Positions 1 through 64,000 of a DNA stretch of 64,000 bases are shown piece after piece (position 1 is the stretch's first letter; each line of letters opens with the position of its first letter). Origin of the DNA: an uncultured Flavobacteriales bacterium (GTDB lineage: Bacteria > Bacteroidota > Bacteroidia > Flavobacteriales_D > Crocinitomicaceae); assembly GCA_903945495.1 (NCBI GenBank), contig CAJAVU010000021.1:62001-126000 (forward strand). Direction: 5' to 3'. The position numbers and the translations under genes are program-made. Under the pieces are notes generated by a model that had not been told where the DNA came from, made no database searches, and saw only the letters and a list, made by a program, of their open reading frames with translations.

Positions 1-205
1 AGCTGTTTACCGTGCGATGAAACAGCAACCATTGAAGTCTAAAATGATTTTGCAAGTGCATGATGAATTGGTATTTGACGTACACAAATCTGAAATGGAC
101 TTAATGAAAAAATTAGTGGAAGAAGCGATGGAACATGCAGTTAAACTGGTAGTTCCGATGGAAGTTGAATTACAGTTTGGAGACAATTGGCTAGATGCAC
201 ATTAA
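1..205 (+). CDS. polA: DNA polymerase I, C-terminal fragment
   Basis: Only the last 67 or so codons lie in the window; the frame is open to the left edge. The fragment carries the QVHDELVFD motif (motif C of family A polymerases, with the metal-binding His-Asp-Glu) and ends in GDNWLDAH, a typical Pol I C terminus. Family A polymerases fill Okazaki-fragment and repair gaps. The stop codon overlaps the stop of the convergent helicase gene by four bases (TTAA, 202-205), so there is no room for a terminator between the two genes. Confidence 0.9.
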   Translation, partial: AVYRAMKQQPLKSKMILQVHDELVFDVHKSEMDLMKKLVEEAMEHAVKLVVPMEVELQFGDNWLDAH

Positions 206-3200
206 GTAAAACGTAATTTCCAACCTCTGTTTTCAAGCACTGATAAGAGCGTAAGCAATTCTTCAGCATCATGCATTTTTTCGTAAACATGTTCAATCGT
301 TATTTGATTGGATGTAATATGTGGTGTCAATCCAAATGGGAAATCAGAATTGTCCGTGGTCGTTGCATTTTCTAATTGAAGTAAAAATTGACGCAATAGA
401 TTGATTGCTTCGTTTGAACTAAGCTTGAAATCACTTGCTTTTACAGAAGAGAAAAAATCAATCTTTTTACGTGCTCGAGTCAAAAGAACATTCAATCGTT
501 TGGTTCCATTCTTTGAATTCATCGGTCCAAAACGCATGTGGAATTCATTGTCATCAGAATAGCCGTAACCAAAACTGATAATTAGATGATCACATTCTTC
601 CCCTTGCACATTTTCCAAGGCCTTGAAGAAAGCTGTGTCATTTTCAATGCGTTCTTCTAATGTTTCTTGCGTTTTCGAACTTAAGTGAGCACTAATTTCA
701 GCCAATTGGGTTTCAGAAAAGGCTACAATTCCAAGTATGTTGTTTGAGTCAATCACTTTTTCAATCAGCTCAGCAACGCGCTTTGCTTCCTCATGATTTT
801 TGCGATTGATAAATCTTCCTTTTTCACAATAATGCCACGAAATTGGATGTAATTCTTGCTGTACCGATGGAAAAGCAAGTAATTCATTTTTGTAAAAATG
901 CTTGTTCGAAAACTGAATTAAAGCTGGATGTTCACTGCGGTAATGGTGTTTTAATCCAATCGTGTTCCAATAGAAACTTGCTTGATGCAATACATCTATA
1001 ATTTCGGTGCTTCCTGATTTGAAATACGAACTTGGACCCATTTGCTGTTGATCTCCCGCTACTAAAACACGCATCGATCGCTGCAGAGTTCCAAGTGCAT
1101 TTTGCAATGGAATTTGACTTGCTTCATCAAAAATGGCTACTTCAAATAAACCTTCTTGCATAGGAAAACACTTGGCAATTTGTGCTGGATTACTCAACCA
1201 AATTGGCTTGAACAATTGAATCCATTCACGTGCATCCGAAGCAAATAATTCACGCAAGCTTGGATGGTTACGTGATTTTGCAAATTCTTTCACCAACAAG
1301 GCTTTCCCTTTTTTCAATCGCGCTCGCAATTCTTTTTGCTCCGTTGATAATTTCGCAGGTACAGTTTGTAACAACTCGTGATACATCAGAAATTTCTCTA
1401 GTTGTTTGCGTTGAATTGACGACGCATGGAAAACAGCTTCATTTGATCGTTCTTCCAATATGCGCTTACTTTTTTCCAAAAGATCACTCGGTTCAAAACT
1501 TGCCAATGTTGGAAACTGGTGTGAAAAACGCACCCATGAACTTTTAAGGATGGCCAATTCAAGTGCTTCAAAAGTTGGATACTTTTTACATGATCGGATC
1601 AGAACTTCTGATAGTTGTTTCAATTCAGTATGCAAACTTGAAATCACTTCAAACTGTTCTAAGTAGGCAGCTAAAAAAGAGTCAATGCTCTCTGGTTCTT
1701 CCCAACGGAATGTTGCTTTTAGTTGTGCATATAACTGATTAAGTCGAGCATTTTGATTGGCATAATTCAAACGCAATTCAGGTGCAATCTGCTCCCATTT
1801 CGCACGTTCATCAGCGCTCGTATCATGAATTTGCTGCTGGATCAATTCTAGCTCTAAAGGCAAATTATCGACTCCTATTTCGCATAATTCAACTTTTAAC
1901 TGCGACAATGACTTATTTAAACTCAAATATTGCTTCCAATGATGTAATAAATCATTTGCTTTTTCAAGTGGTAAAATGGAATAATTCGACCACTGTCTTT
2001 TCACTTTCCACTTACCGATTAACGATGTGTGTCCGAGTAATTCTAACAAATAATCTACTTCAACATTCGTCGGTTCCTTTTTCCAATTTGTTCGTTCCGA
2101 TTGAAAAGTTGACAACTGATGCTCCGTTTTCAAATACTGTTTGCGCAACTTCTCAAAACGCTTTTGTTCTTTCGATCCTTCCTTTAAAATAGAACTATGT
2201 TTTCTTACAATAGGATTGGAAAAATTCTGACTCATGGCAGCCAATTTCATTGCTTCCTGAAAATCGGACCATGTTTCGATAACGAACAACTTTTTAAGTT
2301 CAATCAATTGATTTTTCCAGCTAGAAATTGCTTGATCTAATTTTAAAAACGATACTTGCTGAATACTTCCATACGAGCAAGATCCAATTAAGGAATTGAG
2401 TTTCGTTGAATAAATTTGTTCCAAAACGGTTTTATGCTTCAACAATTCACTTACATCAGGTAAATCACTGGAATAGGTGTATTGATCGATAGGTCGTTTT
2501 GCTAATAACGATTGATAATCTGAATAACTCATTCCTCCTATCAAATCTGGACGATTCAGGACATCCAAGGTATATTGCAATTGATCTCGATACTGCTCGG
2601 AAATCTGCAAATTTCCTTCTGAAAATTTAAGATTGCTTGATTCCATTTGATTCCAAGCTAATTTCAACTCTGCCAAAAAATCCTTTGATAAAGTCTCTGA
2701 TGTCGCAATGAAACAAAGTGAATCTAAATCGAACTGTGCCAATTTCTTCACCAACACCTCTAAGGCAACGCGTTTCTCTGAAACAACCACTGCTGAAGTA
2801 TTTAGTGAGAGTACTTTTCCTAGTAAATTCGAAAGAACTTGTGATTTCCCAGTTCCTGGTGGACCTTGCACAACTGTGTTTTGTTGTTCGAAACACGAAA
2901 AAACTTCCAATTGATTCGCATCACTTGAGAAAAGTAGTTCATTTCCTAGCTTTAACGGCAAATTGCTTGAAAGGTGTACATCTCCCAATAACTCCGAAAC
3001 AGAGCTAGAAAGCGAACATTCAAGTAATTCCTCTAATTCCTTTACAATTTCAAAACGATGATGGTGAAAATTGCCGAGGAATGAAGGAATATTCTGCAAA
3101 ATGCTAAAATCATTGGCCTTTAAAAATGCTTCAATCTCATCAACCGATAATAGTTCTTTCTTGAATTCAAATTCAGCTTGTAATCGATTCAACAAAAACG

Positions 3201-3642
3201 GATTTACAAACACTTCATCGTCCAGCACATTGATTTTAACTGCATTTGACACTTTGATCTGTTCAATAGTGCATGGAAATAGCAAAATCGGAGTATGAAT
3301 TTGTTCACCCTTATACGACCATTCTACAAGTCCTTTTGCCAAACAAAGTGGGAAAATTCCCTGCTCCTTTTTTGTGCGAATAGCGGATTGTAAAAGTGTT
3401 TTGAGATGTTGCTCATACGGCAACAAAAAGCTCGATTGACCAGCATCCACTGGAAAAATTCCTTGTTGACAATTCACCAAGATATCATTTCCATTGAACT
3501 GACTGACATCAATTAATAACTGTTCAATTCTATGTTTTGCATTTTCGCTCACCGCCCTAAAATTAAGAAAAGTTTCTAGGCTTAGAAAATTGTCTTTTTG
3601 CAATTGACCTTTCTCAATTAATGAACTACATTTGCGACACAA
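202..3642 (-). CDS. Large superfamily 1 helicase (UPF1/DNA2-like, DUF4011-type)
   Basis: A protein of about 1,146 residues with the SF1 helicase signature split by a long insert. Walker A GPPGTGKS is near residue 262, Walker B (FDEASQIP) near 837 followed by GDQQQMGP, and the C-terminal motifs ENVQGEE and LNVLLTRARKK lie near 1020-1055. The spacing of more than 550 residues between Walker A and Walker B is rich in charged helices. The C-terminal motifs match the DUF4011/AAA_11-AAA_12 helicases, but the DUF3320 or nuclease domain often found after them is absent: the protein ends about 90 residues past motif VI. The function is unknown beyond nucleic-acid-dependent ATPase. The start is uncertain: 3642 is a TTG, a possible -7 element (TTCTTTTG) overlaps it, and TTG at 3603 or GTG at 3552 are alternatives. 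It stands alone, convergent with polA. Confidence 0.8.
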   Translation of the reverse strand: MCRKCSSLIEKGQLQKDNFLSLETFLNFRAVSENAKHRIEQLLIDVSQFNGNDILVNCQQGIFPVDAGQSSFLLPYEQHLKTLLQSAIRTKKEQGIFPLCLAKGLVEWSYKGEQIHTPILLFPCTIEQIKVSNAVKINVLDDEVFVNPFLLNRLQAEFEFKKELLSVDEIEAFLKANDFSILQNIPSFLGNFHHHRFEIVKELEELLECSLSSSVSELLGDVHLSSNLPLKLGNELLFSSDANQLEVFSCFEQQNTVVQGPPGTGKSQVLSNLLGKVLSLNTSAVVVSEKRVALEVLVKKLAQFDLDSLCFIATSETLSKDFLAELKLAWNQMESSNLKFSEGNLQISEQYRDQLQYTLDVLNRPDLIGGMSYSDYQSLLAKRPIDQYTYSSDLPDVSELLKHKTVLEQIYSTKLNSLIGSCSYGSIQQVSFLKLDQAISSWKNQLIELKKLFVIETWSDFQEAMKLAAMSQNFSNPIVRKHSSILKEGSKEQKRFEKLRKQYLKTEHQLSTFQSERTNWKKEPTNVEVDYLLELLGHTSLIGKWKVKRQWSNYSILPLEKANDLLHHWKQYLSLNKSLSQLKVELCEIGVDNLPLELELIQQQIHDTSADERAKWEQIAPELRLNYANQNARLNQLYAQLKATFRWEEPESIDSFLAAYLEQFEVISSLHTELKQLSEVLIRSCKKYPTFEALELAILKSSWVRFSHQFPTLASFEPSDLLEKSKRILEERSNEAVFHASSIQRKQLEKFLMYHELLQTVPAKLSTEQKELRARLKKGKALLVKEFAKSRNHPSLRELFASDAREWIQLFKPIWLSNPAQIAKCFPMQEGLFEVAIFDEASQIPLQNALGTLQRSMRVLVAGDQQQMGPSSYFKSGSTEIIDVLHQASFYWNTIGLKHHYRSEHPALIQFSNKHFYKNELLAFPSVQQELHPISWHYCEKGRFINRKNHEEAKRVAELIEKVIDSNNILGIVAFSETQLAEISAHLSSKTQETLEERIENDTAFFKALENVQGEECDHLIISFGYGYSDDNEFHMRFGPMNSKNGTKRLNVLLTRARKKIDFFSSVKASDFKLSSNEAINLLRQFLLQLENATTTDNSDFPFGLTPHITSNQITIEHVYEKMHDAEELLTLLSVLENRGWKLRFT

Positions 3643-3752
3643 AAGAAGTAATTATGAAATAAGCATAACGAAATAATTTTCGATACAAACATGAATGAAA
3701 ATTATTACGTGTTGCGATTCCATATGACCATTGAAAAACAAATTATATACGT

Positions 3753-4892
3753 ATGAAATTCGGAACGAAAGCCATTCACGCTGGTGTGCATCCAGATGAA
3801 ACGACTGGTGCAATCATGACACCAATTTATCAAACATCAACCTATGTTCAGGAATCACCTGGAGTAAACAAAGGTTACGGTTATGCACGAGGGAAAAACC
3901 CAACGCGTGAGGCTTTACAAGATGCATTAGCAGCATTGGAAAACGGAAAACATTGTGTTGCTTTCAGTAGTGGTGTTGCAGCAACAGATGCAGTTTTAAA
4001 ATTATTGAGCCCAGGTGATGAAGTAATTACGGGCGACGATTTATATGGAGGAACGTATCGTCTTTTTACAAAAATCTATGAGAAATTCGGGATTAAATTC
4101 CATTTCATCGATTTAACGAATGCTGAAAACTTGCACAATTATATCAATAGCAATACAAAATTGATTTGGGCTGAAACGCCAACAAATCCAACGATGCAAA
4201 TTATCGATATTGAGGCTTGTGCAAAAATTGCCAAAGCAAGCAATATTATGATGGTTGCGGATAATACATTTGCTTCTCCGTATTTACAAAACCCATTGGA
4301 TCTAGGTGCTGATATCGTTATGCATTCAGTTACAAAATATTTGGGTGGACACTCAGATGTAGTGATGGGAGCGTTGATTACAAACAATCCAGAAATCCAC
4401 GAAAAATTGTATTTCGTGTTAAATAGTTCAGGTGCGAATCCTGGTCCGATGGATTCATTTTTGGTCTTACGTGGTATTAAAACCTTGCATCTTCGCATGG
4501 AGAGACATTGTTTCAATGGACGTAAAATTGCAGAGTTCTTGAAAAATCATCCTAAAATTGAAAAAGTATATTGGCCTGGTTTCCCAGAGCATCCTAATCA
4601 TGACATTGCAAAAAAACAAATGCGTGATTTTGGTGGTATGATTTCAATTGTTCTGAAAGATAAATCGATTGAAAATACATTCAAAGTTGCTTCATCCTTC
4701 AAAGTTTTCTCATTGGCAGAATCATTGGGTGGAGTTGAATCATTAATAAATCACCCAGCAACAATGACACATGCCTCTATTCCGAAAGCAGAGCGCGAAA
4801 AAGCAGGAGTTGTAGATAACTTATTGCGTTTAAGTGTAGGTGTTGAAGATGTTGAAGATTTGATTGAAGACATTACAAATGCATTAGCATAA
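3753..4892 (+). CDS. metB: Cystathionine gamma-synthase / trans-sulfuration PLP enzyme
   Basis: 379 residues, the usual length for the Cys/Met-metabolism PLP enzyme family (aspartate aminotransferase fold). The phosphate-binding SSGVAATDA segment is near residues 73-81, the PLP-stacking/aspartate region ETPTNPTM and VADNTFASPYLQNP follow, and the Schiff-base lysine is K195 in MHSVTKYLGGHSD. The C-terminal SLGGVESLINHPATMTH is characteristic of cystathionine gamma-synthase/lyase. Family members join O-activated homoserine to cysteine or cleave cystathionine; sequence alone does not separate synthase, gamma-lyase and beta-lyase, so the gene name is provisional. It is a single gene with its own terminator directly downstream. 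Confidence 0.85.
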   Translation: MKFGTKAIHAGVHPDETTGAIMTPIYQTSTYVQESPGVNKGYGYARGKNPTREALQDALAALENGKHCVAFSSGVAATDAVLKLLSPGDEVITGDDLYGGTYRLFTKIYEKFGIKFHFIDLTNAENLHNYINSNTKLIWAETPTNPTMQIIDIEACAKIAKASNIMMVADNTFASPYLQNPLDLGADIVMHSVTKYLGGHSDVVMGALITNNPEIHEKLYFVLNSSGANPGPMDSFLVLRGIKTLHLRMERHCFNGRKIAEFLKNHPKIEKVYWPGFPEHPNHDIAKKQMRDFGGMISIVLKDKSIENTFKVASSFKVFSLAESLGGVESLINHPATMTHASIPKAEREKAGVVDNLLRLSVGVEDVEDLIEDITNALA

Positions 4893-4913
4893 ACAAGGTT
4901 TAAAACTTTATAT

Positions 4914-4948
4914 ACGGTTCAAGTGTTCATTCATTTGAACCGTTTTTT
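4914..4948 (+). terminator. Rho-independent terminator after metB-like gene
   Basis: A 9-bp perfect stem (ACGGTTCAA at 4914-4922 with TTGAACCGT at 4935-4943), extended by a G-U pair, is followed by six T. It lies 21 bases past the stop of the PLP enzyme and 12 bases before the SDR start, so the SDR must be transcribed by read-through or from a promoter within this short spacer. Confidence 0.8.
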
Positions 4949-4960
4949 ATTGGTGAAAAA

Positions 4961-5659
4961 ATGCACGTATTTATAACTGGAATATCTAGCGGAATTGGTA
5001 AAGCTTTTCTCGAATATTACTTAAAGCAAGACATTGTTGTCACGGGAATTGGTCGCACCAATCCTCAAGTCGAAGGAAATTATTCTTTCATGGAATGTGA
5101 CTTTTCAAATCTTTCTCAAGTAAAAGCACTTTCCTTAAAATCGGAAGAAAACGAACTACTTCTAATCAACAATGCAGGAACGATTGGCGCTATTCAGCGC
5201 GTTTCAAATCAACACGTGTCTGATTTATATGAAGTTATGACCGTCAATGCCATTTCGCCAATGCTGTTATGTCAGAAAATTATTCAAGAAAATCCAGAGA
5301 AGAAAATAACTATTTTAAACATCAGTTCTGGAGCAGCGAATCGCGCAATTCCTTCTTGGGCTGGCTATTGCTCTTCTAAAATAGCCTTGGATCGTTTTTC
5401 AGAAACGCTACAAATGGAAGAGGAAGAAAAACTGTCGGACATACGCGTTTATTCTGTCGCACCAGGTGTTGTGGATAGCAAAATGCAAGAAAAAATTCGA
5501 AGTGCCGCTCCTGTTGACTTTTCAAGCTTATCTAATTTTAAAACGCTTCATGAAAACAATGAATTATTGTCACCGTATCTTGTTGTATCAAAACTAGTTA
5601 AACTGCTTACGAAGGAAAATAAAACACATGTAATTTACGCCCTGAAGGATCTAGAATAG
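4961..5659 (+). CDS. Short-chain dehydrogenase/reductase (SPR/benzil-reductase-like)
   Basis: 232 residues with a classical SDR Rossmann fold: the cofactor motif TGISSGIG at residues 6-13, NNAG at 70-73, a catalytic serine at 122/123 (NISSG) and YxxxK at 136-140 (YCSSK). The short length, VAPGVVDSKM and C-terminal VVSKLVKLL resemble the sepiapterin reductase/benzil reductase branch of NAD(P)H-dependent carbonyl reductases; the substrate cannot be told from sequence. It directly follows the terminator of the PLP enzyme gene and no functional link to either neighbour is evident. Confidence 0.75.
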   Translation: MHVFITGISSGIGKAFLEYYLKQDIVVTGIGRTNPQVEGNYSFMECDFSNLSQVKALSLKSEENELLLINNAGTIGAIQRVSNQHVSDLYEVMTVNAISPMLLCQKIIQENPEKKITILNISSGAANRAIPSWAGYCSSKIALDRFSETLQMEEEEKLSDIRVYSVAPGVVDSKMQEKIRSAAPVDFSSLSNFKTLHENNELLSPYLVVSKLVKLLTKENKTHVIYALKDLE

Positions 5660-5776
5660 TACTTAGAATTCAAACCGTTCATCACAAAAATGTCCCAATT
5701 CAAAAAAAAAACAAGGTTAAAAGCAAACTCTTTCGTAATTTGGAACGTTTTTAAACAAGGTCAAACTGTTATAACT

Positions 5777-7939
5777 ATGAAAAAAATTACCCAAATTCTG
5801 TTAGGTATCTCCCTAATTTCTTCGCTAACTGGCTTTGCTCAGAAGCGCGAAATAGATCTAACAAACACACGTGATGGTGAAGCTGTTGAATATTGTACAC
5901 AACACAAGAAACATGCTCAATTGATGAGTAATCCTGCTTATGTACAATCGTTGCAAGCAGATGAAATCATCCGTCAAAAAGAAGCGAATAATCCACAACC
6001 AAAAGGAGTTATTTATAAAATTCCTGTTGTATTCCATGTATTGCACAACAATGGAGTAGAAAACATTTCAGACGAGCAAATTTTAGATGCTTTGTTTATT
6101 TTGAATCGCGACTATCGCCTTCAAAATGCAGATGCAAATAACGTTCATGCTGATTTTCAAGGAATGCCCTCTGATGTAGAAATCGAATTTGTTTTAGCAA
6201 CAAAAGCTCCAAATGGAACATGTTTCGCAGGCATCACACGTACAGCAAATGCGTTAACATTTGATGGTTCTAATGGTGGTGCGCAAGTTGATGCAATTGT
6301 TGCAGGAAACGATATTTACAATGGTCAATGGCAAGGGAATAAATACTTAAATATTTTCGTTGTAGCGGAGGCTGATGGCGCAGCAGGATATACAATGAAA
6401 CCTTCAAATTTTGTTGGAACGGTTATGGATAACGGAATTTGGATATTGCATAATTATGTAGGTTCAATTGGAACATCTTCAGTTACAGCTAGCCGTGCTT
6501 TAACACATGAAGTTGGACACTGGTTAAACTTAGATCACACTTGGGGAGGAAATAATAATCCAGGAAATGCTTCAAGTTGTTCAACTGACGACGCAGTACA
6601 AGATACTCCAAATTGTATTGGTGTTACTTCTTGTGCAATCAATTCAAACACTTGTAATTCAGACGACGCTTACTGGGGACAAGCAATGCGTGATAACGTC
6701 GAAAACTATATGGACTATTCGTATTGTTCAAAAATGTTCACGGCAGGTCAAGTAACACGAATGAGAACTGCTATCACTTCTTCAACAGGTGGACGCAATA
6801 ACTTATGGACAACATCCAATCTAACTGCAGTTGGAGCAACAGGAGTTACTTACCTTTGTAAAGCTCAATTCAGCGCTGATATTACAACTGTTTGTGCGGG
6901 TAGTCAAATACAATATACTGATGAGTCATACAATACGGTTACAGGATGGAATTGGACTTTCGAAGGTGGAACACCAGCAACGTCAACTTCTCAAAACCCT
7001 TTGATTACATATTCTACTCCAGGTATCTACCAAGTATCATTAAATGCAACGGATGGAACAAATTCTGATGCAGAAATTAAAACGCAATTCATTCGTGTAT
7101 TGCCTGCTCCAGCAACGGTTCCTTACTTTGAAGGATTTGAAAGTTATACAACCTTCTCTAATATCTTACCTTGGGAAGTAATCAATTCGAATAACAATAA
7201 CGCTTTTTCATTAGAATCATCTTTCGGTAGAACTGGAACAAAATGTGCTCGATTGACGAACTTCGGTCAAGCAGGTTCAAACGAAGATGAATTAATTTCT
7301 GCACCGATTGATTTGTCAAGTATTTCTTCTGGAACTGGAATGACATTAACTTTCCGTTATGCTTACCGCAAAAGAACAACGGCTGATAATGAATATTTAA
7401 AGGTATTTGTTAGTTCTGACTGCGGTAGTTCTTGGGTACAACGTAAAACGATTGGTGGTAATCAATTATCATCTTTAACATCGTCAACTTCATGGACTCC
7501 ATCATCATCTGCTGATTGGGTAACAATTCACATGACAAATATCACATCAGAATATTGGAATGAAAATTTCCGCTACAAATTCAAATTTGAAGGCGACAAT
7601 GGAAACAATATTTTTATTGATGATATCAACCTGTACAGTGGAGCTCCATCAGAAACAATTATTTTAGGATTGGATGAAGCTACTGAAATTGGAGCGTTGT
7701 CTTTATATCCAAATCCAACAGAAGGTGAATTGAACTTACTTTTTGATTTAGCATCAAATCAAACTGTTAGCATTCAATTACAAGATGTTTGTGGTAAAAT
7801 TGTACAAAATCATACTGTGAACGCAGCAATTGGTTCTAACGTAGTATTGATGGATACACATGGTATTGCAGCAGGTTCATACTTCTTAACTATTCAAGCT
7901 GGAACTACTCAAAAAGTAATGCAGTTTGTTGTAAAATAA
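5777..7939 (+). CDS. Secreted M43 (pappalysin-type) metalloprotease with PKD and T9SS domains
   Basis: 720 residues from ATG 5777, chosen because it opens directly with a signal peptide (MKKITQILLGISLISSLTGFAQ); the in-frame ATG at 5690 would bury it. The metzincin zinc site HEVGHWLNLDH is at residues 244-254, with a Met-turn around CSKMFT about 85 residues later and paired cysteines between them. A PKD domain (about 373-441, with NWTFEGG) follows, then a jelly-roll-like region with SSTSWTPSSSADW, and a type IX secretion C-terminal sorting domain (YPNPTEGELNLLF onward, about 640-720, ending KVMQFVVK). It should be exported by Sec, moved through the outer membrane by T9SS and released or anchored. 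It is a paralogue of the next gene. Confidence 0.88.
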   Translation: MKKITQILLGISLISSLTGFAQKREIDLTNTRDGEAVEYCTQHKKHAQLMSNPAYVQSLQADEIIRQKEANNPQPKGVIYKIPVVFHVLHNNGVENISDEQILDALFILNRDYRLQNADANNVHADFQGMPSDVEIEFVLATKAPNGTCFAGITRTANALTFDGSNGGAQVDAIVAGNDIYNGQWQGNKYLNIFVVAEADGAAGYTMKPSNFVGTVMDNGIWILHNYVGSIGTSSVTASRALTHEVGHWLNLDHTWGGNNNPGNASSCSTDDAVQDTPNCIGVTSCAINSNTCNSDDAYWGQAMRDNVENYMDYSYCSKMFTAGQVTRMRTAITSSTGGRNNLWTTSNLTAVGATGVTYLCKAQFSADITTVCAGSQIQYTDESYNTVTGWNWTFEGGTPATSTSQNPLITYSTPGIYQVSLNATDGTNSDAEIKTQFIRVLPAPATVPYFEGFESYTTFSNILPWEVINSNNNNAFSLESSFGRTGTKCARLTNFGQAGSNEDELISAPIDLSSISSGTGMTLTFRYAYRKRTTADNEYLKVFVSSDCGSSWVQRKTIGGNQLSSLTSSTSWTPSSSADWVTIHMTNITSEYWNENFRYKFKFEGDNGNNIFIDDINLYSGAPSETIILGLDEATEIGALSLYPNPTEGELNLLFDLASNQTVSIQLQDVCGKIVQNHTVNAAIGSNVVLMDTHGIAAGSYFLTIQAGTTQKVMQFVVK

Positions 7940-7955
7940 TCACACTTAATTTATG

Positions 7956-7987
7956 AAAAGGTCTTCTAACCGGAGACCTTTTTTTTT
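7956..7987 (+). terminator. Rho-independent terminator between the two M43 protease genes
   Basis: The stem AAAAGGTCT (7956-7964) pairs with AGACCTTTT (7974-7982), extended inward by two pairs, and runs into nine consecutive T (7979-7987). It starts 17 bases after the first protease gene and lies wholly upstream of ATG 8001 of the second. Confidence 0.85.
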
Positions 7988-8000
7988 AACCCATTTTTGT

Positions 8001-10175
8001 ATGTTTCGTTTATCATCTGTAGTAGGTCTTTTGTTCATTTCTTTGAGTGCTTTCACACAAAATAATTGGTGTGGAACAGATAAGATTCAGCACGATTTAG
8101 AATTGGCAAATCCTGAATTTAGAAATAAAATGCATCAACGAATGCTGAACGCTTCAACAGGTTGGAGCAATCAAAATGGTGCTATTTCTAAAGTTGCACT
8201 TGACATTCCCGTTGTAGTCCATATCATTCACGACAATGGAATTGGAAATATTACGGATGACCAAGTAAATGATGCACTGCGTATTTTAAATGAAGATTAC
8301 AATCGTCAGAATTCAGATACTGCACAAACAAGAAATACAACCAATGCACCTTTTAAGTCCATTGCTGGAGTAATGGATGTGCATTTTAAATTGGCAAAAT
8401 TAGATCCGAACGGGAATTGCACAAATGGAATTGTCCGTGTGAATGCTCCGAGCTTAACCTACAACGCTAACGACGATTGTAAGTTCTCATCGAATGGTGG
8501 TTCTGACCAATGGCCAATGGACCAATACTTAAATATTTGGGTCGTTAATACAATTGAAAACTCTGGAGCTGGAACGATCCTGGGCTATGCCTATCTTCCT
8601 TATTGGCCAAATGGAGCAAATTATGGAATTCTTATTCGCAATGATGCATTTGGAACAATAGGGACAGCAAGTAATGCAGATGGAAGAACATTAACGCATG
8701 AAATGGGGCATTTACTTGGTTTGCAACATATTTTCGATGCTGGATGGAGCGGAACAACAGGATGTCATTCCAATGATTGTTTTGCGAATGGCGACTATTG
8801 TTGCGATACGCCGCCTCAAGCTGCGGCAAATTGGAGTTGTTCACAAACTTACAACAGTTGCAATGACGTGCCTACAAACGATGCTTTTGGCTACGATGTG
8901 GTTGATCAAATAGAAAATTACATGAGCTACAATGCTTGTCAAAATATGTTTTCGAGAGATCAAGCTGGAATCATGCAACAGAATTTTATTGATATTTCCT
9001 TTTTGGCAAATATGGTAACCCAACAAAACATAACTGCAACGGGTATTAATGCTGCAGCGGTATTGTGTAATGCTGATTTTGATGCCAATCAAGTTCAACT
9101 ATGTATGGGTGACTCGGTTCAATTCACAGATCATTCGTATCACAACCCAACAACATGGAATTGGACAATTTCTCCTGGAGTTGTTAATGTGGATTATGCT
9201 TTTCTTGCCGGTACTTCAGCCACAAGTCAAAATCCGAAAATTGTATTCCTCAATTCAGCGAAATATCAAATTAAACTAGATGTATCCGATGGTGTGACAT
9301 CCCTTTCAGAAACGAAACCTAGTTATATCAATGTGCTGCCAACAGCAATGAATCTACCTTTTCATGAAGGTTTTGAAACTGTGACAAACTTAAGTAACGA
9401 AGAAAATTGGGTGATTGGCAACATCCAAAATAATGCAGCTTTTGAACTTGCGACGAACGCAGGTCATTCGGGAACAAAAAGTGCCAAATTGATGAATTTT
9501 AATCAACCAGTTGAAAGTATAGACGAATTGGCGTCAAGTGCAATTGATTTGTCAAATCTGAATGTAACAGACCCTTTAACCTTAAGTTTCCGTTATGCTT
9601 ACCGTAAACGAATTTCTTCAAATGAAGAATGGTTGCGCGTTTATGTTTCAGATGATTGTGGCGACTCTTGGGTTCCTCGCAAAACGATTCATGGAAGTGA
9701 TTTATCTTCAATGACATCTGCAACATCATGGACTCCTTCGTCTGCATCAGATTGGACAACCGTTCATATGGTGAATATCACTTCTTTCTTCTATGTTGAG
9801 AATTTCCGTTTCAAATTTGAATTTACTAGTGATAATGGAAACAATATTTTCCTTGACGATATCAATTTATACACAGGTCCACCCTCAGATGATATCGTAT
9901 TGGGTCTTCCAGAAAACGAAGAAATATCCAACTTGCAACTCTTCCCGAATCCAAGTAATGGTGAAGCAACACTTTTATTTGAATTGTCAAATGCAACGAA
10001 TTCACACATTCAAATCACAGCAATTGACGGAACGATTGTTCAAGAACATACAATTGCTTCTGCAATGGGTAAAAACATGGTCTTGCTAAATGCGGAGAAC
10101 TTGCGTCAAGGAATGTACTTCTTGCGTTTAACAAACGGAAAATCACAAATCGTATTACCATGGATTATTGAGTAA
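8001..10175 (+). CDS. Secreted M43 metalloprotease with T9SS domain (tandem paralogue)
   Basis: 724 residues from ATG 8001 (MFRLSSVVGLLFISLSAFTQ signal peptide). The ATG at 7953 lies inside the preceding terminator hairpin and is rejected. Architecture matches the upstream gene: zinc motif HEMGHLLGLQH at residues 233-243, Met-turn region NYMSYNACQNMF, a PKD-like segment with NWTISPG, the SATSWTPSSASDW jelly-roll region, and a C-terminal sorting domain beginning LFPNPSNGEATLLF near residue 644. The two proteins are most alike over their C-terminal halves, pointing to tandem duplication with divergence of the catalytic half. The gene's last 11 bases overlap the end of hemD on the other strand. 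Confidence 0.87.
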   Translation: MFRLSSVVGLLFISLSAFTQNNWCGTDKIQHDLELANPEFRNKMHQRMLNASTGWSNQNGAISKVALDIPVVVHIIHDNGIGNITDDQVNDALRILNEDYNRQNSDTAQTRNTTNAPFKSIAGVMDVHFKLAKLDPNGNCTNGIVRVNAPSLTYNANDDCKFSSNGGSDQWPMDQYLNIWVVNTIENSGAGTILGYAYLPYWPNGANYGILIRNDAFGTIGTASNADGRTLTHEMGHLLGLQHIFDAGWSGTTGCHSNDCFANGDYCCDTPPQAAANWSCSQTYNSCNDVPTNDAFGYDVVDQIENYMSYNACQNMFSRDQAGIMQQNFIDISFLANMVTQQNITATGINAAAVLCNADFDANQVQLCMGDSVQFTDHSYHNPTTWNWTISPGVVNVDYAFLAGTSATSQNPKIVFLNSAKYQIKLDVSDGVTSLSETKPSYINVLPTAMNLPFHEGFETVTNLSNEENWVIGNIQNNAAFELATNAGHSGTKSAKLMNFNQPVESIDELASSAIDLSNLNVTDPLTLSFRYAYRKRISSNEEWLRVYVSDDCGDSWVPRKTIHGSDLSSMTSATSWTPSSASDWTTVHMVNITSFFYVENFRFKFEFTSDNGNNIFLDDINLYTGPPSDDIVLGLPENEEISNLQLFPNPSNGEATLLFELSNATNSHIQITAIDGTIVQEHTIASAMGKNMVLLNAENLRQGMYFLRLTNGKSQIVLPWIIE

Positions 10176-10830
10176 TCAACTTATTTAAAACGCTGATTAA
10201 TTCTAATTCTGTTGATGTTGTTAAAGTTGATGTTGCTTGAATTTCGCTATCAATCATGGCTTGAAAGGTCGTGTTTCCCCAAGCGATTGTTTGCTGTGGC
10301 ACCTTATTTCTAGCCAGTAAAAAACTTTCAAGATTTGATGGACTTGTAAAAATGGCCAAATCAAGGTTCACTAGTTGGCTTTCCTTTGCACGTGTTTCAT
10401 AAACAATTACTTTCTCGCTTTGATTCTCAGGAATAACTTTAACAATTGATTCTTTCGATACGCTAGAAATGGGAAACAAAACACGGCGATCTCCCAACCA
10501 GGTTTTAAAATCCTCTCCTACTTCAGTTGGATTTCCCGCTTTCTTTCCAACAAATGAAACTTTTAGGTTTAATTCGCTCAACTTTTCAGCGGTAGTTTCT
10601 CCAATGCAAGCGATTTCAACTCCATTTGGTAAAGAATATTTAGATAAAAAGAAAGATGCAGCGCGAACACTTCCGAAGAAAACAACCTCAAATGGTTTTT
10701 TCACCTCAAAGGAAACCGCTGAAAACTGAATGCACGATTGCGCAATCAAGTCAATCGAATGTTCAGCACAAAATGCAGGCAAATGCGCTAATTCAGTAAG
10801 ATCTTTTGATATAAAGATGCGTTTAATCAA
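10165..10830 (-). CDS. hemD: Uroporphyrinogen-III synthase
   Basis: 221 residues, last gene of a hemA-hemC-hemD run. HemD proteins diverge strongly, but this one shows the family landmarks: FFGSVRAASFF in the first domain, IGETTAEKL in the hinge region, KVIVYETRAKE, and FTSPSNLESFL in the second domain. It would cyclise hydroxymethylbilane with inversion of ring D. The start overlaps the end of hemC by eight bases, suggesting coupled translation. The stop overlaps the convergent metalloprotease gene. Confidence 0.85.
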   Translation of the reverse strand: MIKRIFISKDLTELAHLPAFCAEHSIDLIAQSCIQFSAVSFEVKKPFEVVFFGSVRAASFFLSKYSLPNGVEIACIGETTAEKLSELNLKVSFVGKKAGNPTEVGEDFKTWLGDRRVLFPISSVSKESIVKVIPENQSEKVIVYETRAKESQLVNLDLAIFTSPSNLESFLLARNKVPQQTIAWGNTTFQAMIDSEIQATSTLTTSTELELISVLNKLITQ

Positions 10831-11725
10831 GTTCTTCTTGTGCAGCAGCGTTCAAATCTTCCACGATAATTTCAGCTAAATCGTCTAAATTATCAGTGCT
10901 GTATTCGTACCAGTTCGAACCATTTTCCCAATTCGAAGAATACGAAACATAAACGATTTCATTCTCGTCACAGTAAACACCAAGCGGCAATTGACAACCA
11001 CCCTGCATCAAATTCAACACTTTACGTTCAACTGCAATGCGTTTTTGAACTTCTGGGTGATTCATTTTTTGTAAAGTTTCGAACAACACTGTATCCGACT
11101 CACGAATTTGTAAAGCCAAAACACCTTGTGCTGGAGCTGGAACAAATTCAGTTGGATCCATTACAAACACTTCAAATTCAGATAAATCGATTTCCAAACG
11201 ATCTACTCCCGCTTTCGCTAGAAGAATCGCATCGTATTGATTATCGCGCAATTTTTGGATGCGTGTAGGAACATTTCCACGTAAATCGCGGATTTGAACA
11301 TCATCTCTAAAACGCAACACTTGTGATTTTCTGCGCGCTGAAGACGTTCCAACAATCGCATTTTCTTTCAAGTTCCACACTTTAGAGGTATCAACAGAAC
11401 CTTTTGCGATCAATAACAAATCCGCTGGATCTTCGCGTTCTGATACACAAGCAATTTTCAAACCTTCTGGCTGATTCGTTTCCAAATCCTTGTGCGAATG
11501 CACGGCCAAATCGATGGTATTGTCCAACAATGCTTGTTCAATTTCTTTGGTGAAAAATCCTTTCCCCTCCAATTTATCAAAGCTCAAATGCTGAATCGCA
11601 TCTCCTTGTGTTGTAATAATTGTGATATCTACCGAACAACCTAAATTTTCAAGTTGTCGTTTAACGTGGTTGGCTTGCCATAATGCTAAATCGCTTCCGC
11701 GAGAACCAATTCGAATGTGTTGCAT
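10823..11725 (-). CDS. hemC: Hydroxymethylbilane synthase (porphobilinogen deaminase)
   Basis: 300 residues. The N terminus IRIGSRGSDLALWQA, the substrate-binding HSHKDLETNQPEGL, GTSSARRKSQVL and RDLRGNVPTRIQKL are diagnostic. The dipyrromethane cofactor attaches to C244 in MQGGCQLPLG. The enzyme polymerises four porphobilinogen units into hydroxymethylbilane. It sits between hemA (3-base gap) and hemD (8-base overlap), giving three consecutive tetrapyrrole enzymes; hemB and hemL are not in this window. Confidence 0.95.
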   Translation of the reverse strand: MQHIRIGSRGSDLALWQANHVKRQLENLGCSVDITIITTQGDAIQHLSFDKLEGKGFFTKEIEQALLDNTIDLAVHSHKDLETNQPEGLKIACVSEREDPADLLLIAKGSVDTSKVWNLKENAIVGTSSARRKSQVLRFRDDVQIRDLRGNVPTRIQKLRDNQYDAILLAKAGVDRLEIDLSEFEVFVMDPTEFVPAPAQGVLALQIRESDTVLFETLQKMNHPEVQKRIAVERKVLNLMQGGCQLPLGVYCDENEIVYVSYSSNWENGSNWYEYSTDNLDDLAEIIVEDLNAAAQEELD

Positions 11726-11728
11726 GTG

Positions 11729-13015
11729 TTATTTTTTAAGTAGAATTTCCTTCGCCATTAACATCGGCATGCTCATGTATTTTTTCTCCATGTAGCCAAG
11801 AATTTTCTCTAATACTTCTTTTGAATTATCATCCAAGGTTGCCATTTCATTTTTGAAAACCTCATTGATTGCTGTTGCTTTAATTTCCTTCACTTTCTGA
11901 GGAACATCACGCATGGCTAATTCAACCGTGCGCACTTTTTGAATGTGCTTGAATTCATAAATTGCCTCTGCAATAATTTCTTCAACGTGTTGAATTTCTT
12001 TAGAACGCTCTTTCAAGTTCGCATTTGAAATTTTCTGTAAAACATCAACTGAAATATGCGTCACTTTGTGATCGATGACAATTTGTGGGTGTAAATCTTG
12101 CGGCAAAGCAATGTCAATTACCACTTTACGACTTTCTTCTCCTTGCAATAATTGCGTGTATAATTCCGGTGTGATAACATGTGTATCGGCTCCTGTACAA
12201 GCAATGATGATATCAAAGCCTTCTGTATATGTTGCTAAATCAGACAAAGGTAAACCACGACCATTCAAATCATTTGCTAAGGCTACTGCTTTTTCAAGGG
12301 TACGATTGAAGACCACAAATTTCTTGAAACCATGTTTACGCAAGAAACGACTCATGTTGGTATTTGTCACACCTGCTCCAATAATCAAGATACGCGCATC
12401 CAATGGAATGTTCATATCGCGTAATTTGTGATACGCCAACGATACAACCGATACAGGTTTTGTTGCAATACTCGTTTCTGTGTACACACGTTTCGCCGTT
12501 TCAATTGTGTGACGAATCACCAAACGAATAAAATCACCCGTTAAATTCAATTTTTTACTTGAATCGAATGCATTTCTAACTTGTGTGATGATTTCGCGCT
12601 CCCCAACAATCATTGAATCGATGGATGAAGCAACTGCCAACATGTGTTCTACTCCAGAAATTCCTTTGTAAATATCACCTCTATGCGCAAAATGACCGAT
12701 TTGATCGCGTGTAAAATTTGGATACAATGTTTCAAAAAACTTCATCAAGAAATGAAATTCCACTTCTTTTTCGGTACAAAAGATGAATTCCACGCGATTA
12801 CACGTCGATAAAAACATCAATTCTTCCAGCTGTAAAGCTTCTTTTAATTTTCCAAGACGTTCTTCCTGATTGCTATCATCTATGTGTAAAAGCCCGACAT
12901 CATTGACATCTAGGTTTCTATGCGTGAACGCTATTATGTTGAATTGTTCTAACACCTCTGAATTTTCTCTAATCTGAACTGCAAATTTGCATTCTTCAAC
13001 TAAATAATTTGTCAT
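11729..13015 (-). CDS. hemA: Glutamyl-tRNA reductase
   Basis: 428 residues, first gene of the hemACD run. The catalytic cysteine is C72 in STCNRVEF, followed by the conserved SSIDSMIVGEREIITQVR segment and the NADPH-binding ILIIGAGVTN motif; a C-terminal helical dimerisation region completes the usual three domains. It reduces glutamyl-tRNA to glutamate-1-semialdehyde, the entry to tetrapyrrole synthesis by the C5 pathway. The N terminus is about 20 residues longer than in many homologues. The divergent RDD gene starts 134 bases away. Confidence 0.95.
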   Translation of the reverse strand: MTNYLVEECKFAVQIRENSEVLEQFNIIAFTHRNLDVNDVGLLHIDDSNQEERLGKLKEALQLEELMFLSTCNRVEFIFCTEKEVEFHFLMKFFETLYPNFTRDQIGHFAHRGDIYKGISGVEHMLAVASSIDSMIVGEREIITQVRNAFDSSKKLNLTGDFIRLVIRHTIETAKRVYTETSIATKPVSVVSLAYHKLRDMNIPLDARILIIGAGVTNTNMSRFLRKHGFKKFVVFNRTLEKAVALANDLNGRGLPLSDLATYTEGFDIIIACTGADTHVITPELYTQLLQGEESRKVVIDIALPQDLHPQIVIDHKVTHISVDVLQKISNANLKERSKEIQHVEEIIAEAIYEFKHIQKVRTVELAMRDVPQKVKEIKATAINEVFKNEMATLDDNSKEVLEKILGYMEKKYMSMPMLMAKEILLKK

Positions 13016-13149
13016 AAAACTGTCAGAAAGCCTTATTTAGAATGTATTTAAATTTCACGTATATGTGCCCAAATCATTGCTCATTTGAAAAAAATGATGT
13101 AGACAAAAATTCAAAGAAAAAATGTATCTTTAGCTGATTAAATTTTTGA

Positions 13150-13917
13150 ATGAAAACAATCGAATTCGAATCGGCTCAACATGTAAAAGTTGAATATGAA
13201 TTGGCAACTACCTTGCAACGCACTGCTGCTGCCTTAATTGATATGATCCTATTCATTATCTATTTCTTCATTGTAATGGCTGCAGTTGGTATCGATTCAT
13301 TCATTACCGATCCTGGTACATCCTTGTTTATTCATTTATTGATCATCAAAATTCCATGGATTTTCTATAATCCGTTCATCGAATACGTTACACACGGACA
13401 AAGTTTAGGAAAATATATTGTGGGGATTCGCGTCGTGAAAATGACAGGTGAACGCCTCGGTTTGAAGGAAGTGTTTACACGTTGGTTATTCAAAGGTGAT
13501 TTCTTGTGGATTAGTGCCGACTTCTTTGTGTTATTCTGGTTTGGGATTGGTGTTTTGGGTGTCATTTTTTCTGCAACGGCAGAGAAACGTCAACGCATGG
13601 GAGATGTTATGGCCAATACAGTTGTCATCAAGAAAAAAACAAGTACTGTTTATACCCTACGCGATATTTTAGCGATAAAAAGCACGGAAAATCATCAAGC
13701 TACATATCCTGAAGTTACACGTTTAACGGATGAAGACATGCTTTTGATTAAGAATACCATTCAACGCGTACAAAAATACCCGAATGAGGAAACAAAGAAA
13801 TTTGCCATTGAACTAGCGGATGAAACTGCTCGTTTATTAGGTTTAACAGAAACACCTCAAAAAAGAATGGAATTTTTGCAAACTTTGTTGCAAGATTATG
13901 TCGTATTGACACGTTAA
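13150..13917 (+). CDS. RDD-family membrane protein
   Basis: 255 residues. The RDD hallmark is present: an early LQRTAAALIDMI with Arg-Ala-Asp features leading into the first membrane helix, a helix around residues 60-75, then HGQSLGKYIVGIRVVK, a third helix near 120-145, and RQRMGDVMANTVVIKKK. About 85 soluble residues follow with no recognised domain. Function is unknown; some RDD proteins are Na+/H+ antiporters. A TATCTTTA element at 13125-13132 sits 17 bases before the ATG and is a near match to the Bacteroidota -7 box. rsmI follows after nine bases. Confidence 0.75.
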   Translation: MKTIEFESAQHVKVEYELATTLQRTAAALIDMILFIIYFFIVMAAVGIDSFITDPGTSLFIHLLIIKIPWIFYNPFIEYVTHGQSLGKYIVGIRVVKMTGERLGLKEVFTRWLFKGDFLWISADFFVLFWFGIGVLGVIFSATAEKRQRMGDVMANTVVIKKKTSTVYTLRDILAIKSTENHQATYPEVTRLTDEDMLLIKNTIQRVQKYPNEETKKFAIELADETARLLGLTETPQKRMEFLQTLLQDYVVLTR

Positions 13918-13926
13918 AATTCACTT

Positions 13927-14601
13927 ATGCCAAAATTATGTTTAGTTCCGACTCCAATCGGTAATTTGGAAGATATTACACTACGTGCAATTCGCATGTT
14001 CAAGGAATGTGATGTCATTTTTGCAGAAGATACACGTGTGACAAAAAAACTATTGAATCACTTAGAAATCAATAAACAAGTATTGCCATTTCATGCACAC
14101 AATGAGCACAAAATGTTGCAATCCACGATTGATCGCATCAAATCAAATGCATTAACAGTTTTAGTTTCGGATGCTGGAACACCTGGCATTTCAGATCCTG
14201 GATTTTTATTGACACGCGAATGTGTCAATGCTGGAATTGACTTGGAATGTTTACCTGGTCCAACAGCTTTTGTTCCCGCACTTGTTGCCAGTGGTTTTCC
14301 GTGCGATAAATTTGTATTCGAAGGATTTCTACCCCATAAAAAAGGACGTCAAACACGCTTAAAACTGTTAGCAGAAGAAGAACGAACTGTCATTTTATAC
14401 GAATCACCGCATCGTTTGGTGAAATGCCTTGGGCAACTAGAAGAGTTTTTTAGTCCTGAACGAAATGTGTGTGTTGTCCGAGAGATTTCAAAGTTTTTTG
14501 AAGAATACAAACGCGGAACAGCATCAGAGGTGAAAGCCTATTACGAACAACATCCACCAAAAGGTGAAATCGTCATCATAATTGAAGGAAAAAATGACTA
14601 A
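13927..14601 (+). CDS. rsmI: 16S rRNA (cytidine1402-2'-O)-methyltransferase
   Basis: 224 residues, matching the family core without long extensions. The SAM-binding tetrapyrrole-methylase-fold motifs are all present: LVPTPIGNLEDITLRA at the N terminus, EDTRVTKKLL, VSDAGTPGISDPG, CLPGPTAFVPAL and FEGFLPHKKGR. It methylates the 2'-OH of C1402 in 16S rRNA. The last eight bases overlap the start of the oxidoreductase gene downstream. Confidence 0.93.
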   Translation: MPKLCLVPTPIGNLEDITLRAIRMFKECDVIFAEDTRVTKKLLNHLEINKQVLPFHAHNEHKMLQSTIDRIKSNALTVLVSDAGTPGISDPGFLLTRECVNAGIDLECLPGPTAFVPALVASGFPCDKFVFEGFLPHKKGRQTRLKLLAEEERTVILYESPHRLVKCLGQLEEFFSPERNVCVVREISKFFEEYKRGTASEVKAYYEQHPPKGEIVIIIEGKND

Positions 14602-15631
14602 AATCAACACAGAAGCAATTGTACTTGTAAAAAATGGTGCTGCTGAAAGTGCCTTTGAGCGCAGAGCAATTACATTGGACGGGCCAAAACCGAAAGAAGT
14701 GGTTATCGAAAGTGAAGCGTTTGGATTGAATTATGCGGATGTGATGTCGCGTATTGGTTTGTACCGTGAAGCGCCACCTTTGCCTTGTGTTGTTGGATAT
14801 GAACTTGTTGGAAAAATTACCCAAGTTGGTTCTGAGGTAGATCCAAGTTTAATTGGAACCCGTGTTTTAGCATTTTGCCGTTTTGGAGGTTATGCAAAGC
14901 ATGTTGTCACGTATGATTATGCTGTTGTTCCGATTCATGAAATGCCAGCCGAAGAAGCTATGGTGTTGTGTACGCAAGCCGTAACTGCATTTTACATGGC
15001 TGATTATTTGGCGCCAATTCACGAAGGTGATAAAGTGCTAATTCACGCTGCTGCCGGTGGTGTTGGAACGATTTTAATTCAGTTAGCGAAATTGAAAGGC
15101 GCAGAAGTGTTCGCCAAAATTGGTGATGAACGTAAAGCGGAGCTGGTAAAGAAATTAGGAGCAGATCACGTCATCAATTACACCAAAAGTGATTATGCTG
15201 AGCAAATCAATCAACTCTTGAAAGGTGATCGCTTGGATACTAGTTTTAATCCAGTTGCAGGTTCAACTTACAAAAAAGACATGGCGCTTGTTGGATCAGG
15301 TGGAAAAGTCATTTTGTTTGGTGGCTCAGAATTATCATCTGGAAAATGGGGTTTCTTCTCGCAATTGAACTTTGTGCGTAAAATGGGGCTTGTTCTACCA
15401 ATTGGATTGATGATGCGTTCGAAAAATATTCTTGGCGTAAACATGCTGAAAATTGCAGATAACCGTCCAAAAGTATTGGCAAATTGTTTGAATGAAGTCG
15501 TTAAATTGCATCAAGAAGGTAAACTACAGCCACAAGTTGGTGGAACTTACACAATCGACAAAGTAGCCGAAGCACACGCCGCTTTGGAAAACGGAAAAAC
15601 AACAGGAAAATTAACGGTATTCTGGGATTAG
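14594..15631 (+). CDS. Zinc-type alcohol dehydrogenase / quinone oxidoreductase (VAT-1-like)
   Basis: 345 residues from ATG 14594; a TTG at 14582 is possible but lies deeper inside rsmI. A GroES-like N-terminal domain (FGLNYADVMSRIGLY, then VVGYELVGKI) is followed by a Rossmann domain with AAAGGVGTILIQLA near residue 153. Structural-zinc cysteines are not evident, which fits the quinone-oxidoreductase/VAT-1 branch of NADPH-dependent MDR enzymes. Substrate unknown. It overlaps rsmI by eight bases, so the two are probably co-transcribed although no pathway link is obvious. Confidence 0.8.
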   Translation: MTKINTEAIVLVKNGAAESAFERRAITLDGPKPKEVVIESEAFGLNYADVMSRIGLYREAPPLPCVVGYELVGKITQVGSEVDPSLIGTRVLAFCRFGGYAKHVVTYDYAVVPIHEMPAEEAMVLCTQAVTAFYMADYLAPIHEGDKVLIHAAAGGVGTILIQLAKLKGAEVFAKIGDERKAELVKKLGADHVINYTKSDYAEQINQLLKGDRLDTSFNPVAGSTYKKDMALVGSGGKVILFGGSELSSGKWGFFSQLNFVRKMGLVLPIGLMMRSKNILGVNMLKIADNRPKVLANCLNEVVKLHQEGKLQPQVGGTYTIDKVAEAHAALENGKTTGKLTVFWD

Positions 15632-15666
15632 TAAGTTGAGTTCGAAAATCAATTCGTAACGAAAAT

Positions 15667-15695
15667 AATCTTCAATTTGCAATCTTCAATCTTCA
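15667..15695. repeat. AATCTTCA short intergenic repeat
   Basis: AATCTTCA occurs three times, starting at 15667, 15681 and 15688 (offsets of 14 and 7 bases), in the space between the oxidoreductase gene and the convergent lipoprotein gene. It is not part of a gene. A second 7/14-base-period tract occurs at 33483. Confidence 0.6.
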
Positions 15696-15700
15696 TTTCA

Positions 15701-16234
15701 TTAAGGTGCTGGCGGACCAACATACTCAATACATGCATTTGTTCCAACCCAACATTTTGCTTTTTGACGGTATTCGATTGTCGTGTCATTTTCAACCGTG
15801 AAATACATATCAGCGGTGTTTTTCCATGTTTGATAACAATCAGTTCCTTTAACTCTATAATTTTTATCTTCCAATGGTGCATTCTTTTTCATGAATTCTT
15901 CCAAGGACAAAAATTTATCCGCTTGAACCAATATATAGTTTCCAATAGGTAAATTAAACGTTGCATTTCCTTCAACATCCAAAGTGATTTCTTTGTAGAT
16001 TTCCATTCCTTCGGTAAAGGTTTTTCCTTTAAGAATGTTGAACTTTTCGAATTTCATTGATTCATAGTAACCAGCTGCAACATCCGGATTTGGACGTGCT
16101 CCTCCACAATATGGTTTGTGTACATTTCCGTGGAAATTAATCACTTTCATTGAAGGATCTGTATCATTCTTTTTAGCGGTTCCACAAGCAACAGTGAACG
16201 CTAATGCAGCAAATAGAGCGATTCGAAAAATCAT
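15701..16234 (-). CDS. Lipoprotein of unknown function
   Basis: 177 residues. The N terminus MIFRIALFAALAFTVACGT is a lipoprotein signal with the acylated cysteine at residue 17. The mature part contains paired cysteines (CGGARPNPD, CYQTWKN, CWVGTNACIEY) and a beta-rich middle with an LPIGNYILVQADKF segment resembling carboxypeptidase-regulatory or SpaA-like beta-sandwiches. I do not recognise a family. A TATCTTTG -7 box lies 17 bases before the start. Confidence 0.6.
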   Translation of the reverse strand: MIFRIALFAALAFTVACGTAKKNDTDPSMKVINFHGNVHKPYCGGARPNPDVAAGYYESMKFEKFNILKGKTFTEGMEIYKEITLDVEGNATFNLPIGNYILVQADKFLSLEEFMKKNAPLEDKNYRVKGTDCYQTWKNTADMYFTVENDTTIEYRQKAKCWVGTNACIEYVGPPAP

Positions 16235-16251
16235 AATTCAAGTATTTAAAA

Positions 16252-16259
16252 CAAAGATA
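16252..16259 (-). promoter_or_regulatory. -7 promoter element of the 177-residue lipoprotein gene
   Basis: TATCTTTG read on the minus strand is an exact match to the Bacteroidota TAnnTTTG box, 17 bases before ATG 16234. No clear -33 TTTG was seen. Confidence 0.5.
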
Positions 16260-16422
16260 ATCAATTTAGTGAAGTGGCTAAATCTCAAAAATGAATCTAA
16301 CGCAAGTTTCCTCATCCAACACTATTTATAAATCGATGTCTAATACAAAAGCGCAAAGAACAGTTAGCAATTAAAGCAAGACAAAAAATTAGCATTTAAT
16401 TCTCTTGAATATTGAAACCAAT

Positions 16423-16456
16423 GTTGCACACATTCAGATAATTTACGTTAATTTTG
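16423..16456 (+). promoter_or_regulatory. Bacteroidota-type promoter of the aldehyde dehydrogenase gene
   Basis: GTTG at 16423-16426 and TAATTTTG at 16449-16456 fit the -33/-7 pattern (TTTG, then TAnnTTTG) with a 22-base gap. The ATG is 33 bases downstream of the -7 box. Confidence 0.5.
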
Positions 16457-16489
16457 TAACACTTTTTAATCATTAAAATAAAACACCAG

Positions 16490-18046
16490 ATGGCTGAAAC
16501 AATGACAGACCTTGGAATTCAAGAAATTCTATCTCAATTAGGGATTGAAGAAATAAATAACGGAGCCTCAACAGGCGGAAAATGGTTTAAAACCAGAGGA
16601 GAGCGCATCGATTCAATTTCTCCAGTTGATGGTAAACTTATTGCATCTGTAAATGCTGCAAGTGAAGCAGATTATGAAGCAGTAATTTTAAAAGCACAAG
16701 AAGCGTTCAAAGAATGGAGAATGATTCCTGCTCCAAAAAGAGGTGAAATCGTTCGTCAATTGGCTGAGCGTATTCGTTTCTACAAAGAGCCACTTGGAAA
16801 ATTGGTTTCGTATGAAATGGGTAAATCATTACAAGAAGGTTTAGGTGAAGTACAAGAAATGATTGACATCTGTGATTTCGCAGTTGGTTTATCTCGTCAA
16901 TTGTACGGACTTACAATGCATTCAGAGCGTCCAGGACACAGAATGTATGAGCAATATCACCCGCTTGGAATTGTTGGAATTATTTCAGCATTCAACTTCC
17001 CAGTAGCCGTTTGGAACTGGAATACAGCTTTGGCTTGGGTATGTGGTGACGTTTGTGTGTGGAAACCATCTGAAAAAACGCCAATTACAGCAATTGCTTG
17101 TCAACAAATTACGAAAGAAGTATTCGATGCAAACGGAGTTCCTGAAGGAGTTTCTGGTTTGATCATCGGAGGAGCTGAAATTGGAAAATTGATGGCTGAA
17201 GATACACGCGTTCCATTAATTTCTGCAACAGGATCTACGCGCATGGGTAAATCTGTTGGAGCAGCAGTTGGAGCTCGTTTAGGAAAATCATTATTAGAGC
17301 TTGGTGGAAACAATGCAATTATCATTACCCCAACAGCTGATTTGAAAATGGTTGTTCCAGGAGCAGTATTTGGAGCAGTTGGTACAGCAGGACAACGTTG
17401 TACATCAACTCGTCGTTTGATTATTCACGAAGAGATTTACGATAAAGTAAAAGAAGCATTGACAAGCGCATACAAACAATTGAAAATTGGAAATCCATTG
17501 GATCAAAACTTCCATGTTGGACCACTTATCGATCAAGATGCGGTGAATGCTTATTTAGGAGCATTGGATAAAGCAGTTGCTGAAGGAGGAAAAATCATTG
17601 TTGAAGGTGGAGTGTTGACTGGTGAAGGATACGAATCAGGATGTTACGTGAAACCAGCAATCGTCGAAGCACAAAACCATTTTGCAATTGTTCAACACGA
17701 AACGTTTGCACCAATTTTATACATCATGAAATATTCTGGTGGTGTTGAAAATGCAATTAAATTACAAAACGGAGTTCCTCAAGGCTTGTCATCAGCAATT
17801 ATGACAAACGACTTGAAAGAATCTGAAGCATTCTTATCACAACAAGGTTCTGACTGCGGAATCGCGAATGTGAACATCGGAACTTCAGGAGCTGAAATCG
17901 GTGGAGCATTTGGTGGTGAAAAAGAAACAGGTGGTGGACGTGAGTCTGGATCTGATGCTTGGAAAGTATACATGCGTCGTCAAACAAATACAATTAACTA
18001 TTCAGACAGCTTGCCATTAGCGCAAGGAATCAAGTTTGAATTGTAA
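16490..18046 (+). CDS. ALDH7-type aldehyde dehydrogenase (2-aminoadipate semialdehyde / piperideine-6-carboxylate dehydrogenase-like)
   Basis: 518 residues. The catalytic pair is E270 (LLELGGNNAI) and C304 (GTAGQRCTSTRR). The C-terminal region, with SGAEIGGAFGGEKETGGGRES, SDAWKVYMRRQTNTINYS and LPLAQGIKFEL, is the antiquitin (ALDH7A1) signature rather than that of generic ALDHs. Family members oxidise alpha-aminoadipate semialdehyde to alpha-aminoadipate in lysine breakdown. No other lysine-catabolic gene is visible nearby, so the assignment rests on family resemblance. It is transcribed alone from a TAATTTTG promoter and ends at a strong bidirectional terminator shared with the acyl-CoA carboxylase gene. 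Confidence 0.87.
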   Translation: MAETMTDLGIQEILSQLGIEEINNGASTGGKWFKTRGERIDSISPVDGKLIASVNAASEADYEAVILKAQEAFKEWRMIPAPKRGEIVRQLAERIRFYKEPLGKLVSYEMGKSLQEGLGEVQEMIDICDFAVGLSRQLYGLTMHSERPGHRMYEQYHPLGIVGIISAFNFPVAVWNWNTALAWVCGDVCVWKPSEKTPITAIACQQITKEVFDANGVPEGVSGLIIGGAEIGKLMAEDTRVPLISATGSTRMGKSVGAAVGARLGKSLLELGGNNAIIITPTADLKMVVPGAVFGAVGTAGQRCTSTRRLIIHEEIYDKVKEALTSAYKQLKIGNPLDQNFHVGPLIDQDAVNAYLGALDKAVAEGGKIIVEGGVLTGEGYESGCYVKPAIVEAQNHFAIVQHETFAPILYIMKYSGGVENAIKLQNGVPQGLSSAIMTNDLKESEAFLSQQGSDCGIANVNIGTSGAEIGGAFGGEKETGGGRESGSDAWKVYMRRQTNTINYSDSLPLAQGIKFEL

Positions 18047-18061
18047 GAAATACCTTTAAAC

Positions 18062-18099
18062 AAAAAAGCCCGTTCTGATTTCTCAAAACGGGCTTTTTT
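18062..18099. terminator. Bidirectional terminator between ALDH and acyl-CoA carboxylase genes
   Basis: A 13-bp perfect stem (18062-18074 with 18087-18099: AAAAAAGCCCGTT / AACGGGCTTTTTT) with a 12-base loop. The A-run on one arm and T-run on the other let it act for both convergent genes, which end at 18046 and 18118. Confidence 0.9.
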
Positions 18100-18117
18100 A
18101 TGCTTTATCCTTTTCGA

Positions 18118-19665
18118 TTACAAAGGAATATTTCCATGTTTCTTTTGTGGCAACACTTCTGCTTTGTTTTCAAGCATTTTGAAGCCTGCAATCAATTTTG
18201 CGCGTGTTTCTTGTGGTAAGATGACATCATCTACAATTCCACGTTCAGCTGCTCTGTATGGGTTCGCAAACAAATCAGCGTATTCCGCTTCTTTTTCTTT
18301 CCATTTTTCTTCTGGACTTGCTGCTTCAGCGATTTCACGTTTGAAAATAATCTCAGCAGCACCTTTCGCTCCCATCACAGCAATTTCAGCTGTTGGCCAA
18401 GCAAAGTTTAAATCTGCGCCAATGTTTTTTGAGTTCATTACATCAAATGCTCCACCATAGGCTTTACGCGTAATTACTGTAATTCTAGGAACTGTTGCTT
18501 CAGAGAATGCGTATAATAATTTCGCACCGTGTGTAATAATTCCACGCCATTCTTGATCTGTACCCGGTAAGAATCCAGGAACATCTTCAAACACCAATAA
18601 TGGAATGTTGAAGGCATCACAGAAACGCACAAAACGAGCACCTTTGCGTGAAGCGTCAATATCTAATACTCCAGCCATCGCAGCAGGTTGATTGGCAATC
18701 ACACCCAATGTTCTTCCTTCCAATCGAGCGAAACCAACAACAATATTCTTCGCGAAATCTTCTTGTACTTCACGGAAACTATTATCATCAATCACACATT
18801 CTACTACTTTACGAATGTCATATGGAACATTCACATTGTCAGGCATGATGTGTTGGATTGTTTCCAACTTATTCTGGTTAAATTCAAAACGTTTTGGATG
18901 AGGCGGTAATTCGTTTGCGTTTTGCGGGAAATATGTTACCAAGTCACGCACTTTTTTCAAACATTCCACGTCATTCGCTGCGATAAAGTGATTTACCCCT
19001 GATTTCTCTGCGTGTGCTTTTGCTCCACCCAAATCTTCAGAAGTTACTTCTTCGTGCGTAACCGTTTTTACAACATTTGGTCCAGTAACGAACATATACG
19101 ATGTTTCTTCAACCATGAAAACGAAATCCGTCAAAGCTGGAGAATAAACTGCTCCACCAGCACACGGTCCCATAATCACAGAAATTTGAGGAATTACTCC
19201 TGAAGCTCTCGTATTGCGGTAAAAAATATCAGCATAACCAGCTAAAGAAACAACACCCTCTTGAATACGCGCACCACCAGAATCATTCAATCCGATTAAT
19301 GGCGCACCATTTTTCATCGCTAAATCCATAATTCTGCAAATTTTCGCAGCATGGGTTTCAGACAAGGAACCTCCCAAAACTGTAAAATCTTGTGAAAAAA
19401 CGTAAACTGTTCTACCGTGAATTGTTCCGTAACCAGTTACGACACCGTCACCAGGAAAATGCTGTTTGTCAAGCCCAAAGGTCGTTGCTCTGTGCTCTAC
19501 AAATTGTCCAATTTCATTGAATGAATTTTCATCCAATAAAACCGTAATTCTCTCACGAGCAGACAATTTACCTTGCTGATGTTGTTTATCAATTCTTGCT
19601 TGACCTCCACCTAAATGGGAAGCTTCGCGGCGTTTTAACAGGTCTTCGTTACGATCCATATTCAT
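18118..19665 (-). CDS. pccB: Acyl-CoA carboxylase carboxyltransferase (beta) subunit, propionyl-CoA type
   Basis: 515 residues from ATG 19665. An in-frame ATG at 19695 overlaps the -7 promoter box and is rejected. Both halves of the carboxyltransferase fold are visible: [14 protein letters not shown] and [19 protein letters not shown] in the N-domain, and [31 protein letters not shown] and [14 protein letters not shown] in the C-domain. The enzyme transfers CO2 from biotin to propionyl-CoA (or another acyl-CoA), giving methylmalonyl-CoA. The biotin carboxylase/carrier partner is not adjacent; the gene is monocistronic. Confidence 0.9.
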
Positions 19666-19692
19666 CAATTTTGAGCTCCAAAAAGGAGAAAA

Positions 19693-19720
19693 CAAAGATA
19701 ACTTTAATTCGTAAACTCAA
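19693..19720 (-). promoter_or_regulatory. Promoter of the acyl-CoA carboxylase gene
   Basis: On the minus strand TTG (19720-19718) is followed, after 17 bases, by TATCTTTG (19700-19693), an exact TAnnTTTG -7 box. The transcription start would fall near 19686, downstream of the first possible ATG (19695), and this decides for ATG 19665. Confidence 0.6.
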
Positions 19721-19765
19721 GACTTTTTCGCTTTAATCAAATTGTTTTTAACTTAAAAATTTGTT

Positions 19766-19797
19766 TTTGATTGATTCTCAACTTTTACCTACTTTTG
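19766..19797 (+). promoter_or_regulatory. Promoter of the lipocalin-like lipoprotein gene
   Basis: TTTG (19766-19769), a 20-base spacer, then TACTTTTG (19790-19797): the best full match to the Bacteroidota -33/-7 consensus in the window. The ATG at 19816 is 18 bases after the -7 box. Confidence 0.7.
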
Positions 19798-19815
19798 CAA
19801 AAAATTAATCACTCT

Positions 19816-20250
19816 ATGAAACATCTATTTAAATTAAGCTTGGTTGCTTTATTAGCACTTTCAGCTGTTGTTACTTCATGTAGTAAATATGAAGAAGGTT
19901 CAAATTTCTCAATTCTTTCTGCAAAAGCAAGATTAGCAGGTGACTGGAAATTAACAAGTTATACTGTAAATGGTACTGACTACACGGCTAACCTTGGAAC
20001 ACGTCTTGTAACAATCGAAAAAGACGGAACGTATTCTGGTTCGGATTCTTATGATATTTTCGGTAGCACATTTACAGATACCTACAATGGTACATGGAAT
20101 TTTAATAGTGATAAAACAACAGTAAGCTTTTTAGAAACTGGTGGTTCAACTCCTGAAGTTTATACTATTATTGAATTGAAAAATAATGAAATTAAATTGG
20201 AACAAATTGTTAACAACAACACTTCTATTTTTACATATACAGCTCAATAA
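19816..20250 (+). CDS. Lipocalin-like lipoprotein
   Basis: 144 residues from ATG 19816. An earlier in-frame start at 19771 lies inside the promoter. MKHLFKLSLVALLALSAVVTSCSK is a lipoprotein signal ending in the lipobox cysteine. The mature part shows the small Bacteroidota lipocalin-like pattern: LAGDWKLTSYTVNGTDYT, a Gly/Thr-rich strand with TIEKDGTYSG, then YNGTWNFNSDKTTVSF and a late strand IIELKNNEIKLEQ. Ligand and role are unknown. It is a single gene flanked by its own promoter and terminator. Confidence 0.7.
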   Translation: MKHLFKLSLVALLALSAVVTSCSKYEEGSNFSILSAKARLAGDWKLTSYTVNGTDYTANLGTRLVTIEKDGTYSGSDSYDIFGSTFTDTYNGTWNFNSDKTTVSFLETGGSTPEVYTIIELKNNEIKLEQIVNNNTSIFTYTAQ

Positions 20251-20271
20251 TTGAGATGGATATTCGAAGTG

Positions 20272-20299
20272 AAAGGTCGGCAATTGTCGGCCTTTTTTT
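20272..20299 (+). terminator. Terminator of the lipocalin-like lipoprotein gene
   Basis: AAAGGTCGGC (20272-20281), loop AATT, then GTCGGCCTTT form a 10-bp stem with two G-U pairs, followed by a T run to 20299. Confidence 0.8.
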
Positions 20300-20313
20300 G
20301 GTTTGTAATTCTA

Positions 20314-21345
20314 CTAATAGAATAAGTTTGGATCAAAAGTAGACGTTTGAACACTTACCGTTCCAGCCTGACCGTTTTGACCATTGAACCCGTTTAGTCC
20401 ATTCAAACCATTTTTCCCCTGTGCCTGACCAGACAATGATTTACCCGGATTTCCTCCTTCGCCACCTATTCCAGCTTTACCAGCAAAACCACCATAATTT
20501 CTTATTTCTAAAAATGGTTTTATTGCCTCGGCATTCGGATGAATAAATACTGTAACGTTTCCTCCAGTTCCGCCATTCCCGGCATGACCACCATTTCCTC
20601 CATTTCCGCCATTTCCGGGAAGTTTGGTTGTCGTTCCTTTCAGTTCGCCATCTTTTCCAGTACCACCTTTTCCGCCTTCACCACCATTTCCGCCTTCACC
20701 ACCTTGCGCATTTAAGACCAAGGCATGAGTTCCATGAAGTTTATATTTTCCAACCCAATTCTGAGTGGTATTTTGCAAATAGATAAAGTAATAATCGCCT
20801 TCCATCCAAACATGTGCTTCATACGCATCACCGTTCAATCCATTTGAACCATTCAATCCAGGTAAGCCATCTTTACCATTTCGAATAATCGTTGATGTAC
20901 CGCCCGAATTTCCATTTGTTCCTTTCGCTCCTTTGGGTGCTGAAAAACCAATTGAAAGTTCTGCGTTAAAGTTTAAGTAAATCGTATCTGAGGTTGTAAT
21001 TGACATGTCGTTTTTATCCCACAACGTCATAGAAATAACTTCATAATTCTTTTCAAAAGAGCTTGGAATAACATTCAAGGTCGCTTTTTTATCATCCAAA
21101 TCAAACTGAATATTCTCACTCGAATTAAATCGTTTTTGCTTGGTTAGAATTATCTCTTCGCTGGTATACATTTTCATCACCACTTCTGCCGTAAAGGGTT
21201 TGGAGTAATTTAATGCATCTGCACGATTGTAATCCACATAGAGTTTTTCAATGTTTTCAACATCGATATTTTGCGTGTTCTTGCAAGCGGCAACAAGACC
21301 AACTAAGCCTAACAAAAAGGCCAATTTTGTGTGAAGAAATTTCAT
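20314..21345 (-). CDS. Collagen-like glycine-repeat lipoprotein
   Basis: 343 residues. A lipoprotein signal (LLGLVGLVAAC, acylated Cys at 21) is followed by about 115 residues of ordinary beta-rich sequence, then two blocks of strict Gly-X-Y triplets: one around 137-170 (GKDGLPGLNGSNGLNG) and longer runs from about 215 (GGNGGEGGKGGTGKDG, GNGGNGGNGGHAGNGG) to 330 (GKNGLNGLNGFNGQNG), interrupted by a strand-forming segment VTVFIHPNAEAI. Asn is very common in the third triplet position. It lies 14 bases after the DUF58 gene on the same strand, so it appears to be the last gene of the MoxR/SpoIIM operon. Function unknown; a surface-exposed trimeric fibre is plausible. Confidence 0.7.
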   Translation of the reverse strand: MKFLHTKLAFLLGLVGLVAACKNTQNIDVENIEKLYVDYNRADALNYSKPFTAEVVMKMYTSEEIILTKQKRFNSSENIQFDLDDKKATLNVIPSSFEKNYEVISMTLWDKNDMSITTSDTIYLNFNAELSIGFSAPKGAKGTNGNSGGTSTIIRNGKDGLPGLNGSNGLNGDAYEAHVWMEGDYYFIYLQNTTQNWVGKYKLHGTHALVLNAQGGEGGNGGEGGKGGTGKDGELKGTTTKLPGNGGNGGNGGHAGNGGTGGNVTVFIHPNAEAIKPFLEIRNYGGFAGKAGIGGEGGNPGKSLSGQAQGKNGLNGLNGFNGQNGQAGTVSVQTSTFDPNLFY

Positions 21346-21359
21346 TTTTATGCGTCGTA

Positions 21360-22691
21360 TTAAATTGAACCTTTTGCTTTCAGTTCCAAGTATTTATTAA
21401 TTGTATTAATTGATAAATCGGATGGCAGCGTTAAGATCGTTTGGATACCATTTTGTTTCAATTCTTGTGCAATACGCCCTTTCATCGAAATCATTCGTTC
21501 AGCAACGGCAGATTGGTAAATATCTTTGGTCGTTTTTGGTACTTCATACGCCAACTCTTGCAAATCGGTGTTTTGAAAGAAAACCACCACTAAAACGTGC
21601 TTTTGATTAATTCGACGCAACATTGGCAAGGCTCTTCGCATGGCAAATTCCGTTTCGAAATTAGCGAATAGAACCAGTAAAGAGCGTGTTTTAACCGTTC
21701 GTCTCAGTGAATTATACAACAACTCATAATTCGGTTCTAGGAAGTGCGTTTTTTGATTGTACAATTCTTCAATAATACGACGCATTTGTCCCCCTGAACG
21801 ATCGGCTGGCAATTGCGAACCAATTTTATCTGAAAAGGTAATTAGGCCCGTTTTATCTCCTTTTCGCAAGGCGATATTCGAAAAGACCAAAGTAGAATTG
21901 ATTGCGTAATCCAACATACTTAGCCCGTCAAATTGCACTTGCATTGATCTACTTTTATCGATAATACAATAAATGTGTTGCGACTTTTCCTCTTGGTATT
22001 GGTTCACCATCAATTCGTTTTTACGACTTGTGGCTTTCCAGTTAATGGTTTTTATTTCGTCTCCTTGAACATAATTTTTGATTTGTTCAAATTCACTTGT
22101 ATTTCCCAATCGACGAATTTTCTTAATTCCCGCACTTGTCTTTTGTTGCTGAAAAACCAACAATTCGTATTTTTTCATTTGAAGAACTGACGGATACACT
22201 TTTACATCCTGTTCATCATCAACAATCATTTTACGACTGACCAAATTGAAGATCGAAGCAATGATAAAAAACGGTTTACGGAAGTAGTATTCCCCCCGTT
22301 CTTTCGGAACAAACGTATAATCAAACTGAACTTCTTGATTCGCCAGGAGGAAACCTTTAAAAATGCGCGAACGTTCTTGCATTTCTACTGGAAAACCTTC
22401 ATACATTCTAAAGTTAATGGGCTGACTTGTAACGTTTCGAACCGTCAGTTTCACTTCATTTGCATCGCCAAGATTTAAACGATTTTGGACATGACGCTCA
22501 TAACTTAAAGGTTCTTTGGCCGAAAACACAAGCAACAGATCCAAAAGCGTAATTCCAAACAATGCGAGCATTCCAACCTTCGCAATAAAATAGAGTCCCG
22601 GAACAGCAAAAGCCGCTGCGAACAGTATCACTCCAATCGCAAAAAGCAAAAAGAAAAAACGCGTGAGATATATGGAAGAAAGAAACTTCAT
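21360..22691 (-). CDS. DUF58 domain protein (MoxR partner)
   Basis: 443 residues. Two membrane helices near residues 10-30 and 35-58 precede a long cytosolic part with the DUF58 signature: YVQGDEIKTINWKATSRKN near residue 215, and the vWA-like IIDKSRSMQ shortly after. Ends in a mixed alpha/beta vWA-type fold. DUF58 proteins almost always travel with MoxR AAA+ ATPases, as here (three-base gap to the MoxR gene), in operons thought to assemble or remodel membrane complexes in Bacteroidota. Confidence 0.85.
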   Translation of the reverse strand: MKFLSSIYLTRFFFLLFAIGVILFAAAFAVPGLYFIAKVGMLALFGITLLDLLLVFSAKEPLSYERHVQNRLNLGDANEVKLTVRNVTSQPINFRMYEGFPVEMQERSRIFKGFLLANQEVQFDYTFVPKERGEYYFRKPFFIIASIFNLVSRKMIVDDEQDVKVYPSVLQMKKYELLVFQQQKTSAGIKKIRRLGNTSEFEQIKNYVQGDEIKTINWKATSRKNELMVNQYQEEKSQHIYCIIDKSRSMQVQFDGLSMLDYAINSTLVFSNIALRKGDKTGLITFSDKIGSQLPADRSGGQMRRIIEELYNQKTHFLEPNYELLYNSLRRTVKTRSLLVLFANFETEFAMRRALPMLRRINQKHVLVVVFFQNTDLQELAYEVPKTTKDIYQSAVAERMISMKGRIAQELKQNGIQTILTLPSDLSINTINKYLELKAKGSI

Positions 22692-22694
22692 TGA

Positions 22695-23813
22695 TTAACG
22701 TGGAACTTCGATGTTTTGAATGATTTCATTTACCACATCTTCTGTTGTCAAACCTTCCATTTCAGCTTCTGGAGTTAGAATCAAACGGTGATTAAGAACA
22801 GGTTTTGCCACAAATTGAATATCTTCTGGCGTCACGAAATCGCGTCCACGAATTGCTGCAATTGCCTTCGATGATTTCAAAATTGATAAAGAAGCACGCG
22901 GTGATCCACCTAAATAGATTTTACCGTGATTTCTAGTTTTGTGGGTGATACTCGAAATATATTTAACCAAATTATCTTCAATAATCACTTTCTCAACAAT
23001 GTCTTGCACTTTCTGAATTTCGCTCACTGTAAACACAGGTTTCACAGTTGATAAATCTGGTGCTTTAATGTTGTTTTTATAACGTTGAAGAATTTCTTCC
23101 TCTTGGTGTAATTCAGGATAATCCAATTTTATTTTAAATAAGAAACGGTCTAATTGTGCTTCTGGCAAACTGTACGTTCCTTCTTGTTCAATTGGATTTT
23201 GTGTTGCCACAACTAAGAATGGAAAAGTCATTGGATACAGTGTTCCATCATAGGTGATTTGACGTTCTTCCATTACCTCAAACAAGGCTGCTTGTGTTTT
23301 CGCAGGAGCACGGTTAATCTCATCAATCAACACGATATTTGAGAAAATTGGCCCTTTCTTGAAGTAAAAACTAGAATCTTTCATGTTGAAAACACTTGTT
23401 CCAATCACATCTGAAGGCATCATATCCGGTGTAAACTGAATACGTGAAAATTCAACGTCCAATGCTCTCGACATCACTTTTGAAGACAAGGTTTTCGCTA
23501 CTCCAGGCACACCTTCCAACAATAAATGTCCATTAGAGAAAATACCTGCCAACATCAATTCAACCATTTCATGCTGTCCAATCACGAATTTACCTAATTC
23601 AACGCGCACATTGTTGACTTTTGAGGCTACCCAAACCAAATCTTCATTCTGACGCTCAAACGAATAAGAACTAGAAGCTGAGGCTGCGCTTGTATTCGCA
23701 TTGCTACTCGTATCCAAATTCTCTTGCATAGATGAAGTATCATCCTGTGGCATGTACTTTGACAAATCGTTTTCTTCTTGTCCTTCTGTTGTGTTTAAAT
23801 CGTCATTCATCAT
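22695..23813 (-). CDS. MoxR-family AAA+ ATPase
   Basis: 372 residues. An acidic, Ser/Asn-rich N-terminal tail of about 55 residues precedes the AAA+ core: Walker A GVPGVAKT at 101-108, Walker B VLIDEIN with acidic residues at 164-165, then RAPAKTQAALFEVMEE and ATQNPIEQEGTYSLPEAQLDRF (sensor 1 and arginine-finger region). MoxR ATPases act as chaperones for vWA-domain partners. ATG 23813 overlaps the stop of the DUF4350 gene as ATGA. Second-last core gene of the operon. Confidence 0.93.
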   Translation of the reverse strand: MMNDDLNTTEGQEENDLSKYMPQDDTSSMQENLDTSSNANTSAASASSSYSFERQNEDLVWVASKVNNVRVELGKFVIGQHEMVELMLAGIFSNGHLLLEGVPGVAKTLSSKVMSRALDVEFSRIQFTPDMMPSDVIGTSVFNMKDSSFYFKKGPIFSNIVLIDEINRAPAKTQAALFEVMEERQITYDGTLYPMTFPFLVVATQNPIEQEGTYSLPEAQLDRFLFKIKLDYPELHQEEEILQRYKNNIKAPDLSTVKPVFTVSEIQKVQDIVEKVIIEDNLVKYISSITHKTRNHGKIYLGGSPRASLSILKSSKAIAAIRGRDFVTPEDIQFVAKPVLNHRLILTPEAEMEGLTTEDVVNEIIQNIEVPR

Positions 23814-25507
23814 AATTCTAAGTTATGGTGTTTAGCAATAAATCGTTCCAATTGCGATTTATCAAATTTACTTAATTCTATATTCTTTATTTTAAGTGTT
23901 TTATCCTCCTGAAAATAGAGGACATAGGCATTCTTCGCTTTCGAAATGCGCATTAAATTGTTTACTGCAAGGATTGACTTTCTTCCAAATGTTTGATAGA
24001 ACGTAATATTCTCTGCTGTAATTAATAGCAAAGGTCGATTGATTCGTCGAATACCAATTATTAAGAAGATTGCACCAATTGGCCAAAAGACAATTCCCAC
24101 ACCAATTGAAACTACTAGGTAGTAGAAGCCTAACAAAACGATGAAAATTCCAAGTAAAATGAGTGCTACTGAAAACAGCAAATTTCGCTGGATTACTGTA
24201 TTTTTTCCTTCAATTCGTTCGATGATTCGATCTGAAATAATGTTCGTTCGGACATAAATAGATCGCTGTTTTGTTGTGACTTGAGCCAAATAATTTTCGT
24301 TCAGTTCATTTTGATTTTTTGGTTCAAATAAATCGATAAGTTCCATTAGTTCGCTTTCAGCAATCGATGTTTTTTCTGATAAAATACGAATCGAACGTTC
24401 ACGGTCTTTTGCTTTTCGAGAAATATCTACAAAAAAGTGCTTTTGCATTGCATCATAGAAATTTTGGCGTTGAACCTTCAAAATTCCCATTGGGTTGCTT
24501 TTTGACAAGTAAATAGAAGTAATCGTTTGGGCAAATTCAAGCGACATGTTCTTCTTTTTCTCGATATACGGGACAATTGGTTGCATGCGTTTTGATCGAA
24601 ACAAGACGAAAAGTAAAACGCCCAATAAACCGAAACCAAACGCTGCCATCAACGCTGGACTTTTTAATATGAATTGAAGATAACTCGAGTCTTGTTCGTC
24701 TGATGCACCATCTCCTTCGCCGTATGGATCATAATTGTATTCCAACAAACGCCCAAGTTCTAACAAATAAACAGGACGATCAGTTGGCAATTGATTCAGC
24801 ACAAATGAAGCATATCGGTATCCTTCAGGTCGTTTTAGTTGGTAATTAAAAAAGAACTCAGGATTCGTGTGCAAATAGATTTTTCCCTTCCCGTATTTCA
24901 ATCGAATAAAATTAGGCATTTCCAAAATTTTCGACATCACACGATAGGTTGAATCGATGGGTGCAATATTCAAATAAGCTCTCCATTCATGAGCAAGAGT
25001 ATCATTCTGGTATAAATAATACATGGAAAGTCCGTTATTGTTGATGTACACATTTGTACTATCCGCATAGTCATAACTTACATCGTAATGCAAAAACAAG
25101 CGTCGGATAATGTTTTCTGTCAATTCATTACTGCTTAAAACCAAATCATTTCCGTCCATTACATGGGTAAGAATTTGATCGAATTCACTTGTTTTCAATC
25201 CGAATTTATCACCAACAAAGAGTAAGGTTGACTTTTGCTTTAAGCCAAAGAGTGAATCCAATTCGTACGAATTCGTTACAGGCAAAATGATTTTAGACGT
25301 ATCCACATGTGCACGCATGAGTTGATTAAAAAGGTACAATCCATAGGGATCTTTTTCGTTCAACTTGTATTTGCTTTCCCAATTTTCAGAGACAAACGTT
25401 TCCCGCGTCACCTTTTCGTTCAAAGGACTTCCCGAAAGTAACCAAACAGCAGCAACAACGATTAGAAGTAGCAACCCAACAATTCCTATCTTCGACTTAT
25501 TATTCAT
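23810..25507 (-). CDS. DUF4350-type membrane protein of the MoxR operon
   Basis: 565 residues. N-terminal helix near 7-24 (IVGLLLLIVVAAVWLL), a roughly 240-residue extracytoplasmic part with the DUF4350 pattern (KYKLNEKDPYGLYLFNQLM), a helix near 283-305 (LMAAFGFGLLGVLLFVLF), a cytosolic helical region, a helical hairpin near 445-495, and a C-terminal PH-like beta domain (LLLITAENITFYQTFGRKS). It overlaps the DUF4129 gene by eight bases and MoxR by four. Biochemical function unknown. Confidence 0.75.
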   Translation of the reverse strand: MNNKSKIGIVGLLLLIVVAAVWLLSGSPLNEKVTRETFVSENWESKYKLNEKDPYGLYLFNQLMRAHVDTSKIILPVTNSYELDSLFGLKQKSTLLFVGDKFGLKTSEFDQILTHVMDGNDLVLSSNELTENIIRRLFLHYDVSYDYADSTNVYINNNGLSMYYLYQNDTLAHEWRAYLNIAPIDSTYRVMSKILEMPNFIRLKYGKGKIYLHTNPEFFFNYQLKRPEGYRYASFVLNQLPTDRPVYLLELGRLLEYNYDPYGEGDGASDEQDSSYLQFILKSPALMAAFGFGLLGVLLFVLFRSKRMQPIVPYIEKKKNMSLEFAQTITSIYLSKSNPMGILKVQRQNFYDAMQKHFFVDISRKAKDRERSIRILSEKTSIAESELMELIDLFEPKNQNELNENYLAQVTTKQRSIYVRTNIISDRIIERIEGKNTVIQRNLLFSVALILLGIFIVLLGFYYLVVSIGVGIVFWPIGAIFLIIGIRRINRPLLLITAENITFYQTFGRKSILAVNNLMRISKAKNAYVLYFQEDKTLKIKNIELSKFDKSQLERFIAKHHNLEL

Positions 25508-26372
25508 TCGCCGATTTTAGGGATTGATAATAGTTCATTAAAGTTGGTTGCAACAATTCAAAAACTCCTTTATTAATCTCGTATTCTCCGTACCACACTA
25601 AATCATAAATACGGACACATTCCCTGAAAATATCACTATTTGGACGGCTTGCAACTTCCATTAAATAATGGTGATTGGTTTTATCCTTTTTCCATTGTAT
25701 CCAATTTTTCTGAATGAGTTCTTTCAAAATAAACGTGAAATATATACGAATACATTCACGGTAATCTTCACGCAGCATTGCCTCTTCCAACTTTAATTCA
25801 AGTTCAGTTTTAGAAATGACTGTTGGATTCCAATCATTTTCCACGTTTTGTTTTACCGTTTTGTTTGATGGCTGCTTGTTTTTCAAATAAAAATACAAGG
25901 CAAAAATCACCACTGCGATTAGTAAGATTACCAATAATGTTTTCCAAAAAGATGCAGGAATACTCGGCGCATTCACATCTGGAACATCAGGACCATCAAT
26001 ATCTGGTGTATCAACATCTGGCAAAGTGATTGGATCTGGTTTTTTAATTTTTGGATCCGCTTTTAGTGTTCCTCCACCTCCTTTACCGAACTGACGTTCA
26101 CGATCTTGCTGTATTTGTTGTGGGTTGTATTGAATTCCTTGAGAACCAGTTGATGGAGTGGATAAACCATTGGATGCATCCTCGGCGTCACTCATAGAAG
26201 ATGGACCGGAGTTGTACCAATCATCTGGACCTTTAAAATCTTTCTTTTTCTTGTACTTTAAATAATCCTTTTCTTGTTTCCACACTTTCTTTTTTGGATC
26301 CACAGAATTGCTTTGTCCATAGGAATTGAAAAGACTTACAAATAATACTATGAATACAAAAAACTTATTCAA
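25500..26372 (-). CDS. DUF4129-type membrane protein of the MoxR operon
   Basis: About 290 residues. No ATG fits: I prefer the TTG at 26372 because it opens directly into a signal peptide (MNKFFVFIVLFVSLFNSYGQ) and gives an 8-base overlap with the upstream gene; a TTG at 26411 is the alternative. A Pro/Asp-rich periplasmic stretch precedes one membrane helix near 143-163, then a cytosolic helical domain with IYFTFILKELIQKNWIQWKK and DKTNHHYLMEVASR, the DUF4129 signature. Role unknown; always linked to SpoIIM/MoxR genes in Bacteroidota. Confidence 0.7.
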   Translation of the reverse strand: MNKFFVFIVLFVSLFNSYGQSNSVDPKKKVWKQEKDYLKYKKKKDFKGPDDWYNSGPSSMSDAEDASNGLSTPSTGSQGIQYNPQQIQQDRERQFGKGGGGTLKADPKIKKPDPITLPDVDTPDIDGPDVPDVNAPSIPASFWKTLLVILLIAVVIFALYFYLKNKQPSNKTVKQNVENDWNPTVISKTELELKLEEAMLREDYRECIRIYFTFILKELIQKNWIQWKKDKTNHHYLMEVASRPNSDIFRECVRIYDLVWYGEYEINKGVFELLQPTLMNYYQSLKSANE

Positions 26373-28284
26373 AATCAACAGGTTTTTCTTGGAAACGGTT
26401 TCGTTTACCAAACTTTTTAAAATTCATTTTAAGCGAACTTGCTTCAGCCTTGTCCAATTCAGAATAGTAACTAAATCCAGCGGTAATCGCAATTAAAGGT
26501 AAAATACCCAAAAAATATAACAGATAGAAAACTTGACGAACAATGTTCCCAATCACAATGTAATCATCTGTAAATTCTCTAGAAACCCTTTTAACCAAAC
26601 CGACGAGCATATCCAATACATCTGGTACAAGTGGTCCATCTTGAAAACTATTATGAATACTAAATACGAAAGCAATTGGCTGAGCAATCAATACTATAAA
26701 TGCTAACAACAAGGCCATGGTCAAAATAGTGTTCCCATAATGTCTACGGCTAAATACAAAGGCTCTTCTCAAGCGTTTTCCAAAACTCAATTCATCTAAT
26801 CCCATGGTTGCGCTATGCAAATAAATGAATGGTATTAGGAAGAACACCCAAAACAGTAGATACCAAGGAATACCAAATAAAATGGCCATAAATAAGAACG
26901 TTCCTACCCAAATGGCAAAGAAACGTTTTCGTGCAAATGCAAAGAAACTTCTCCAAGAAAATGCTTCGTTCATACTTGAAAAAGTCCAAAAAACCGCTGT
27001 GAAAATGAGTGCACTGTTAATGGTCCAAGCAAATGCAATGATTCCATCAGTTAACGATGTAAAATCAGAACCCAACATAATTGCCAGTTGTCCAGACCAA
27101 TCGTACCAATATTCTGTTTCCAATTGGTCATACTTCAATGTGTCCTGAATTACCACAAGTAGGATGGTAATTGGTACAACAATTGAAAAAATAACTTTTG
27201 AAAATTTCTTAAAATAGATGCGATAGAATTGAAATGAATCAGAAATTAGTTGTCCTGTATTGCGAATTTTAAACAATTCAATTTTCGTTGCTTTTTTAAA
27301 TGGTGCGGCATCTTCCACATCTACAAGTTCAGGATATTTTCTAGCTACATATATCGGATAGAAAACATAAACGAATAAAATCAAACTAAAGGATAAAAGA
27401 ATCAAGGTCCATTTTGACCATTCCGGCAAGGTTTGGTAATTGTGTGTTACGTAACTTTCTAAAAATCCAGCTGCTATAATAAAAGGAACCAAACTCATCA
27501 TTATTTTAAGTCCACGTTTGGTCGAAAGCTGCAGTGATTGCAAGCGCGTGTAGGATCTTGGGAAAAGCCAACCATTACCAGCGGTAATACCAGCAGCGCC
27601 AGCAATTACAATCGATGAAATTTCAAACGCTCCATGAATCCAAATACCAAGAAAACTGGTTATTAAGAGTCCTTTCATTTTAAAGAAATACTGAAATGCA
27701 CCTAACATAACACCATTGTAGAACATCAGTACATGCGTTCCAACAGTAAAAAAGAAACCAACAAAAAAGGTTAAAAACGAGACCTTCATATTGTTAGTGG
27801 TAATTTCTATAAACATTCCCAATTGACTATCGTCTTGGTAAACATTCAAAGGAACACCTTTTTTAATATTCTCAATGGTCATATCAACATATCCATCACC
27901 CATCACCACTCGGGGAAAATCAGGATCGAAATGTGTTGTGATTGCGCCTATAAGTGCATACACCAAAAACGCCACGAGCGCAAATAATAGATTTTTTCGT
28001 GCACGATAAATTTCAAGGGGTAACGAAACTTTCCAAACCGTAAAGAGTTTTTTGAACGATTCTCCGCGCTGTTTATGAACGCCAGTGAACACCTTCTGTG
28101 CCAGTTGATTCAGATAAACGCGAACCGTTCTTCTCTTGTAAAATGTTTGAGCATAACTCAAATCATCCGTCATATCCATATATAGATTACTCAGCTCTTC
28201 TGGATCTTGGGAATTAGATTCATAGAGTTTTTCGAAGCGTTGCCACTTTTCCTTGTTTTGCTGTATGAAGGATGTTTCTTTCAT
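26365..28284 (-). CDS. SpoIIM-domain membrane protein fused to a second multi-helix membrane domain
   Basis: 639 residues, about twice the length of a stand-alone SpoIIM protein. Residues 1-90 are soluble and helical; about 90-330 form the SpoIIM domain with conserved NNMKVSFLTFFVGFFFTVGT, GLLITSFLGIWIHGAFEIS and IAGAAGITAGNG. From about 335 a second domain starts with KIELFKIRNTGQLISDSFQFY, resembling the separate multi-pass protein that usually follows spoIIM in flavobacterial operons, with helices to residue 620. It is the first gene of the five- or six-gene operon. A TATCTTTA box at 28303-28296 lies 11 bases before the ATG. No sporulation is implied. Confidence 0.78.
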   Translation of the reverse strand: MKETSFIQQNKEKWQRFEKLYESNSQDPEELSNLYMDMTDDLSYAQTFYKRRTVRVYLNQLAQKVFTGVHKQRGESFKKLFTVWKVSLPLEIYRARKNLLFALVAFLVYALIGAITTHFDPDFPRVVMGDGYVDMTIENIKKGVPLNVYQDDSQLGMFIEITTNNMKVSFLTFFVGFFFTVGTHVLMFYNGVMLGAFQYFFKMKGLLITSFLGIWIHGAFEISSIVIAGAAGITAGNGWLFPRSYTRLQSLQLSTKRGLKIMMSLVPFIIAAGFLESYVTHNYQTLPEWSKWTLILLSFSLILFVYVFYPIYVARKYPELVDVEDAAPFKKATKIELFKIRNTGQLISDSFQFYRIYFKKFSKVIFSIVVPITILLVVIQDTLKYDQLETEYWYDWSGQLAIMLGSDFTSLTDGIIAFAWTINSALIFTAVFWTFSSMNEAFSWRSFFAFARKRFFAIWVGTFLFMAILFGIPWYLLFWVFFLIPFIYLHSATMGLDELSFGKRLRRAFVFSRRHYGNTILTMALLLAFIVLIAQPIAFVFSIHNSFQDGPLVPDVLDMLVGLVKRVSREFTDDYIVIGNIVRQVFYLLYFLGILPLIAITAGFSYYSELDKAEASSLKMNFKKFGKRNRFQEKPVDFE

Positions 28285-28406
28285 TCGACGGAATGTAAAG
28301 ATATAAAAAGAAGAAAGTGAAACTTAGAAATCAAGAATTTTATTTCCAGAAATGAATGCATAACGAGAAAGGAAGAAAAATTCTACAATTCCCTTCAGGA
28401 AAAGCA

Positions 28407-29378
28407 TTATTTTTTATTTCGGCGATGCGAAATTTCCAATTTACCAATTTTCAAGTAAAAACCTCCTGAACGTTCCTTTGTTGCTTTAGCCGTTCTAAAA
28501 TCGACTTCTTGTTTCACTGCTTCAGACAAACGATTGGTAATTGGTTTAATTGGGTTTTTCATATCTTGAAAGCCGACAGCTCCAACTTTTTGATCAAATT
28601 TCGAAACCACTGGAACACTCGATGTTTCAACAAATTCAACTTCATTTTCCACCTCATCTGTATGAATTTTGTTCACTCCTTTAGCAGTCAAACGATCAAC
28701 ATCTGTTCGTTTATTCGGCGCAATTATAACTGTCGCCAATTGCTGAGGATCTGATTCAACCGCAGTTTGAAGCGTTTGAATAAATGTTGATTCTGTTGAT
28801 GTTCCATTTGTAGTTACACTTGGTTTTACTGTCCCTTTAAAATGAATTTTTGCTGTGGAACCTGCGGCATTACCAAATTCGAGAGAAGGTGTTTGAATAA
28901 AAAAGAATACTGCAACACTCGCCGCAGCGGCTAATGAAAGAAGCGGCCAAAGTGCTACACGGCGCACTTGTTTCAAGGAAGATTTCTCAGCATACACAAT
29001 TGACTCATCAGCGGTCATTTTTGTGTGAGCATATACACGTTGTGCATGCAAAAGAGAAGGGTCTTGAGCTAAAAACACATTTAATTCAGCATTTTTATTT
29101 TCAGTCAACAATCCTTCAGTTTGAGCAATTAAAAATTGTTCAACGTTGTTTAATGAAATAGCTGCTTCATTAAAACTTACTTGTTTCAAGTTTTCTTTAA
29201 ACGTTTGATCCAGCGCTACAAATTGATCGTCCATTGTAACAAGGGACTCATCTTCCAAGCGCAAATCCGGATGCTCTTCCATGAATTTTAAAAACAAAGC
29301 AGTATCCTCTTCGCTCAAAGTTCCTTCGAGAAAATCAAGGTAAAAAGCCTCGTAATTAAATATACTGATGTGTTCCAT
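28407..29378 (-). CDS. Probable anti-sigma factor (single-pass membrane protein)
   Basis: 323 residues. The acidic N-terminal 120 residues have the anti-sigma/zinc-less pattern seen in Bacteroidota (YLDFLEGTLSEEDTALFLKF, then FLIAQTEGLLTENKNAELN). One membrane helix lies at about 142-161 (ALWPLLSLAAAASVAVFFF), followed by a Ser/Thr-rich extracytoplasmic part and a basic C terminus (SHRRNKK). The gene follows the ECF sigma factor by nine bases, the usual sigma/anti-sigma order. The identification rests on topology and context rather than on a strong motif. Confidence 0.65.
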   Translation of the reverse strand: MEHISIFNYEAFYLDFLEGTLSEEDTALFLKFMEEHPDLRLEDESLVTMDDQFVALDQTFKENLKQVSFNEAAISLNNVEQFLIAQTEGLLTENKNAELNVFLAQDPSLLHAQRVYAHTKMTADESIVYAEKSSLKQVRRVALWPLLSLAAAASVAVFFFIQTPSLEFGNAAGSTAKIHFKGTVKPSVTTNGTSTESTFIQTLQTAVESDPQQLATVIIAPNKRTDVDRLTAKGVNKIHTDEVENEVEFVETSSVPVVSKFDQKVGAVGFQDMKNPIKPITNRLSEAVKQEVDFRTAKATKERSGGFYLKIGKLEISHRRNKK

Positions 29379-29387
29379 GGTTCGTAT

Positions 29388-29873
29388 TTATACTACTAAT
29401 TCAGTTCGTTTAATGTAATCCTTTAATGTTTGTCGCGCTCTAAAAATATACACTTTCACTTGCGATTCATTCAAGTTTGTTATTTCTGCAATTTCTGCAT
29501 AATTGTACCCTTCATAATCGCGTAAAAGCACGACAGTTTTTTGAACCTCCGGCAATTTGTCTAACGCATCGTTCAACACTTTTTGTAAATCGAATGAAAT
29601 CGAAAATTCGGTTGAAGCGGTGTGTTCTACTTTTTCAAAATCACCATTTCTTCCTTCTTTTTTCACCCAATCAACAAGTGCATGATACGCCGTTGTAAAC
29701 AAATATGACTTCACTTTTTCATACGCTACTTCTTCGTGCTTTATCCACACTTTTGTAAACGTTTCTTGTACAATATCCTTAGCAGACATCTCGTTTTTGA
29801 GATGCTTTAGAGCGAATCTGTAGATGTTATCCGAAAATTCGTCGACTGCTAAATTGTACTCTTTTGAAGTCAT
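29388..29873 (-). CDS. ECF-type RNA polymerase sigma factor
   Basis: 161 residues from ATG 29873; the upstream TTG at 29891 is less likely. Sigma region 2 (DNIYRFALKHLKNEMSAKDI, then VQETFTKVWIK) and region 4 (LDKLPEVQKTVVLLRDYEGY, then NYAEIAEITNLNESQVKVYI) are both clear, with a short linker, which is the ECF layout. It precedes the probable anti-sigma gene. The spacer upstream contains two AAGTTACAG copies 11 bases apart, possibly the autoregulated promoter. Confidence 0.88.
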   Translation of the reverse strand: MTSKEYNLAVDEFSDNIYRFALKHLKNEMSAKDIVQETFTKVWIKHEEVAYEKVKSYLFTTAYHALVDWVKKEGRNGDFEKVEHTASTEFSISFDLQKVLNDALDKLPEVQKTVVLLRDYEGYNYAEIAEITNLNESQVKVYIFRARQTLKDYIKRTELVV

Positions 29874-29903
29874 TTCGTTTATTGGTTCCAACGTTAGACT
29901 TGC

Positions 29904-29923
29904 AAGTTACAGAAAAGTTACAG
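29904..29923 (-). promoter_or_regulatory. Direct repeat upstream of the ECF sigma gene
   Basis: CTGTAACTT (minus strand) occurs twice with an 11-base period (29923-29915 and 29912-29904), about one helical turn apart, ending 30 bases before ATG 29873. It may bind a regulator or form an ECF-type promoter. Confidence 0.4.
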
Positions 29924-29942
29924 CGATTTGAAAATTTTATTT

Positions 29943-32162
29943 TTATTGGTACTTCAAAACAAATTGAACCAGCTCTTTTTCTTCAAAATTCTTTGGTTCA
30001 TAAAGCTTTGCTTGTTCTTTCAATTCTTCCAATGTTTGCGTTCCTTTAAAAGCAGAATCGCGCAATTGAAGACCAAACCCAACAACAAGATTCAGCAATT
30101 CATCTTTCAAAAGTGGAGCATCTTGACTTAATACAATTCGTCGTTCAATACTCTCTTTTTCTTCAAACGGTTTGTAGCGCAATTTCACAAACGCCAATTC
30201 ATTTGTGGCAATAGTGCTTGTCGCTTGAACAAAGTGGGTTTCCACATTCGAAGCTGTTCCACGCTCAATTTCGTAAACAGCCGTAACTTCATGTCCATAC
30301 CCCATTTCACCACCATCTTTTGTATCATCTATAAAATCTTGAGCTTTCAATAAGCGATTTTCGTAGCCAATCAAACGGTAGGTTTTTACCAAATTTGGAT
30401 TAAACTCAACGTTCAATTTCACGTCTCTGGCAAGGTTTAATAAGTTTCCAATGTCATTCACCAAAACGCGTTGCGATTCTTCTAGGGAATTTATGTAAAA
30501 ATGATTCCCATCACCTTTATCCGCTAAGGTTTCTAAGGTGGAATTTTTATAATTTCCCATGCCAAATCCCAAGGCAGTTAAATAAATTCCTTGTCCGCGT
30601 TGTTGTTCAATGTATTTTTCCAAATCACCAGGCGCGTTAATTCCAACATTAAAATCTCCATCTGTAGCAAGAATAATGCGATTGTTGAGTTCAGGGTCAT
30701 AATGCTGTTTGGCCAACTTATAAGCCGTTTCAATACCACCAATTCCGTTTGTTGAACCACCAGAAGTCAAATTGTCTAAGGCATTCATAATAATCGACTT
30801 TTCGTTACACAATGTTGGTTCCAACACAACTCCGCTTGTTCCAGCATACGTTACAATCGCCACACGATCGTTTGCTTGCAGCGTTTTCACAAATTCCTTC
30901 ATCCCTTGTACTAACAATGGCAACCTATCCGAGCTGCTCATTGAACCAGAAACATCAATCAAAAAGACAAAATTGTGCTGTTTACGTGGCAAATCTTTCG
31001 GTAGATCTTGTGCTTTCAGATGCACTTTAACCAATTCATGTTCTTTGTTCCAAGCACAAGCTAAGCGTTCGATGGACACATTTACCAATTCATTCGTTGC
31101 CTGTTCATTCATCTCATAGTCGAACGAATTAATCATTTCCTCCAATTTTACTGCATCGCGCGCAACCGGCAAGTGGTTCAGCATTTGGTTTTTCACATAG
31201 GACCAAGATGCTTGATCGATATCAATTCCAAACGTTGAATTCGGATGGGTTAAAGGAGAAAGGAAGTCGTTTTCATAAATTGGCAAAAAAGCATCGTAAT
31301 TTTTTTCTGGAGGAAGCAGTTTTGGTTCAACCTGTTTTTTTGATTTGCGAATGCGTGGTTCAATCTGTTTGCCTTGTGTATACGATTTTGTTTCAATGCG
31401 AATAACACCGCCAGTGACATCTCCATAATTTGCAGGAATTCCGCCGTTTAAAACCGTCACATTATCAATTGACCCTTTCGAAACAGCATCCACATTTCTT
31501 ACACGCATTCCATCAACATAATAAGCAACATCATTTGCGCGTGAGCCACGAAAATGTAAATCACCCGTTTCCTCGGTGGTTGTTACACCGCCCACAGTTG
31601 ATGCAATTCCATTGACGCTTCGTGCTGGCAAACGGGAAATATCTTCACGTATAATTGAAGAAGTCATCGCATTTCCATTCGAGAAACCCAAGATTGGTCT
31701 TCGAGCCATGCAAGTTACCATGTGAATTTCTTGAATAGGAAGACTACCATAATCAAAAAGGCCAGTTTCCATTTTTTGTTGAATGCCATTTTGCCCTGAG
31801 CTAAGAAATTTTTCAGTGTTGACGTTGTTTTTAGACTTTACTTGCAGAAAACTACTGTCGATGAAAAACACTGAACTCAACAGTTGGTTTTCTTGAATGA
31901 AAATACTTGCAGAGAATGTTTTACTAAAATCATCATTTTGAATCCAAACAGTTAGTTCACCAACTGGTAAATCACGAAGAATTAGTGAACCATCATACGT
32001 CGTAAAACCTTCTGCACAGAAAGAATCCGAAAATAATTGGATATTCATTCCTTCAATTGTTCGACTTGAAGAATTGTCGAAGCATTTTAAATAAGCTCCA
32101 CCTGTTTGAGCTGAGACACATGTTGCCTGGAATAAAAGCAAATAAAGTAAAAAACGTTTCAT
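29943..32162 (-). CDS. TonB-plug / von Willebrand A fusion protein (DUF3520 type)
   Basis: 739 residues from ATG 32162 (signal MKRFLLYLLLFQATCVSAQ). Order of parts: a carboxypeptidase-regulatory-like beta-sandwich (about 20-95), a TonB-receptor plug-like segment (about 165-250, DLHFRGSRANDVAYYVDGMR and VLNGGIPANYGDVTGGVIRI) without any beta-barrel, a YfbK-type linker (ASWSYVKNQMLNHLP), a vWA domain with MIDAS DVSGSMSSS near residue 399 and a later ATDGDFNVG, then the DUF3520 C-terminal region. It would sit in the periplasm or at the outer membrane. It lies directly upstream of the sigma/anti-sigma pair on the same strand. Confidence 0.8.
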   Translation of the reverse strand: MKRFLLYLLLFQATCVSAQTGGAYLKCFDNSSSRTIEGMNIQLFSDSFCAEGFTTYDGSLILRDLPVGELTVWIQNDDFSKTFSASIFIQENQLLSSVFFIDSSFLQVKSKNNVNTEKFLSSGQNGIQQKMETGLFDYGSLPIQEIHMVTCMARRPILGFSNGNAMTSSIIREDISRLPARSVNGIASTVGGVTTTEETGDLHFRGSRANDVAYYVDGMRVRNVDAVSKGSIDNVTVLNGGIPANYGDVTGGVIRIETKSYTQGKQIEPRIRKSKKQVEPKLLPPEKNYDAFLPIYENDFLSPLTHPNSTFGIDIDQASWSYVKNQMLNHLPVARDAVKLEEMINSFDYEMNEQATNELVNVSIERLACAWNKEHELVKVHLKAQDLPKDLPRKQHNFVFLIDVSGSMSSSDRLPLLVQGMKEFVKTLQANDRVAIVTYAGTSGVVLEPTLCNEKSIIMNALDNLTSGGSTNGIGGIETAYKLAKQHYDPELNNRIILATDGDFNVGINAPGDLEKYIEQQRGQGIYLTALGFGMGNYKNSTLETLADKGDGNHFYINSLEESQRVLVNDIGNLLNLARDVKLNVEFNPNLVKTYRLIGYENRLLKAQDFIDDTKDGGEMGYGHEVTAVYEIERGTASNVETHFVQATSTIATNELAFVKLRYKPFEEKESIERRIVLSQDAPLLKDELLNLVVGFGLQLRDSAFKGTQTLEELKEQAKLYEPKNFEEKELVQFVLKYQ

Positions 32163-32169
32163 GGCAGTA

Positions 32170-32191
32170 ATTTGACTTGTAGATGTCAAAT
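32170..32191. promoter_or_regulatory. Inverted repeat, candidate operator of the vWA gene
   Basis: ATTTGAC, 8 bases, GTCAAAT: a perfect 7-bp palindrome centred 18 bases upstream of ATG 32162. It would be at or just after the transcription start. Confidence 0.4.
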
Positions 32192-32253
32192 CAAACCGGA
32201 ATCCATAAAAGCAATTAGTTTATCTCTTTAATCGTGTCTGAAAAAATTCAAAA

Positions 32254-33447
32254 TTACTCGCGAATCGCTTTAATTCCAGGCAATTCAATTCCTTCCAAGT
32301 ATTCCAACATTGCACCACCACCAGTTGATACATACGAAACTTTATCAGCCAATTTGAATTTATTGATTGCTGCAACAGAATCTCCACCACCGATTAGTGA
32401 AAATGCGCCCTTTTCCGTAGCTTCAACGATTGCGTTTGCAACATCTTTTGTTCCTTGTTGAAAGTTTTCCATTTCGAAAACACCCATTGGTCCATTCCAC
32501 AAAATCAATTTGGAATTGGCGATAATTTCACGACACGCTTTTGATGTTTCAGAACCTGTATCTAAGCCCATCCAACCTGCAGGAATTTCACCAATTTTTA
32601 CTTCTTTGCGATTTGCATCGTTGTCAAATTTATCTGCAATAATTGTATCTGTTGGAATGTATAGATTCACGCCTTTCGCTTTTGCTTCGTCCATGATTTT
32701 TTTCGCCATTGGAACAAAATCATCTTCGATCAATGAATTTCCAACTTCTCCACCCATTGCTTTTACAAAGGTGTAAGCCATTCCACCACCAACAATCAAA
32801 TTGTCAACTTTATCCAGCAAACGTTCGATAATTGTAATTTTCGACGAAACTTTTGCTCCACCGACAATTGCTGTCAATGGTTTTTCATCGCTGTTCAATA
32901 CTTTATCAACCGCTTTAATTTCACCTTCCAGCAAATAGCCAAACATTTTATCATTTGGGAAAAACTTCGCAACAACTGTTGTACTCGCATGCGCTCTGTG
33001 AGCAGTACCAAAGGCATCATTCACGAACACATCACCATGTTTTGCCAATTGCTCAGCGAAACTTTCCGTTCCAGCCGTTTCACGTTTATGAAAACGAACA
33101 TTTTCCAACATCAATACTTCACCTGGTTTCAATGCAGCACTCATCGCATCCGCTTGATCTCCAATGCAATCATCTGCAAATTGAACAGGAACACCCAACA
33201 ATTCAGATGTATGACCAACAATGTGACGCAATGAAAATTTATCCTCAGGACCATCTTTCGGACGACCCAAATGTGACATTAATATCACACTTCCACCATT
33301 TTTTAAAATGTGTTGAATCGTAGGCAAAGCAGCACGAATACGTGTGTCATCTGTAATTTCAAACGTTTCTTTATCCAATGGAACGTTAAAATCAACGCGA
33401 ATTAAAGCTCTTTTTCCTGCGAAATTGTAAGTGTGAATATCTGCCAT
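32254..33447 (-). CDS. pgk: Phosphoglycerate kinase
   Basis: 397 residues, normal length. Diagnostic segments: [20 protein letters not shown] (substrate), [53 protein letters not shown] and the nucleotide loop [14 protein letters not shown]. It catalyses the ATP-forming step 1,3-bisphosphoglycerate to 3-phosphoglycerate. It is monocistronic; the -7 box TAACTTTG lies 24 bases before the ATG, and xseA is divergent. Confidence 0.97.
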
Positions 33448-33471
33448 TACTGAAGTTTTTAAATGTTATGG

Positions 33472-33479
33472 CAAAGTTA
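33472..33479 (-). promoter_or_regulatory. -7 promoter element of pgk
   Basis: TAACTTTG on the minus strand, an exact TAnnTTTG match 24 bases before the pgk ATG. The place where a -33 box would lie (about 33500) is occupied by a 14-bp tandem repeat. Confidence 0.5.
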
Positions 33480-33482
33480 ATT

Positions 33483-33510
33483 AGAACATGGAACATAGAA
33501 CATGGAACAT
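33483..33510. repeat. Two exact copies of a 14-bp tandem repeat in the pgk/xseA spacer
   Basis: AGAACATGGAACAT is present twice head to tail (33483-33496 and 33497-33510). Each copy is itself built from two GAACAT hexamers. It falls in the divergent promoter region. Confidence 0.8.
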
Positions 33511-33551
33511 CGACTTTTTTCTCTGAAATAAATTGGTTAATTTCATCCTCC

Positions 33552-34940
33552 GTGTCAGAAAATCGTCAAATATTCAGTTTACAGCAGGTTGTTTCTTCTA
33601 TTCGAAAAACAATTGAAGAACGCTATCAATCAAGTTATTGGGTGAAGGCGGAAATGCATAAATTGAATTTATACCCGAGTGGACACGCTTTTCCGGAATT
33701 GGTTCAAAAGGAAAATGACAAAATTGTCGCACAAATAAATGCTTCTATTTGGAACCATAATTTTCAACGCATCAACAAACAATTTATTCAAGTTGTAAAA
33801 GAACCGTTAAAAGAAGGAACGACCTTATTGCTAAATGTTAAAGTTGTGTTCCATGAAACATTTGGGCTGAGTTTGCAAATTTTGGATATTGATCCCAATT
33901 ATGCACTTGGTGAATTGCAGCGCGAACGCGAAGAAACCTTGAAAAAGTTACAGGCAGAACGTTTGATCAATGCGAATCAATTATTAGATTTTCCATTGTT
34001 GCCAAAACGCATTGCAATTATCTCAGCGGATACGAGTAAAGGTTTATCCGATTTCATGAAAGTCTTGAACAACAATCCATGGAATTATCAGTTTTTTACC
34101 ATGTTGTTTCAAGCGTATTTGCAAGGCGATGTTGCTGCACCTTCGATTATTGAACAATTAAAACGGATTGAAAAAGTAAAACATCATTTTGATGTGGTGG
34201 TAATTGTGCGTGGCGGCGGTGGTGAAGTTGGTCTTTCGTGCTATAACAATTATGAGTTGTGCAAAGCCATTGCTTCTTTTTCCTTACCTATTTTGACGGG
34301 AATTGGTCATTCAACCAATATGACGGTTGCAGAACTTGTGGCTTTTCGAAATGCCATTACACCAACCGAATTAGCAGACTTTCTGTTACAAACCTTTCAC
34401 GATTTTTCAGTTCCCGTGAACGATGCACGTAAAGTATTACGAACTTCAAGCGCTCGCTTGCTAGAAACAAACAAACAACTCTTTTCAGCAGAAACAAAAC
34501 ACTTCAAAAACAGCGCAAACAACTATTTGTTGGACGCAAAAAACACCTTAGTGGTAACGAGTCAAAAATTTAAGAATGAGGCTAAAACATTGCTTACACG
34601 TAATCGAGAGCACTTACATTTTGCGCAAAAAGAATGTTTAAATTACTCCAATCGTTTGTTTAAAGTGAATCGTGAAAAATTAGCAGAACATGTTGAACAA
34701 CTACCGACAAAGTTTGCCAATCGACTTGCAAAAGAACAACAGCAACTTTCAGAAATGGAAAACATGGTGCGTTTAATGGATCCTAAAAATGTATTGAAAC
34801 GCGGTTATTCCATCACGACAATCAATGGACAAACATTAGATATAAATAATCCTGTAAAAATCGGTGATACAATCAAAACAGTAACGTATGATTTTGAACT
34901 CACCTCAACCGTACTAAAAAAAGAAGAACATGACGAATGA
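33552..34940 (+). CDS. xseA: Exodeoxyribonuclease VII large subunit
   Basis: 462 residues if translation starts at GTG 33552 (VSENRQIFSLQQVVSSIRKT), where family homology begins; ATG 33468 would add 28 unrelated residues and run through the pgk promoter and the tandem repeat. The OB-fold N domain (SYWVKAEMHKLNLYPSGHAF) is followed by the catalytic region with IISADTSKGLSDFMKVL, VVIVRGGGGEVGL and GIGHSTNMTVAELVA, a long coiled-coil part, and the C-terminal LKRGYSITTINGQ motif. With XseB it degrades single-stranded DNA. It overlaps xseB by 11 bases. Confidence 0.92.
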   Translation: MSENRQIFSLQQVVSSIRKTIEERYQSSYWVKAEMHKLNLYPSGHAFPELVQKENDKIVAQINASIWNHNFQRINKQFIQVVKEPLKEGTTLLLNVKVVFHETFGLSLQILDIDPNYALGELQREREETLKKLQAERLINANQLLDFPLLPKRIAIISADTSKGLSDFMKVLNNNPWNYQFFTMLFQAYLQGDVAAPSIIEQLKRIEKVKHHFDVVVIVRGGGGEVGLSCYNNYELCKAIASFSLPILTGIGHSTNMTVAELVAFRNAITPTELADFLLQTFHDFSVPVNDARKVLRTSSARLLETNKQLFSAETKHFKNSANNYLLDAKNTLVVTSQKFKNEAKTLLTRNREHLHFAQKECLNYSNRLFKVNREKLAEHVEQLPTKFANRLAKEQQQLSEMENMVRLMDPKNVLKRGYSITTINGQTLDINNPVKIGDTIKTVTYDFELTSTVLKKEEHDE

Positions 34941-35127
34941 ATTAAACTACACAGTTGCTTTTGAAGAATTGCAACAAATTGTGCGTGATATGGAAGACGG
35001 TGAAATCACTGTTGATGAATTGGCCATTAAAGTTAAACGTGCATCCGAATTAATCAAAGTTTGCAAAAACAAACTGACCTCAACCGAAGAAGATGTGAAT
35101 TTGATATTAAAAGAGCTCGAAAACTAA
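34930..35127 (+). CDS. xseB: Exodeoxyribonuclease VII small subunit
   Basis: 65 residues, the usual size. YTVAFEELQQIVRDMEDGEI followed by TVDELAIKVKRASELIKVCK matches the family helical hairpin. It overlaps the end of xseA by 11 bases, giving translational coupling of the two subunits. Confidence 0.93.
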   Translation: MTNELNYTVAFEELQQIVRDMEDGEITVDELAIKVKRASELIKVCKNKLTSTEEDVNLILKELEN

Positions 35128-35144
35128 TAATCTTCAGAAATACC

Positions 35145-35152
35145 TATATTTG
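35145..35152 (+). promoter_or_regulatory. -7 promoter element of the outer-membrane protein gene
   Basis: TATATTTG matches TAnnTTTG exactly, 22 bases before ATG 35175. It lies between xseB and this gene and separates the two transcription units. No clear -33 box. Confidence 0.5.
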
Positions 35153-35174
35153 ATTATTCAAAACGAATAGCATC

Positions 35175-35858
35175 ATGAAAAAAACAATCCTTACCTTAAT
35201 TACATTTTCCATTTGTTCAATCACATTTGCGCAAGACGAAATACCTGTCAAAGAAAACTTAGACCGAACGGGTGACCTTATTATTGAACCAGCTGTTGGT
35301 ATTCCAAATGCAGGAAGTTTCTTGCTAATGTCAGCGAATGTTTTTGATGACATCTACGGAACCAGCGACAAGATTGAAAACACAAGTTTTCCTGTGCAAT
35401 TTGGTGGACGTTTGGAGTACATGGTTTCACATAGAATAGGAATTTCTTTTGAAGGAAACTTTGAGAAATCCGGTTATGATAAACAATATACTAGTACTGT
35501 ATATGACAATAACACTGGCTTTTACAAAGACACAACGTATCACACAATTTATGAAATGCGTAAAACACGTTTATTAGCACGCTTTCAATTCCATCCAGTT
35601 CAAACAGAAAAAGTGGATTTATATGTTGGCGCTGGTTTGGGCATGACACTGGTAAAAGAAACAAATCCTGAAGATCCAATTGATGAATTCGATTCTTTTT
35701 TCTTTCCAATCCTTTTTGTGGATAGAGCAACAGACCCTTTAGCTGCGCGTATCTTTTTCGGTACACGTGTTAATTTCACTCAACACATTGGTATGTTGGT
35801 TGAAGTTGGTATGGGAAGTGGTTCGATTCTTAATTTGGGGATTAACGCTCGATTCTAA
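35175..35858 (+). CDS. Predicted outer-membrane beta-barrel protein
   Basis: 227 residues with a signal peptide (MKKTILTLITFSICSITFAQ). The mature part alternates polar and hydrophobic residues as in a small beta-barrel: DLIIEPAVGIPNAGSFLLMS, VQFGGRLEYMVSHRIGISFE, KTRLLARFQFHP, VDLYVGAGLGMTLVKE, and a last strand GSILNLGINARF ending in phenylalanine, as outer-membrane proteins do. No specific family recognised. Own promoter and terminator. Confidence 0.65.
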   Translation: MKKTILTLITFSICSITFAQDEIPVKENLDRTGDLIIEPAVGIPNAGSFLLMSANVFDDIYGTSDKIENTSFPVQFGGRLEYMVSHRIGISFEGNFEKSGYDKQYTSTVYDNNTGFYKDTTYHTIYEMRKTRLLARFQFHPVQTEKVDLYVGAGLGMTLVKETNPEDPIDEFDSFFFPILFVDRATDPLAARIFFGTRVNFTQHIGMLVEVGMGSGSILNLGINARF

Positions 35859-35877
35859 TTCAAATAACGAAAACTAT

Positions 35878-35904
35878 AAGGTCAGATAAAACTGGCCTTT
35901 TTTT
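35878..35904 (+). terminator. Terminator after the beta-barrel protein gene
   Basis: AAGGTCAG (35878-35885), loop ATAAAA, CTGGCCTT (35892-35899) with one G-U pair, then T to 35904. Confidence 0.8.
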
Positions 35905-35951
35905 GTTTGTGTGCCTTTTGAACGAATTGAACAATAACGTGTAATCATGGT

Positions 35952-38585
35952 ATGAAAAATTTGATTTTCACTCTTTTCTTTATAATAACCTGTGTTGCAC
36001 GCGCCAATTCTATCTATGATACGATTTACCATCCTTTTTATTCAGGTAAACAGCTAATTGAATTACGCTTTCGTTCAACAAGTATTGTCGATAAAGGATT
36101 TGTACAAATTGACCAATCTGCAGCTGGACAAGAAAAACTTCCAAAATACATCATTCGCGATTCAACTGGTAAGATCCTTGCCAAATACAATGATTTGGAT
36201 AACTCACTCACTTCCAAACAACTCCTTTCAAGTGAAGCTTCAAAGTCGCTAGTTAAAGCACATCGCCTAAAAACAAAAAACACTGCTTCATATATCGGAA
36301 TGGATGATTCCGGGTTCAATATTGTTTATCCTGTTTTTTCATGCTTACCGAATGACAATGGTCAGTGTATTTCGAAAAAATTCGGGCTTTTAGATTCATT
36401 GGGGACACTTGTTCTACCGATTGAATTTGACCAAATAACGTGGACTGATTCCGTATTTATTACCAAGAAAAGTGATGCATACTCTCTCTACTCCGATCAG
36501 TTCAAATTATTGTTAAGCGACTATCAACTCATCGAATATTTCAACCAGCAAAAAGACCATTTACTTTTAAAGAAAAACGACGTTTACGGTTTGATTCATC
36601 GCAGCGGGAAATACTTGTTGCCAATGGAGTTTGAAACCATTCGTAATTCCAAATACATGTATGGAAAATATGAATTTCTAAAAGATGGTTTATGGGGATT
36701 CGTTGATTTCGCGTTCACACAGTTTTTAGATCCATTTTCACCATCACCAAATCTTTTTCAGCGCGATGGTTATTTCGCCTACCGCGATGAAAAAGAATTA
36801 TGGACTGTGCTGGATTCTACAGGACGTACTCTTTTACGTTCTTCTATGGAAATGTATCAAGTGATTAATCCAAATCGGTTTTTAGTATTTAAATATACCC
36901 GTGAAAATGGCTATGAACGTCATTTAGTAGATGCATTTGGAAACCTTGTAATCAATGAAACCTATTACGATATTTGGCGCGTTAACAAAACCACATTAAT
37001 TGCTGGTTATGATGCTAGTATTCACGATGCCAGCAATATCAAAAAATCCTATAAATGGATACTGTTGGATCAAAACGGCCAAGCAAAATCTAAAACAGTT
37101 TACAAAAGTCTTATGCCCATCGATGAGCAATTTTTAAGCGCATGGACATTTAAAGGCAAACAAGAAGTGATAGATGAATTCGGAAATGATGTGTTAGGGT
37201 ATTCGGTTGAAGATATCTACAAATATTCCAATGATACGTACAAGATTCGCATCGACGGAAAACATCAGTTCCTGGATTTGCATAATCCAAGTTATATTTC
37301 AAAACGATACGATCAAATTCAATGTATATCGGAGAACAGATTCGGCGTCCAAAAAGATGGCTTGTATGGTTTTATCAATGGAACAACCTTCGAGGAAATT
37401 GTACCCATCAGAGCAGACATGATTACTTGTTTCAAAGATGGAATCGCTTCAATGAAAATTAACAATGAATGGATATTGATTGATTCACTCGGACAAGTTT
37501 ATACAAAAGACCGTTACAAGAACACCAAATTGCTCGACAATGGCTTTGCACAGGTAGAAAAAGATGGTAAATACGGTGTCATTGATGAAAATGGAAAGTA
37601 TGTAGTTCCGATTATGTATGATGAAATGAAATTCATTGTACAACATGCAAACAATTATTTCATTGGAGTAAAAAAGAATGGAAAATATGGAATTATTAAC
37701 CTAAAAAACGAACTCCTTTACCCCTTCATTTTTGAAACATGTGTTGAGCTTTCTGTACATGTAAACATTCCGCAAAATAGACAAAATGGGTTTTATGCTT
37801 TTCTGAGCATTACGAATCGTCGAACAATCGAATATTACTACTTGAATTTTGATCCGAGAAAAGATGAATTAAAAATTCAGGCCAATCCAACCAAAGGATT
37901 TAAAACAGTAAGTACAAATTGCTCAAGTAATCCTTATGGAAAATGTGTTGGAATCGTCAATTGGGACGGTTATACAATCATACCAATGAATTTTGCAAAC
38001 ATTAAAGAACTAAAATACAACACTTTCGAGGTTTATTCAAACAAAGGCGCTGGATTGATGGATACACTTGGGAGAACACTCATTCCTCCTATTTACGCTT
38101 ATATGTATGAACTAGGTCGTGATTCAACACTGCTACAAGTGGGTCGACATTCTGGAACCTGGGGTTTATACACGCGTTCTGGAAAAATGATTGCAGATAC
38201 GATTTATGGTGGTTTTGAAGAACCGATTAACGGATTAATTCCATTCTATGCCAACATGCATTTTCGTGTCCAGGACAATCAATGGGCGCATGACGAAAAG
38301 AAAATTGGGTTTATGGACTTGAATGGCAAGATTGTAATTGAGCCTTTTTACGATCAAATTTATAAGGACTCACCTAAGAAAGGTAACATTCAATTAAAAT
38401 ACGGTAATAACTATTGCACCATTGACTCAAACGGAAAACTTGTGGAAGGTAAATTTGCAACAGAAATAAACAGCGAGCCAAGCTATGATGAAGTTCATGA
38501 TTCTGCCGAACAATATGCCTTGCCTACAAACGATTCCACTAAAAAGGACAAACGCAACAAAAGGAAAAGAGCACGATGGTTGTGA
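35952..38585 (+). CDS. Secreted WG-repeat protein
   Basis: 877 residues with a signal peptide (MKNLIFTLFFIITCVARANS). The body is a long array of WG-type repeats of 40-60 residues with the core G(K/L)(Y/W)G(V/F/L)(I/V)(D/N)..G...(L/V)P..(Y/F)D.(I/M), clear at KFGLLDSLGTLVLPIEFDQI, GKYGVIDENGKYVVPIMYDE, GKYGIINLKNELLYPFIFE and KIGFMDLNGKIVIEPFYDQI. The last 20 residues are strongly basic (KKDKRNKRKRARW). WG repeats form beta-propeller-like or solenoid folds of unknown ligand. The DUF4249 gene starts 39 bases downstream. Confidence 0.78.
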   Translation: MKNLIFTLFFIITCVARANSIYDTIYHPFYSGKQLIELRFRSTSIVDKGFVQIDQSAAGQEKLPKYIIRDSTGKILAKYNDLDNSLTSKQLLSSEASKSLVKAHRLKTKNTASYIGMDDSGFNIVYPVFSCLPNDNGQCISKKFGLLDSLGTLVLPIEFDQITWTDSVFITKKSDAYSLYSDQFKLLLSDYQLIEYFNQQKDHLLLKKNDVYGLIHRSGKYLLPMEFETIRNSKYMYGKYEFLKDGLWGFVDFAFTQFLDPFSPSPNLFQRDGYFAYRDEKELWTVLDSTGRTLLRSSMEMYQVINPNRFLVFKYTRENGYERHLVDAFGNLVINETYYDIWRVNKTTLIAGYDASIHDASNIKKSYKWILLDQNGQAKSKTVYKSLMPIDEQFLSAWTFKGKQEVIDEFGNDVLGYSVEDIYKYSNDTYKIRIDGKHQFLDLHNPSYISKRYDQIQCISENRFGVQKDGLYGFINGTTFEEIVPIRADMITCFKDGIASMKINNEWILIDSLGQVYTKDRYKNTKLLDNGFAQVEKDGKYGVIDENGKYVVPIMYDEMKFIVQHANNYFIGVKKNGKYGIINLKNELLYPFIFETCVELSVHVNIPQNRQNGFYAFLSITNRRTIEYYYLNFDPRKDELKIQANPTKGFKTVSTNCSSNPYGKCVGIVNWDGYTIIPMNFANIKELKYNTFEVYSNKGAGLMDTLGRTLIPPIYAYMYELGRDSTLLQVGRHSGTWGLYTRSGKMIADTIYGGFEEPINGLIPFYANMHFRVQDNQWAHDEKKIGFMDLNGKIVIEPFYDQIYKDSPKKGNIQLKYGNNYCTIDSNGKLVEGKFATEINSEPSYDEVHDSAEQYALPTNDSTKKDKRNKRKRARWL

Positions 38586-38624
38586 TCTGTGTGAAAATTG
38601 GATTATTTTTATCAAAAGTTTCAA

Positions 38625-39566
38625 TTGAAAAAAACAATTCTAGTTGTTGTTCTCCTAATGCTCTTTGCTTCATGCACGAAGGAAGTAAAAGTTGAAATTC
38701 CTGGTTACGCTGAGCAACTCGTTGTTGACGGAAGAATTGAAACAGGAGGTTTCCCGATTGTCTTATTATCCAAATCACAAAATGTATATGCTCCCACAGA
38801 TTTAGAAGCGTATATCAATTCGTTCATTTCGGATGCACAAATTACAGTTAGCAATGGTTCTCAAACTATAAGTTTAAGCTTAAATCCTGCAAGTTCATTG
38901 CCATTAGCAAGTCAAAAAACAATTGCTGAAATGCTAAAGTTGAATTTAAATGAACTTCAACTGCTACCCATTCAGGTTTATTCTTCAACCGATCCAATAC
39001 TAATTGGTGAAGTTGGGAAAACCTATACTTTACAAATAGATTATAACGGAAAAAGCTATTCAGGTTCAACTAGTTTATTGACCCCAGTGGCGTTGAATAA
39101 TTTGTACTGGAAACCAGATGCATCAAATGCAGAATATGGCTATTCATGGGCAAATTTAACCGATCCAGCAAATGAATACAATGGTTATAAATGGGAAGCT
39201 AAACGTATAAACTTAACTTCGTCTGGAGAATATTTAGATGACTTATACAAGCGCGCAGGATATTTCGAAGACCAGTATTTTAATGGTTTAACATTCGAAT
39301 TTTCAGTTGAAAATCCATTGAAACGAAAAGATTCTACTCATTTAGAGGCCTATAAACGTTATTATCGCCTGGGGGATACCGTTGTTATTAAACTTTCGCG
39401 ATTGGATCAAGCTGTATTTGATTTTTTTGATAAAAAATCTTCCCAATTGGAAAATGGAGGAAATCCTTTTGCTACTCCAGTGAACATACCATCGAATATA
39501 CCAGGGGTTTTAGGAATTTGGGCCGGAATTTCGCCTTGGTATGACACCTTGGCTTGTCAACCTTAA
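38625..39566 (+). CDS. DUF4249 family lipoprotein
   Basis: 313 residues from TTG 38625; the earlier TTG at 38598 would place nine residues ahead of the signal. MKKTILVVVLLMLFASCTK is a lipoprotein signal. The mature start, EIPGYAEQLVVDGRIETGGF followed by PIVLLSKSQN, is the DUF4249 hallmark, followed by Ig-like beta strands with TYTLQIDYNGKSYSGST. DUF4249 proteins are commonly encoded next to TonB-dependent receptors; here none is adjacent. The gene ends two bases from the convergent SCO gene. Confidence 0.78.
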   Translation: MKKTILVVVLLMLFASCTKEVKVEIPGYAEQLVVDGRIETGGFPIVLLSKSQNVYAPTDLEAYINSFISDAQITVSNGSQTISLSLNPASSLPLASQKTIAEMLKLNLNELQLLPIQVYSSTDPILIGEVGKTYTLQIDYNGKSYSGSTSLLTPVALNNLYWKPDASNAEYGYSWANLTDPANEYNGYKWEAKRINLTSSGEYLDDLYKRAGYFEDQYFNGLTFEFSVENPLKRKDSTHLEAYKRYYRLGDTVVIKLSRLDQAVFDFFDKKSSQLENGGNPFATPVNIPSNIPGVLGIWAGISPWYDTLACQP

Positions 39567-39568
39567 GT

Positions 39569-40234
39569 TTATTCTTCTTTTAGCAATAACTCCATATCGT
39601 GCATCATTTTATCGACATCTTTTGGATTGGTGCCATCATAATAACCACGAATTCTCATCAATTTATCTACAAGAACAAAGTTATTCGTGTGAATAAAATC
39701 ACTTCCAACATCTCCTTGATTTTCAGCCTCCGTTGGCTTTAATGTAAAGAAGGAAGTACGCGCCAATTCATAAATATCATCTCGTTTTCCTGTTAAGAAA
39801 TTCCACTGATTTCCTTTCGAATTGTGCGCATCTGCATAGCGCTTCAATTGTTCAACAGTGTCCGTTTCTGGATCCACACTAAAACTCAATATTTTAACAT
39901 CGTTATTCTTTCTGAATTTCTCATGAACTCGTTGCATTTGAGCATTCATGCGCGGGCAAATCGTTTTACAAGTAGTAAAAAAGTACTCAACAACATACAC
40001 TTTACCGCGAACATCTTCTTGCGTAATCGTTTTATTGTTCTGATTTTTAAAGGAAAATTTTCCAATTGTGTGACCATATCCAACTCGTAACAATTCAGGA
40101 TCGACCATGTCTTCCGGCACATCAATCGGATTGATAATTGGCAAAGCTTCGGTTTCAGGTTTTGGACGTGTCATAAAATACGTGAACGTCACACCTGCAA
40201 TTGAAAATAAAACAAGAAATATAATACGATTCAT
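39569..40234 (-). CDS. SCO1/SenC-family copper chaperone/thiol protein
   Basis: 221 residues with an N-terminal membrane anchor (about 3-20) and a thioredoxin fold. The copper-binding set is complete: C89 and C93 in FFTTCKTICP and H182 in DFIHTNNF. SCO proteins deliver copper to the CuA site of cytochrome oxidase or act as thiol reductases. A TAATTTTG box (40246-40239) ends only four bases before ATG 40234, so the transcript may be leaderless. Confidence 0.9.
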   Translation of the reverse strand: MNRIIFLVLFSIAGVTFTYFMTRPKPETEALPIINPIDVPEDMVDPELLRVGYGHTIGKFSFKNQNNKTITQEDVRGKVYVVEYFFTTCKTICPRMNAQMQRVHEKFRKNNDVKILSFSVDPETDTVEQLKRYADAHNSKGNQWNFLTGKRDDIYELARTSFFTLKPTEAENQGDVGSDFIHTNNFVLVDKLMRIRGYYDGTNPKDVDKMMHDMELLLKEE

Positions 40235-40238
40235 GCAA

Positions 40239-40246
40239 CAAAATTA
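40239..40246 (-). promoter_or_regulatory. -7 promoter element very close to the SCO gene start
   Basis: TAATTTTG on the minus strand, an exact -7 match, with a TTG 19 bases upstream as the -33 box. It is only four bases from the ATG, against 17-33 bases for the other promoters in this window. Confidence 0.45.
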
Positions 40247-40311
40247 CGGAATGCACCTCTTCAAACAATGAGATAGGTCAGTATTTTAAAAATACTTACA
40301 CAATTTTAGTC

Positions 40312-41529
40312 CTAACTAGTTTTCGGTTTCGAATTATTGAATTTCCGTTTGAAAGGCTTTTTCTTTCCTGGTTTTGCTTGAACGATGTATTCTGGTCCAG
40401 CGCCTAATTCATCTGGTAAAGCCACTTGCGGAATTTCAGCTTCAATCAATCGTTGAATTTGTGCCAATTTACGCATGTCTTTTTCATTCACCAAGGTAAT
40501 TGCTTCACCTTTTGTATTTGCGCGCGCTGTTCTTCCAACACGATGAACGTAATCTTCTGCATCGAATGGAGTATCGTAATTGATCACCAAATTTATTTCC
40601 TTGATGTCAATTCCGCGACTCATTACATCCGTTGCAACAATGATTCGAATGCGTTTTGAGCGAAATCCACGCAAAATTTCTTCACGTTGTTCTTGATCTA
40701 AATTCGAAGAAACACCTTGAGAAGGAAATCCATTTTTACGCAAAGCATGCACAATTTCGTTCACTTTACTTTTCGATGAAGTAAAAATGATAATACTTGT
40801 ATATTCAGTTCGTTCCTTTAAAATATCCTTGATTAAAGGAATTTTTTGATTATCATACGTTAGATAAACCAACTGCTTCACTCCAGCTGCTGGTTTCGAA
40901 ATAGACAAGGTAATTTCTTCAGGATCCTTCAAAATTTTCTTTGCCAATTCTCTAATCTTTGTTGGCATTGTTGCACTGAACATGAGCGTTTGACGTTCTT
41001 TTGGCAATTTAGAAATAATCGTAACCAAATCATCTGCAAAACCCATATCGAGCATCTTATCCGCCTCGTCCAAAACCAAGTGTTTCACCTTAGAAAAATC
41101 AACATATCCTTGCTGAATATGCGATAATAATTTTCCAGGAGTGGCTACAATAATGTCCATTCCTTCGGTTAATGCTTCTTTTTGTTCATCCCAATCTTTT
41201 CCACTTCCTCCACCATAAATTGCTTTGGAACCAACTGAAACAAAATACGATAAACCTTGAATTTCTTGTTCAATTTGAATCGCTAATTCTCTCGTTGGAA
41301 CAATGATTAAGGTATCAATTGAAAGATCTTCTTTTCCGGTTAATTTATTAAGAATCGGGAGAATAAATGCTGCAGTTTTACCTGTGCCAGTTTGAGCACA
41401 CGCAATCAAATCTTTATTTTCAAGTACTTTGGGTATTGCTAATTGTTGAATGGGCGTTGCTGTTACAAATCCCATGTGCGAAATGGCTTCTAACAATTGC
41501 TCATTGAGGGCTAACTCTGTGAATTTCAT
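40312..41529 (-). CDS. DEAD-box RNA helicase
   Basis: 405 residues from ATG 41529 (MKFTELALNEQLLEAISHMG); an in-frame start at 41559 would lie inside a terminator hairpin. All helicase motifs are present: Q motif FVTATPIQQLAIP, AQTGTGKTAAF, PTRELAIQIEQE, VLDEADKMLDMGF, MFSATMP, IIFTSSKSKVNEI, TDVMSRGIDI and HRVGRTARA. The tail is basic (KPGKKKPFKRKF). Family members remodel structured RNA in ribosome assembly or cold adaptation (RhlE/DeaD branch). Confidence 0.93.
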   Translation of the reverse strand: MKFTELALNEQLLEAISHMGFVTATPIQQLAIPKVLENKDLIACAQTGTGKTAAFILPILNKLTGKEDLSIDTLIIVPTRELAIQIEQEIQGLSYFVSVGSKAIYGGGSGKDWDEQKEALTEGMDIIVATPGKLLSHIQQGYVDFSKVKHLVLDEADKMLDMGFADDLVTIISKLPKERQTLMFSATMPTKIRELAKKILKDPEEITLSISKPAAGVKQLVYLTYDNQKIPLIKDILKERTEYTSIIIFTSSKSKVNEIVHALRKNGFPSQGVSSNLDQEQREEILRGFRSKRIRIIVATDVMSRGIDIKEINLVINYDTPFDAEDYVHRVGRTARANTKGEAITLVNEKDMRKLAQIQRLIEAEIPQVALPDELGAGPEYIVQAKPGKKKPFKRKFNNSKPKTS

Positions 41530-41543
41530 ATTGGCTAAGATAC

Positions 41544-41569
41544 AAAAAAAGGCGAGCACTGCCCGCCTT
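41544..41569 (-). terminator. Terminator between the small basic peptide gene and the DEAD helicase
   Basis: Read on the minus strand: AAGGCGGGC, triloop AGT, GCTCGCCTT, then seven T (41550-41544). The 9-bp stem starts 23 bases after the stop of the small gene. The helicase ATG is only 15 bases past the T run, so helicase expression depends on read-through or a promoter inside the hairpin. Confidence 0.75.
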
Positions 41570-41591
41570 CCATTGAATGAGATTATTTTAC

Positions 41592-41795
41592 TTAACCAGC
41601 ATAACTTCTTCTTGCCCAGTTATGACAAGCTTTTCTGCGTTTTCTGTTTTTGCGTTTGTGACGACGTTGTTTCTTTTTATCGATGTGAAAAGAAGAAACA
41701 GTTTCAGTGGAACTTGCTGGAGAAACAGTCACTGAATCATTAGCACTAATCGACAATGTCGAAAACACTAATAAGAAAGAAAGGAGAAATTTCAT
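41592..41795 (-). CDS. Small exported basic peptide
   Basis: 67 residues from ATG 41795: a signal peptide (MKFLLSFLLVFSTLSISA), about 25 Ser/Thr/Val-rich residues, then an extremely basic stretch (KKKQRRHKRKNRKRRKA) and a short end HNWARRSYAG. No family recognised. It has a good promoter and its own terminator, which supports a real gene despite its size. Confidence 0.6.
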   Translation of the reverse strand: MKFLLSFLLVFSTLSISANDSVTVSPASSTETVSSFHIDKKKQRRHKRKNRKRRKACHNWARRSYAG

Positions 41796-41819
41796 TTTAG
41801 AGTGATTAAAATTAGACTG

Positions 41820-41850
41820 CAAAACTATGACTTTCAGAACGTTTATGCAA
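41820..41850 (-). promoter_or_regulatory. Promoter of the small basic peptide gene
   Basis: TTG (41850-41848), a 20-base spacer and TAGTTTTG (41827-41820) on the minus strand; the -7 box is 24 bases before ATG 41795. Confidence 0.6.
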
Positions 41851-41960
41851 CATTCGGTTACACAATCTTGTTAATACTCGAACGTTGAAAAATGTTAAAT
41901 CGTATAAACACAATTTATTTTTCGTTTTTCAGTTGAATTATTTAATGAACTTTGTACCGC

Positions 41961-42584
41961 ATGAATAGCATTCTAAATAATATCTACAATTCAATTCTAC
42001 AAACGAGTATTTGGGAATGGCTTGCTGTGGTAAGTAGTTTATTATATGTTATTTTAATCACCTACAAAGTGCTTGCAGCGTGGATTTTTGCAGCGCTAAG
42101 TTCTGTTTTGTACATTTATTTATGCTATAGCAATCGTTTGTACCTTGAATCCATTTTACAAGTATTTTACTTTGGAATGGCAATTTATGGTTGGTTCATG
42201 TGGACTTCCGACGATGACACCAAGGATGTTACGGTGATACAATGGCCACTCAAATACCATATTTACAACATCTTGATTAGTGGAGCGTTGATGCTGCTTT
42301 TTGGCTATATATTTGACCAATATTCAAATCAAGCAAATCCGTATCTTGATGCTTTTACAACAATCTTTAGTTTAATGGCAACTTTTATGGTGGCTAAAAA
42401 AGTGCTCGAAAACTGGATTTATTGGATTATCATTGACGCATTTTCTGTGTATTTATTCGCATCACGAGGATTATACATGACATCTGTATTGTTCATTCTA
42501 TATACCCTTATTGCCATCTTTGGCTATTTTTCTTGGAAGAGACAATTCAATTTGGACAAAACGCTAATTGATAATTTGCCATGA
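41961..42584 (+). CDS. pnuC: PnuC-family vitamin transporter (possibly thiamine, PnuT-like)
   Basis: 207 residues, seven or so membrane helices. ATG 41961 is preferred to a TTG nine bases upstream. The PnuC pattern is visible: WEWLAVVSSLLYVILITYKV, then LAAWIFAALSSVLYIYLCYS near the N terminus, FGMAIYGWFMW, and WIYWIIIDAFSVYLFASRGL near the C terminus. PnuC proteins carry nicotinamide riboside, but Bacteroidota paralogues beside thiamine-regulated receptors carry thiamine. The nearby TPP riboswitch and TonB receptor favour thiamine here. It overlaps the downstream kinase gene by four bases (ATGA). Confidence 0.85.
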   Translation: MNSILNNIYNSILQTSIWEWLAVVSSLLYVILITYKVLAAWIFAALSSVLYIYLCYSNRLYLESILQVFYFGMAIYGWFMWTSDDDTKDVTVIQWPLKYHIYNILISGALMLLFGYIFDQYSNQANPYLDAFTTIFSLMATFMVAKKVLENWIYWIIIDAFSVYLFASRGLYMTSVLFILYTLIAIFGYFSWKRQFNLDKTLIDNLP

Positions 42585-43087
42585 AACGATTTGCTATCAC
42601 AGGTCCAGAATCTTCTGGTAAATCAACGTTAACCAATGTGCTAGCTGATTATTATCAAACATCTTGGAGTCCTGAATTTGCACGTGAATATTTAGAAACG
42701 AGAAATGGCATATATTCTCAAGTTGATATCGATGAAATTGCAAAAGGGCAACTAGCACTTTGGAAAGAATCTAGCAATGAAAAGTTGTTTTTTTGCGACA
42801 CAGAGATGCTTGTTCTAAAAATTTGGTCTGAATTCAAGTACGGGAATTGCAGTAGTTTCATCGAAAATGCCTTTCAAGATCAACAATTTGATCACTATTT
42901 TTTGTGCCGCCCTGATATTCCGTGGGAAGAAGATCCTTTGCGCGAACATCCAGAACAACGTCAACAGTTGTTTGATTTATACCACAAGTCATTGATTGAA
43001 AATAACTTACCCTTTACGATCGTTGAAGGAGATTTACCCAATCGTCTTAGCATTTGTAAAAACGTACTTGAAAAAAATCACTTTTAA
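42581..43087 (+). CDS. NadR-like P-loop ATPase/kinase
   Basis: 168 residues, the AAA_28/NadR C-terminal kinase fold. Walker A GPESSGKST is at residues 8-16, followed by SPEFAREYLETRNG and FFCDTEMLVLKIWSE as in ribosylnicotinamide kinases, and CRPDIPWEEDPLREHP in the lid. It is translationally coupled to pnuC, where it would trap the imported vitamin by phosphorylation: nicotinamide riboside or, as the context suggests, thiamine. Substrate not determinable from sequence. Confidence 0.82.
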   Translation: MKRFAITGPESSGKSTLTNVLADYYQTSWSPEFAREYLETRNGIYSQVDIDEIAKGQLALWKESSNEKLFFCDTEMLVLKIWSEFKYGNCSSFIENAFQDQQFDHYFLCRPDIPWEEDPLREHPEQRQQLFDLYHKSLIENNLPFTIVEGDLPNRLSICKNVLEKNHF

Positions 43088-43111
43088 TTCATTTCATACA
43101 AATTTCCTGTA

Positions 43112-43119
43112 TAACTTTG
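43112..43119 (+). promoter_or_regulatory. -7 promoter element of the TPP riboswitch transcript
   Basis: TAACTTTG matches TAnnTTTG exactly and sits four bases before the riboswitch P1 helix, so transcription should start at the edge of the aptamer. Confidence 0.55.
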
Positions 43120-43122
43120 TCC

Positions 43123-43207
43123 CATCTCTAAGGGGTGCCACGATGAATTTCGGGGCTGAGATTATACCCATTGAACCTGTCAGGATAATGCCTGCGTAGG
43201 GAAGATG
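43123..43207 (+). ncRNA. TPP (THI-box) riboswitch
   Basis: The conserved core is nearly complete: AGGGGTGCC, GGGGCTGAGATTATACCC, TTGAACCTGTCAGGATAATG and CCTGCGTAGGGAAG. P1 is closed by CATCT (43123-43127) with AGATG (43203-43207). It precedes the TonB-dependent receptor by 74 bases and should lower its expression when thiamine pyrophosphate is abundant. A hairpin GCTAATT/AATTAGC (43226-43253) and a CCCCTT segment that could pair with the aptamer's AAGGGG lie in the expression platform. Confidence 0.93.
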
Positions 43208-43281
43208 ATACATTATTTATTAATTGCTAATTATTCATATTCAGAGAATTAGCCCCTTGTTCTTGTTAAATTTTTTTTAAA

Positions 43282-45756
43282 ATGAAAACAAGACTTTCAC
43301 ACATCATTTCACTGTTTGCCCTGGGCTTGTGTCTTTCTGCAAACGCACAATTCAAACTGACTGGTCGCGTCTATGATGCAGAAGGTGTAGCGCTTCCAGA
43401 TGTAAAAATTCAATTAGAAGAAACCTATCTAGGCGCAACATCCGACAAAGATGGCTTCTACAATTTTTCAACTATTCCTTCACAAACCTACACCGTAAAA
43501 TTTACAAAAAGCGGATTTGAAACACAAACACAAAATGCGCGTGTAGATAAAGATGTTGTATTGGATGTTTACATGAAACGGTCAACGATTATGATTGAAG
43601 AGGTGCAAGTGGTTGCCGTTCGTGCCAACGATAAAACACCTACAACGTTTACGAATTTAACCTCCAAACAAATTCAAGCGAAGAATTTTGGACAAGATTT
43701 GCCTTATTTGTTGGAATCAACACCCTCAACGGTTGTTACATCGGATGCTGGTGGAGGAATTGGTTACACGGGAATTCGAATTCGTGGAGTAGATCCAACG
43801 CGTACAAACGTCACAGTGAATGGAATTCCCTTGAACGATGCCGAATCGCACGGTGTTTATTGGGTAAATATGCCAGATTTCGCTTCATCCACTGACAATA
43901 TTCAAGTTCAACGTGGCGTTGGAACCTCAACAAATGGTGCAGCTTCTTTCGGTTCTAGTATCAATATTAAAACTGACAACATTCAAAAAGTAGGCTATGC
44001 TGAATTGGATAATTCCATTGGTTCCTTTTCTACACTGCGCAACACGGTAAAAGTTGGTTCCGGCTTAATCAATAATAAATTCACTGTTGACGCACGACTT
44101 TCAAGAATCACGTCAAACGGATATGTTGATCGCGCCTCAGCCAATTTGAAATCCTTCTATCTTTCTGGTGCGTATGTAGGCGAAAAAACCTTACTTAAAG
44201 CGAATGTTTTCAGTGGAAAAGAAGAAACCTATCAAGCTTGGAACGGGATTCCAGAAGCCAAATTGAATGGAAATTATGATAGTTTGTTGAACCATTACTA
44301 TAACAATTTGGGTTCAACGTACGTAACTGCCCAAGATTCCATTAACTTGTTCAATTCTGATCCACGCAAATACAATTATTACACGTACGATCAAGAAGAA
44401 GACAATTATCAACAAGATCATTACCAATTGCATTTTACTCATACCTTTTCATCGAAATTTACGCTTAATGCGGCTGGACATTACACCAAAGGACATGGCT
44501 ATTACGAACAGTACAAGCGCAATCAAGACTTTGAAACCTATGGTTTAGACACTGTTTTCACGAATGGTGGCGATACGATCACACGTACTGATTTGATTCG
44601 CAGAAGATGGTTGGACAATCAATTTTATGGTGGAATTTTCTCCCTTAATTATTCCAATCAGAAGAACATTAAGGTGATTCTCGGAGGTGGTGCAAACCAT
44701 TATGACGGATCACATTTCGGAGAGGTTATTTGGGCACGAACAGCATCTCAAAGTGAAATAAACCAACGTTATTACGACAATGACGCGAGCAAATTCGAAG
44801 CAAATGCTTACTTAAAAGCCAATTACCAATACAGAAGATTGAACGTATTTGCTGATTTTCAAGTTCGCACAATCGATTATTCGTATTTAGGGTATGACCA
44901 AAATGGTGGAAACATTATTCCTTTGCAACAAGAAGTGAAGTTTACATTTTTCAATCCAAAGGCGGGAATTATGTATGATTTCAACACTAAACACAATACT
45001 TATGCATCTTTCAGCATGGCGAATCGTGAACCTGTAAGAGATGATTTTATTCAAAGTTCGGCAACCAGTCGACCAAAACCAGAGCAATTACAAAACATTG
45101 AAGCTGGTCACCGTTACCGTGGTAAAAAGCTGTTCACCAATGCCAATTTCTATTGGATGAATTACAAAAATCAATTGATTTTAACAGGGGAAATCAACGA
45201 TGTAGGAGCTTACAATCGTACAAATGTTGCAAAATCTTATCGTGCCGGAATTGAGTTAGAAGCTGGATATATGCTTTTCCGCAATTTGAGCATCACTGGA
45301 AATTTAACCTTAAGTCAAAACAAAATCAGTGAATTCAATGAATACGTTGACAATTATGACACGTATACACAAGATTTAATCGTTCATACAAACACTGATA
45401 TTGCTTTTTCACCTTCAACAATTGCAACTGTGGGATTATCGTACGTTCCGATTAAAAACCTGGATATTACAGTATTGTCAAAATATGTTGGTCAACAATT
45501 TTTAGACAACACCTCAAATGATTCTAGAAAAATAGATGGCTATTATTTGACAAATCTTTCCATCAATTATACCATAAAAGATGTACTGTTCAAGGAAATT
45601 AAAATTGGTGTTTTAACGAACAACTTGTTCAACTACATGTATGAAAACAATGGTTATACTTGGGGCTATATTTATGGTGGGAAGTACATTACAGAGAATT
45701 ATTACTATCCACAAGCAGGTAGAAATTTCCTTGTTCGATTGACCCTTAAAATGTAA
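43282..45756 (+). CDS. TonB-dependent receptor, probably for thiamine compounds
   Basis: 824 residues. Signal peptide to about 22, a carboxypeptidase-regulatory-like domain (about 25-110, KLTGRVYDAEGVALPDVKIQ), a plug domain (about 120-240, GIRIRGVDPTRTNVTVNGIP and QRGVGTSTNGAASFGSSINI), then a 22-strand-type barrel to a C terminus ending RNFLVRLTLKM. The substrate is inferred from the TPP riboswitch in its leader. With pnuC and the kinase just upstream it would form a route across the outer membrane, across the inner membrane, and to a trapped phosphate ester. Confidence 0.88.
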   Translation: MKTRLSHIISLFALGLCLSANAQFKLTGRVYDAEGVALPDVKIQLEETYLGATSDKDGFYNFSTIPSQTYTVKFTKSGFETQTQNARVDKDVVLDVYMKRSTIMIEEVQVVAVRANDKTPTTFTNLTSKQIQAKNFGQDLPYLLESTPSTVVTSDAGGGIGYTGIRIRGVDPTRTNVTVNGIPLNDAESHGVYWVNMPDFASSTDNIQVQRGVGTSTNGAASFGSSINIKTDNIQKVGYAELDNSIGSFSTLRNTVKVGSGLINNKFTVDARLSRITSNGYVDRASANLKSFYLSGAYVGEKTLLKANVFSGKEETYQAWNGIPEAKLNGNYDSLLNHYYNNLGSTYVTAQDSINLFNSDPRKYNYYTYDQEEDNYQQDHYQLHFTHTFSSKFTLNAAGHYTKGHGYYEQYKRNQDFETYGLDTVFTNGGDTITRTDLIRRRWLDNQFYGGIFSLNYSNQKNIKVILGGGANHYDGSHFGEVIWARTASQSEINQRYYDNDASKFEANAYLKANYQYRRLNVFADFQVRTIDYSYLGYDQNGGNIIPLQQEVKFTFFNPKAGIMYDFNTKHNTYASFSMANREPVRDDFIQSSATSRPKPEQLQNIEAGHRYRGKKLFTNANFYWMNYKNQLILTGEINDVGAYNRTNVAKSYRAGIELEAGYMLFRNLSITGNLTLSQNKISEFNEYVDNYDTYTQDLIVHTNTDIAFSPSTIATVGLSYVPIKNLDITVLSKYVGQQFLDNTSNDSRKIDGYYLTNLSINYTIKDVLFKEIKIGVLTNNLFNYMYENNGYTWGYIYGGKYITENYYYPQAGRNFLVRLTLKM

Positions 45757-45810
45757 ATTGAATCTGTTTGGAACGATTCTTGTCAAATGCCAAACAAAAA
45801 ATTTAAACCA

Positions 45811-46839
45811 ATGAAAAATTTAATACTCTTACTCTCAAGTTTCTTAATTATTCTGTCCAGTTCATTTGCTACTGAGCTGAATTACAAGTGGAAAGCTAAT
45901 TCATTCTACGCGTTTAATTCTATTGTAACAGATAACATCTCAACTTCCGTAATGGGAATGAATGTCTCTGATAAATACATAACAACAGTTGATTTTGTAT
46001 TATTTATCCAAAGTGTTGACGCAAATGGATTGGCAACAGGGCGTCTGTATCTGACTAATTTCAATGTGAGGGATAGCAAAGGTTTGATTGTTGCAAGTCT
46101 TGCAAACATTCCAAAAGATGCTGTAAAAAGCGATATCACTGTTGACAAAAAAGGAAATTTCACTTTCACTAAAAAAGTAACATTGGTAACAACACCAACT
46201 TCAAATGTTTTAGTTTATGCAAATGCAACAGAAAACAATGCTCAAGCGGGAATTCAAACGGAAGGGGAAAAAGTAGATGCATATGCTGAATTTGATCCAA
46301 AAACTGGAAAACTAAAAGCAGGTTATACGCTTCAAACCATTCAAACAACCAAGAAAGTTACGGTTAACGAAAATGAGCAAAGTGATGAGCTTGATGTTTT
46401 ACCGTATGATTTTTTACAAATGTTGGTAATGCCGGAAGGAGAAATTGCAGTAAACAACCATTACAATGTGAAGGCTGGAATGTACACTGTTGACATTTTA
46501 GTTAATTCAATGGCAAATGGAATTGCAACAATTGGAGAAACGATTGCAACAGATAAATCTGCTGATATGTTTGAAGGAAGTGCCTCTGGTGAAACTGAAG
46601 ATGGTTCATTTAACGTGGGATCGTTTGGTGATACGAATCAAATGGATTTAACGGAAGAAGATCAAGAAGCAATTGAAATTTCGAAAAGTATGTCACCTAA
46701 TATGGATGGAACATTAACAGCTACATTCGATTATACGAACGGAATGTTTGTTGGTGTTAGCGGAACAATCAATACGAACATTGAGACCATGGGAATGAAA
46801 ATGACGGTCAAATCAGTTTTAACAATGAAAAAAATGTAA
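45811..46839 (+). CDS. Secreted protein of unknown function
   Basis: 342 residues from ATG 45811, which begins directly with a signal peptide (MKNLILLLSSFLIILSSSFA); an ATG eight codons earlier is possible. The mature protein is beta-rich with repeating strand pairs (FVLFIQSVDANGLATGRLYL, VDKKGNFTFTKKVTL, LTATFDYTNGMFVGVSGTIN) and resembles in general layout the long periplasmic DUF6263-like proteins of Bacteroidota, but I cannot assign a family. It follows the TonB receptor by 54 bases and may share its transcript. Confidence 0.6.
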   Translation: MKNLILLLSSFLIILSSSFATELNYKWKANSFYAFNSIVTDNISTSVMGMNVSDKYITTVDFVLFIQSVDANGLATGRLYLTNFNVRDSKGLIVASLANIPKDAVKSDITVDKKGNFTFTKKVTLVTTPTSNVLVYANATENNAQAGIQTEGEKVDAYAEFDPKTGKLKAGYTLQTIQTTKKVTVNENEQSDELDVLPYDFLQMLVMPEGEIAVNNHYNVKAGMYTVDILVNSMANGIATIGETIATDKSADMFEGSASGETEDGSFNVGSFGDTNQMDLTEEDQEAIEISKSMSPNMDGTLTATFDYTNGMFVGVSGTINTNIETMGMKMTVKSVLTMKKM

Positions 46840-46860
46840 TCTATTTTATAGGAACGGTTG

Positions 46861-46888
46861 AAAAGGCTTTCGAAAGGAAGCCTTTTTT
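46861..46888. terminator. Terminator between the secreted protein gene and the pigment cluster
   Basis: AAAAGGCTTTC, loop GAAA, GGAAGCCTTTT, then T to 46888; 9 perfect pairs plus two inner pairs. The A-run on the left arm would let it also serve the pigment cluster arriving on the minus strand. Confidence 0.85.
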
Positions 46889-46903
46889 GTTTAGAAAAAA
46901 GAA

Positions 46904-47950
46904 TTAAACTAAACGCTTTAGCAAAATCAATCCATGGCGCACACCATCAAATTGATTGTAAAGAAGAACTGTTTTAGGCTGTTTAGAGATATTTCCCATC
47001 AACTCTGGGTGATTCACAAGTTTATTTCGAACTAATTCAGAAGCCAAATACAAACCAAAAGCTGAAGAAGTGCGATACTCTCCAACAAAATTCTTGTAAT
47101 ACGTGAATTCAGCATTCGGGAATAGTTGGGTAACGTGGTCATACCAACCATCGTATCTTCCATCACCGCTTTTTCCTAAGACAAGAGCATCCACATCCTC
47201 GACGTTTAACTCATTTTTGGCTAAAAGTGAAGCGATTCTTTCACTAAGTTCATGTTCACTTGGATACGTCAATTGCTCTACAGCACAAATTTCTGCATAA
47301 GCGTCTTCTGGTGAACTAGCTACAATGAACATACTTGCCCCTTCGCCGCAGACAGAACCGTCCGTTGAACTGTTTAGCAAATCTTGATTGCTCAATTGTT
47401 CTTTTTTATAGCGTCCCGCTTGTAAATCAATATTGTAATTGTAATCTGAAATTTCTTCAACTGCGCCGACTATCAAACTCGATGGGTTTTCTTGTTCACT
47501 AAAAAACAATTCTGCATCTACCAGCGCATTTTCAAATGAAAGAGATCCATTCACATGCGTCACATTGTAACCAGGATTGTCATACATTAAGGCCAATTGT
47601 CCTGCAAGTGCATTTGGCGTACTTTGTACAAAATGTGTTGGTGTCAACATTCCTTCATTATAATCAACAATCTGGTTTAGAAAATTGATACAATTCTCGA
47701 GTCCACCATTCGCTGTTCCTATAATAATTCCGTCCGTTTTTGCATTTCTTTTCATCAACGGTAAAGCAGCACCAATTCCCATTTTTACAGCTTTTCCCAT
47801 GCGTCGCAAAAGACTTGGTGGAATAAACTCTGCATAATCAGCATCGATTACTTTGAATGTTTTTGATTCGTGTACAACAAAATCTCCTTCTTCAAAGGTT
47901 GAATTGAATGTTTTCTGTGGCGATATGGCAAAGGCATCTTTTAGAAACAT
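46904..47950 (-). CDS. Degenerate ketosynthase (chain-length-factor-like) of the pigment cluster
   Basis: 348 residues from ATG 47950, overlapping the preceding ketosynthase stop by ten bases. It keeps the thiolase-fold landmarks (FIPPSLLRRMGKAVKMGIGA, HFVQSTPNALAGQLAL, then THVNGSLSFENALVDAE) but Asn-Gly at 134-135 replaces the nucleophilic Cys and the two catalytic His motifs are missing. It is therefore unlikely to condense acyl groups itself and probably pairs with the ketosynthase encoded just upstream, as chain-length factors do in type II PKS and aryl-polyene systems. Last gene of the cluster in this direction. Confidence 0.75.
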   Translation of the reverse strand: MFLKDAFAISPQKTFNSTFEEGDFVVHESKTFKVIDADYAEFIPPSLLRRMGKAVKMGIGAALPLMKRNAKTDGIIIGTANGGLENCINFLNQIVDYNEGMLTPTHFVQSTPNALAGQLALMYDNPGYNVTHVNGSLSFENALVDAELFFSEQENPSSLIVGAVEEISDYNYNIDLQAGRYKKEQLSNQDLLNSSTDGSVCGEGASMFIVASSPEDAYAEICAVEQLTYPSEHELSERIASLLAKNELNVEDVDALVLGKSGDGRYDGWYDHVTQLFPNAEFTYYKNFVGEYRTSSAFGLYLASELVRNKLVNHPELMGNISKQPKTVLLYNQFDGVRHGLILLKRLV

Positions 47951-49134
47951 TTCGAAAAGATTAAAGAGGTACAATTTCCTCCAAACCCAAAAGAATTGGA
48001 TAAAACATTCTTCAATTCTGCCTGCTGATACGTCACAATGGGTGGAGTATTAAATTCTTCATTGGGTGTTGAACATCGCAAACTTGGATACAATTCATTG
48101 TTCACCATACTCAACAAAGAAAAAACGGCTTCCAATGCTCCTGAAGCAGCGAGTGTATGTCCTGTATAGGATTTTGTCGAATTAAATGGCGGTACTTTTT
48201 CAAACACCTTTTTTAACGCTACCGTTTCTGTAAAATCGTTGTTTTGTGTTCCTGTGCCGTGTGCGTTGATGTAATCAATTTCGGTTGCTGGCAAATTTGA
48301 TTTCTTCAAAGCACGTTCCATTGCCAAAACTGGTCCACGAGCATCATCAGAGGTTGTTGAAGGATGAAAAGCATCATTTGCGTTTCCAAACCCCGTTAAT
48401 TCGGCATATTTATATTTGTCTGAGCAAACATGTTCCGCCTCGAGTACCGCGTACGCAGCGCCTTCTCCCAAGGTTAATCCTTTTCTGTTTAGATCAAACG
48501 GCTGACACGCTTCATCGCTTAAAATCATAAGTGAATTGAAGCCATTGACCGTATACTTTGCAAGACTATCTGCACCTCCAACGATTACGCGATCTGCTTT
48601 TCCGCTTTGAATCAAACGTGCTCCAAGGTAAAATGCATTGGCTGAAGAAGAACAAGCTGTATTGATTGTATCCGTAAAACCTTTGATTTGATGGCGTTTA
48701 ACAATTCGCAACAAATGATCGGAACCTTCATAGGATTGCACAAAATTGGAAGCTTCCCCTTTCATGTTTGCATCGGCATACAATTCATCGGTATAGCACA
48801 TTCCTCCAACTGTACTTCCAGAAATAAAAGCCGTTGATTGTAAACTAATTTGATCTGACGACAAGTTTGCATTCTCAATTGCTTGATTGAAAGCATAGAG
48901 TGCGAGTAAAGTTGTTCTGGTGTACTCTTTTTCTGTTGATGAATCTGTCAAGCGACTTAAATCATCATCACTTAACTTAACTTCACCAAACAAGAGTGTT
49001 TCTTTATAATTGGATTCAAAATGCTGTGCTTTTCCGATTCCAGAAATACCATTTTGCAGGGCATGACGCTGTTCCTCCAAATTTGTACCAATGGAAGAAA
49101 TTGCTCCTAATCCAGTTACAAAGACTTTCGTCAT
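47941..49134 (-). CDS. Beta-ketoacyl-ACP synthase II-type (pigment cluster, copy 1)
   Basis: 397 residues from ATG 49134; an earlier in-frame start at 49170 would lie inside the ACP gene. The catalytic triad is intact: C161 in NTACSSSANAF, H292 in INAHGTGTQNND and H326 in SYTGHTLAASG. It would elongate the polyene or fatty acyl chain on an acyl carrier protein. It follows an ACP gene by one base and is followed by a degenerate partner, a pattern repeated at 58489-60851. Confidence 0.9.
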   Translation of the reverse strand: MTKVFVTGLGAISSIGTNLEEQRHALQNGISGIGKAQHFESNYKETLLFGEVKLSDDDLSRLTDSSTEKEYTRTTLLALYAFNQAIENANLSSDQISLQSTAFISGSTVGGMCYTDELYADANMKGEASNFVQSYEGSDHLLRIVKRHQIKGFTDTINTACSSSANAFYLGARLIQSGKADRVIVGGADSLAKYTVNGFNSLMILSDEACQPFDLNRKGLTLGEGAAYAVLEAEHVCSDKYKYAELTGFGNANDAFHPSTTSDDARGPVLAMERALKKSNLPATEIDYINAHGTGTQNNDFTETVALKKVFEKVPPFNSTKSYTGHTLAASGALEAVFSLLSMVNNELYPSLRCSTPNEEFNTPPIVTYQQAELKNVLSNSFGFGGNCTSLIFSKCF

Positions 49135-49135
49135 T

Positions 49136-49399
49136 CTATTTTGTACGATTGGCAATAATGTAATCCACAATTGTGTTTACATCCACTAATATTTGTCTTC
49201 CCTCTGTTGGGTTTTTAATTTTAATACCATATTCTCTGTCCAAAAGAACGATAAGTTCAACAGAATCGATGGAATCTAAACCTAAATCACCGCCAAATAA
49301 TGGTTCTTCGTTATTAATCTGTTCAGGGGTCGTATCCAACAGATTCAAGTATTGAATTAAGTGATTCTTAAATTCTACTATTACTTCTTCTCTAGTCAT
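49136..49399 (-). CDS. Acyl carrier protein (pigment cluster, copy 1)
   Basis: 87 residues with the phosphopantetheine site in GGDLGLDSIDSVELIVLL; the modified serine is that of DSIDS. Four-helix ACP layout and acidic composition. Lies between the ABC permease and the ketosynthase, so it is likely the dedicated carrier for that KS pair. Confidence 0.93.
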   Translation of the reverse strand: MTREEVIVEFKNHLIQYLNLLDTTPEQINNEEPLFGGDLGLDSIDSVELIVLLDREYGIKIKNPTEGRQILVDVNTIVDYIIANRTK

Positions 49400-49405
49400 G
49401 TCTTG

Positions 49406-50692
49406 TTAAATGTAGTTTTGAACTCTCAATTTTAGGTAGGTAAAAAACTGGCAACCCAAAATGAATAATGTTAAGAAAATAAGCGAACCTGTTAGTTCAC
49501 TCCATGCTCCATTCTTTAAAAATAATGTATAATAACCTTCTATGCACCAATGTAATGGAGAAATTTTTCCTAATTGTTGCATGTATTCAGGCATTACGAA
49601 AGATGGTACCCAAATTCCACCAATTGCAGCAAAAATAATGATCGATATTGCTCCAAATCCGTTTGCTTGTTCTTGTGTTTTAGCGTAAACTCCAATCAAC
49701 AACGAATAACTAATTGCGGCAATTGCAGAAAGTACGGATATGGTAATTACGGGCCAAATACTTGAAGGCAGTTCCAATTGTGGTAATTCTATGTAAGGAA
49801 ACACAAAAATTCCAATCATGAACATGATCGTTAATTGCGTCAACGCCACGAACAAATAGACAATAATCTTACTCCAAATCGTCAATAAAAAGGCAGACGG
49901 AATGGTTTGTAAACGAATAAAACTTCCTGATAACCTTTCTTTTACAATGTTTCCTCCGAGTGAGATAACCATGAAGAACATCGCAAATAAAGACCAAGCC
50001 GGTACATTGTGTTGAGAAGAATTTGGAACGCTTGCGCCTTCGCCTTCAACTGCCGGAACAGGATTAATTGGTGCTTGTTTCGCAATCAATTCTTTACGGA
50101 TATGGTCTGGAATTTTGTCATACCCCATATCACGAAACAGTTGCTCCATCATATCCTGATTTTCCAATCCTGAAATAATGGTATTGATACCCGTCATAAT
50201 CGATAAACGGAAATTTTCTTGAAGAATTGGGTCAAAGAACAAATCAATTTGCGCATTTTTCAACGCTTTTTTATTCTTGGTTTGGCTTGTCGAATCCACA
50301 ACACCGAATTCTGTCAACATCAAATTGGATATTTTAGCAGAATTGGATTGAATTCCTTTCGAAAAATTCACAGGAATGTAAATCGACATCAATTTTTTGC
50401 GATCCAAGGTTTCTTTCTTCAAGCGATTGATCGACAGATTATCATCAATTTCAATGGCGAAATTCCCCGACAATTTCAAACGATTAATCAACGAATCACC
50501 CATTGCACCTTTATCGTCGTTGATGATTAACAATTCAAGTCGGTTTTCATTCACCAATTTAAACGCACTGTCCTGAACCAAAGTAATGATGAAAACAAGT
50601 AATAAAGGCATAAGATACATCAATAGTAATCCTACCTTGTCACTCATTAACAGAAGTAACTCTTTTTTTAGGGAAACAAGTAATTTCTTCAT
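49406..50692 (-). CDS. ABC-2 type transporter permease
   Basis: 428 residues. One N-terminal membrane helix (VGLLLMYLMPLLLVFIITLV), an extracytoplasmic region of about 200 residues, then five or six helices at the C terminus, including SLFAMFFMVISLGGNIVKER and AIAAISYSLLIGVYAKTQEQ. This is the ABC-2/YhaP-type exporter topology. Its start overlaps the stop of the ATPase gene by one base. Likely exports the pigment or its precursors, or positions them in the membrane. Confidence 0.88.
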   Translation of the reverse strand: MKKLLVSLKKELLLLMSDKVGLLLMYLMPLLLVFIITLVQDSAFKLVNENRLELLIINDDKGAMGDSLINRLKLSGNFAIEIDDNLSINRLKKETLDRKKLMSIYIPVNFSKGIQSNSAKISNLMLTEFGVVDSTSQTKNKKALKNAQIDLFFDPILQENFRLSIMTGINTIISGLENQDMMEQLFRDMGYDKIPDHIRKELIAKQAPINPVPAVEGEGASVPNSSQHNVPAWSLFAMFFMVISLGGNIVKERLSGSFIRLQTIPSAFLLTIWSKIIVYLFVALTQLTIMFMIGIFVFPYIELPQLELPSSIWPVITISVLSAIAAISYSLLIGVYAKTQEQANGFGAISIIIFAAIGGIWVPSFVMPEYMQQLGKISPLHWCIEGYYTLFLKNGAWSELTGSLIFLTLFILGCQFFTYLKLRVQNYI

Positions 50693-51435
50693 CAGTCTCT
50701 CAATTGTTTACCTGTTAAATTGATCAATAAATCTTCCAAATTGGCCACGTTGTTTTCTTTTAAGAGCACTTCAACAGTATTAACCGTAATGATTTTTCCA
50801 TTGTCCATTAACGCAATTCGCGAACAAAAATCTTCTGCTTCACGCAAATGGTGCGACGTATAAATCAAGGTGATTCCTTTTTTATTTAATTCTTCCAATA
50901 AGTGAATAATCACCAATTTACTTTGCACATCCACTCCAACTGTTGGTTCGTCCAAGAAAACGATTTTCGGTTCGTGAATCAATCCTATCGCCAAGTTAAT
51001 ACGACGTTTCATTCCTCCCGAAAAAGTACTCACTTTCTTATTTGCAACGGTATCCAAGCCAAGCGTTTGTAACAATTCATTGGTTCTGCTTTTCACTTTT
51101 TTAGCGTCCATTCCAAAAGCGCCACCGAAGTAGTGCAAATTTTGTTTAGCCGTCAATTCTGGATAAAAAGCAAAGTCTTGTGGAACAAAACCAACATACG
51201 GTAAAATTTCCTTCAAGTGCATTTCCTTTCCATCTATTGAATAGGTTACTGTGCCACTTGTTGCTTTCAGGATATTGCACAAAATTGAAATTAAGGTCGT
51301 TTTTCCAGCGCCATTTGGACCAAAAATCCCAAACTTTTCACCAGGAAAAATGGAAAGACTAACGTCATCCAAGCTCGGTGATTTTGAGTTACCGTATATT
51401 TTAGTAATATCGTGAATTGCTATAATTGGATCCAT
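50692..51435 (-). CDS. ABC transporter ATP-binding protein
   Basis: 247 residues: Walker A GPNGAGKTT at 39-47, Q-loop VPQDFAFYPELTA, signature FSGGMKRR at 138-145, Walker B IVFLDEPTVGVD near 158-169, H-loop TSHHLREAE. Type typical of ABC-2 exporters. Coupled to the permease downstream. Confidence 0.93.
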   Translation of the reverse strand: MDPIIAIHDITKIYGNSKSPSLDDVSLSIFPGEKFGIFGPNGAGKTTLISILCNILKATSGTVTYSIDGKEMHLKEILPYVGFVPQDFAFYPELTAKQNLHYFGGAFGMDAKKVKSRTNELLQTLGLDTVANKKVSTFSGGMKRRINLAIGLIHEPKIVFLDEPTVGVDVQSKLVIIHLLEELNKKGITLIYTSHHLREAEDFCSRIALMDNGKIITVNTVEVLLKENNVANLEDLLINLTGKQLRD

Positions 51436-51436
51436 T

Positions 51437-52444
51437 TCAAATTTTAATTTTAGACAATTCCTTAAAGGCTTCTTTCTCCAATTTACTAATCTCGTTTAGC
51501 AAATTTGCACAATCATCGTAATCCTTTTGGGAATTCAATCGTCCTTTATAAATTCCAGACATCAACAAGGCTGAGTCGCGCCATAAATCACCCGATTTGG
51601 TCAATTTATCTGATATTTTCAGCAATTCTTTGTTGCCTGTAATTGTACTTGCTTCGTCAAGAAAAGCTGCGTACAAATAGCGAAATCCACCACCACCAGT
51701 ACCAATTTCTTCCTGCATACGAACGATTTGGCCCAAGTAAAGAGCGGCTTGTTTTTCGCCTAACTTCTCTCTCCAACCTCTTATTTTCTTTGCTGTATAA
51801 TTGATTCCTTTCACGCCAGCAACACCACCAGGAATGCGCAACATATCGCGGCAATTGCGTTTAATCGCATTTTTAATCGCCAAACGCAAGGTTTCGTTCG
51901 AAATATCACCAACTGATTTTGGAAAATACAATTGTCCTTTTGGGGCCAATGCTCCCTGCGCAAAACGTACTTTTTCTAATTCTTCTGGAGACAAACTTGT
52001 TGTTGTTTCCATTACAGGATCACTGATCAAGTAGCGTCCATCTTCCTTGCCGTAAACGATTAAATTATGTGCGTTAAAGTGAAAACGGTATTCTTTTGGG
52101 AAGTAAGCTAAATGAAATACGCCTACTTGACAACCAACAGGTTCGCCATCTTGTATTTTTTGTTCAAGGAACTTTTGTGCTTCTATTTTTGATTTGAATT
52201 TGCGACGGTCAACGTCCACGTTCAATGCTTTACACGTACGTTTAAAAATGGCACCCGGCATTGTACGAAAAGAAATTGCTGGACCATTGTTTACTTTCAT
52301 AAACGGAATATGAATATAAAACAGACCAGAACCCAAGCCAAAAGCAAGTGGTTCGGTAATAAAATCCACACCATGATGTTTCAGTAAGCTTACTGTTACG
52401 CCATTTTCGCAATGTGCCGTTTGATTATGTCTAAATTCCTGCAC
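51437..52444 (-). CDS. BtrH-type acyltransferase (DUF4872/BtrH_N family)
   Basis: 335 residues. The N-terminal 150 residues match the butirosin biosynthesis protein H fold, with a papain-like set: C12 in HNQTAHCENGV, H126 in FHFNAHNLIVYG, D142 in YLISDPV. BtrH moves an acyl group from an acyl carrier protein to an amine acceptor. The C-terminal part is helical, with RIPGGVAGVKGINYTAKKIR conserved in the family. In this cluster an acyl-ACP-to-resorcinol transfer would make the flexirubin ester; this is inference. It overlaps the preceding small gene by one base. Confidence 0.8.
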   Translation of the reverse strand: MQEFRHNQTAHCENGVTVSLLKHHGVDFITEPLAFGLGSGLFYIHIPFMKVNNGPAISFRTMPGAIFKRTCKALNVDVDRRKFKSKIEAQKFLEQKIQDGEPVGCQVGVFHLAYFPKEYRFHFNAHNLIVYGKEDGRYLISDPVMETTTSLSPEELEKVRFAQGALAPKGQLYFPKSVGDISNETLRLAIKNAIKRNCRDMLRIPGGVAGVKGINYTAKKIRGWREKLGEKQAALYLGQIVRMQEEIGTGGGGFRYLYAAFLDEASTITGNKELLKISDKLTKSGDLWRDSALLMSGIYKGRLNSQKDYDDCANLLNEISKLEKEAFKELSKIKI

Positions 52445-52842
52445 TAAAATTGGGTGTTTTTTAATTCATTCAATTCTACATCGAACGCTGCTGCGTATTT
52501 CTCTAATTTCTTGTCGCTCAATTTCGAAAAAACGGCAGGTTTCATGTGGCGTTTAATTTGAAACTTCCAAAAACCTGTGTAACCAGCCAAAACAGTTAAA
52601 TCCATTAACCTCAATTCCATAAAGTAATAAATTGGGCTTTTTTCACCCTTCTTCACACTCAATTTTGCTTCTTCGATTCGCTCTTCGATATCTTTCCACG
52701 CAGAATTCAAGGCTTCTGTCTTTACTTCCCAACCTGTACTCAATTCAGCTTGGTAATTCCCTTCCTCGTTTTTCACATAGCACACTTCACGCGTGAAATT
52801 TACCAATGCGCTTTCATCTTGAGGAAGTTCCGATTTTTTCAT
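52444..52842 (-). CDS. Unrecognised small protein between DarB and the BtrH-type gene
   Basis: 132 residues, no signal peptide or membrane segment, mixed charge, with two helical halves and Trp/Tyr-rich middle (GYTGFWKFQIKRHMKPAVFS). I do not recognise a family. One-base overlap with the BtrH-type gene and close spacing to the ketosynthase III gene indicate co-expression, possibly as an accessory of the acyltransferase. Confidence 0.7.
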   Translation of the reverse strand: MKKSELPQDESALVNFTREVCYVKNEEGNYQAELSTGWEVKTEALNSAWKDIEERIEEAKLSVKKGEKSPIYYFMELRLMDLTVLAGYTGFWKFQIKRHMKPAVFSKLSDKKLEKYAAAFDVELNELKNTQF

Positions 52843-52878
52843 TTACTCTTTTGCTAAATCTATTGAACATTCGTTGTT

Positions 52879-54027
52879 TTAAACCACTGTAAACATGGCA
52901 AACACATACGTAAATCGTGCACTTTCTGGTACGGCGACCAAGATCGTATCGCCTAGCTTAAGCTTACCACTTTTCCAAAGGTCATCAACCATTAGGTAAA
53001 CAGAAGCTGCTCCAACATTTCCACAATTCTCAAGGTTTGTAAACCATTTTTCCTTTGGAATTTCCATTCCATTGGATTTTAACTCATTGTAGATTTTATC
53101 TTCGAAGAAATAGCTCGACATGTGTGGTAAAAAGTGATCCACCATGTTCACATCAATCCCATGGTTTTTAAAGATTACCTCCAAATTCTTGAAACCCAAT
53201 TTTACAATGTTCTCACCCAATAATTTTACATCTTGTTTGATACTGTAAATTGAACGTTCGATTGCTTCTTGCGGCGTGAAATCAGAAAATCCTTTTAATT
53301 CTCCGTTCTCTTGCTTTTCGGAACCCATGTACATACACGTTTCCACTTGATTGGCAAACGAAAAACCTTCTATCCAATCGATGCGCAATGAAATACCTTC
53401 CTCGTTCTTTTTGTCTTCAATTAAAAAGGCAGCTGAACCATCCGATAACATCCAACGCAAAAAATCCTTTTCAAAAGAGATATATGGATTTTCTTCCAAC
53501 TCCTCACGTTTTTTCACTTCAAGTTCGAATTGTTCAGCTCGCATGATGCGCGACAAACGTTCAGAACCTGTTGAAACGGTTTTATGCGCTTCACCCGCTT
53601 TTATCGCCATGTAGTTGTATTTCAAGGCATGCATGCCTGAGCAACAATTTCCAGATGGAGAAATTACTTCTATGTTATTTGAATTAGTCAACCAACCATG
53701 CACCATCACGCCATGTGAAGGCATCAATTGGTCGGGAGAAGATGTACCACAACTTAGCACATCAATTTCTTTCATTTCATTCGGATTCTTTTCAAAGAGT
53801 TTTTCAACCGCAATAGCCGCTAATTGAGCATTTGTATGCGTTGCTTCGCCGTTTTTAGTCATGGCATAATGTCTATTTTTTATGCCATTGTTACGCAAAA
53901 CAATTCTTCTAGATTTAGATGCTTGTTCATTTATAAACCCCAAATATGTTTCCATTTCATCATTCGAAATAGGTTCATTTGGTAAGAACGCTGCTGTTCT
54001 CGTTATAAATACTTCTTTTAAACTCAT
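52879..54027 (-). CDS. darB: Beta-ketoacyl-ACP synthase III-type, DarB (dialkylresorcinol) ketosynthase
   Basis: 382 residues, KAS III fold. Nucleophile C129 in SPSGNCCSGMHAL, His in DHFLPHMSSYFF, Asn in ENCGNVGAASVYL; GTSSPDQLMPSHGVMVHG is in the entrance region. DarB-type enzymes join two beta-keto acyl units and cyclise them to the resorcinol precursor. The stop-to-start distance to the DarA gene is zero, and DarA/DarB adjacency is the diagnostic pair for dialkylresorcinol and flexirubin clusters. Confidence 0.88.
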   Translation of the reverse strand: MSLKEVFITRTAAFLPNEPISNDEMETYLGFINEQASKSRRIVLRNNGIKNRHYAMTKNGEATHTNAQLAAIAVEKLFEKNPNEMKEIDVLSCGTSSPDQLMPSHGVMVHGWLTNSNNIEVISPSGNCCSGMHALKYNYMAIKAGEAHKTVSTGSERLSRIMRAEQFELEVKKREELEENPYISFEKDFLRWMLSDGSAAFLIEDKKNEEGISLRIDWIEGFSFANQVETCMYMGSEKQENGELKGFSDFTPQEAIERSIYSIKQDVKLLGENIVKLGFKNLEVIFKNHGIDVNMVDHFLPHMSSYFFEDKIYNELKSNGMEIPKEKWFTNLENCGNVGAASVYLMVDDLWKSGKLKLGDTILVAVPESARFTYVFAMFTVV

Positions 54028-54936
54028 TTATTTCTTCAATTCAACGCCACAAAAGTACGTTTTTTTCTCCTTAATTCCTTTTGAACTGAAAGGACGTATT
54101 AAGATCGAATAGAACGTAAGTACTATTGGTGCAACCATAAAAAGAGCTATAAATAAATAATACGTGAAAAATTTCACCCATCTTCTGCGTTTTGCTTCGG
54201 TCGTACCTTTTTTTACAATGGCATTTGCCCAAATCAAAAACAACTTTTTTGCTCTTCCTTCAATAAACAAAATACTCGTGTTTATGTTCACTTCACCTGT
54301 CAATAATATTCTTTTTTGAAAATTCTCTAAGATGTTATTTGTGAGGTCTTCATTCAACAGTTGACCAAACTTTCCTGCTTGATCGATGTCTTCTTGATTT
54401 ACTCCGGGAAGTGGAAAAACACCCCATTTTTTTTCTTTTTTGCCCGTTAACATCCAATGTAAAATGGTCACGGCACTCAACAAATTGTTCGTTTTATCAA
54501 TAAACGGTACGTTTCCAACAAGTTTTCCTCCTGCGTCTTGAATTAATTTCTTGACACTTTCCTGCGCATTCAACCACATGTTTCTTGAGCCAATAACCGT
54601 TACAACCGGCGTGTCTTTCAGTAAACTTTTGAATTTTTCGTTCTTCAACAAGGCAGTTGTCGGCAACGAAGGTGATAAAAACCAGGGTTGATATCCTAAA
54701 ACAATAAGGTCGTATTTTTCGCAGTTGTAGTGAATATCCTCCACTTCATAATTCACTTCCAAAACAGTTTCTGGCATCGTGTTAAAGAACTCATGGCTTC
54801 TCCATGGAAAGGAAAATGACTTCTTTGATGTGTAATTGACAAAATCAATGTTTCCTTGCAAGGGTTTACTGAATTTCTCAACAATTTCAGTTAGTTGACC
54901 AGATTGAGAGTATGAAATGACAAGTATGTTCTTCAT
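54028..54936 (-). CDS. darA: Dialkylresorcinol condensing/aromatising enzyme, DarA type
   Basis: 302 residues from ATG 54936 (MKNILVISYSQSGQLTEIVE); a longer reading from 55008 overlaps the previous gene. The N terminus is flavodoxin-like (SYSQSGQ phosphate loop), followed by LIVLGYQPWFLSPSLPTTAL and VVTVIGSRNMWLNAQESVKK. One membrane helix at about 258-278 (YYLFIALFMVAPIVLTFYSI) precedes a short basic tail. DarA aromatises the cyclohexanedione made by DarB. Immediately upstream of darB. Confidence 0.88.
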   Translation of the reverse strand: MKNILVISYSQSGQLTEIVEKFSKPLQGNIDFVNYTSKKSFSFPWRSHEFFNTMPETVLEVNYEVEDIHYNCEKYDLIVLGYQPWFLSPSLPTTALLKNEKFKSLLKDTPVVTVIGSRNMWLNAQESVKKLIQDAGGKLVGNVPFIDKTNNLLSAVTILHWMLTGKKEKKWGVFPLPGVNQEDIDQAGKFGQLLNEDLTNNILENFQKRILLTGEVNINTSILFIEGRAKKLFLIWANAIVKKGTTEAKRRRWVKFFTYYLFIALFMVAPIVLTFYSILIRPFSSKGIKEKKTYFCGVELKK

Positions 54937-54943
54937 GTAAAGG

Positions 54944-55390
54944 TTATAAATCCAGGTTTTTGGATGTTTTGGCGTATGAAACGATGCTATTTTTAACATC
55001 TGTGGCAAGCGAGGAATAATTTGCTTTTATCCATTTTGCATCTTCCGCAATATTCGATTGATATTTCAGAATGGCTGGTGCATTTTCTTGAATAATGAGG
55101 CGTAAAAAACGGTATTCGGTATTTTTTGCGTTTGAGCTTATTTCTTTTTCCAAAAGTGTTTTTCCTTGTTTGAACAGCTCCAACTTTTCTTTTGGTGTTT
55201 TTTCAAAACCAGACTTTTTCATGATTAGCGCACCTTTGTATGCGCGTTGATCACTCGATTCCTTTGTGGCAGAGATTTTCGTTAACATGGTGTTAATCGT
55301 CGAAACATCTTTTCCCTCAATAACCTTGAAATATTCAGCTTTTGAAAAGCTTACTGCCAACACCAAAAGGGTCGTAAAAAGTTGCGTCAT
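54944..55390 (-). CDS. Small exported protein heading the dar operon
   Basis: 148 residues with a signal peptide (MTQLFTTLLVLAVSFSKA) and a helical mature part (FKVIEGKDVSTINTMLTKIS, QRAYKGALIMKKSGFEKTPK). No family recognised. It is the first gene of the left-hand block of the cluster, seven bases before darA, behind a TAATTTTG promoter. Confidence 0.65.
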   Translation of the reverse strand: MTQLFTTLLVLAVSFSKAEYFKVIEGKDVSTINTMLTKISATKESSDQRAYKGALIMKKSGFEKTPKEKLELFKQGKTLLEKEISSNAKNTEYRFLRLIIQENAPAILKYQSNIAEDAKWIKANYSSLATDVKNSIVSYAKTSKNLDL

Positions 55391-55415
55391 CTTCTGCGTT
55401 TAATGAAATTTTTTA

Positions 55416-55423
55416 CAAAATTA
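55416..55423 (-). promoter_or_regulatory. -7 promoter element of the dar block
   Basis: TAATTTTG on the minus strand (55423-55416), 25 bases before ATG 55390. No clear -33 TTTG. It would drive the genes from the small exported protein through darA, darB, the ABC exporter and the first ketosynthase pair. Confidence 0.5.
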
Positions 55424-55581
55424 CTGTAAATTACCAAGATGCACTTATCTGGGGTGAATAATTACCTGTTTCTTTCATGATTATTCTACCGAAAAGAGCA
55501 CTGGCAATCAATACTTATCAAAAACTCAGGTTATTCGACAGAATTATCCAGCACAAAATCCAATTTATTCGTTGCTCCTGC

Positions 55582-55589
55582 TATTTTTG
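55582..55589 (+). promoter_or_regulatory. -7 promoter element of the GT2-DUF2062 gene
   Basis: TATTTTTG, exact TAnnTTTG match 17 bases before ATG 55607, divergent from the dar promoter with about 160 bases between the two -7 boxes. Confidence 0.5.
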
Positions 55590-55606
55590 TAATTCAAATT
55601 GATAAA

Positions 55607-56767
55607 ATGTTCACCGTTGAATCCATAAATGGTTGTGTAATTATTCCAACCTACAATAACCAAAATACGCTAAAACGCGTGATTGATGGCGTATTAGAAA
55701 TAGTACCCAAGCATGCTGTTATTATTGTAAATGATGGTTCAACAGACAAGACCGAAGAAATTTTAAAGGAATATGCTTCTGATTTGGTGATCCTAAAAAA
55801 TGATCCAAATGCCGGTAAAGGTCTTGCCTTGCGTAAAGGATTTAAAAAGGCGTTTGAACTCGGTTTTGAAAATGCCATTACCATCGATTCAGATGGACAA
55901 CATTTTCCAAGTGACATTCCTTTGTTAATTGAAAAAGCAATTGAGCATAAAGGAGCCGTTATCATGGGTTCTCGTAACATGCAACAAGATGGCGTGCCTC
56001 AAAAAAGCTCATTCGGAAATAAATTTTCTAACTTTTGGTTCAAAATCGAAACGGGCATTTCCTTACCTGATACCCAAACAGGTTTTCGTATTTATCCACT
56101 GAAACCAATCAGTAAAATGAACCTTTTCACGAAAAAATTCGAACTTGAAATTGAAGTTATTGTTCGTTTAGCGTGGAGAAGAGTCAAATTTGTGCCTGTT
56201 TCCATTCAAGTGAAATATGATCCAAATGAACGTGTTTCTCATTTTCGACCGGGAAGAGATTTTTTCAGAATCAGTGTGTTAAATAGCGTTTTGGTATTCT
56301 TTGCTTTGATTTATTATTATCCCAAAAAGTTTTTTTCGTTTCAGACCTTAGCGCACATTAAGCAAGAAGCTGTAAAACCGAATGAAACAAATTTGAAAAA
56401 AGCACTTTCAATCGGATTTGGCTTTTTCATGGGTATTTTCCCGATTTGGGGTTTTCAGCTCCTGATTGGAATTCCATTGGCTGTGTTGTTTCGCTTGAAC
56501 AAAGTACTTTTTATCACCGCTGCAAACATTTCAATTCCACCAATGATTCCATTGATCATCTATTCAAGTTTGCTAACGGGTCAACTATTTGTTTCTGGAG
56601 AAGTGCACTATTCCAGTGTGCTTGACTTTTCGAGCAAAGAAGTGCAAAGCAATATTTACCAATATGTCGTTGGTGCAATTTTATTAAGCGTTTTTGCCTT
56701 TTTAGCTGGATTTGTTGTCACCTATGGTTTATTGACAATCTTTCGAAAAAATCCTGTTAAAGAATAG
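55607..56767 (+). CDS. Glycosyltransferase family 2 fused to DUF2062 membrane domain
   Basis: 386 residues. GT-A catalytic part to about 230: VIIPTYNNQNTLKRVIDGVL, VNDGSTDKTEEIL, ITIDSDGQHFPSD (acidic metal motif) and TGFRIYPL. The DUF2062 domain (about 265-380) has GFFMGIFPIWGFQLLIGIPL, an amphipathic loop ANISIPPMIPLI and closing helices. This fusion recurs in Bacteroidota pigment and lipid loci. It is the only plus-strand gene of the cluster, and its end overlaps the convergent dehydratase gene by 11 bases. Confidence 0.82.
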   Translation: MFTVESINGCVIIPTYNNQNTLKRVIDGVLEIVPKHAVIIVNDGSTDKTEEILKEYASDLVILKNDPNAGKGLALRKGFKKAFELGFENAITIDSDGQHFPSDIPLLIEKAIEHKGAVIMGSRNMQQDGVPQKSSFGNKFSNFWFKIETGISLPDTQTGFRIYPLKPISKMNLFTKKFELEIEVIVRLAWRRVKFVPVSIQVKYDPNERVSHFRPGRDFFRISVLNSVLVFFALIYYYPKKFFSFQTLAHIKQEAVKPNETNLKKALSIGFGFFMGIFPIWGFQLLIGIPLAVLFRLNKVLFITAANISIPPMIPLIIYSSLLTGQLFVSGEVHYSSVLDFSSKEVQSNIYQYVVGAILLSVFAFLAGFVVTYGLLTIFRKNPVKE

Positions 56768-57128
56768 CGTACGTTGCCGCTATCTTTAAAAATGAAGTAG
56801 TATCATCTGCAAGTTGTCCTGAAATACGCACAAACGTATCATCCATCTCCGATATACTAATTTTCACATGTACGTTTTCTATGTTGATTGGATTCAATAC
56901 CGCTAAAAACTTACACGAAGACATTGTTTTCATTTTAAGCGGTTTCTCTAGGCCTAGCGAAAGAATTTCTTTCACAATTTCCATCTCCACAACACCTGGT
57001 GTTACAGGATTGTTCGGAAAATGACCTTCAAAAATGGCATGAGACGCATTCAATTTGATGGTTGCATCTACTGCGTTTTCACCTTTCGTTAGCTCAGTAA
57101 CGGTATAAAATGTATCGTTTAAAATCAT
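56757..57128 (-). CDS. Hotdog 3-hydroxyacyl-ACP dehydratase (FabZ/ApeI-like)
   Basis: 123 residues. The active-site loop AIFEGHFPNNPVTPGVVEME contains the catalytic His of GHFP and the downstream Glu of the FabZ family. Short length and charge pattern match the dehydratases in aryl polyene clusters. It would make the trans double bonds of the polyene. Start coupled to the LolA gene by one base. Confidence 0.85.
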   Translation of the reverse strand: MILNDTFYTVTELTKGENAVDATIKLNASHAIFEGHFPNNPVTPGVVEMEIVKEILSLGLEKPLKMKTMSSCKFLAVLNPINIENVHVKISISEMDDTFVRISGQLADDTTSFLKIAATYAIL

Positions 57129-57754
57129 CAGAAACTTGTAAATTTAGTATCATTAATTGTTGGGTTCACCTGCGCATTGCTAAAAGTGTAAACGATCTTT
57201 TCATCTTCACTTTCCACTAAACTCATATCCTTTAACAGGCAATCTTTTTTGTCAAAAAACAACACAATCGATTCAATGTATTTCGATAAGCGCTCTGAAT
57301 TTGGTTTCAAGACCAATTTATATTGCGTTGTGTTTTCGTAATAGGTAATCGCAAAATCTTTACCATCCAAAAAGCTTCCAGAGAGCATTTTCACCATTAA
57401 GTCTTGTATTTTCTTTACAACCGCTTTTGATGTCGGGTTCTTTACTTCTTTCCCGTTCTCACTGTATTTGACTTTGCTTCCATCAATCAATAAGATCTTT
57501 TTTGTGGGACTCGTATGTTCCCAACGAATCTTATTGGATTTTTTATAGCTCAATTTGCCCGTTGCTTTCTGCGCATCATCGAACATTTCAGAATAAACAG
57601 TTTCTTTAAAATCAGCCGTCAATGATTTAATTGTATTTTGCTTTTTTTGAATGGCTGTTTTACACTTCGCCGCATCACTCATTTTTTTAAACTCTTGCCC
57701 CGACACATTTAGTGAAAGCAAAAGAAGAACTACTAAACTGCTAATTAATTTCAT
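57128..57754 (-). CDS. LolA-like outer-membrane lipoprotein carrier (pigment cluster)
   Basis: 208 residues with signal peptide (MKLISSLVVLLLLSLNVSG). The LolA half-barrel pattern is present: IKSLTADFKETVYSE, GKLSYKKSNKIRWEHTSP, KILLIDGSKVKYS. Clustered LolA proteins in aryl polyene loci are thought to ferry the lipid-like product across the periplasm. Overlaps the deacetylase gene by 14 bases. Confidence 0.82.
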   Translation of the reverse strand: MKLISSLVVLLLLSLNVSGQEFKKMSDAAKCKTAIQKKQNTIKSLTADFKETVYSEMFDDAQKATGKLSYKKSNKIRWEHTSPTKKILLIDGSKVKYSENGKEVKNPTSKAVVKKIQDLMVKMLSGSFLDGKDFAITYYENTTQYKLVLKPNSERLSKYIESIVLFFDKKDCLLKDMSLVESEDEKIVYTFSNAQVNPTINDTKFTSF

Positions 57755-58508
57755 TCGTTATTCTTATTAAGTGTTGCTCATTGGCAAAGATAATGCCTTT
57801 TTCTTTGGCTTTGCTAAGATAGCTGTCGAGTGAATCTCTAGATTGAACTAAATTGTCGTGCAACAAGATGATACTTCCCGGTTTTGAAAGTCGCACTAAA
57901 CGCTTGGCTAGTTTCATGGGATTTTTTACAACTGTATCATACGAACGCTGGTTCCAACCTATCACTTTTACACCCAAATCCTTTACAACTCTTGCAATGA
58001 TTGGATTTGAATAACCAATTGGCGGTCGAAATAGTTCGGTTTGAATTGCATGAATATCCAAAACTGTTTGTAACTGTTGTATTTCATTTTTCACTTTTTT
58101 CCCACTCAACAAGGCAAACATTGGATGATGCGAAAAAGTATGGTTGCCAATTCGATGACCTTCGTGAAGCATACGTTGCACAATTTCAGGATGCGCGAGT
58201 GCTTTTTTACCAATCACAAAAAAGATGGCTTTCACATCGTGTTTATTCAACGTATCCAAAATCATCGGTGTCGTTTCTGGATTTGGACCATCGTCGAAGG
58301 TCAATAACACTGCTGGTTTATCAATTGTAACGATTGACTTCATGAAATAATTGAAACGCAAAAACAAAACGCCAGCGCTCAAAACAAGAAAAAAGAAGCC
58401 AAATGCTAGGAAAAGAAATAGGAAAAAATGATCACTTGATCTAAAAAACAGAACAAGAACACCAACATTCAGTGCGAAAAGCAGTGTGTTAATTGTGTGT
58501 TTTGTCAT
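57741..58508 (-). CDS. Polysaccharide deacetylase (NodB) domain membrane protein
   Basis: 255 residues. Two N-terminal membrane helices (about 8-24 and 28-50) precede the NodB domain: LLTFDDGPNPETTP (catalytic/metal Asp pair), GNHTFSHHPMF (metal His), FRPPIGYSNP and VIGWNQRSYD, with IILLHDN at the end. It acts on the periplasmic side, probably on N- or O-acyl groups of a lipid or sugar. Overlaps the preceding degenerate ketosynthase gene by 20 bases. Confidence 0.8.
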   Translation of the reverse strand: MTKHTINTLLFALNVGVLVLFFRSSDHFFLFLFLAFGFFFLVLSAGVLFLRFNYFMKSIVTIDKPAVLLTFDDGPNPETTPMILDTLNKHDVKAIFFVIGKKALAHPEIVQRMLHEGHRIGNHTFSHHPMFALLSGKKVKNEIQQLQTVLDIHAIQTELFRPPIGYSNPIIARVVKDLGVKVIGWNQRSYDTVVKNPMKLAKRLVRLSKPGSIILLHDNLVQSRDSLDSYLSKAKEKGIIFANEQHLIRITNEIN

Positions 58509-59415
58509 TTTTTAAGAGAATCAAACCTAAATAGTTGTTGCTGCTTCGGTTGACAATTAGTGCAAATTCCTTCGTTGAACTTTTCAAAAAATCATGTGCT
58601 ACATGCACAGCAAAAGCAGATGAAGATTGATTAAATCCTAGTTGATCATCGATGTGAAACACTTCACTATTTGCAGGTGTTTCCAATTCATTTGTATTCA
58701 GAACAAAGCAATTGATTTGCTCCAATGATAAACCGAAAGCTGCGAGAAAAGCGTTCGTTTCAACTGAAATTTCAGCTGCATTCGCTATTGTTTTGCATGC
58801 AAGAATAGCAATTGAACTTTCCATTTTATCGGCGCTAATCGCCAAAAAAGTTGCACTTGTTGTAAACAGCGTTTCGCTATCAAAAACAGATGGTTTCAGT
58901 TTGTTTAAAAACTCTATTGATTCGTCTGCTGCACCCACCAATACATTTTTCGAACCTTCTTCACAACACAACATGCCATCAATCAATGCCATTTCAAACG
59001 ACAAGTTGTTTTGTGTGTGTGTCATGTTATAGGAATGATTTCCTAAATCCAAGGAAATTTGTCCAGCGATTGTATTGTGCGTTGATTGAATAAAAGCTGT
59101 TGGAGAAAGCACATCGCCTTCTACCGTATAAATTACATTTAGAAATTTTTCTGTATCTGTTAAACAGCCCAAACCAGTTCCCACAGAAATCGCATCGAAA
59201 GGTTGATCCACCGCTGCTTGAACTTCTTTTGCCAGTGTAATTCCCATTCGTAAGATTGGACTTAAGCGACGCAAGGCAGTTGGTGCAATGTACGTTTTAA
59301 AATCAGGTGTTACGAGCGTTGGATTTTCAGAAACTTCGACCAATTTTTGATGGATGTCTTCTTGCTTAAAAACATCGCTATTGTTCATCGATTGGATTGC
59401 GTGAATATAATACAT
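58489..59415 (-). CDS. Degenerate ketosynthase (chain-length-factor-like), copy 2
   Basis: 308 residues. Similar to the protein at 46904: YIAPTALRRLSPILRMGIT, FIQSTHNTIAGQISLDLG, then YNMTHTQNNLSFEMALIDG. Gln-Asn at about 135-136 replaces the nucleophile and no HGTGT or GHT motif is present. It starts two bases after the end of an intact ketosynthase gene and is therefore its likely non-catalytic partner. Confidence 0.75.
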   Translation of the reverse strand: MYYIHAIQSMNNSDVFKQEDIHQKLVEVSENPTLVTPDFKTYIAPTALRRLSPILRMGITLAKEVQAAVDQPFDAISVGTGLGCLTDTEKFLNVIYTVEGDVLSPTAFIQSTHNTIAGQISLDLGNHSYNMTHTQNNLSFEMALIDGMLCCEEGSKNVLVGAADESIEFLNKLKPSVFDSETLFTTSATFLAISADKMESSIAILACKTIANAAEISVETNAFLAAFGLSLEQINCFVLNTNELETPANSEVFHIDDQLGFNQSSSAFAVHVAHDFLKSSTKEFALIVNRSSNNYLGLILLKNDKTHN

Positions 59416-59417
59416 GG

Positions 59418-60593
59418 CTACAGTTTTGAAAAAATTAAACTTGAATTATTTCCACCAAACCCAAAGGAGTTGGATAAAACATTGCGCACATTTTCAATTC
59501 GCGTGATTTGTTTCACTGGAATCAATCCTGTTTCTTCAATCGGTGTCGTGTGATTTAAATTTGGAAACAACACATTGTTTTGGATACTCAAAACGGCGAT
59601 TACCGCTTCAATTCCACCACATGCCGCAAGTGTATGTCCTGTATATGCTTTTGTTGAACTAAAAGGAGGAACTTTTCCTTCAAATACGTTTATAAAGGCT
59701 TTCGATTCAGAACTATCGTTGTTTGGCGTTGCCGTTCCATGGGCATTTATATAATCAATATCTGTTGGTTGCAAGTGTGCCACAGAAAGCGCTTTTGTCA
59801 TCGCCAAAACTGCCCCATTTCCTTCTGGTGATGACGCTGTTTGGTGATAAGCATCCGAGGCATTGCTCCAACCCGTTAATTTTGCGAGTGGTGTTTTCCC
59901 AGTAAGTTGCAAGGATTTTTCAGATTCCAATACAATATAACCTGCTCCTTCTCCTAAATTTAATCCTTTGCGGGTTTCATCAAACGGACGACACCATTCT
60001 GGGTCAAAAATCATGAGTGATCTAAAACCTGAAATGGTAAAATGAGTTAAACTATCAGTTCCACCTACCACAACACGATCCAATTGATTTGAACGAATCA
60101 GTCGAGCGCCCATCATAATTGCATTGGCTGCAGAGGAACAAGCGGTAGAAATTGTATTCACAAAACCAGTAATTCCAAGTTCTTCTGCCATTTGCTCGGT
60201 GGTTGTTCCACTTGGATGATGTTTGTACTTTTCAGCATCAAAGGTCTCGGTCTTCAGGTAATTACGGTATTCCTCTTCGGTAATATCCATTCCACCAACG
60301 GAAGTCCCTGAAATCAATCCTGTTCGAACCTCATCCATTAACTGATGTCCCTGAAACGCTTCTTTCGCAGCAACCATTCCCAAAAGTGCCGTTCTAGAAC
60401 CTTTGGTTTTGAGCTTAAAGTGTTCCATCAAACCTTCATTCGAAAGAGGAACTTCACCCACGTGATATTTCATCGAATGGTCGAGTGTTCCTTTACGAAT
60501 TCCTGTTTTTTCAGCTAAAAGGGACGCGTAAATTTCATCAACATTGTTTCCAATGGTCGAAATTGCACCTAGACCTGTGATAAAAATATCCAT
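59418..60593 (-). CDS. Beta-ketoacyl-ACP synthase II-type, copy 2
   Basis: 391 residues with complete catalytic residues: C152 in STACSSAANAIM, H285 in INAHGTATPNND, H320 in KAYTGHTLAACGG. Closest relative in the window is the copy at 47941. Sits between an ACP gene (3-base gap) and the degenerate partner (2-base gap). Confidence 0.9.
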   Translation of the reverse strand: MDIFITGLGAISTIGNNVDEIYASLLAEKTGIRKGTLDHSMKYHVGEVPLSNEGLMEHFKLKTKGSRTALLGMVAAKEAFQGHQLMDEVRTGLISGTSVGGMDITEEEYRNYLKTETFDAEKYKHHPSGTTTEQMAEELGITGFVNTISTACSSAANAIMMGARLIRSNQLDRVVVGGTDSLTHFTISGFRSLMIFDPEWCRPFDETRKGLNLGEGAGYIVLESEKSLQLTGKTPLAKLTGWSNASDAYHQTASSPEGNGAVLAMTKALSVAHLQPTDIDYINAHGTATPNNDSSESKAFINVFEGKVPPFSSTKAYTGHTLAACGGIEAVIAVLSIQNNVLFPNLNHTTPIEETGLIPVKQITRIENVRNVLSNSFGFGGNNSSLIFSKL

Positions 60594-60596
60594 ATG

Positions 60597-60851
60597 TTAT
60601 TTTTGACTTTCGATGAAACTTGCTAGCGAATCAATTGAATGAAAAATCTCACGTGCATCCGATGGATCCGAGATTTTAATCCCATAATTCACATCTAATA
60701 GAACGATAAATTCCAAGGCATCAATGGAGTCTAATCCCAATCCCTCGTCACCAAACAACGGTGCTTCATTCTTAATATCAGAAGGTGTTAAATCTTCCAG
60801 ATTCAATTGCTCAATAATTTGAGCTTTTAGGTTTTCTTTTAATTCACTCAT
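60597..60851 (-). CDS. Acyl carrier protein, copy 2
   Basis: 84 residues. Phosphopantetheine serine lies in EGLGLDSIDALEFIVLL. Overlaps the preceding gene by eight bases. The two ACPs of the cluster are alike in the DSID core and in a shared VLLDxxYGIKI segment. Confidence 0.93.
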   Translation of the reverse strand: MSELKENLKAQIIEQLNLEDLTPSDIKNEAPLFGDEGLGLDSIDALEFIVLLDVNYGIKISDPSDAREIFHSIDSLASFIESQK

Positions 60852-61452
60852 TTCTATAGGATTTAAGTAGTGTTGTTAATTGTTCAATTTCAAATGTGTC
60901 CGCTGATTTTTCCAGTAAAAATAAAAAACACTCTTCATTTTCGCTTCCGTTCATTTCAACCCAACCGCACAAACAGTAATCATTTCCTCTCAAAAATGAA
61001 AACATCGCTTGGTCAGCAAAAAATTGGGCATCAAACGCTGGTTGAATAAAAAAGCAATTTTCCCCATACCATTTGTGTTTTATGGAGATTTCACCAGTTA
61101 AAATATTTGGCAAAGTATAAACGAATAAAGAAGGACTTGGATTGTTATTGATTTCATACGATTCAATGTATTTCAAATCTGTTTGTTTACTCGAATCGTT
61201 GTTGGCAAAAACCAGCTGTAATTTATTTTCCAAATCCACTAAATCTGCATAAAACGGCTCCAGCAAGTAATCTGAAATAAAAGCACTTTTTGAAAGCGCA
61301 TCCATTTTATGAAATTTTGGATAATCGATGGTTAATTCTCTGTAATACGTCTTCAAAAAATCGTTTGGTTGCTCGCTATCTGCATGCGCAACTTTGACAC
61401 CATTTAAAAATGCTGCTTTCCGATTTAAGTAACTATGTGCGATCAACTTCAT
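60844..61452 (-). CDS. Half-length degenerate ketosynthase-fold protein
   Basis: 202 residues, not recognised from motifs alone. Compared by eye with the degenerate ketosynthases nearby, it follows the same order over the N-terminal half of a thiolase fold: DYPKFHKMDALSKSAFISDY at 43-62 (like RR(M/L)..MGI), then LFVYTLPNILTGEISIKHKW near 109-128 (like FIQST.N.IAGQISL), FIQPAFDAQFFADQAM near 135-150, and LCGWVEMNG near 161-169 (like the VGGAE strand). The nucleophile position has no Cys and the C-terminal half with both catalytic His is missing. Overlaps the ketosynthase gene upstream by four bases and the ACP gene downstream by eight. Confidence 0.6.
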   Translation of the reverse strand: MKLIAHSYLNRKAAFLNGVKVAHADSEQPNDFLKTYYRELTIDYPKFHKMDALSKSAFISDYLLEPFYADLVDLENKLQLVFANNDSSKQTDLKYIESYEINNNPSPSLFVYTLPNILTGEISIKHKWYGENCFFIQPAFDAQFFADQAMFSFLRGNDYCLCGWVEMNGSENEECFLFLLEKSADTFEIEQLTTLLKSYRNE

Positions 61453-62525
61453 TGTACTTTTTTTAGAATTAATGAAGCATTTCCACCACCAAAGCCAGAA
61501 GCCGTTTTCAAGATGGTTGTTAGTTCCTTTTCACGGTTTTCCTCAACAATCGCCAAGGTTTGTGTTGTTCCGCATTGCTGATAACCCAAGGACTTAATCA
61601 AAGTATTTTTCTCCATGGAAATCATGCAAGAAAGTAGCTCAATGATTCCAGCCGCACCCAAGGTGTGACCAAAATAACCTTTCAAACTATTCAACGGTGT
61701 TTGTTCCAATCCCAAACGATTAAAGGCGATTGCTTCCATTTCGTCGTTGTAAATTGTCGCTGTTCCATGTGCCGAAACAAAATCGATTTCTGTTTTATCC
61801 ATTCCCGCTCGTTCAAGCGTCTTTGTAACAGCTCTTACCAAGCCTTCACCTGTTCTTGAAGGACCTGAAATATGATTGGCATCATTTGATGAAGCTCCAG
61901 CGATATATTCCGCAAAAACGCCTTCTTCGCGTTCATTGGTCATTAAGATGATTCCACATGCTTCGCCAAGTGAAATACCTTTTCGTTCTGCGTCGAATGG
62001 CTTACAGACTTCATTTCCCAAGGCAAACAAACTCTGAAAACCGTAAATTATAAAATCTGAAAGGACGTCAATTCCGATAATAATTGCGCGGTCAAATTTT
62101 CCAGCTTTCAAATAATCAGCGGCAACATTAACGGCTACAACTCCCGAAATACATGCATTTGAAATAATGACTGGATCGACTTCTTGGTGCAACTCTTTTT
62201 TGATTAATGTGCGTGTTGATTCAAAAGTATCTCCTGGCAATAAGCGCATATTGGCCTTTGTCGTGCTAACAAAAATACCAGTTCGTGGAGACTTTAATAT
62301 TTCAGCATCCCAGATTGATTCCAGTGAACCAAGTGCTTTTTCCAACAAGGCATCATAATCTCCGGAAAGTTCATTCATTTTTCCTAGAAACCAATTCTCA
62401 TTGTTAAATCCAGAACCTTCCACTTGTTTTATTCCTGAATTATTTGACAATAAGGCATGCGCATGATCCTCTATGGTTGTTCCAAGCGGACTTATCAAAG
62501 CACCATATTTCAAATAACATTTCAC
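61449..62525 (-). CDS. Beta-ketoacyl-ACP synthase, third intact copy
   Basis: 358 residues, 30-40 shorter than the other two intact copies. C125 in SNACISGVVAVN, H253 in VSAHGTATIYND and H287 in GYFGHTLGAAG are all present; the nucleophile context NACISG differs from the usual TACSS. Overlaps the thioesterase gene upstream and the half-length protein gene downstream by four bases each. Probably a distinct specificity, such as initiation of the polyene chain. Confidence 0.88.
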   Translation of the reverse strand: MKCYLKYGALISPLGTTIEDHAHALLSNNSGIKQVEGSGFNNENWFLGKMNELSGDYDALLEKALGSLESIWDAEILKSPRTGIFVSTTKANMRLLPGDTFESTRTLIKKELHQEVDPVIISNACISGVVAVNVAADYLKAGKFDRAIIIGIDVLSDFIIYGFQSLFALGNEVCKPFDAERKGISLGEACGIILMTNEREEGVFAEYIAGASSNDANHISGPSRTGEGLVRAVTKTLERAGMDKTEIDFVSAHGTATIYNDEMEAIAFNRLGLEQTPLNSLKGYFGHTLGAAGIIELLSCMISMEKNTLIKSLGYQQCGTTQTLAIVEENREKELTTILKTASGFGGGNASLILKKVQ

Positions 62526-62950
62526 TCGTTGATCCAGTTTTGATTATTTTCCCAAGCTTCATAAAACTCAGGTTTTGCCAATTCTAATTCTCTCGTTTCA
62601 GCATTCATAAACACTTGCATGGTCATTCCTGTCGCTGCAATTTTATTGGTTGTAGTGTTCCAAACCGTGTATCTGAAAACTATTTTGGCGGCATCGTGAC
62701 GTTCCAATGTTGCTTGAACTTTCACGTTTTCACCGTAGTTAACAGTTGTTTTATGATTGATTTCTGATTTTACGATTGGAGTGAAAAAACCTTTTGCATA
62801 CACATCTAGGTATTCCATTCCGTAATCTAAACCAAATTTTTCGCGTGCGTCTTCGAAGAATTTCAAGTAATTTCCATGCCAAACCACGCCCATTGCGTCT
62901 GTTTCGCTGAACCTTACTGTAATATCGACTTCACTTTGAAGAATCATCAT
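62522..62950 (-). CDS. Hotdog acyl thioesterase (YbgC/4-hydroxybenzoyl-CoA thioesterase family)
   Basis: 142 residues from ATG 62950, which overlaps the previous stop as ATGA. VRFSETDAMGVVWHGNYLKF has the catalytic Asp in the expected place, followed by GENVKVQATLERHDAAKIVF. Would release acyl chains from the carrier or remove stalled ones. Confidence 0.85.
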   Translation of the reverse strand: MMILQSEVDITVRFSETDAMGVVWHGNYLKFFEDAREKFGLDYGMEYLDVYAKGFFTPIVKSEINHKTTVNYGENVKVQATLERHDAAKIVFRYTVWNTTTNKIAATGMTMQVFMNAETRELELAKPEFYEAWENNQNWINE

Positions 62951-63375
62951 GCTAAAACAATTTTCATTTGGCATTTAAGTAATTCCGTTTCATTGCATCT
63001 GACTGTTCCTTCAATCAAATGAATGTTTTCAAAGGTATTGAGTATCTCAACACGCGTATCTAATTGGTCGTTCACGTGTGCTTCACCAAAAACCTCTAGC
63101 TTCGTTACAGCCCCAATAAAACCCAAACGCGGTTCTGTTTGACCTTCCAAGCTACTTAGATAACCGAATCCGGCAGCACACGTTTGCGCAATATTTTCTA
63201 CTAAAGCACCTTCAGACGCACTAGTTCCATCCAACATGCAATTTGTATCCACGATTTTAAACGTACTGTTAAAACCAGAATTATCCGCATTCAATAAACC
63301 ATCAATCATGATAAAAGGTTCTCTTTGCGGAATTATTGTTTTAATTTTTGCTTGATCAATCAACATAATATTCAT
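62947..63375 (-). CDS. Hotdog 3-hydroxyacyl-ACP dehydratase (ApeP-like)
   Basis: 142 residues from ATG 63375 (63366 also possible). IIPQREPFIMIDGLL and SEGALVENIAQTCAAGFGY are the features of the short ApeP-like dehydratases in aryl polyene loci. The GHFP motif of FabZ is absent, so catalysis would differ from the dehydratase at 56757. Overlaps the acyltransferase gene by 20 bases. Confidence 0.78.
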   Translation of the reverse strand: MNIMLIDQAKIKTIIPQREPFIMIDGLLNADNSGFNSTFKIVDTNCMLDGTSASEGALVENIAQTCAAGFGYLSSLEGQTEPRLGFIGAVTKLEVFGEAHVNDQLDTRVEILNTFENIHLIEGTVRCNETELLKCQMKIVLA

Positions 63376-64000
63376 AAAAATTAAACCATTGCGTTGGATT
63401 AGAGCGTACCATTTGCTCCAACTTGCGCACGTATTTTTCAGCAATTTCTTCTGGACTTAATGCATCCAAAATAGGTTCTGTCGCTGATAAATTATAATGT
63501 AAACCTTTTCCTTTTACTGCAAAAACAAAAGTAATGGGCACTTTAAACTTACTTGCCATAATAAAAGGTCCAGCGGGAAACTCAGCTATTCCTTCCAAAA
63601 ACTTAAACCGAAACGTTTTTAGATTACTCATTGTTCGATCGGCATGCAAAGCAATTAATTCATTTCTTTTCAAGGCTTGATGAATCAGCACTAAATGCGA
63701 CATATCATCTTTCAACGGAATTAAATTGTATTTTGCCTTGTCAGTTGCATCTTCAATGAACGTTTTGATTTTTTCCACTTCATGGTCCAACATCAGGACG
63801 TTAATTTTCGACGTGATACGCTCTCCAATTAAGTTCCCTGCGTTTTCCCAATTCCCAACATGGCCAGAAAACAGAAAGCCGCCTTTACCATTTCCTGAAA
63901 TATCAAGTAGCGCTTGTTCGTTTTCAAAGCTGTGTGAATAATGGCGTTTTTTTGACGTTTTTAAGGCAATTCTATCAATTAAAACACGACCAAAGGTATT
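63356..64000 (-). CDS. LpxL-type lysophospholipid/lipid A acyltransferase, partial
   Basis: The frame is open to the right edge, so the N terminus is outside the window. I read about 214 residues: NTFGRVLIDRIALK near the edge, then FLFSGHVGNWENAGNLIGE with the HX4E catalytic motif of LpxL/HtrB enzymes, EFPAGPFIMASKFKVPI and KLEQMVRSNPTQWFNFYEYY at the end. Such enzymes in aryl polyene loci attach the polyene to a lipid. Sets the right boundary of what can be said about the cluster. Confidence 0.85.
   Translation of the reverse strand, partial: NTFGRVLIDRIALKTSKKRHYSHSFENEQALLDISGNGKGGFLFSGHVGNWENAGNLIGERITSKINVLMLDHEVEKIKTFIEDATDKAKYNLIPLKDDMSHLVLIHQALKRNELIALHADRTMSNLKTFRFKFLEGIAEFPAGPFIMASKFKVPITFVFAVKGKGLHYNLSATEPILDALSPEEIAEKYVRKLEQMVRSNPTQWFNFYEYYVD

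Follow-up and report, generated by a model that had tools for sequence, protein, structure and literature searches.

DarH of a flexirubin-type gene cluster from an uncultured Flavobacteriales bacterium, a candidate cysteine acyltransferase for the ester-forming step

Flexirubins, which are orange bacterial pigments, serve in the classification of Bacteroidota, and in the literature found the enzyme that joins their two halves, an aryl polyene acid and a dialkylresorcinol, has so far been guessed only. The formation of the resorcinol from DarA and DarB in Escherichia coli is reportedly due to Fuchs in 2013. In the accessible text of the 2014 flexirubin paper, darA and darB of Chitinophaga pinensis alone give the flexirubin resorcinol in E. 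coli, and a ligase-like protein, FlxW, is proposed for the ester step. Genes darABC of Pseudomonas chlororaphis were named for dialkylresorcinols, according to the excerpt available of that source. CcbD of lincosamide biosynthesis and LmbD are described in the accessible sections of a review as passing a carrier-bound acyl group to a Cys residue and from there to the acceptor in a ping-pong reaction; CcbD accepts fatty acyl groups, and both enzymes use a Cys-His-Glu triad and form amides. CtaG of closthioamide biosynthesis is proposed, in the part of the source available, to move a 4-hydroxybenzoyl group from a carrier protein to a tri-beta-alanyl carrier protein. BtrH of butirosin biosynthesis is an ACP:aminoglycoside acyltransferase, and its N-terminal domain, BtrH_N, is placed close to the C39 and C70 peptidases in the accessible portion of a 2023 JBC classification. 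Likewise, the available text of a 2010 paper considers BtrH-family proteins as transacylases that free acyl groups from ACP or transfer them.

A comparable gene is found in another phylum. The arcuflavin dar cluster of Azoarcus sp. BH72, as given in the accessible part of a 2014 paper, contains DarE (azo0290), listed as a 'BtrH-like peptidase', and the authors predict arcuflavin to be a polyene-resorcinol ester. The darE gene lies between darD/darB and an ABC ATPase gene, with an ABC permease, an ACP and a ketosynthase further on, which is the order of the locus described here. However, the Azoarcus cluster has two extra genes (Phd and PilT-type) between the ATPase and the permease and uses other gene letters, and DarE is likened to DarH by description and gene place, not by sequence.

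The window, the 64,000-nucleotide stretch of DNA analysed here, contains a dar module whose genes follow each other on the minus strand in the order darA, darB, darG, darH, ABC ATPase, ABC permease, ACP and two ketosynthases. The resorcinol-forming ketosynthase gene darB (52879..54027) encodes a protein matching NF053539 at 617.6 bits (cut-off 550). No Pfam or NCBIfam match was obtained for the product of the preceding gene (54028..54936, with a likely ATG start at 54936 within the ORF 54028-55008), which we take to be DarA because its gene adjoins darB; in other dar loci, too, the gene next to darB matches it. Past darH lie the genes for the ABC transporter ATPase (50692..51435; PF00005) and permease (49406..50692; PF12698), an acyl carrier protein that is a possible acyl donor (49136..49399; PF00550), a ketosynthase (47941..49170; PF00109/PF02801) and a ketosynthase-like partner (46904..47974; PF13723). 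Besides the ketosynthases, DarH is the sole protein of the module with a recognised acyl-transfer fold.

Upstream of darA and also on the minus strand is an aryl polyene module, of which the part inside the window spans 56757..63793 and which continues in G000:C21:125001-143009. A FabA-like protein (56757-57128), a thioesterase (62522-62974) and an LPLAT-type acyltransferase (Lip_A_acyltrans) that runs past the window end were identified by Pfam matches. The module's acyl carrier protein, the other possible donor (60597..60851; reference ACP1), was named from sequence, as were its LolA-like and deacetylase-like proteins, ketosynthases and second dehydratase. A 202-residue protein (60844..61452) with no Pfam or NCBIfam match was used as the presence marker of the module. 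Beyond the window follow a ketosynthase, ketoreductase-like and ammonia-lyase-like ORFs, an FlxJ-like methyltransferase (454 bits, under its cut-off of 560), flavoproteins (one of them halogenase-like), an MMPL-like exporter ORF, FlxY (567.5 bits, cut-off 520) and a C45 acyltransferase; several of these names, including that of the ammonia-lyase-like ORF, were assigned without a model match. A glycosyltransferase gene with a DUF2062 domain (55607..56767) lies on the plus strand between the two modules, and this order recurs in Fluviicola-like loci and some others (L058, L059, L066, G475).

The darH gene encodes 335 residues from a GTG start and occupies 51437..52444 of the minus strand, exactly where a sequence-only reading of the window had placed a BtrH-type protein; its start overlaps the end of darG by one base. 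That reading is confirmed by three models over their cut-offs: residues 11-143 match BtrH_N (PF14399; 170.4 bits, cut-off 29.7), followed by DUF4872 at residues 154-330 (PF16169; 196.9 bits, cut-off 28), and the protein as a whole matches the equivalog NF053550, DarH_acyl, at 466.1 bits (cut-off 300) over positions 1-324 of the 325 in the profile. The curated NCBIfam name of the latter is 'BtrH-related acyltransferase DarH', and no difference was seen between this family and the protein of the window over the full length. Since the family has already been named by NCBIfam, the gene is not new; all 44 members of our DarH alignment (A2) match NF053550 at E 0.001 or better, and among the matches listed, two proteins of Fluviicola MAGs are the closest (76 and 75% identity), so that the window probably stems from a Fluviicola-like member of the Bacteroidota. 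The DarH family is thus real, conserved and previously named. The sequence-only reading had also coupled DarH to a cluster making an acyl-ACP and a phenolic acceptor, in agreement with the family-model matches of the ACP, the ketosynthases, DarG and DarB.

The residues singled out by that reading, Cys12, His126 and Asp142, are invariant in all three alignments, namely in 13/13 (A1), 44/44 (A2, DarH) and 14/14 (A4, diverse) sequences, counts that each include the DarH of the window itself. A4 combines three DarH proteins with 11 less closely related members of the family, encoded in Bacteroidota, in Actinomycetota, on an Acinetobacter plasmid and on plasmids of haloarchaea; these 11 share 22-30% identity with the window protein. 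The codons, with positions computed from the start at 52444 and all on the minus strand, are at 52409..52411 for Cys12, the predicted nucleophile, at 52067..52069 for His126, the predicted catalytic base, and at 52019..52021 for Asp142, the predicted third member of the triad. A further motif, GTGGGGFR, is found in DUF4872 (residues 248-255; 51680..51703, minus strand), and G248, T249, G250, G251, F254 and R255 are invariant across the diverse set.

A structural model of DarH, built on 44 sequences (pLDDT 91.5, pTM 0.89), shows the first helix beginning at Cys12 and a strand beginning at His126, with Asp142 just past the next strand, and the order and secondary structure of the three residues fit a papain-like Cys-His-Asp triad. 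When structural neighbours of the model were ranked with Foldseek and VIA-align, the top whole-length matches were CtaG, AziU3 and CcbD, with Z 20.5-24.7 over 293-306 residues. CtaG (9qvj) aligns with Z 24.7 and an rmsd of 3.2 over 295 residues at 12% identity, and its C11, H128 and D144 have the same order and spacing as C12, H126 and D142 of DarH; the titles of PDB entries list the CtaG variants C11A, H128A and D144N, one H128A entry with PHBA bound. CcbD (Z 20.5-22.0), for which a carrier-protein donor and a Cys acyl-enzyme are described in the accessible review text, has also been solved with its carrier protein. AziU3 of azinomycin biosynthesis (Z 22.3-23.9), solved in complex with AziU2, shares the fold over the whole length but does not keep the GTGG motif in the profile alignment. 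AziU3 catalyses a different reaction. C39 peptidases come next, with Z of at most 14.3, ComA aligning over model residues 3-178. Searches of solved structures by sequence with DarH alone, with its close relatives or with one Streptomyces relative found no relative, whereas the diverse profile A4 found the C39-like 3erv as best match (E 6.9e-6), AziU3 and, weakly, CtaG (E about 0.08); several designed coiled coils also matched by A4 are clearly chance. The predicted fold of DarH is that of the carrier-protein-dependent cysteine acyltransferases. With its domain pair, its invariant triad and the whole-length two-domain fold of the predicted model, DarH has features of the BtrH/CtaG/CcbD type, and the acyltransferase activity implied by NF053550 is predicted from family name, fold and triad. 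The likeness to BtrH itself, which gives its name to the N-terminal domain and whose acceptor is an aminoglycoside, is by description only, taken from the accessible text.

The small partner gene darG (52444..52842, minus strand) encodes a protein that matches the NCBIfam model 'flexirubin biosynthesis protein DarG' (NF053545) at 192 bits (cut-off 170) and NF053536 at 185 bits. In its model (pLDDT 79, with the first 40 residues poor), residues of about 64-132 resemble XRE/SinR-type helix-turn-helix domains (Z 8.7-10.6, rmsd 1.4-3.2 over 61-68 residues), a likeness that is weak for a small helical domain (best Foldseek E 0.043); a match to 4mud (E 0.0088) was judged to be chance. DarG occurs in 49/49 genomes with DarH over the cut-off, including one genome (G316) in which darG and darH are both present on different contigs (L164, L165).

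The gene order was compared in 80 loci, the best 80 of at least 578 relatives, all Bacteroidota by title. DarH has DarG as a neighbour in 79, DarB in 76, the ABC ATPase in 70, DarA in 69 and the ABC permease in 68, and the one locus without DarG starts at a contig edge. The end of darG lies no more than 300 bp before darH in 79 of the 80 loci, and the start of the ABC ATPase gene no more than 300 bp past it in 68. In one genome (G017), the 20 kb examined around darG-darH and around darA-darB contain no other gene of the cluster in either case. A polyene core is in view in 19 loci, the other 61 being left unjudged in the ACP survey. In 12 of the 19, the sole ACP found adjoins darG-darH-ABC downstream, an arrangement suggesting that the polyene, too, can be served by this ACP; no thioesterase or LPLAT was found in these 12 loci and L121, where the stretches end no more than about 10 kb from darH. 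Among the remaining seven, four have two ACPs, two have one clear and one weak ACP and one has none under the length filter, an ACP being visible in the neighbourhood listing of the same locus.

Across genomes, DarH tracks the resorcinol genes. In a sample of 198 Bacteroidota genomes, DarH is over its cut-off in 12, and the same 12 have DarB at 518 bits or more (11 over cut-off); the aryl polyene marker is found in these 12 and in G118, and any BtrH_N over cut-off in these 12 and in G158, 13 in all. Among 325 genomes of the class, 51 carry DarB (41 over cut-off), 49 carry DarH, 48 carry the two together and 56 carry the marker; the two samples overlap and consist of related genomes, so that the counts are not independent and the Fisher values computed from them are not to be taken as probabilities. 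Genomes with a sole match of 387-403 bits in ORFs of 617-635 residues (G209, G226, G368, G411) were not counted as having DarB. DarA, DarG and the C45 acyltransferase were searched for in 59 genomes, one of which (G118) comes from the 198-genome sample. Absence of the family from other flexirubin clusters, named beforehand by the sequence-only reading as telling against its proposal, was looked for and not observed: DarH is present in 48 of the 50 genomes with darA and darB, and in none of the seven aryl-polyene genomes without the pair. The corresponding numbers for DarG are 50 (one a contig-end fragment) and 0. Six of the seven pair-less genomes lack both genes, and the seventh, G263, has a lone DarB with no DarA match and no DarH. 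When only genomes with a completeness of 90% or more and no more than 5% contamination are considered, DarH is found in 42/43 with the pair vs 0/5 without it.

The exceptions are few. Of the two genomes with the pair and without DarH, G335 has a darG that runs off the end of its contig (C109; 9,632 bases), and G362 (83% complete) has darA, darB, an intact darG and a darH broken by stops, which may be an error or a true loss. Two partial genomes were set aside, G383 (68% complete, DarA only) and G331 (78% complete), in which DarG and DarH lie on a contig of 3,991 bases and no DarA or DarB was found; if both are included, DarH is present in 1/9 pair-less genomes. No linkage between DarB and DarH is seen in 16 of 48 genomes (on different contigs in 15, 41 kb apart in one), and breaks in draft assemblies may explain some of these cases. 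DarH matches only under the cut-off were seen in six of the 325 genomes, namely G362 and G158, G234, G239, G367 and G381, the latter five with no DarB match at 1e-100. DarB and DarH occur without a marker match in two of the 51 DarB genomes, G371 (60% complete) and G247 (98% complete). G247 has all dar genes, and because the stretches examined contain an FlxY-like ligase (50% identity) as well as two ACPs and module ketosynthases, a missed marker is likelier than true absence of the polyene; if no polyene were truly made, this genome would weigh against an ester-forming role of DarH. The samples hold no secure genome with resorcinol genes but without polyene genes.

Taken with the fold, this tracking of darA and darB supports DarH as a candidate for the enzyme joining the polyene acid to the dialkylresorcinol, as the sequence-only reading had proposed. 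We consider it fairly probable that DarH, acting as a carrier-protein-dependent cysteine acyltransferase, makes the flexirubin-type ester bond, with DarG probably as its partner. The finished aryl polyene would stay bound as a thioester to one of the cluster's acyl carrier proteins, from which Cys12 would take it to form an acyl-enzyme. Next, His126 and Asp142 would activate one phenol hydroxyl of the DarA/DarB product, the dialkylresorcinol, and attack of this hydroxyl on the acyl-enzyme would release the ester, DarG probably being required. We infer the acyl donor, the acceptor, the ester product and the role of DarG alike. The two ACP genes of the cluster, one in the dar module and one in the polyene module, provide candidate carrier-protein partners, either of which may be the donor, and transfer of the polyene from an ACP to Cys12 and on to the resorcinol hydroxyl is the simplest reading; the dar-module ACP may also serve the polyene, because it is the sole ACP found in 12 of the 19 loci mentioned above. 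Points that count against ester formation by DarH include that CcbD and LmbD form amides and not phenol esters, as described in the accessible review text, and that the thioesterase of the cluster could release the free polyene acid. A bolder version, which we hold only tentatively and regard as rather doubtful, is that DarG and DarH form a two-protein O-acyltransferase in which DarG, of transcription-factor-like fold, is an obligatory partner and not a regulator, so that the pair would represent a new branch of the BtrH/CtaG/CcbD type esterifying the resorcinol phenol directly from an aryl-polyenoyl carrier protein. Searches of the open-licence literature found neither DarH experiments (biochemistry, knockout) nor any text that credits DarH or a BtrH-like protein with ester formation. 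Having one named candidate, DarH, whose fold and catalytic residues can be recognised and whose partner is constant, makes the step directly testable, and the proposed role of DarH, if correct, would bring phenol esters into a family whose members, as described in the literature found, form amides.

It is unlikely that another enzyme of the cluster makes the ester while DarH does otherwise. Besides FlxW, which the accessible text of the 2014 flexirubin paper names for this step, the cluster has a C45 acyltransferase/hydrolase adjoining FlxY and the Lip_A_acyltrans protein. Among genomes with darA and darB, C45 (47/50) comes close to DarH in constancy, but it is also found in six of the seven pair-less aryl-polyene genomes and so does not track the resorcinol; in the more complete genomes defined above it occurs in 41/43 with the pair vs 4/5 without. 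Moreover, G099, G219 and G257, all of which have DarH, gave no C45 match at E 1e-20. The LPLAT-type protein and the thioesterase are present in all three clusters examined from pair-less genomes (L142, L143, L150), and for the LPLAT-type ApeD of E. coli the authors propose, in the accessible part of their paper, attachment of the polyene to a lipid anchor. Both the C45 enzyme, which does not track the resorcinol, and the LPLAT-type acyltransferase, present in each of those three clusters, were rejected as ester formers.

Cys-His-Asp enzymes often hydrolyse their substrates. DarH could accordingly be an acyl-ACP thioesterase or editing enzyme, or could move an acyl group for the building of the resorcinol, which would suit the ACP and ketosynthases of the dar module itself and the one DarH relative found beside two PaaI thioesterases. 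We regard this as quite unlikely, since the solved relatives that match over the whole length are transfer enzymes, a function shown for CcbD and proposed for CtaG in the accessible sources, and since darA and darB alone yield the resorcinol in E. coli, so that DarH is not needed for ring formation there and a role as resorcinol builder was rejected on the available account of that work. An involvement in export, in which a C39-like DarH would cleave or handle cargo together with the neighbouring ABC transporter, appears very unlikely. The N-terminal domain does resemble C39 peptidases (ComA, Z 14.3), the best sequence match of profile A4 is C39-like, and an adjoining transporter, with the ATPase gene so close to darH in 68/80 loci, would fit export. 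However, the acyltransferases outrank the C39 peptidases over the whole length (Z 20.5-24.7 vs 14.3), DarH is encoded by a separate gene not fused to a transporter and carries DUF4872, the ABC ATPase and permease of the window have no peptidase domain at E 0.001, and no ABC match was found in the 20 kb around darG-darH of G017. Of the explanations examined, ester formation by DarH, with its putative chemistry, fits the evidence better than the others.

Several observations concern relatives outside the dar module. BtrH_N/DUF4872 proteins with the same invariant residues also occur outside pigment clusters (L054, L055, L056, L159, L160). The protein encoded on the Acinetobacter plasmid is flanked by a TetR regulator and two PaaI thioesterases, those of Streptomyces adjoin MerR or GyrI-like regulators, and the haloarchaeal ones lie beside kynureninase or near phenylacetate genes. 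The C45/AAT gene beside FlxY (G000:C21:141318-143009; L152:1315-3009), to which no role is assigned in the accessible parts of the pathway literature found, is present in 54/59 genomes. In G263, G348 and G398 (L142, L150), the 202-residue marker is embedded in ORFs of about 600 residues, and those of G263 and G348 also match a KS3 ketosynthase. A separate DarB-like form occurs in ORFs of about 616-635 residues at 387-417 bits (L151; G209, G226, G368, G411, G219, G182). Lone DarB-like ketosynthases, with no DarA annotated or matched nearby, are found in G263 as well as on plasmids of Prevotella and Bacteroides, and lie beside a TetR, helix-turn-helix or similar-looking regulator (L052, L053, L141).
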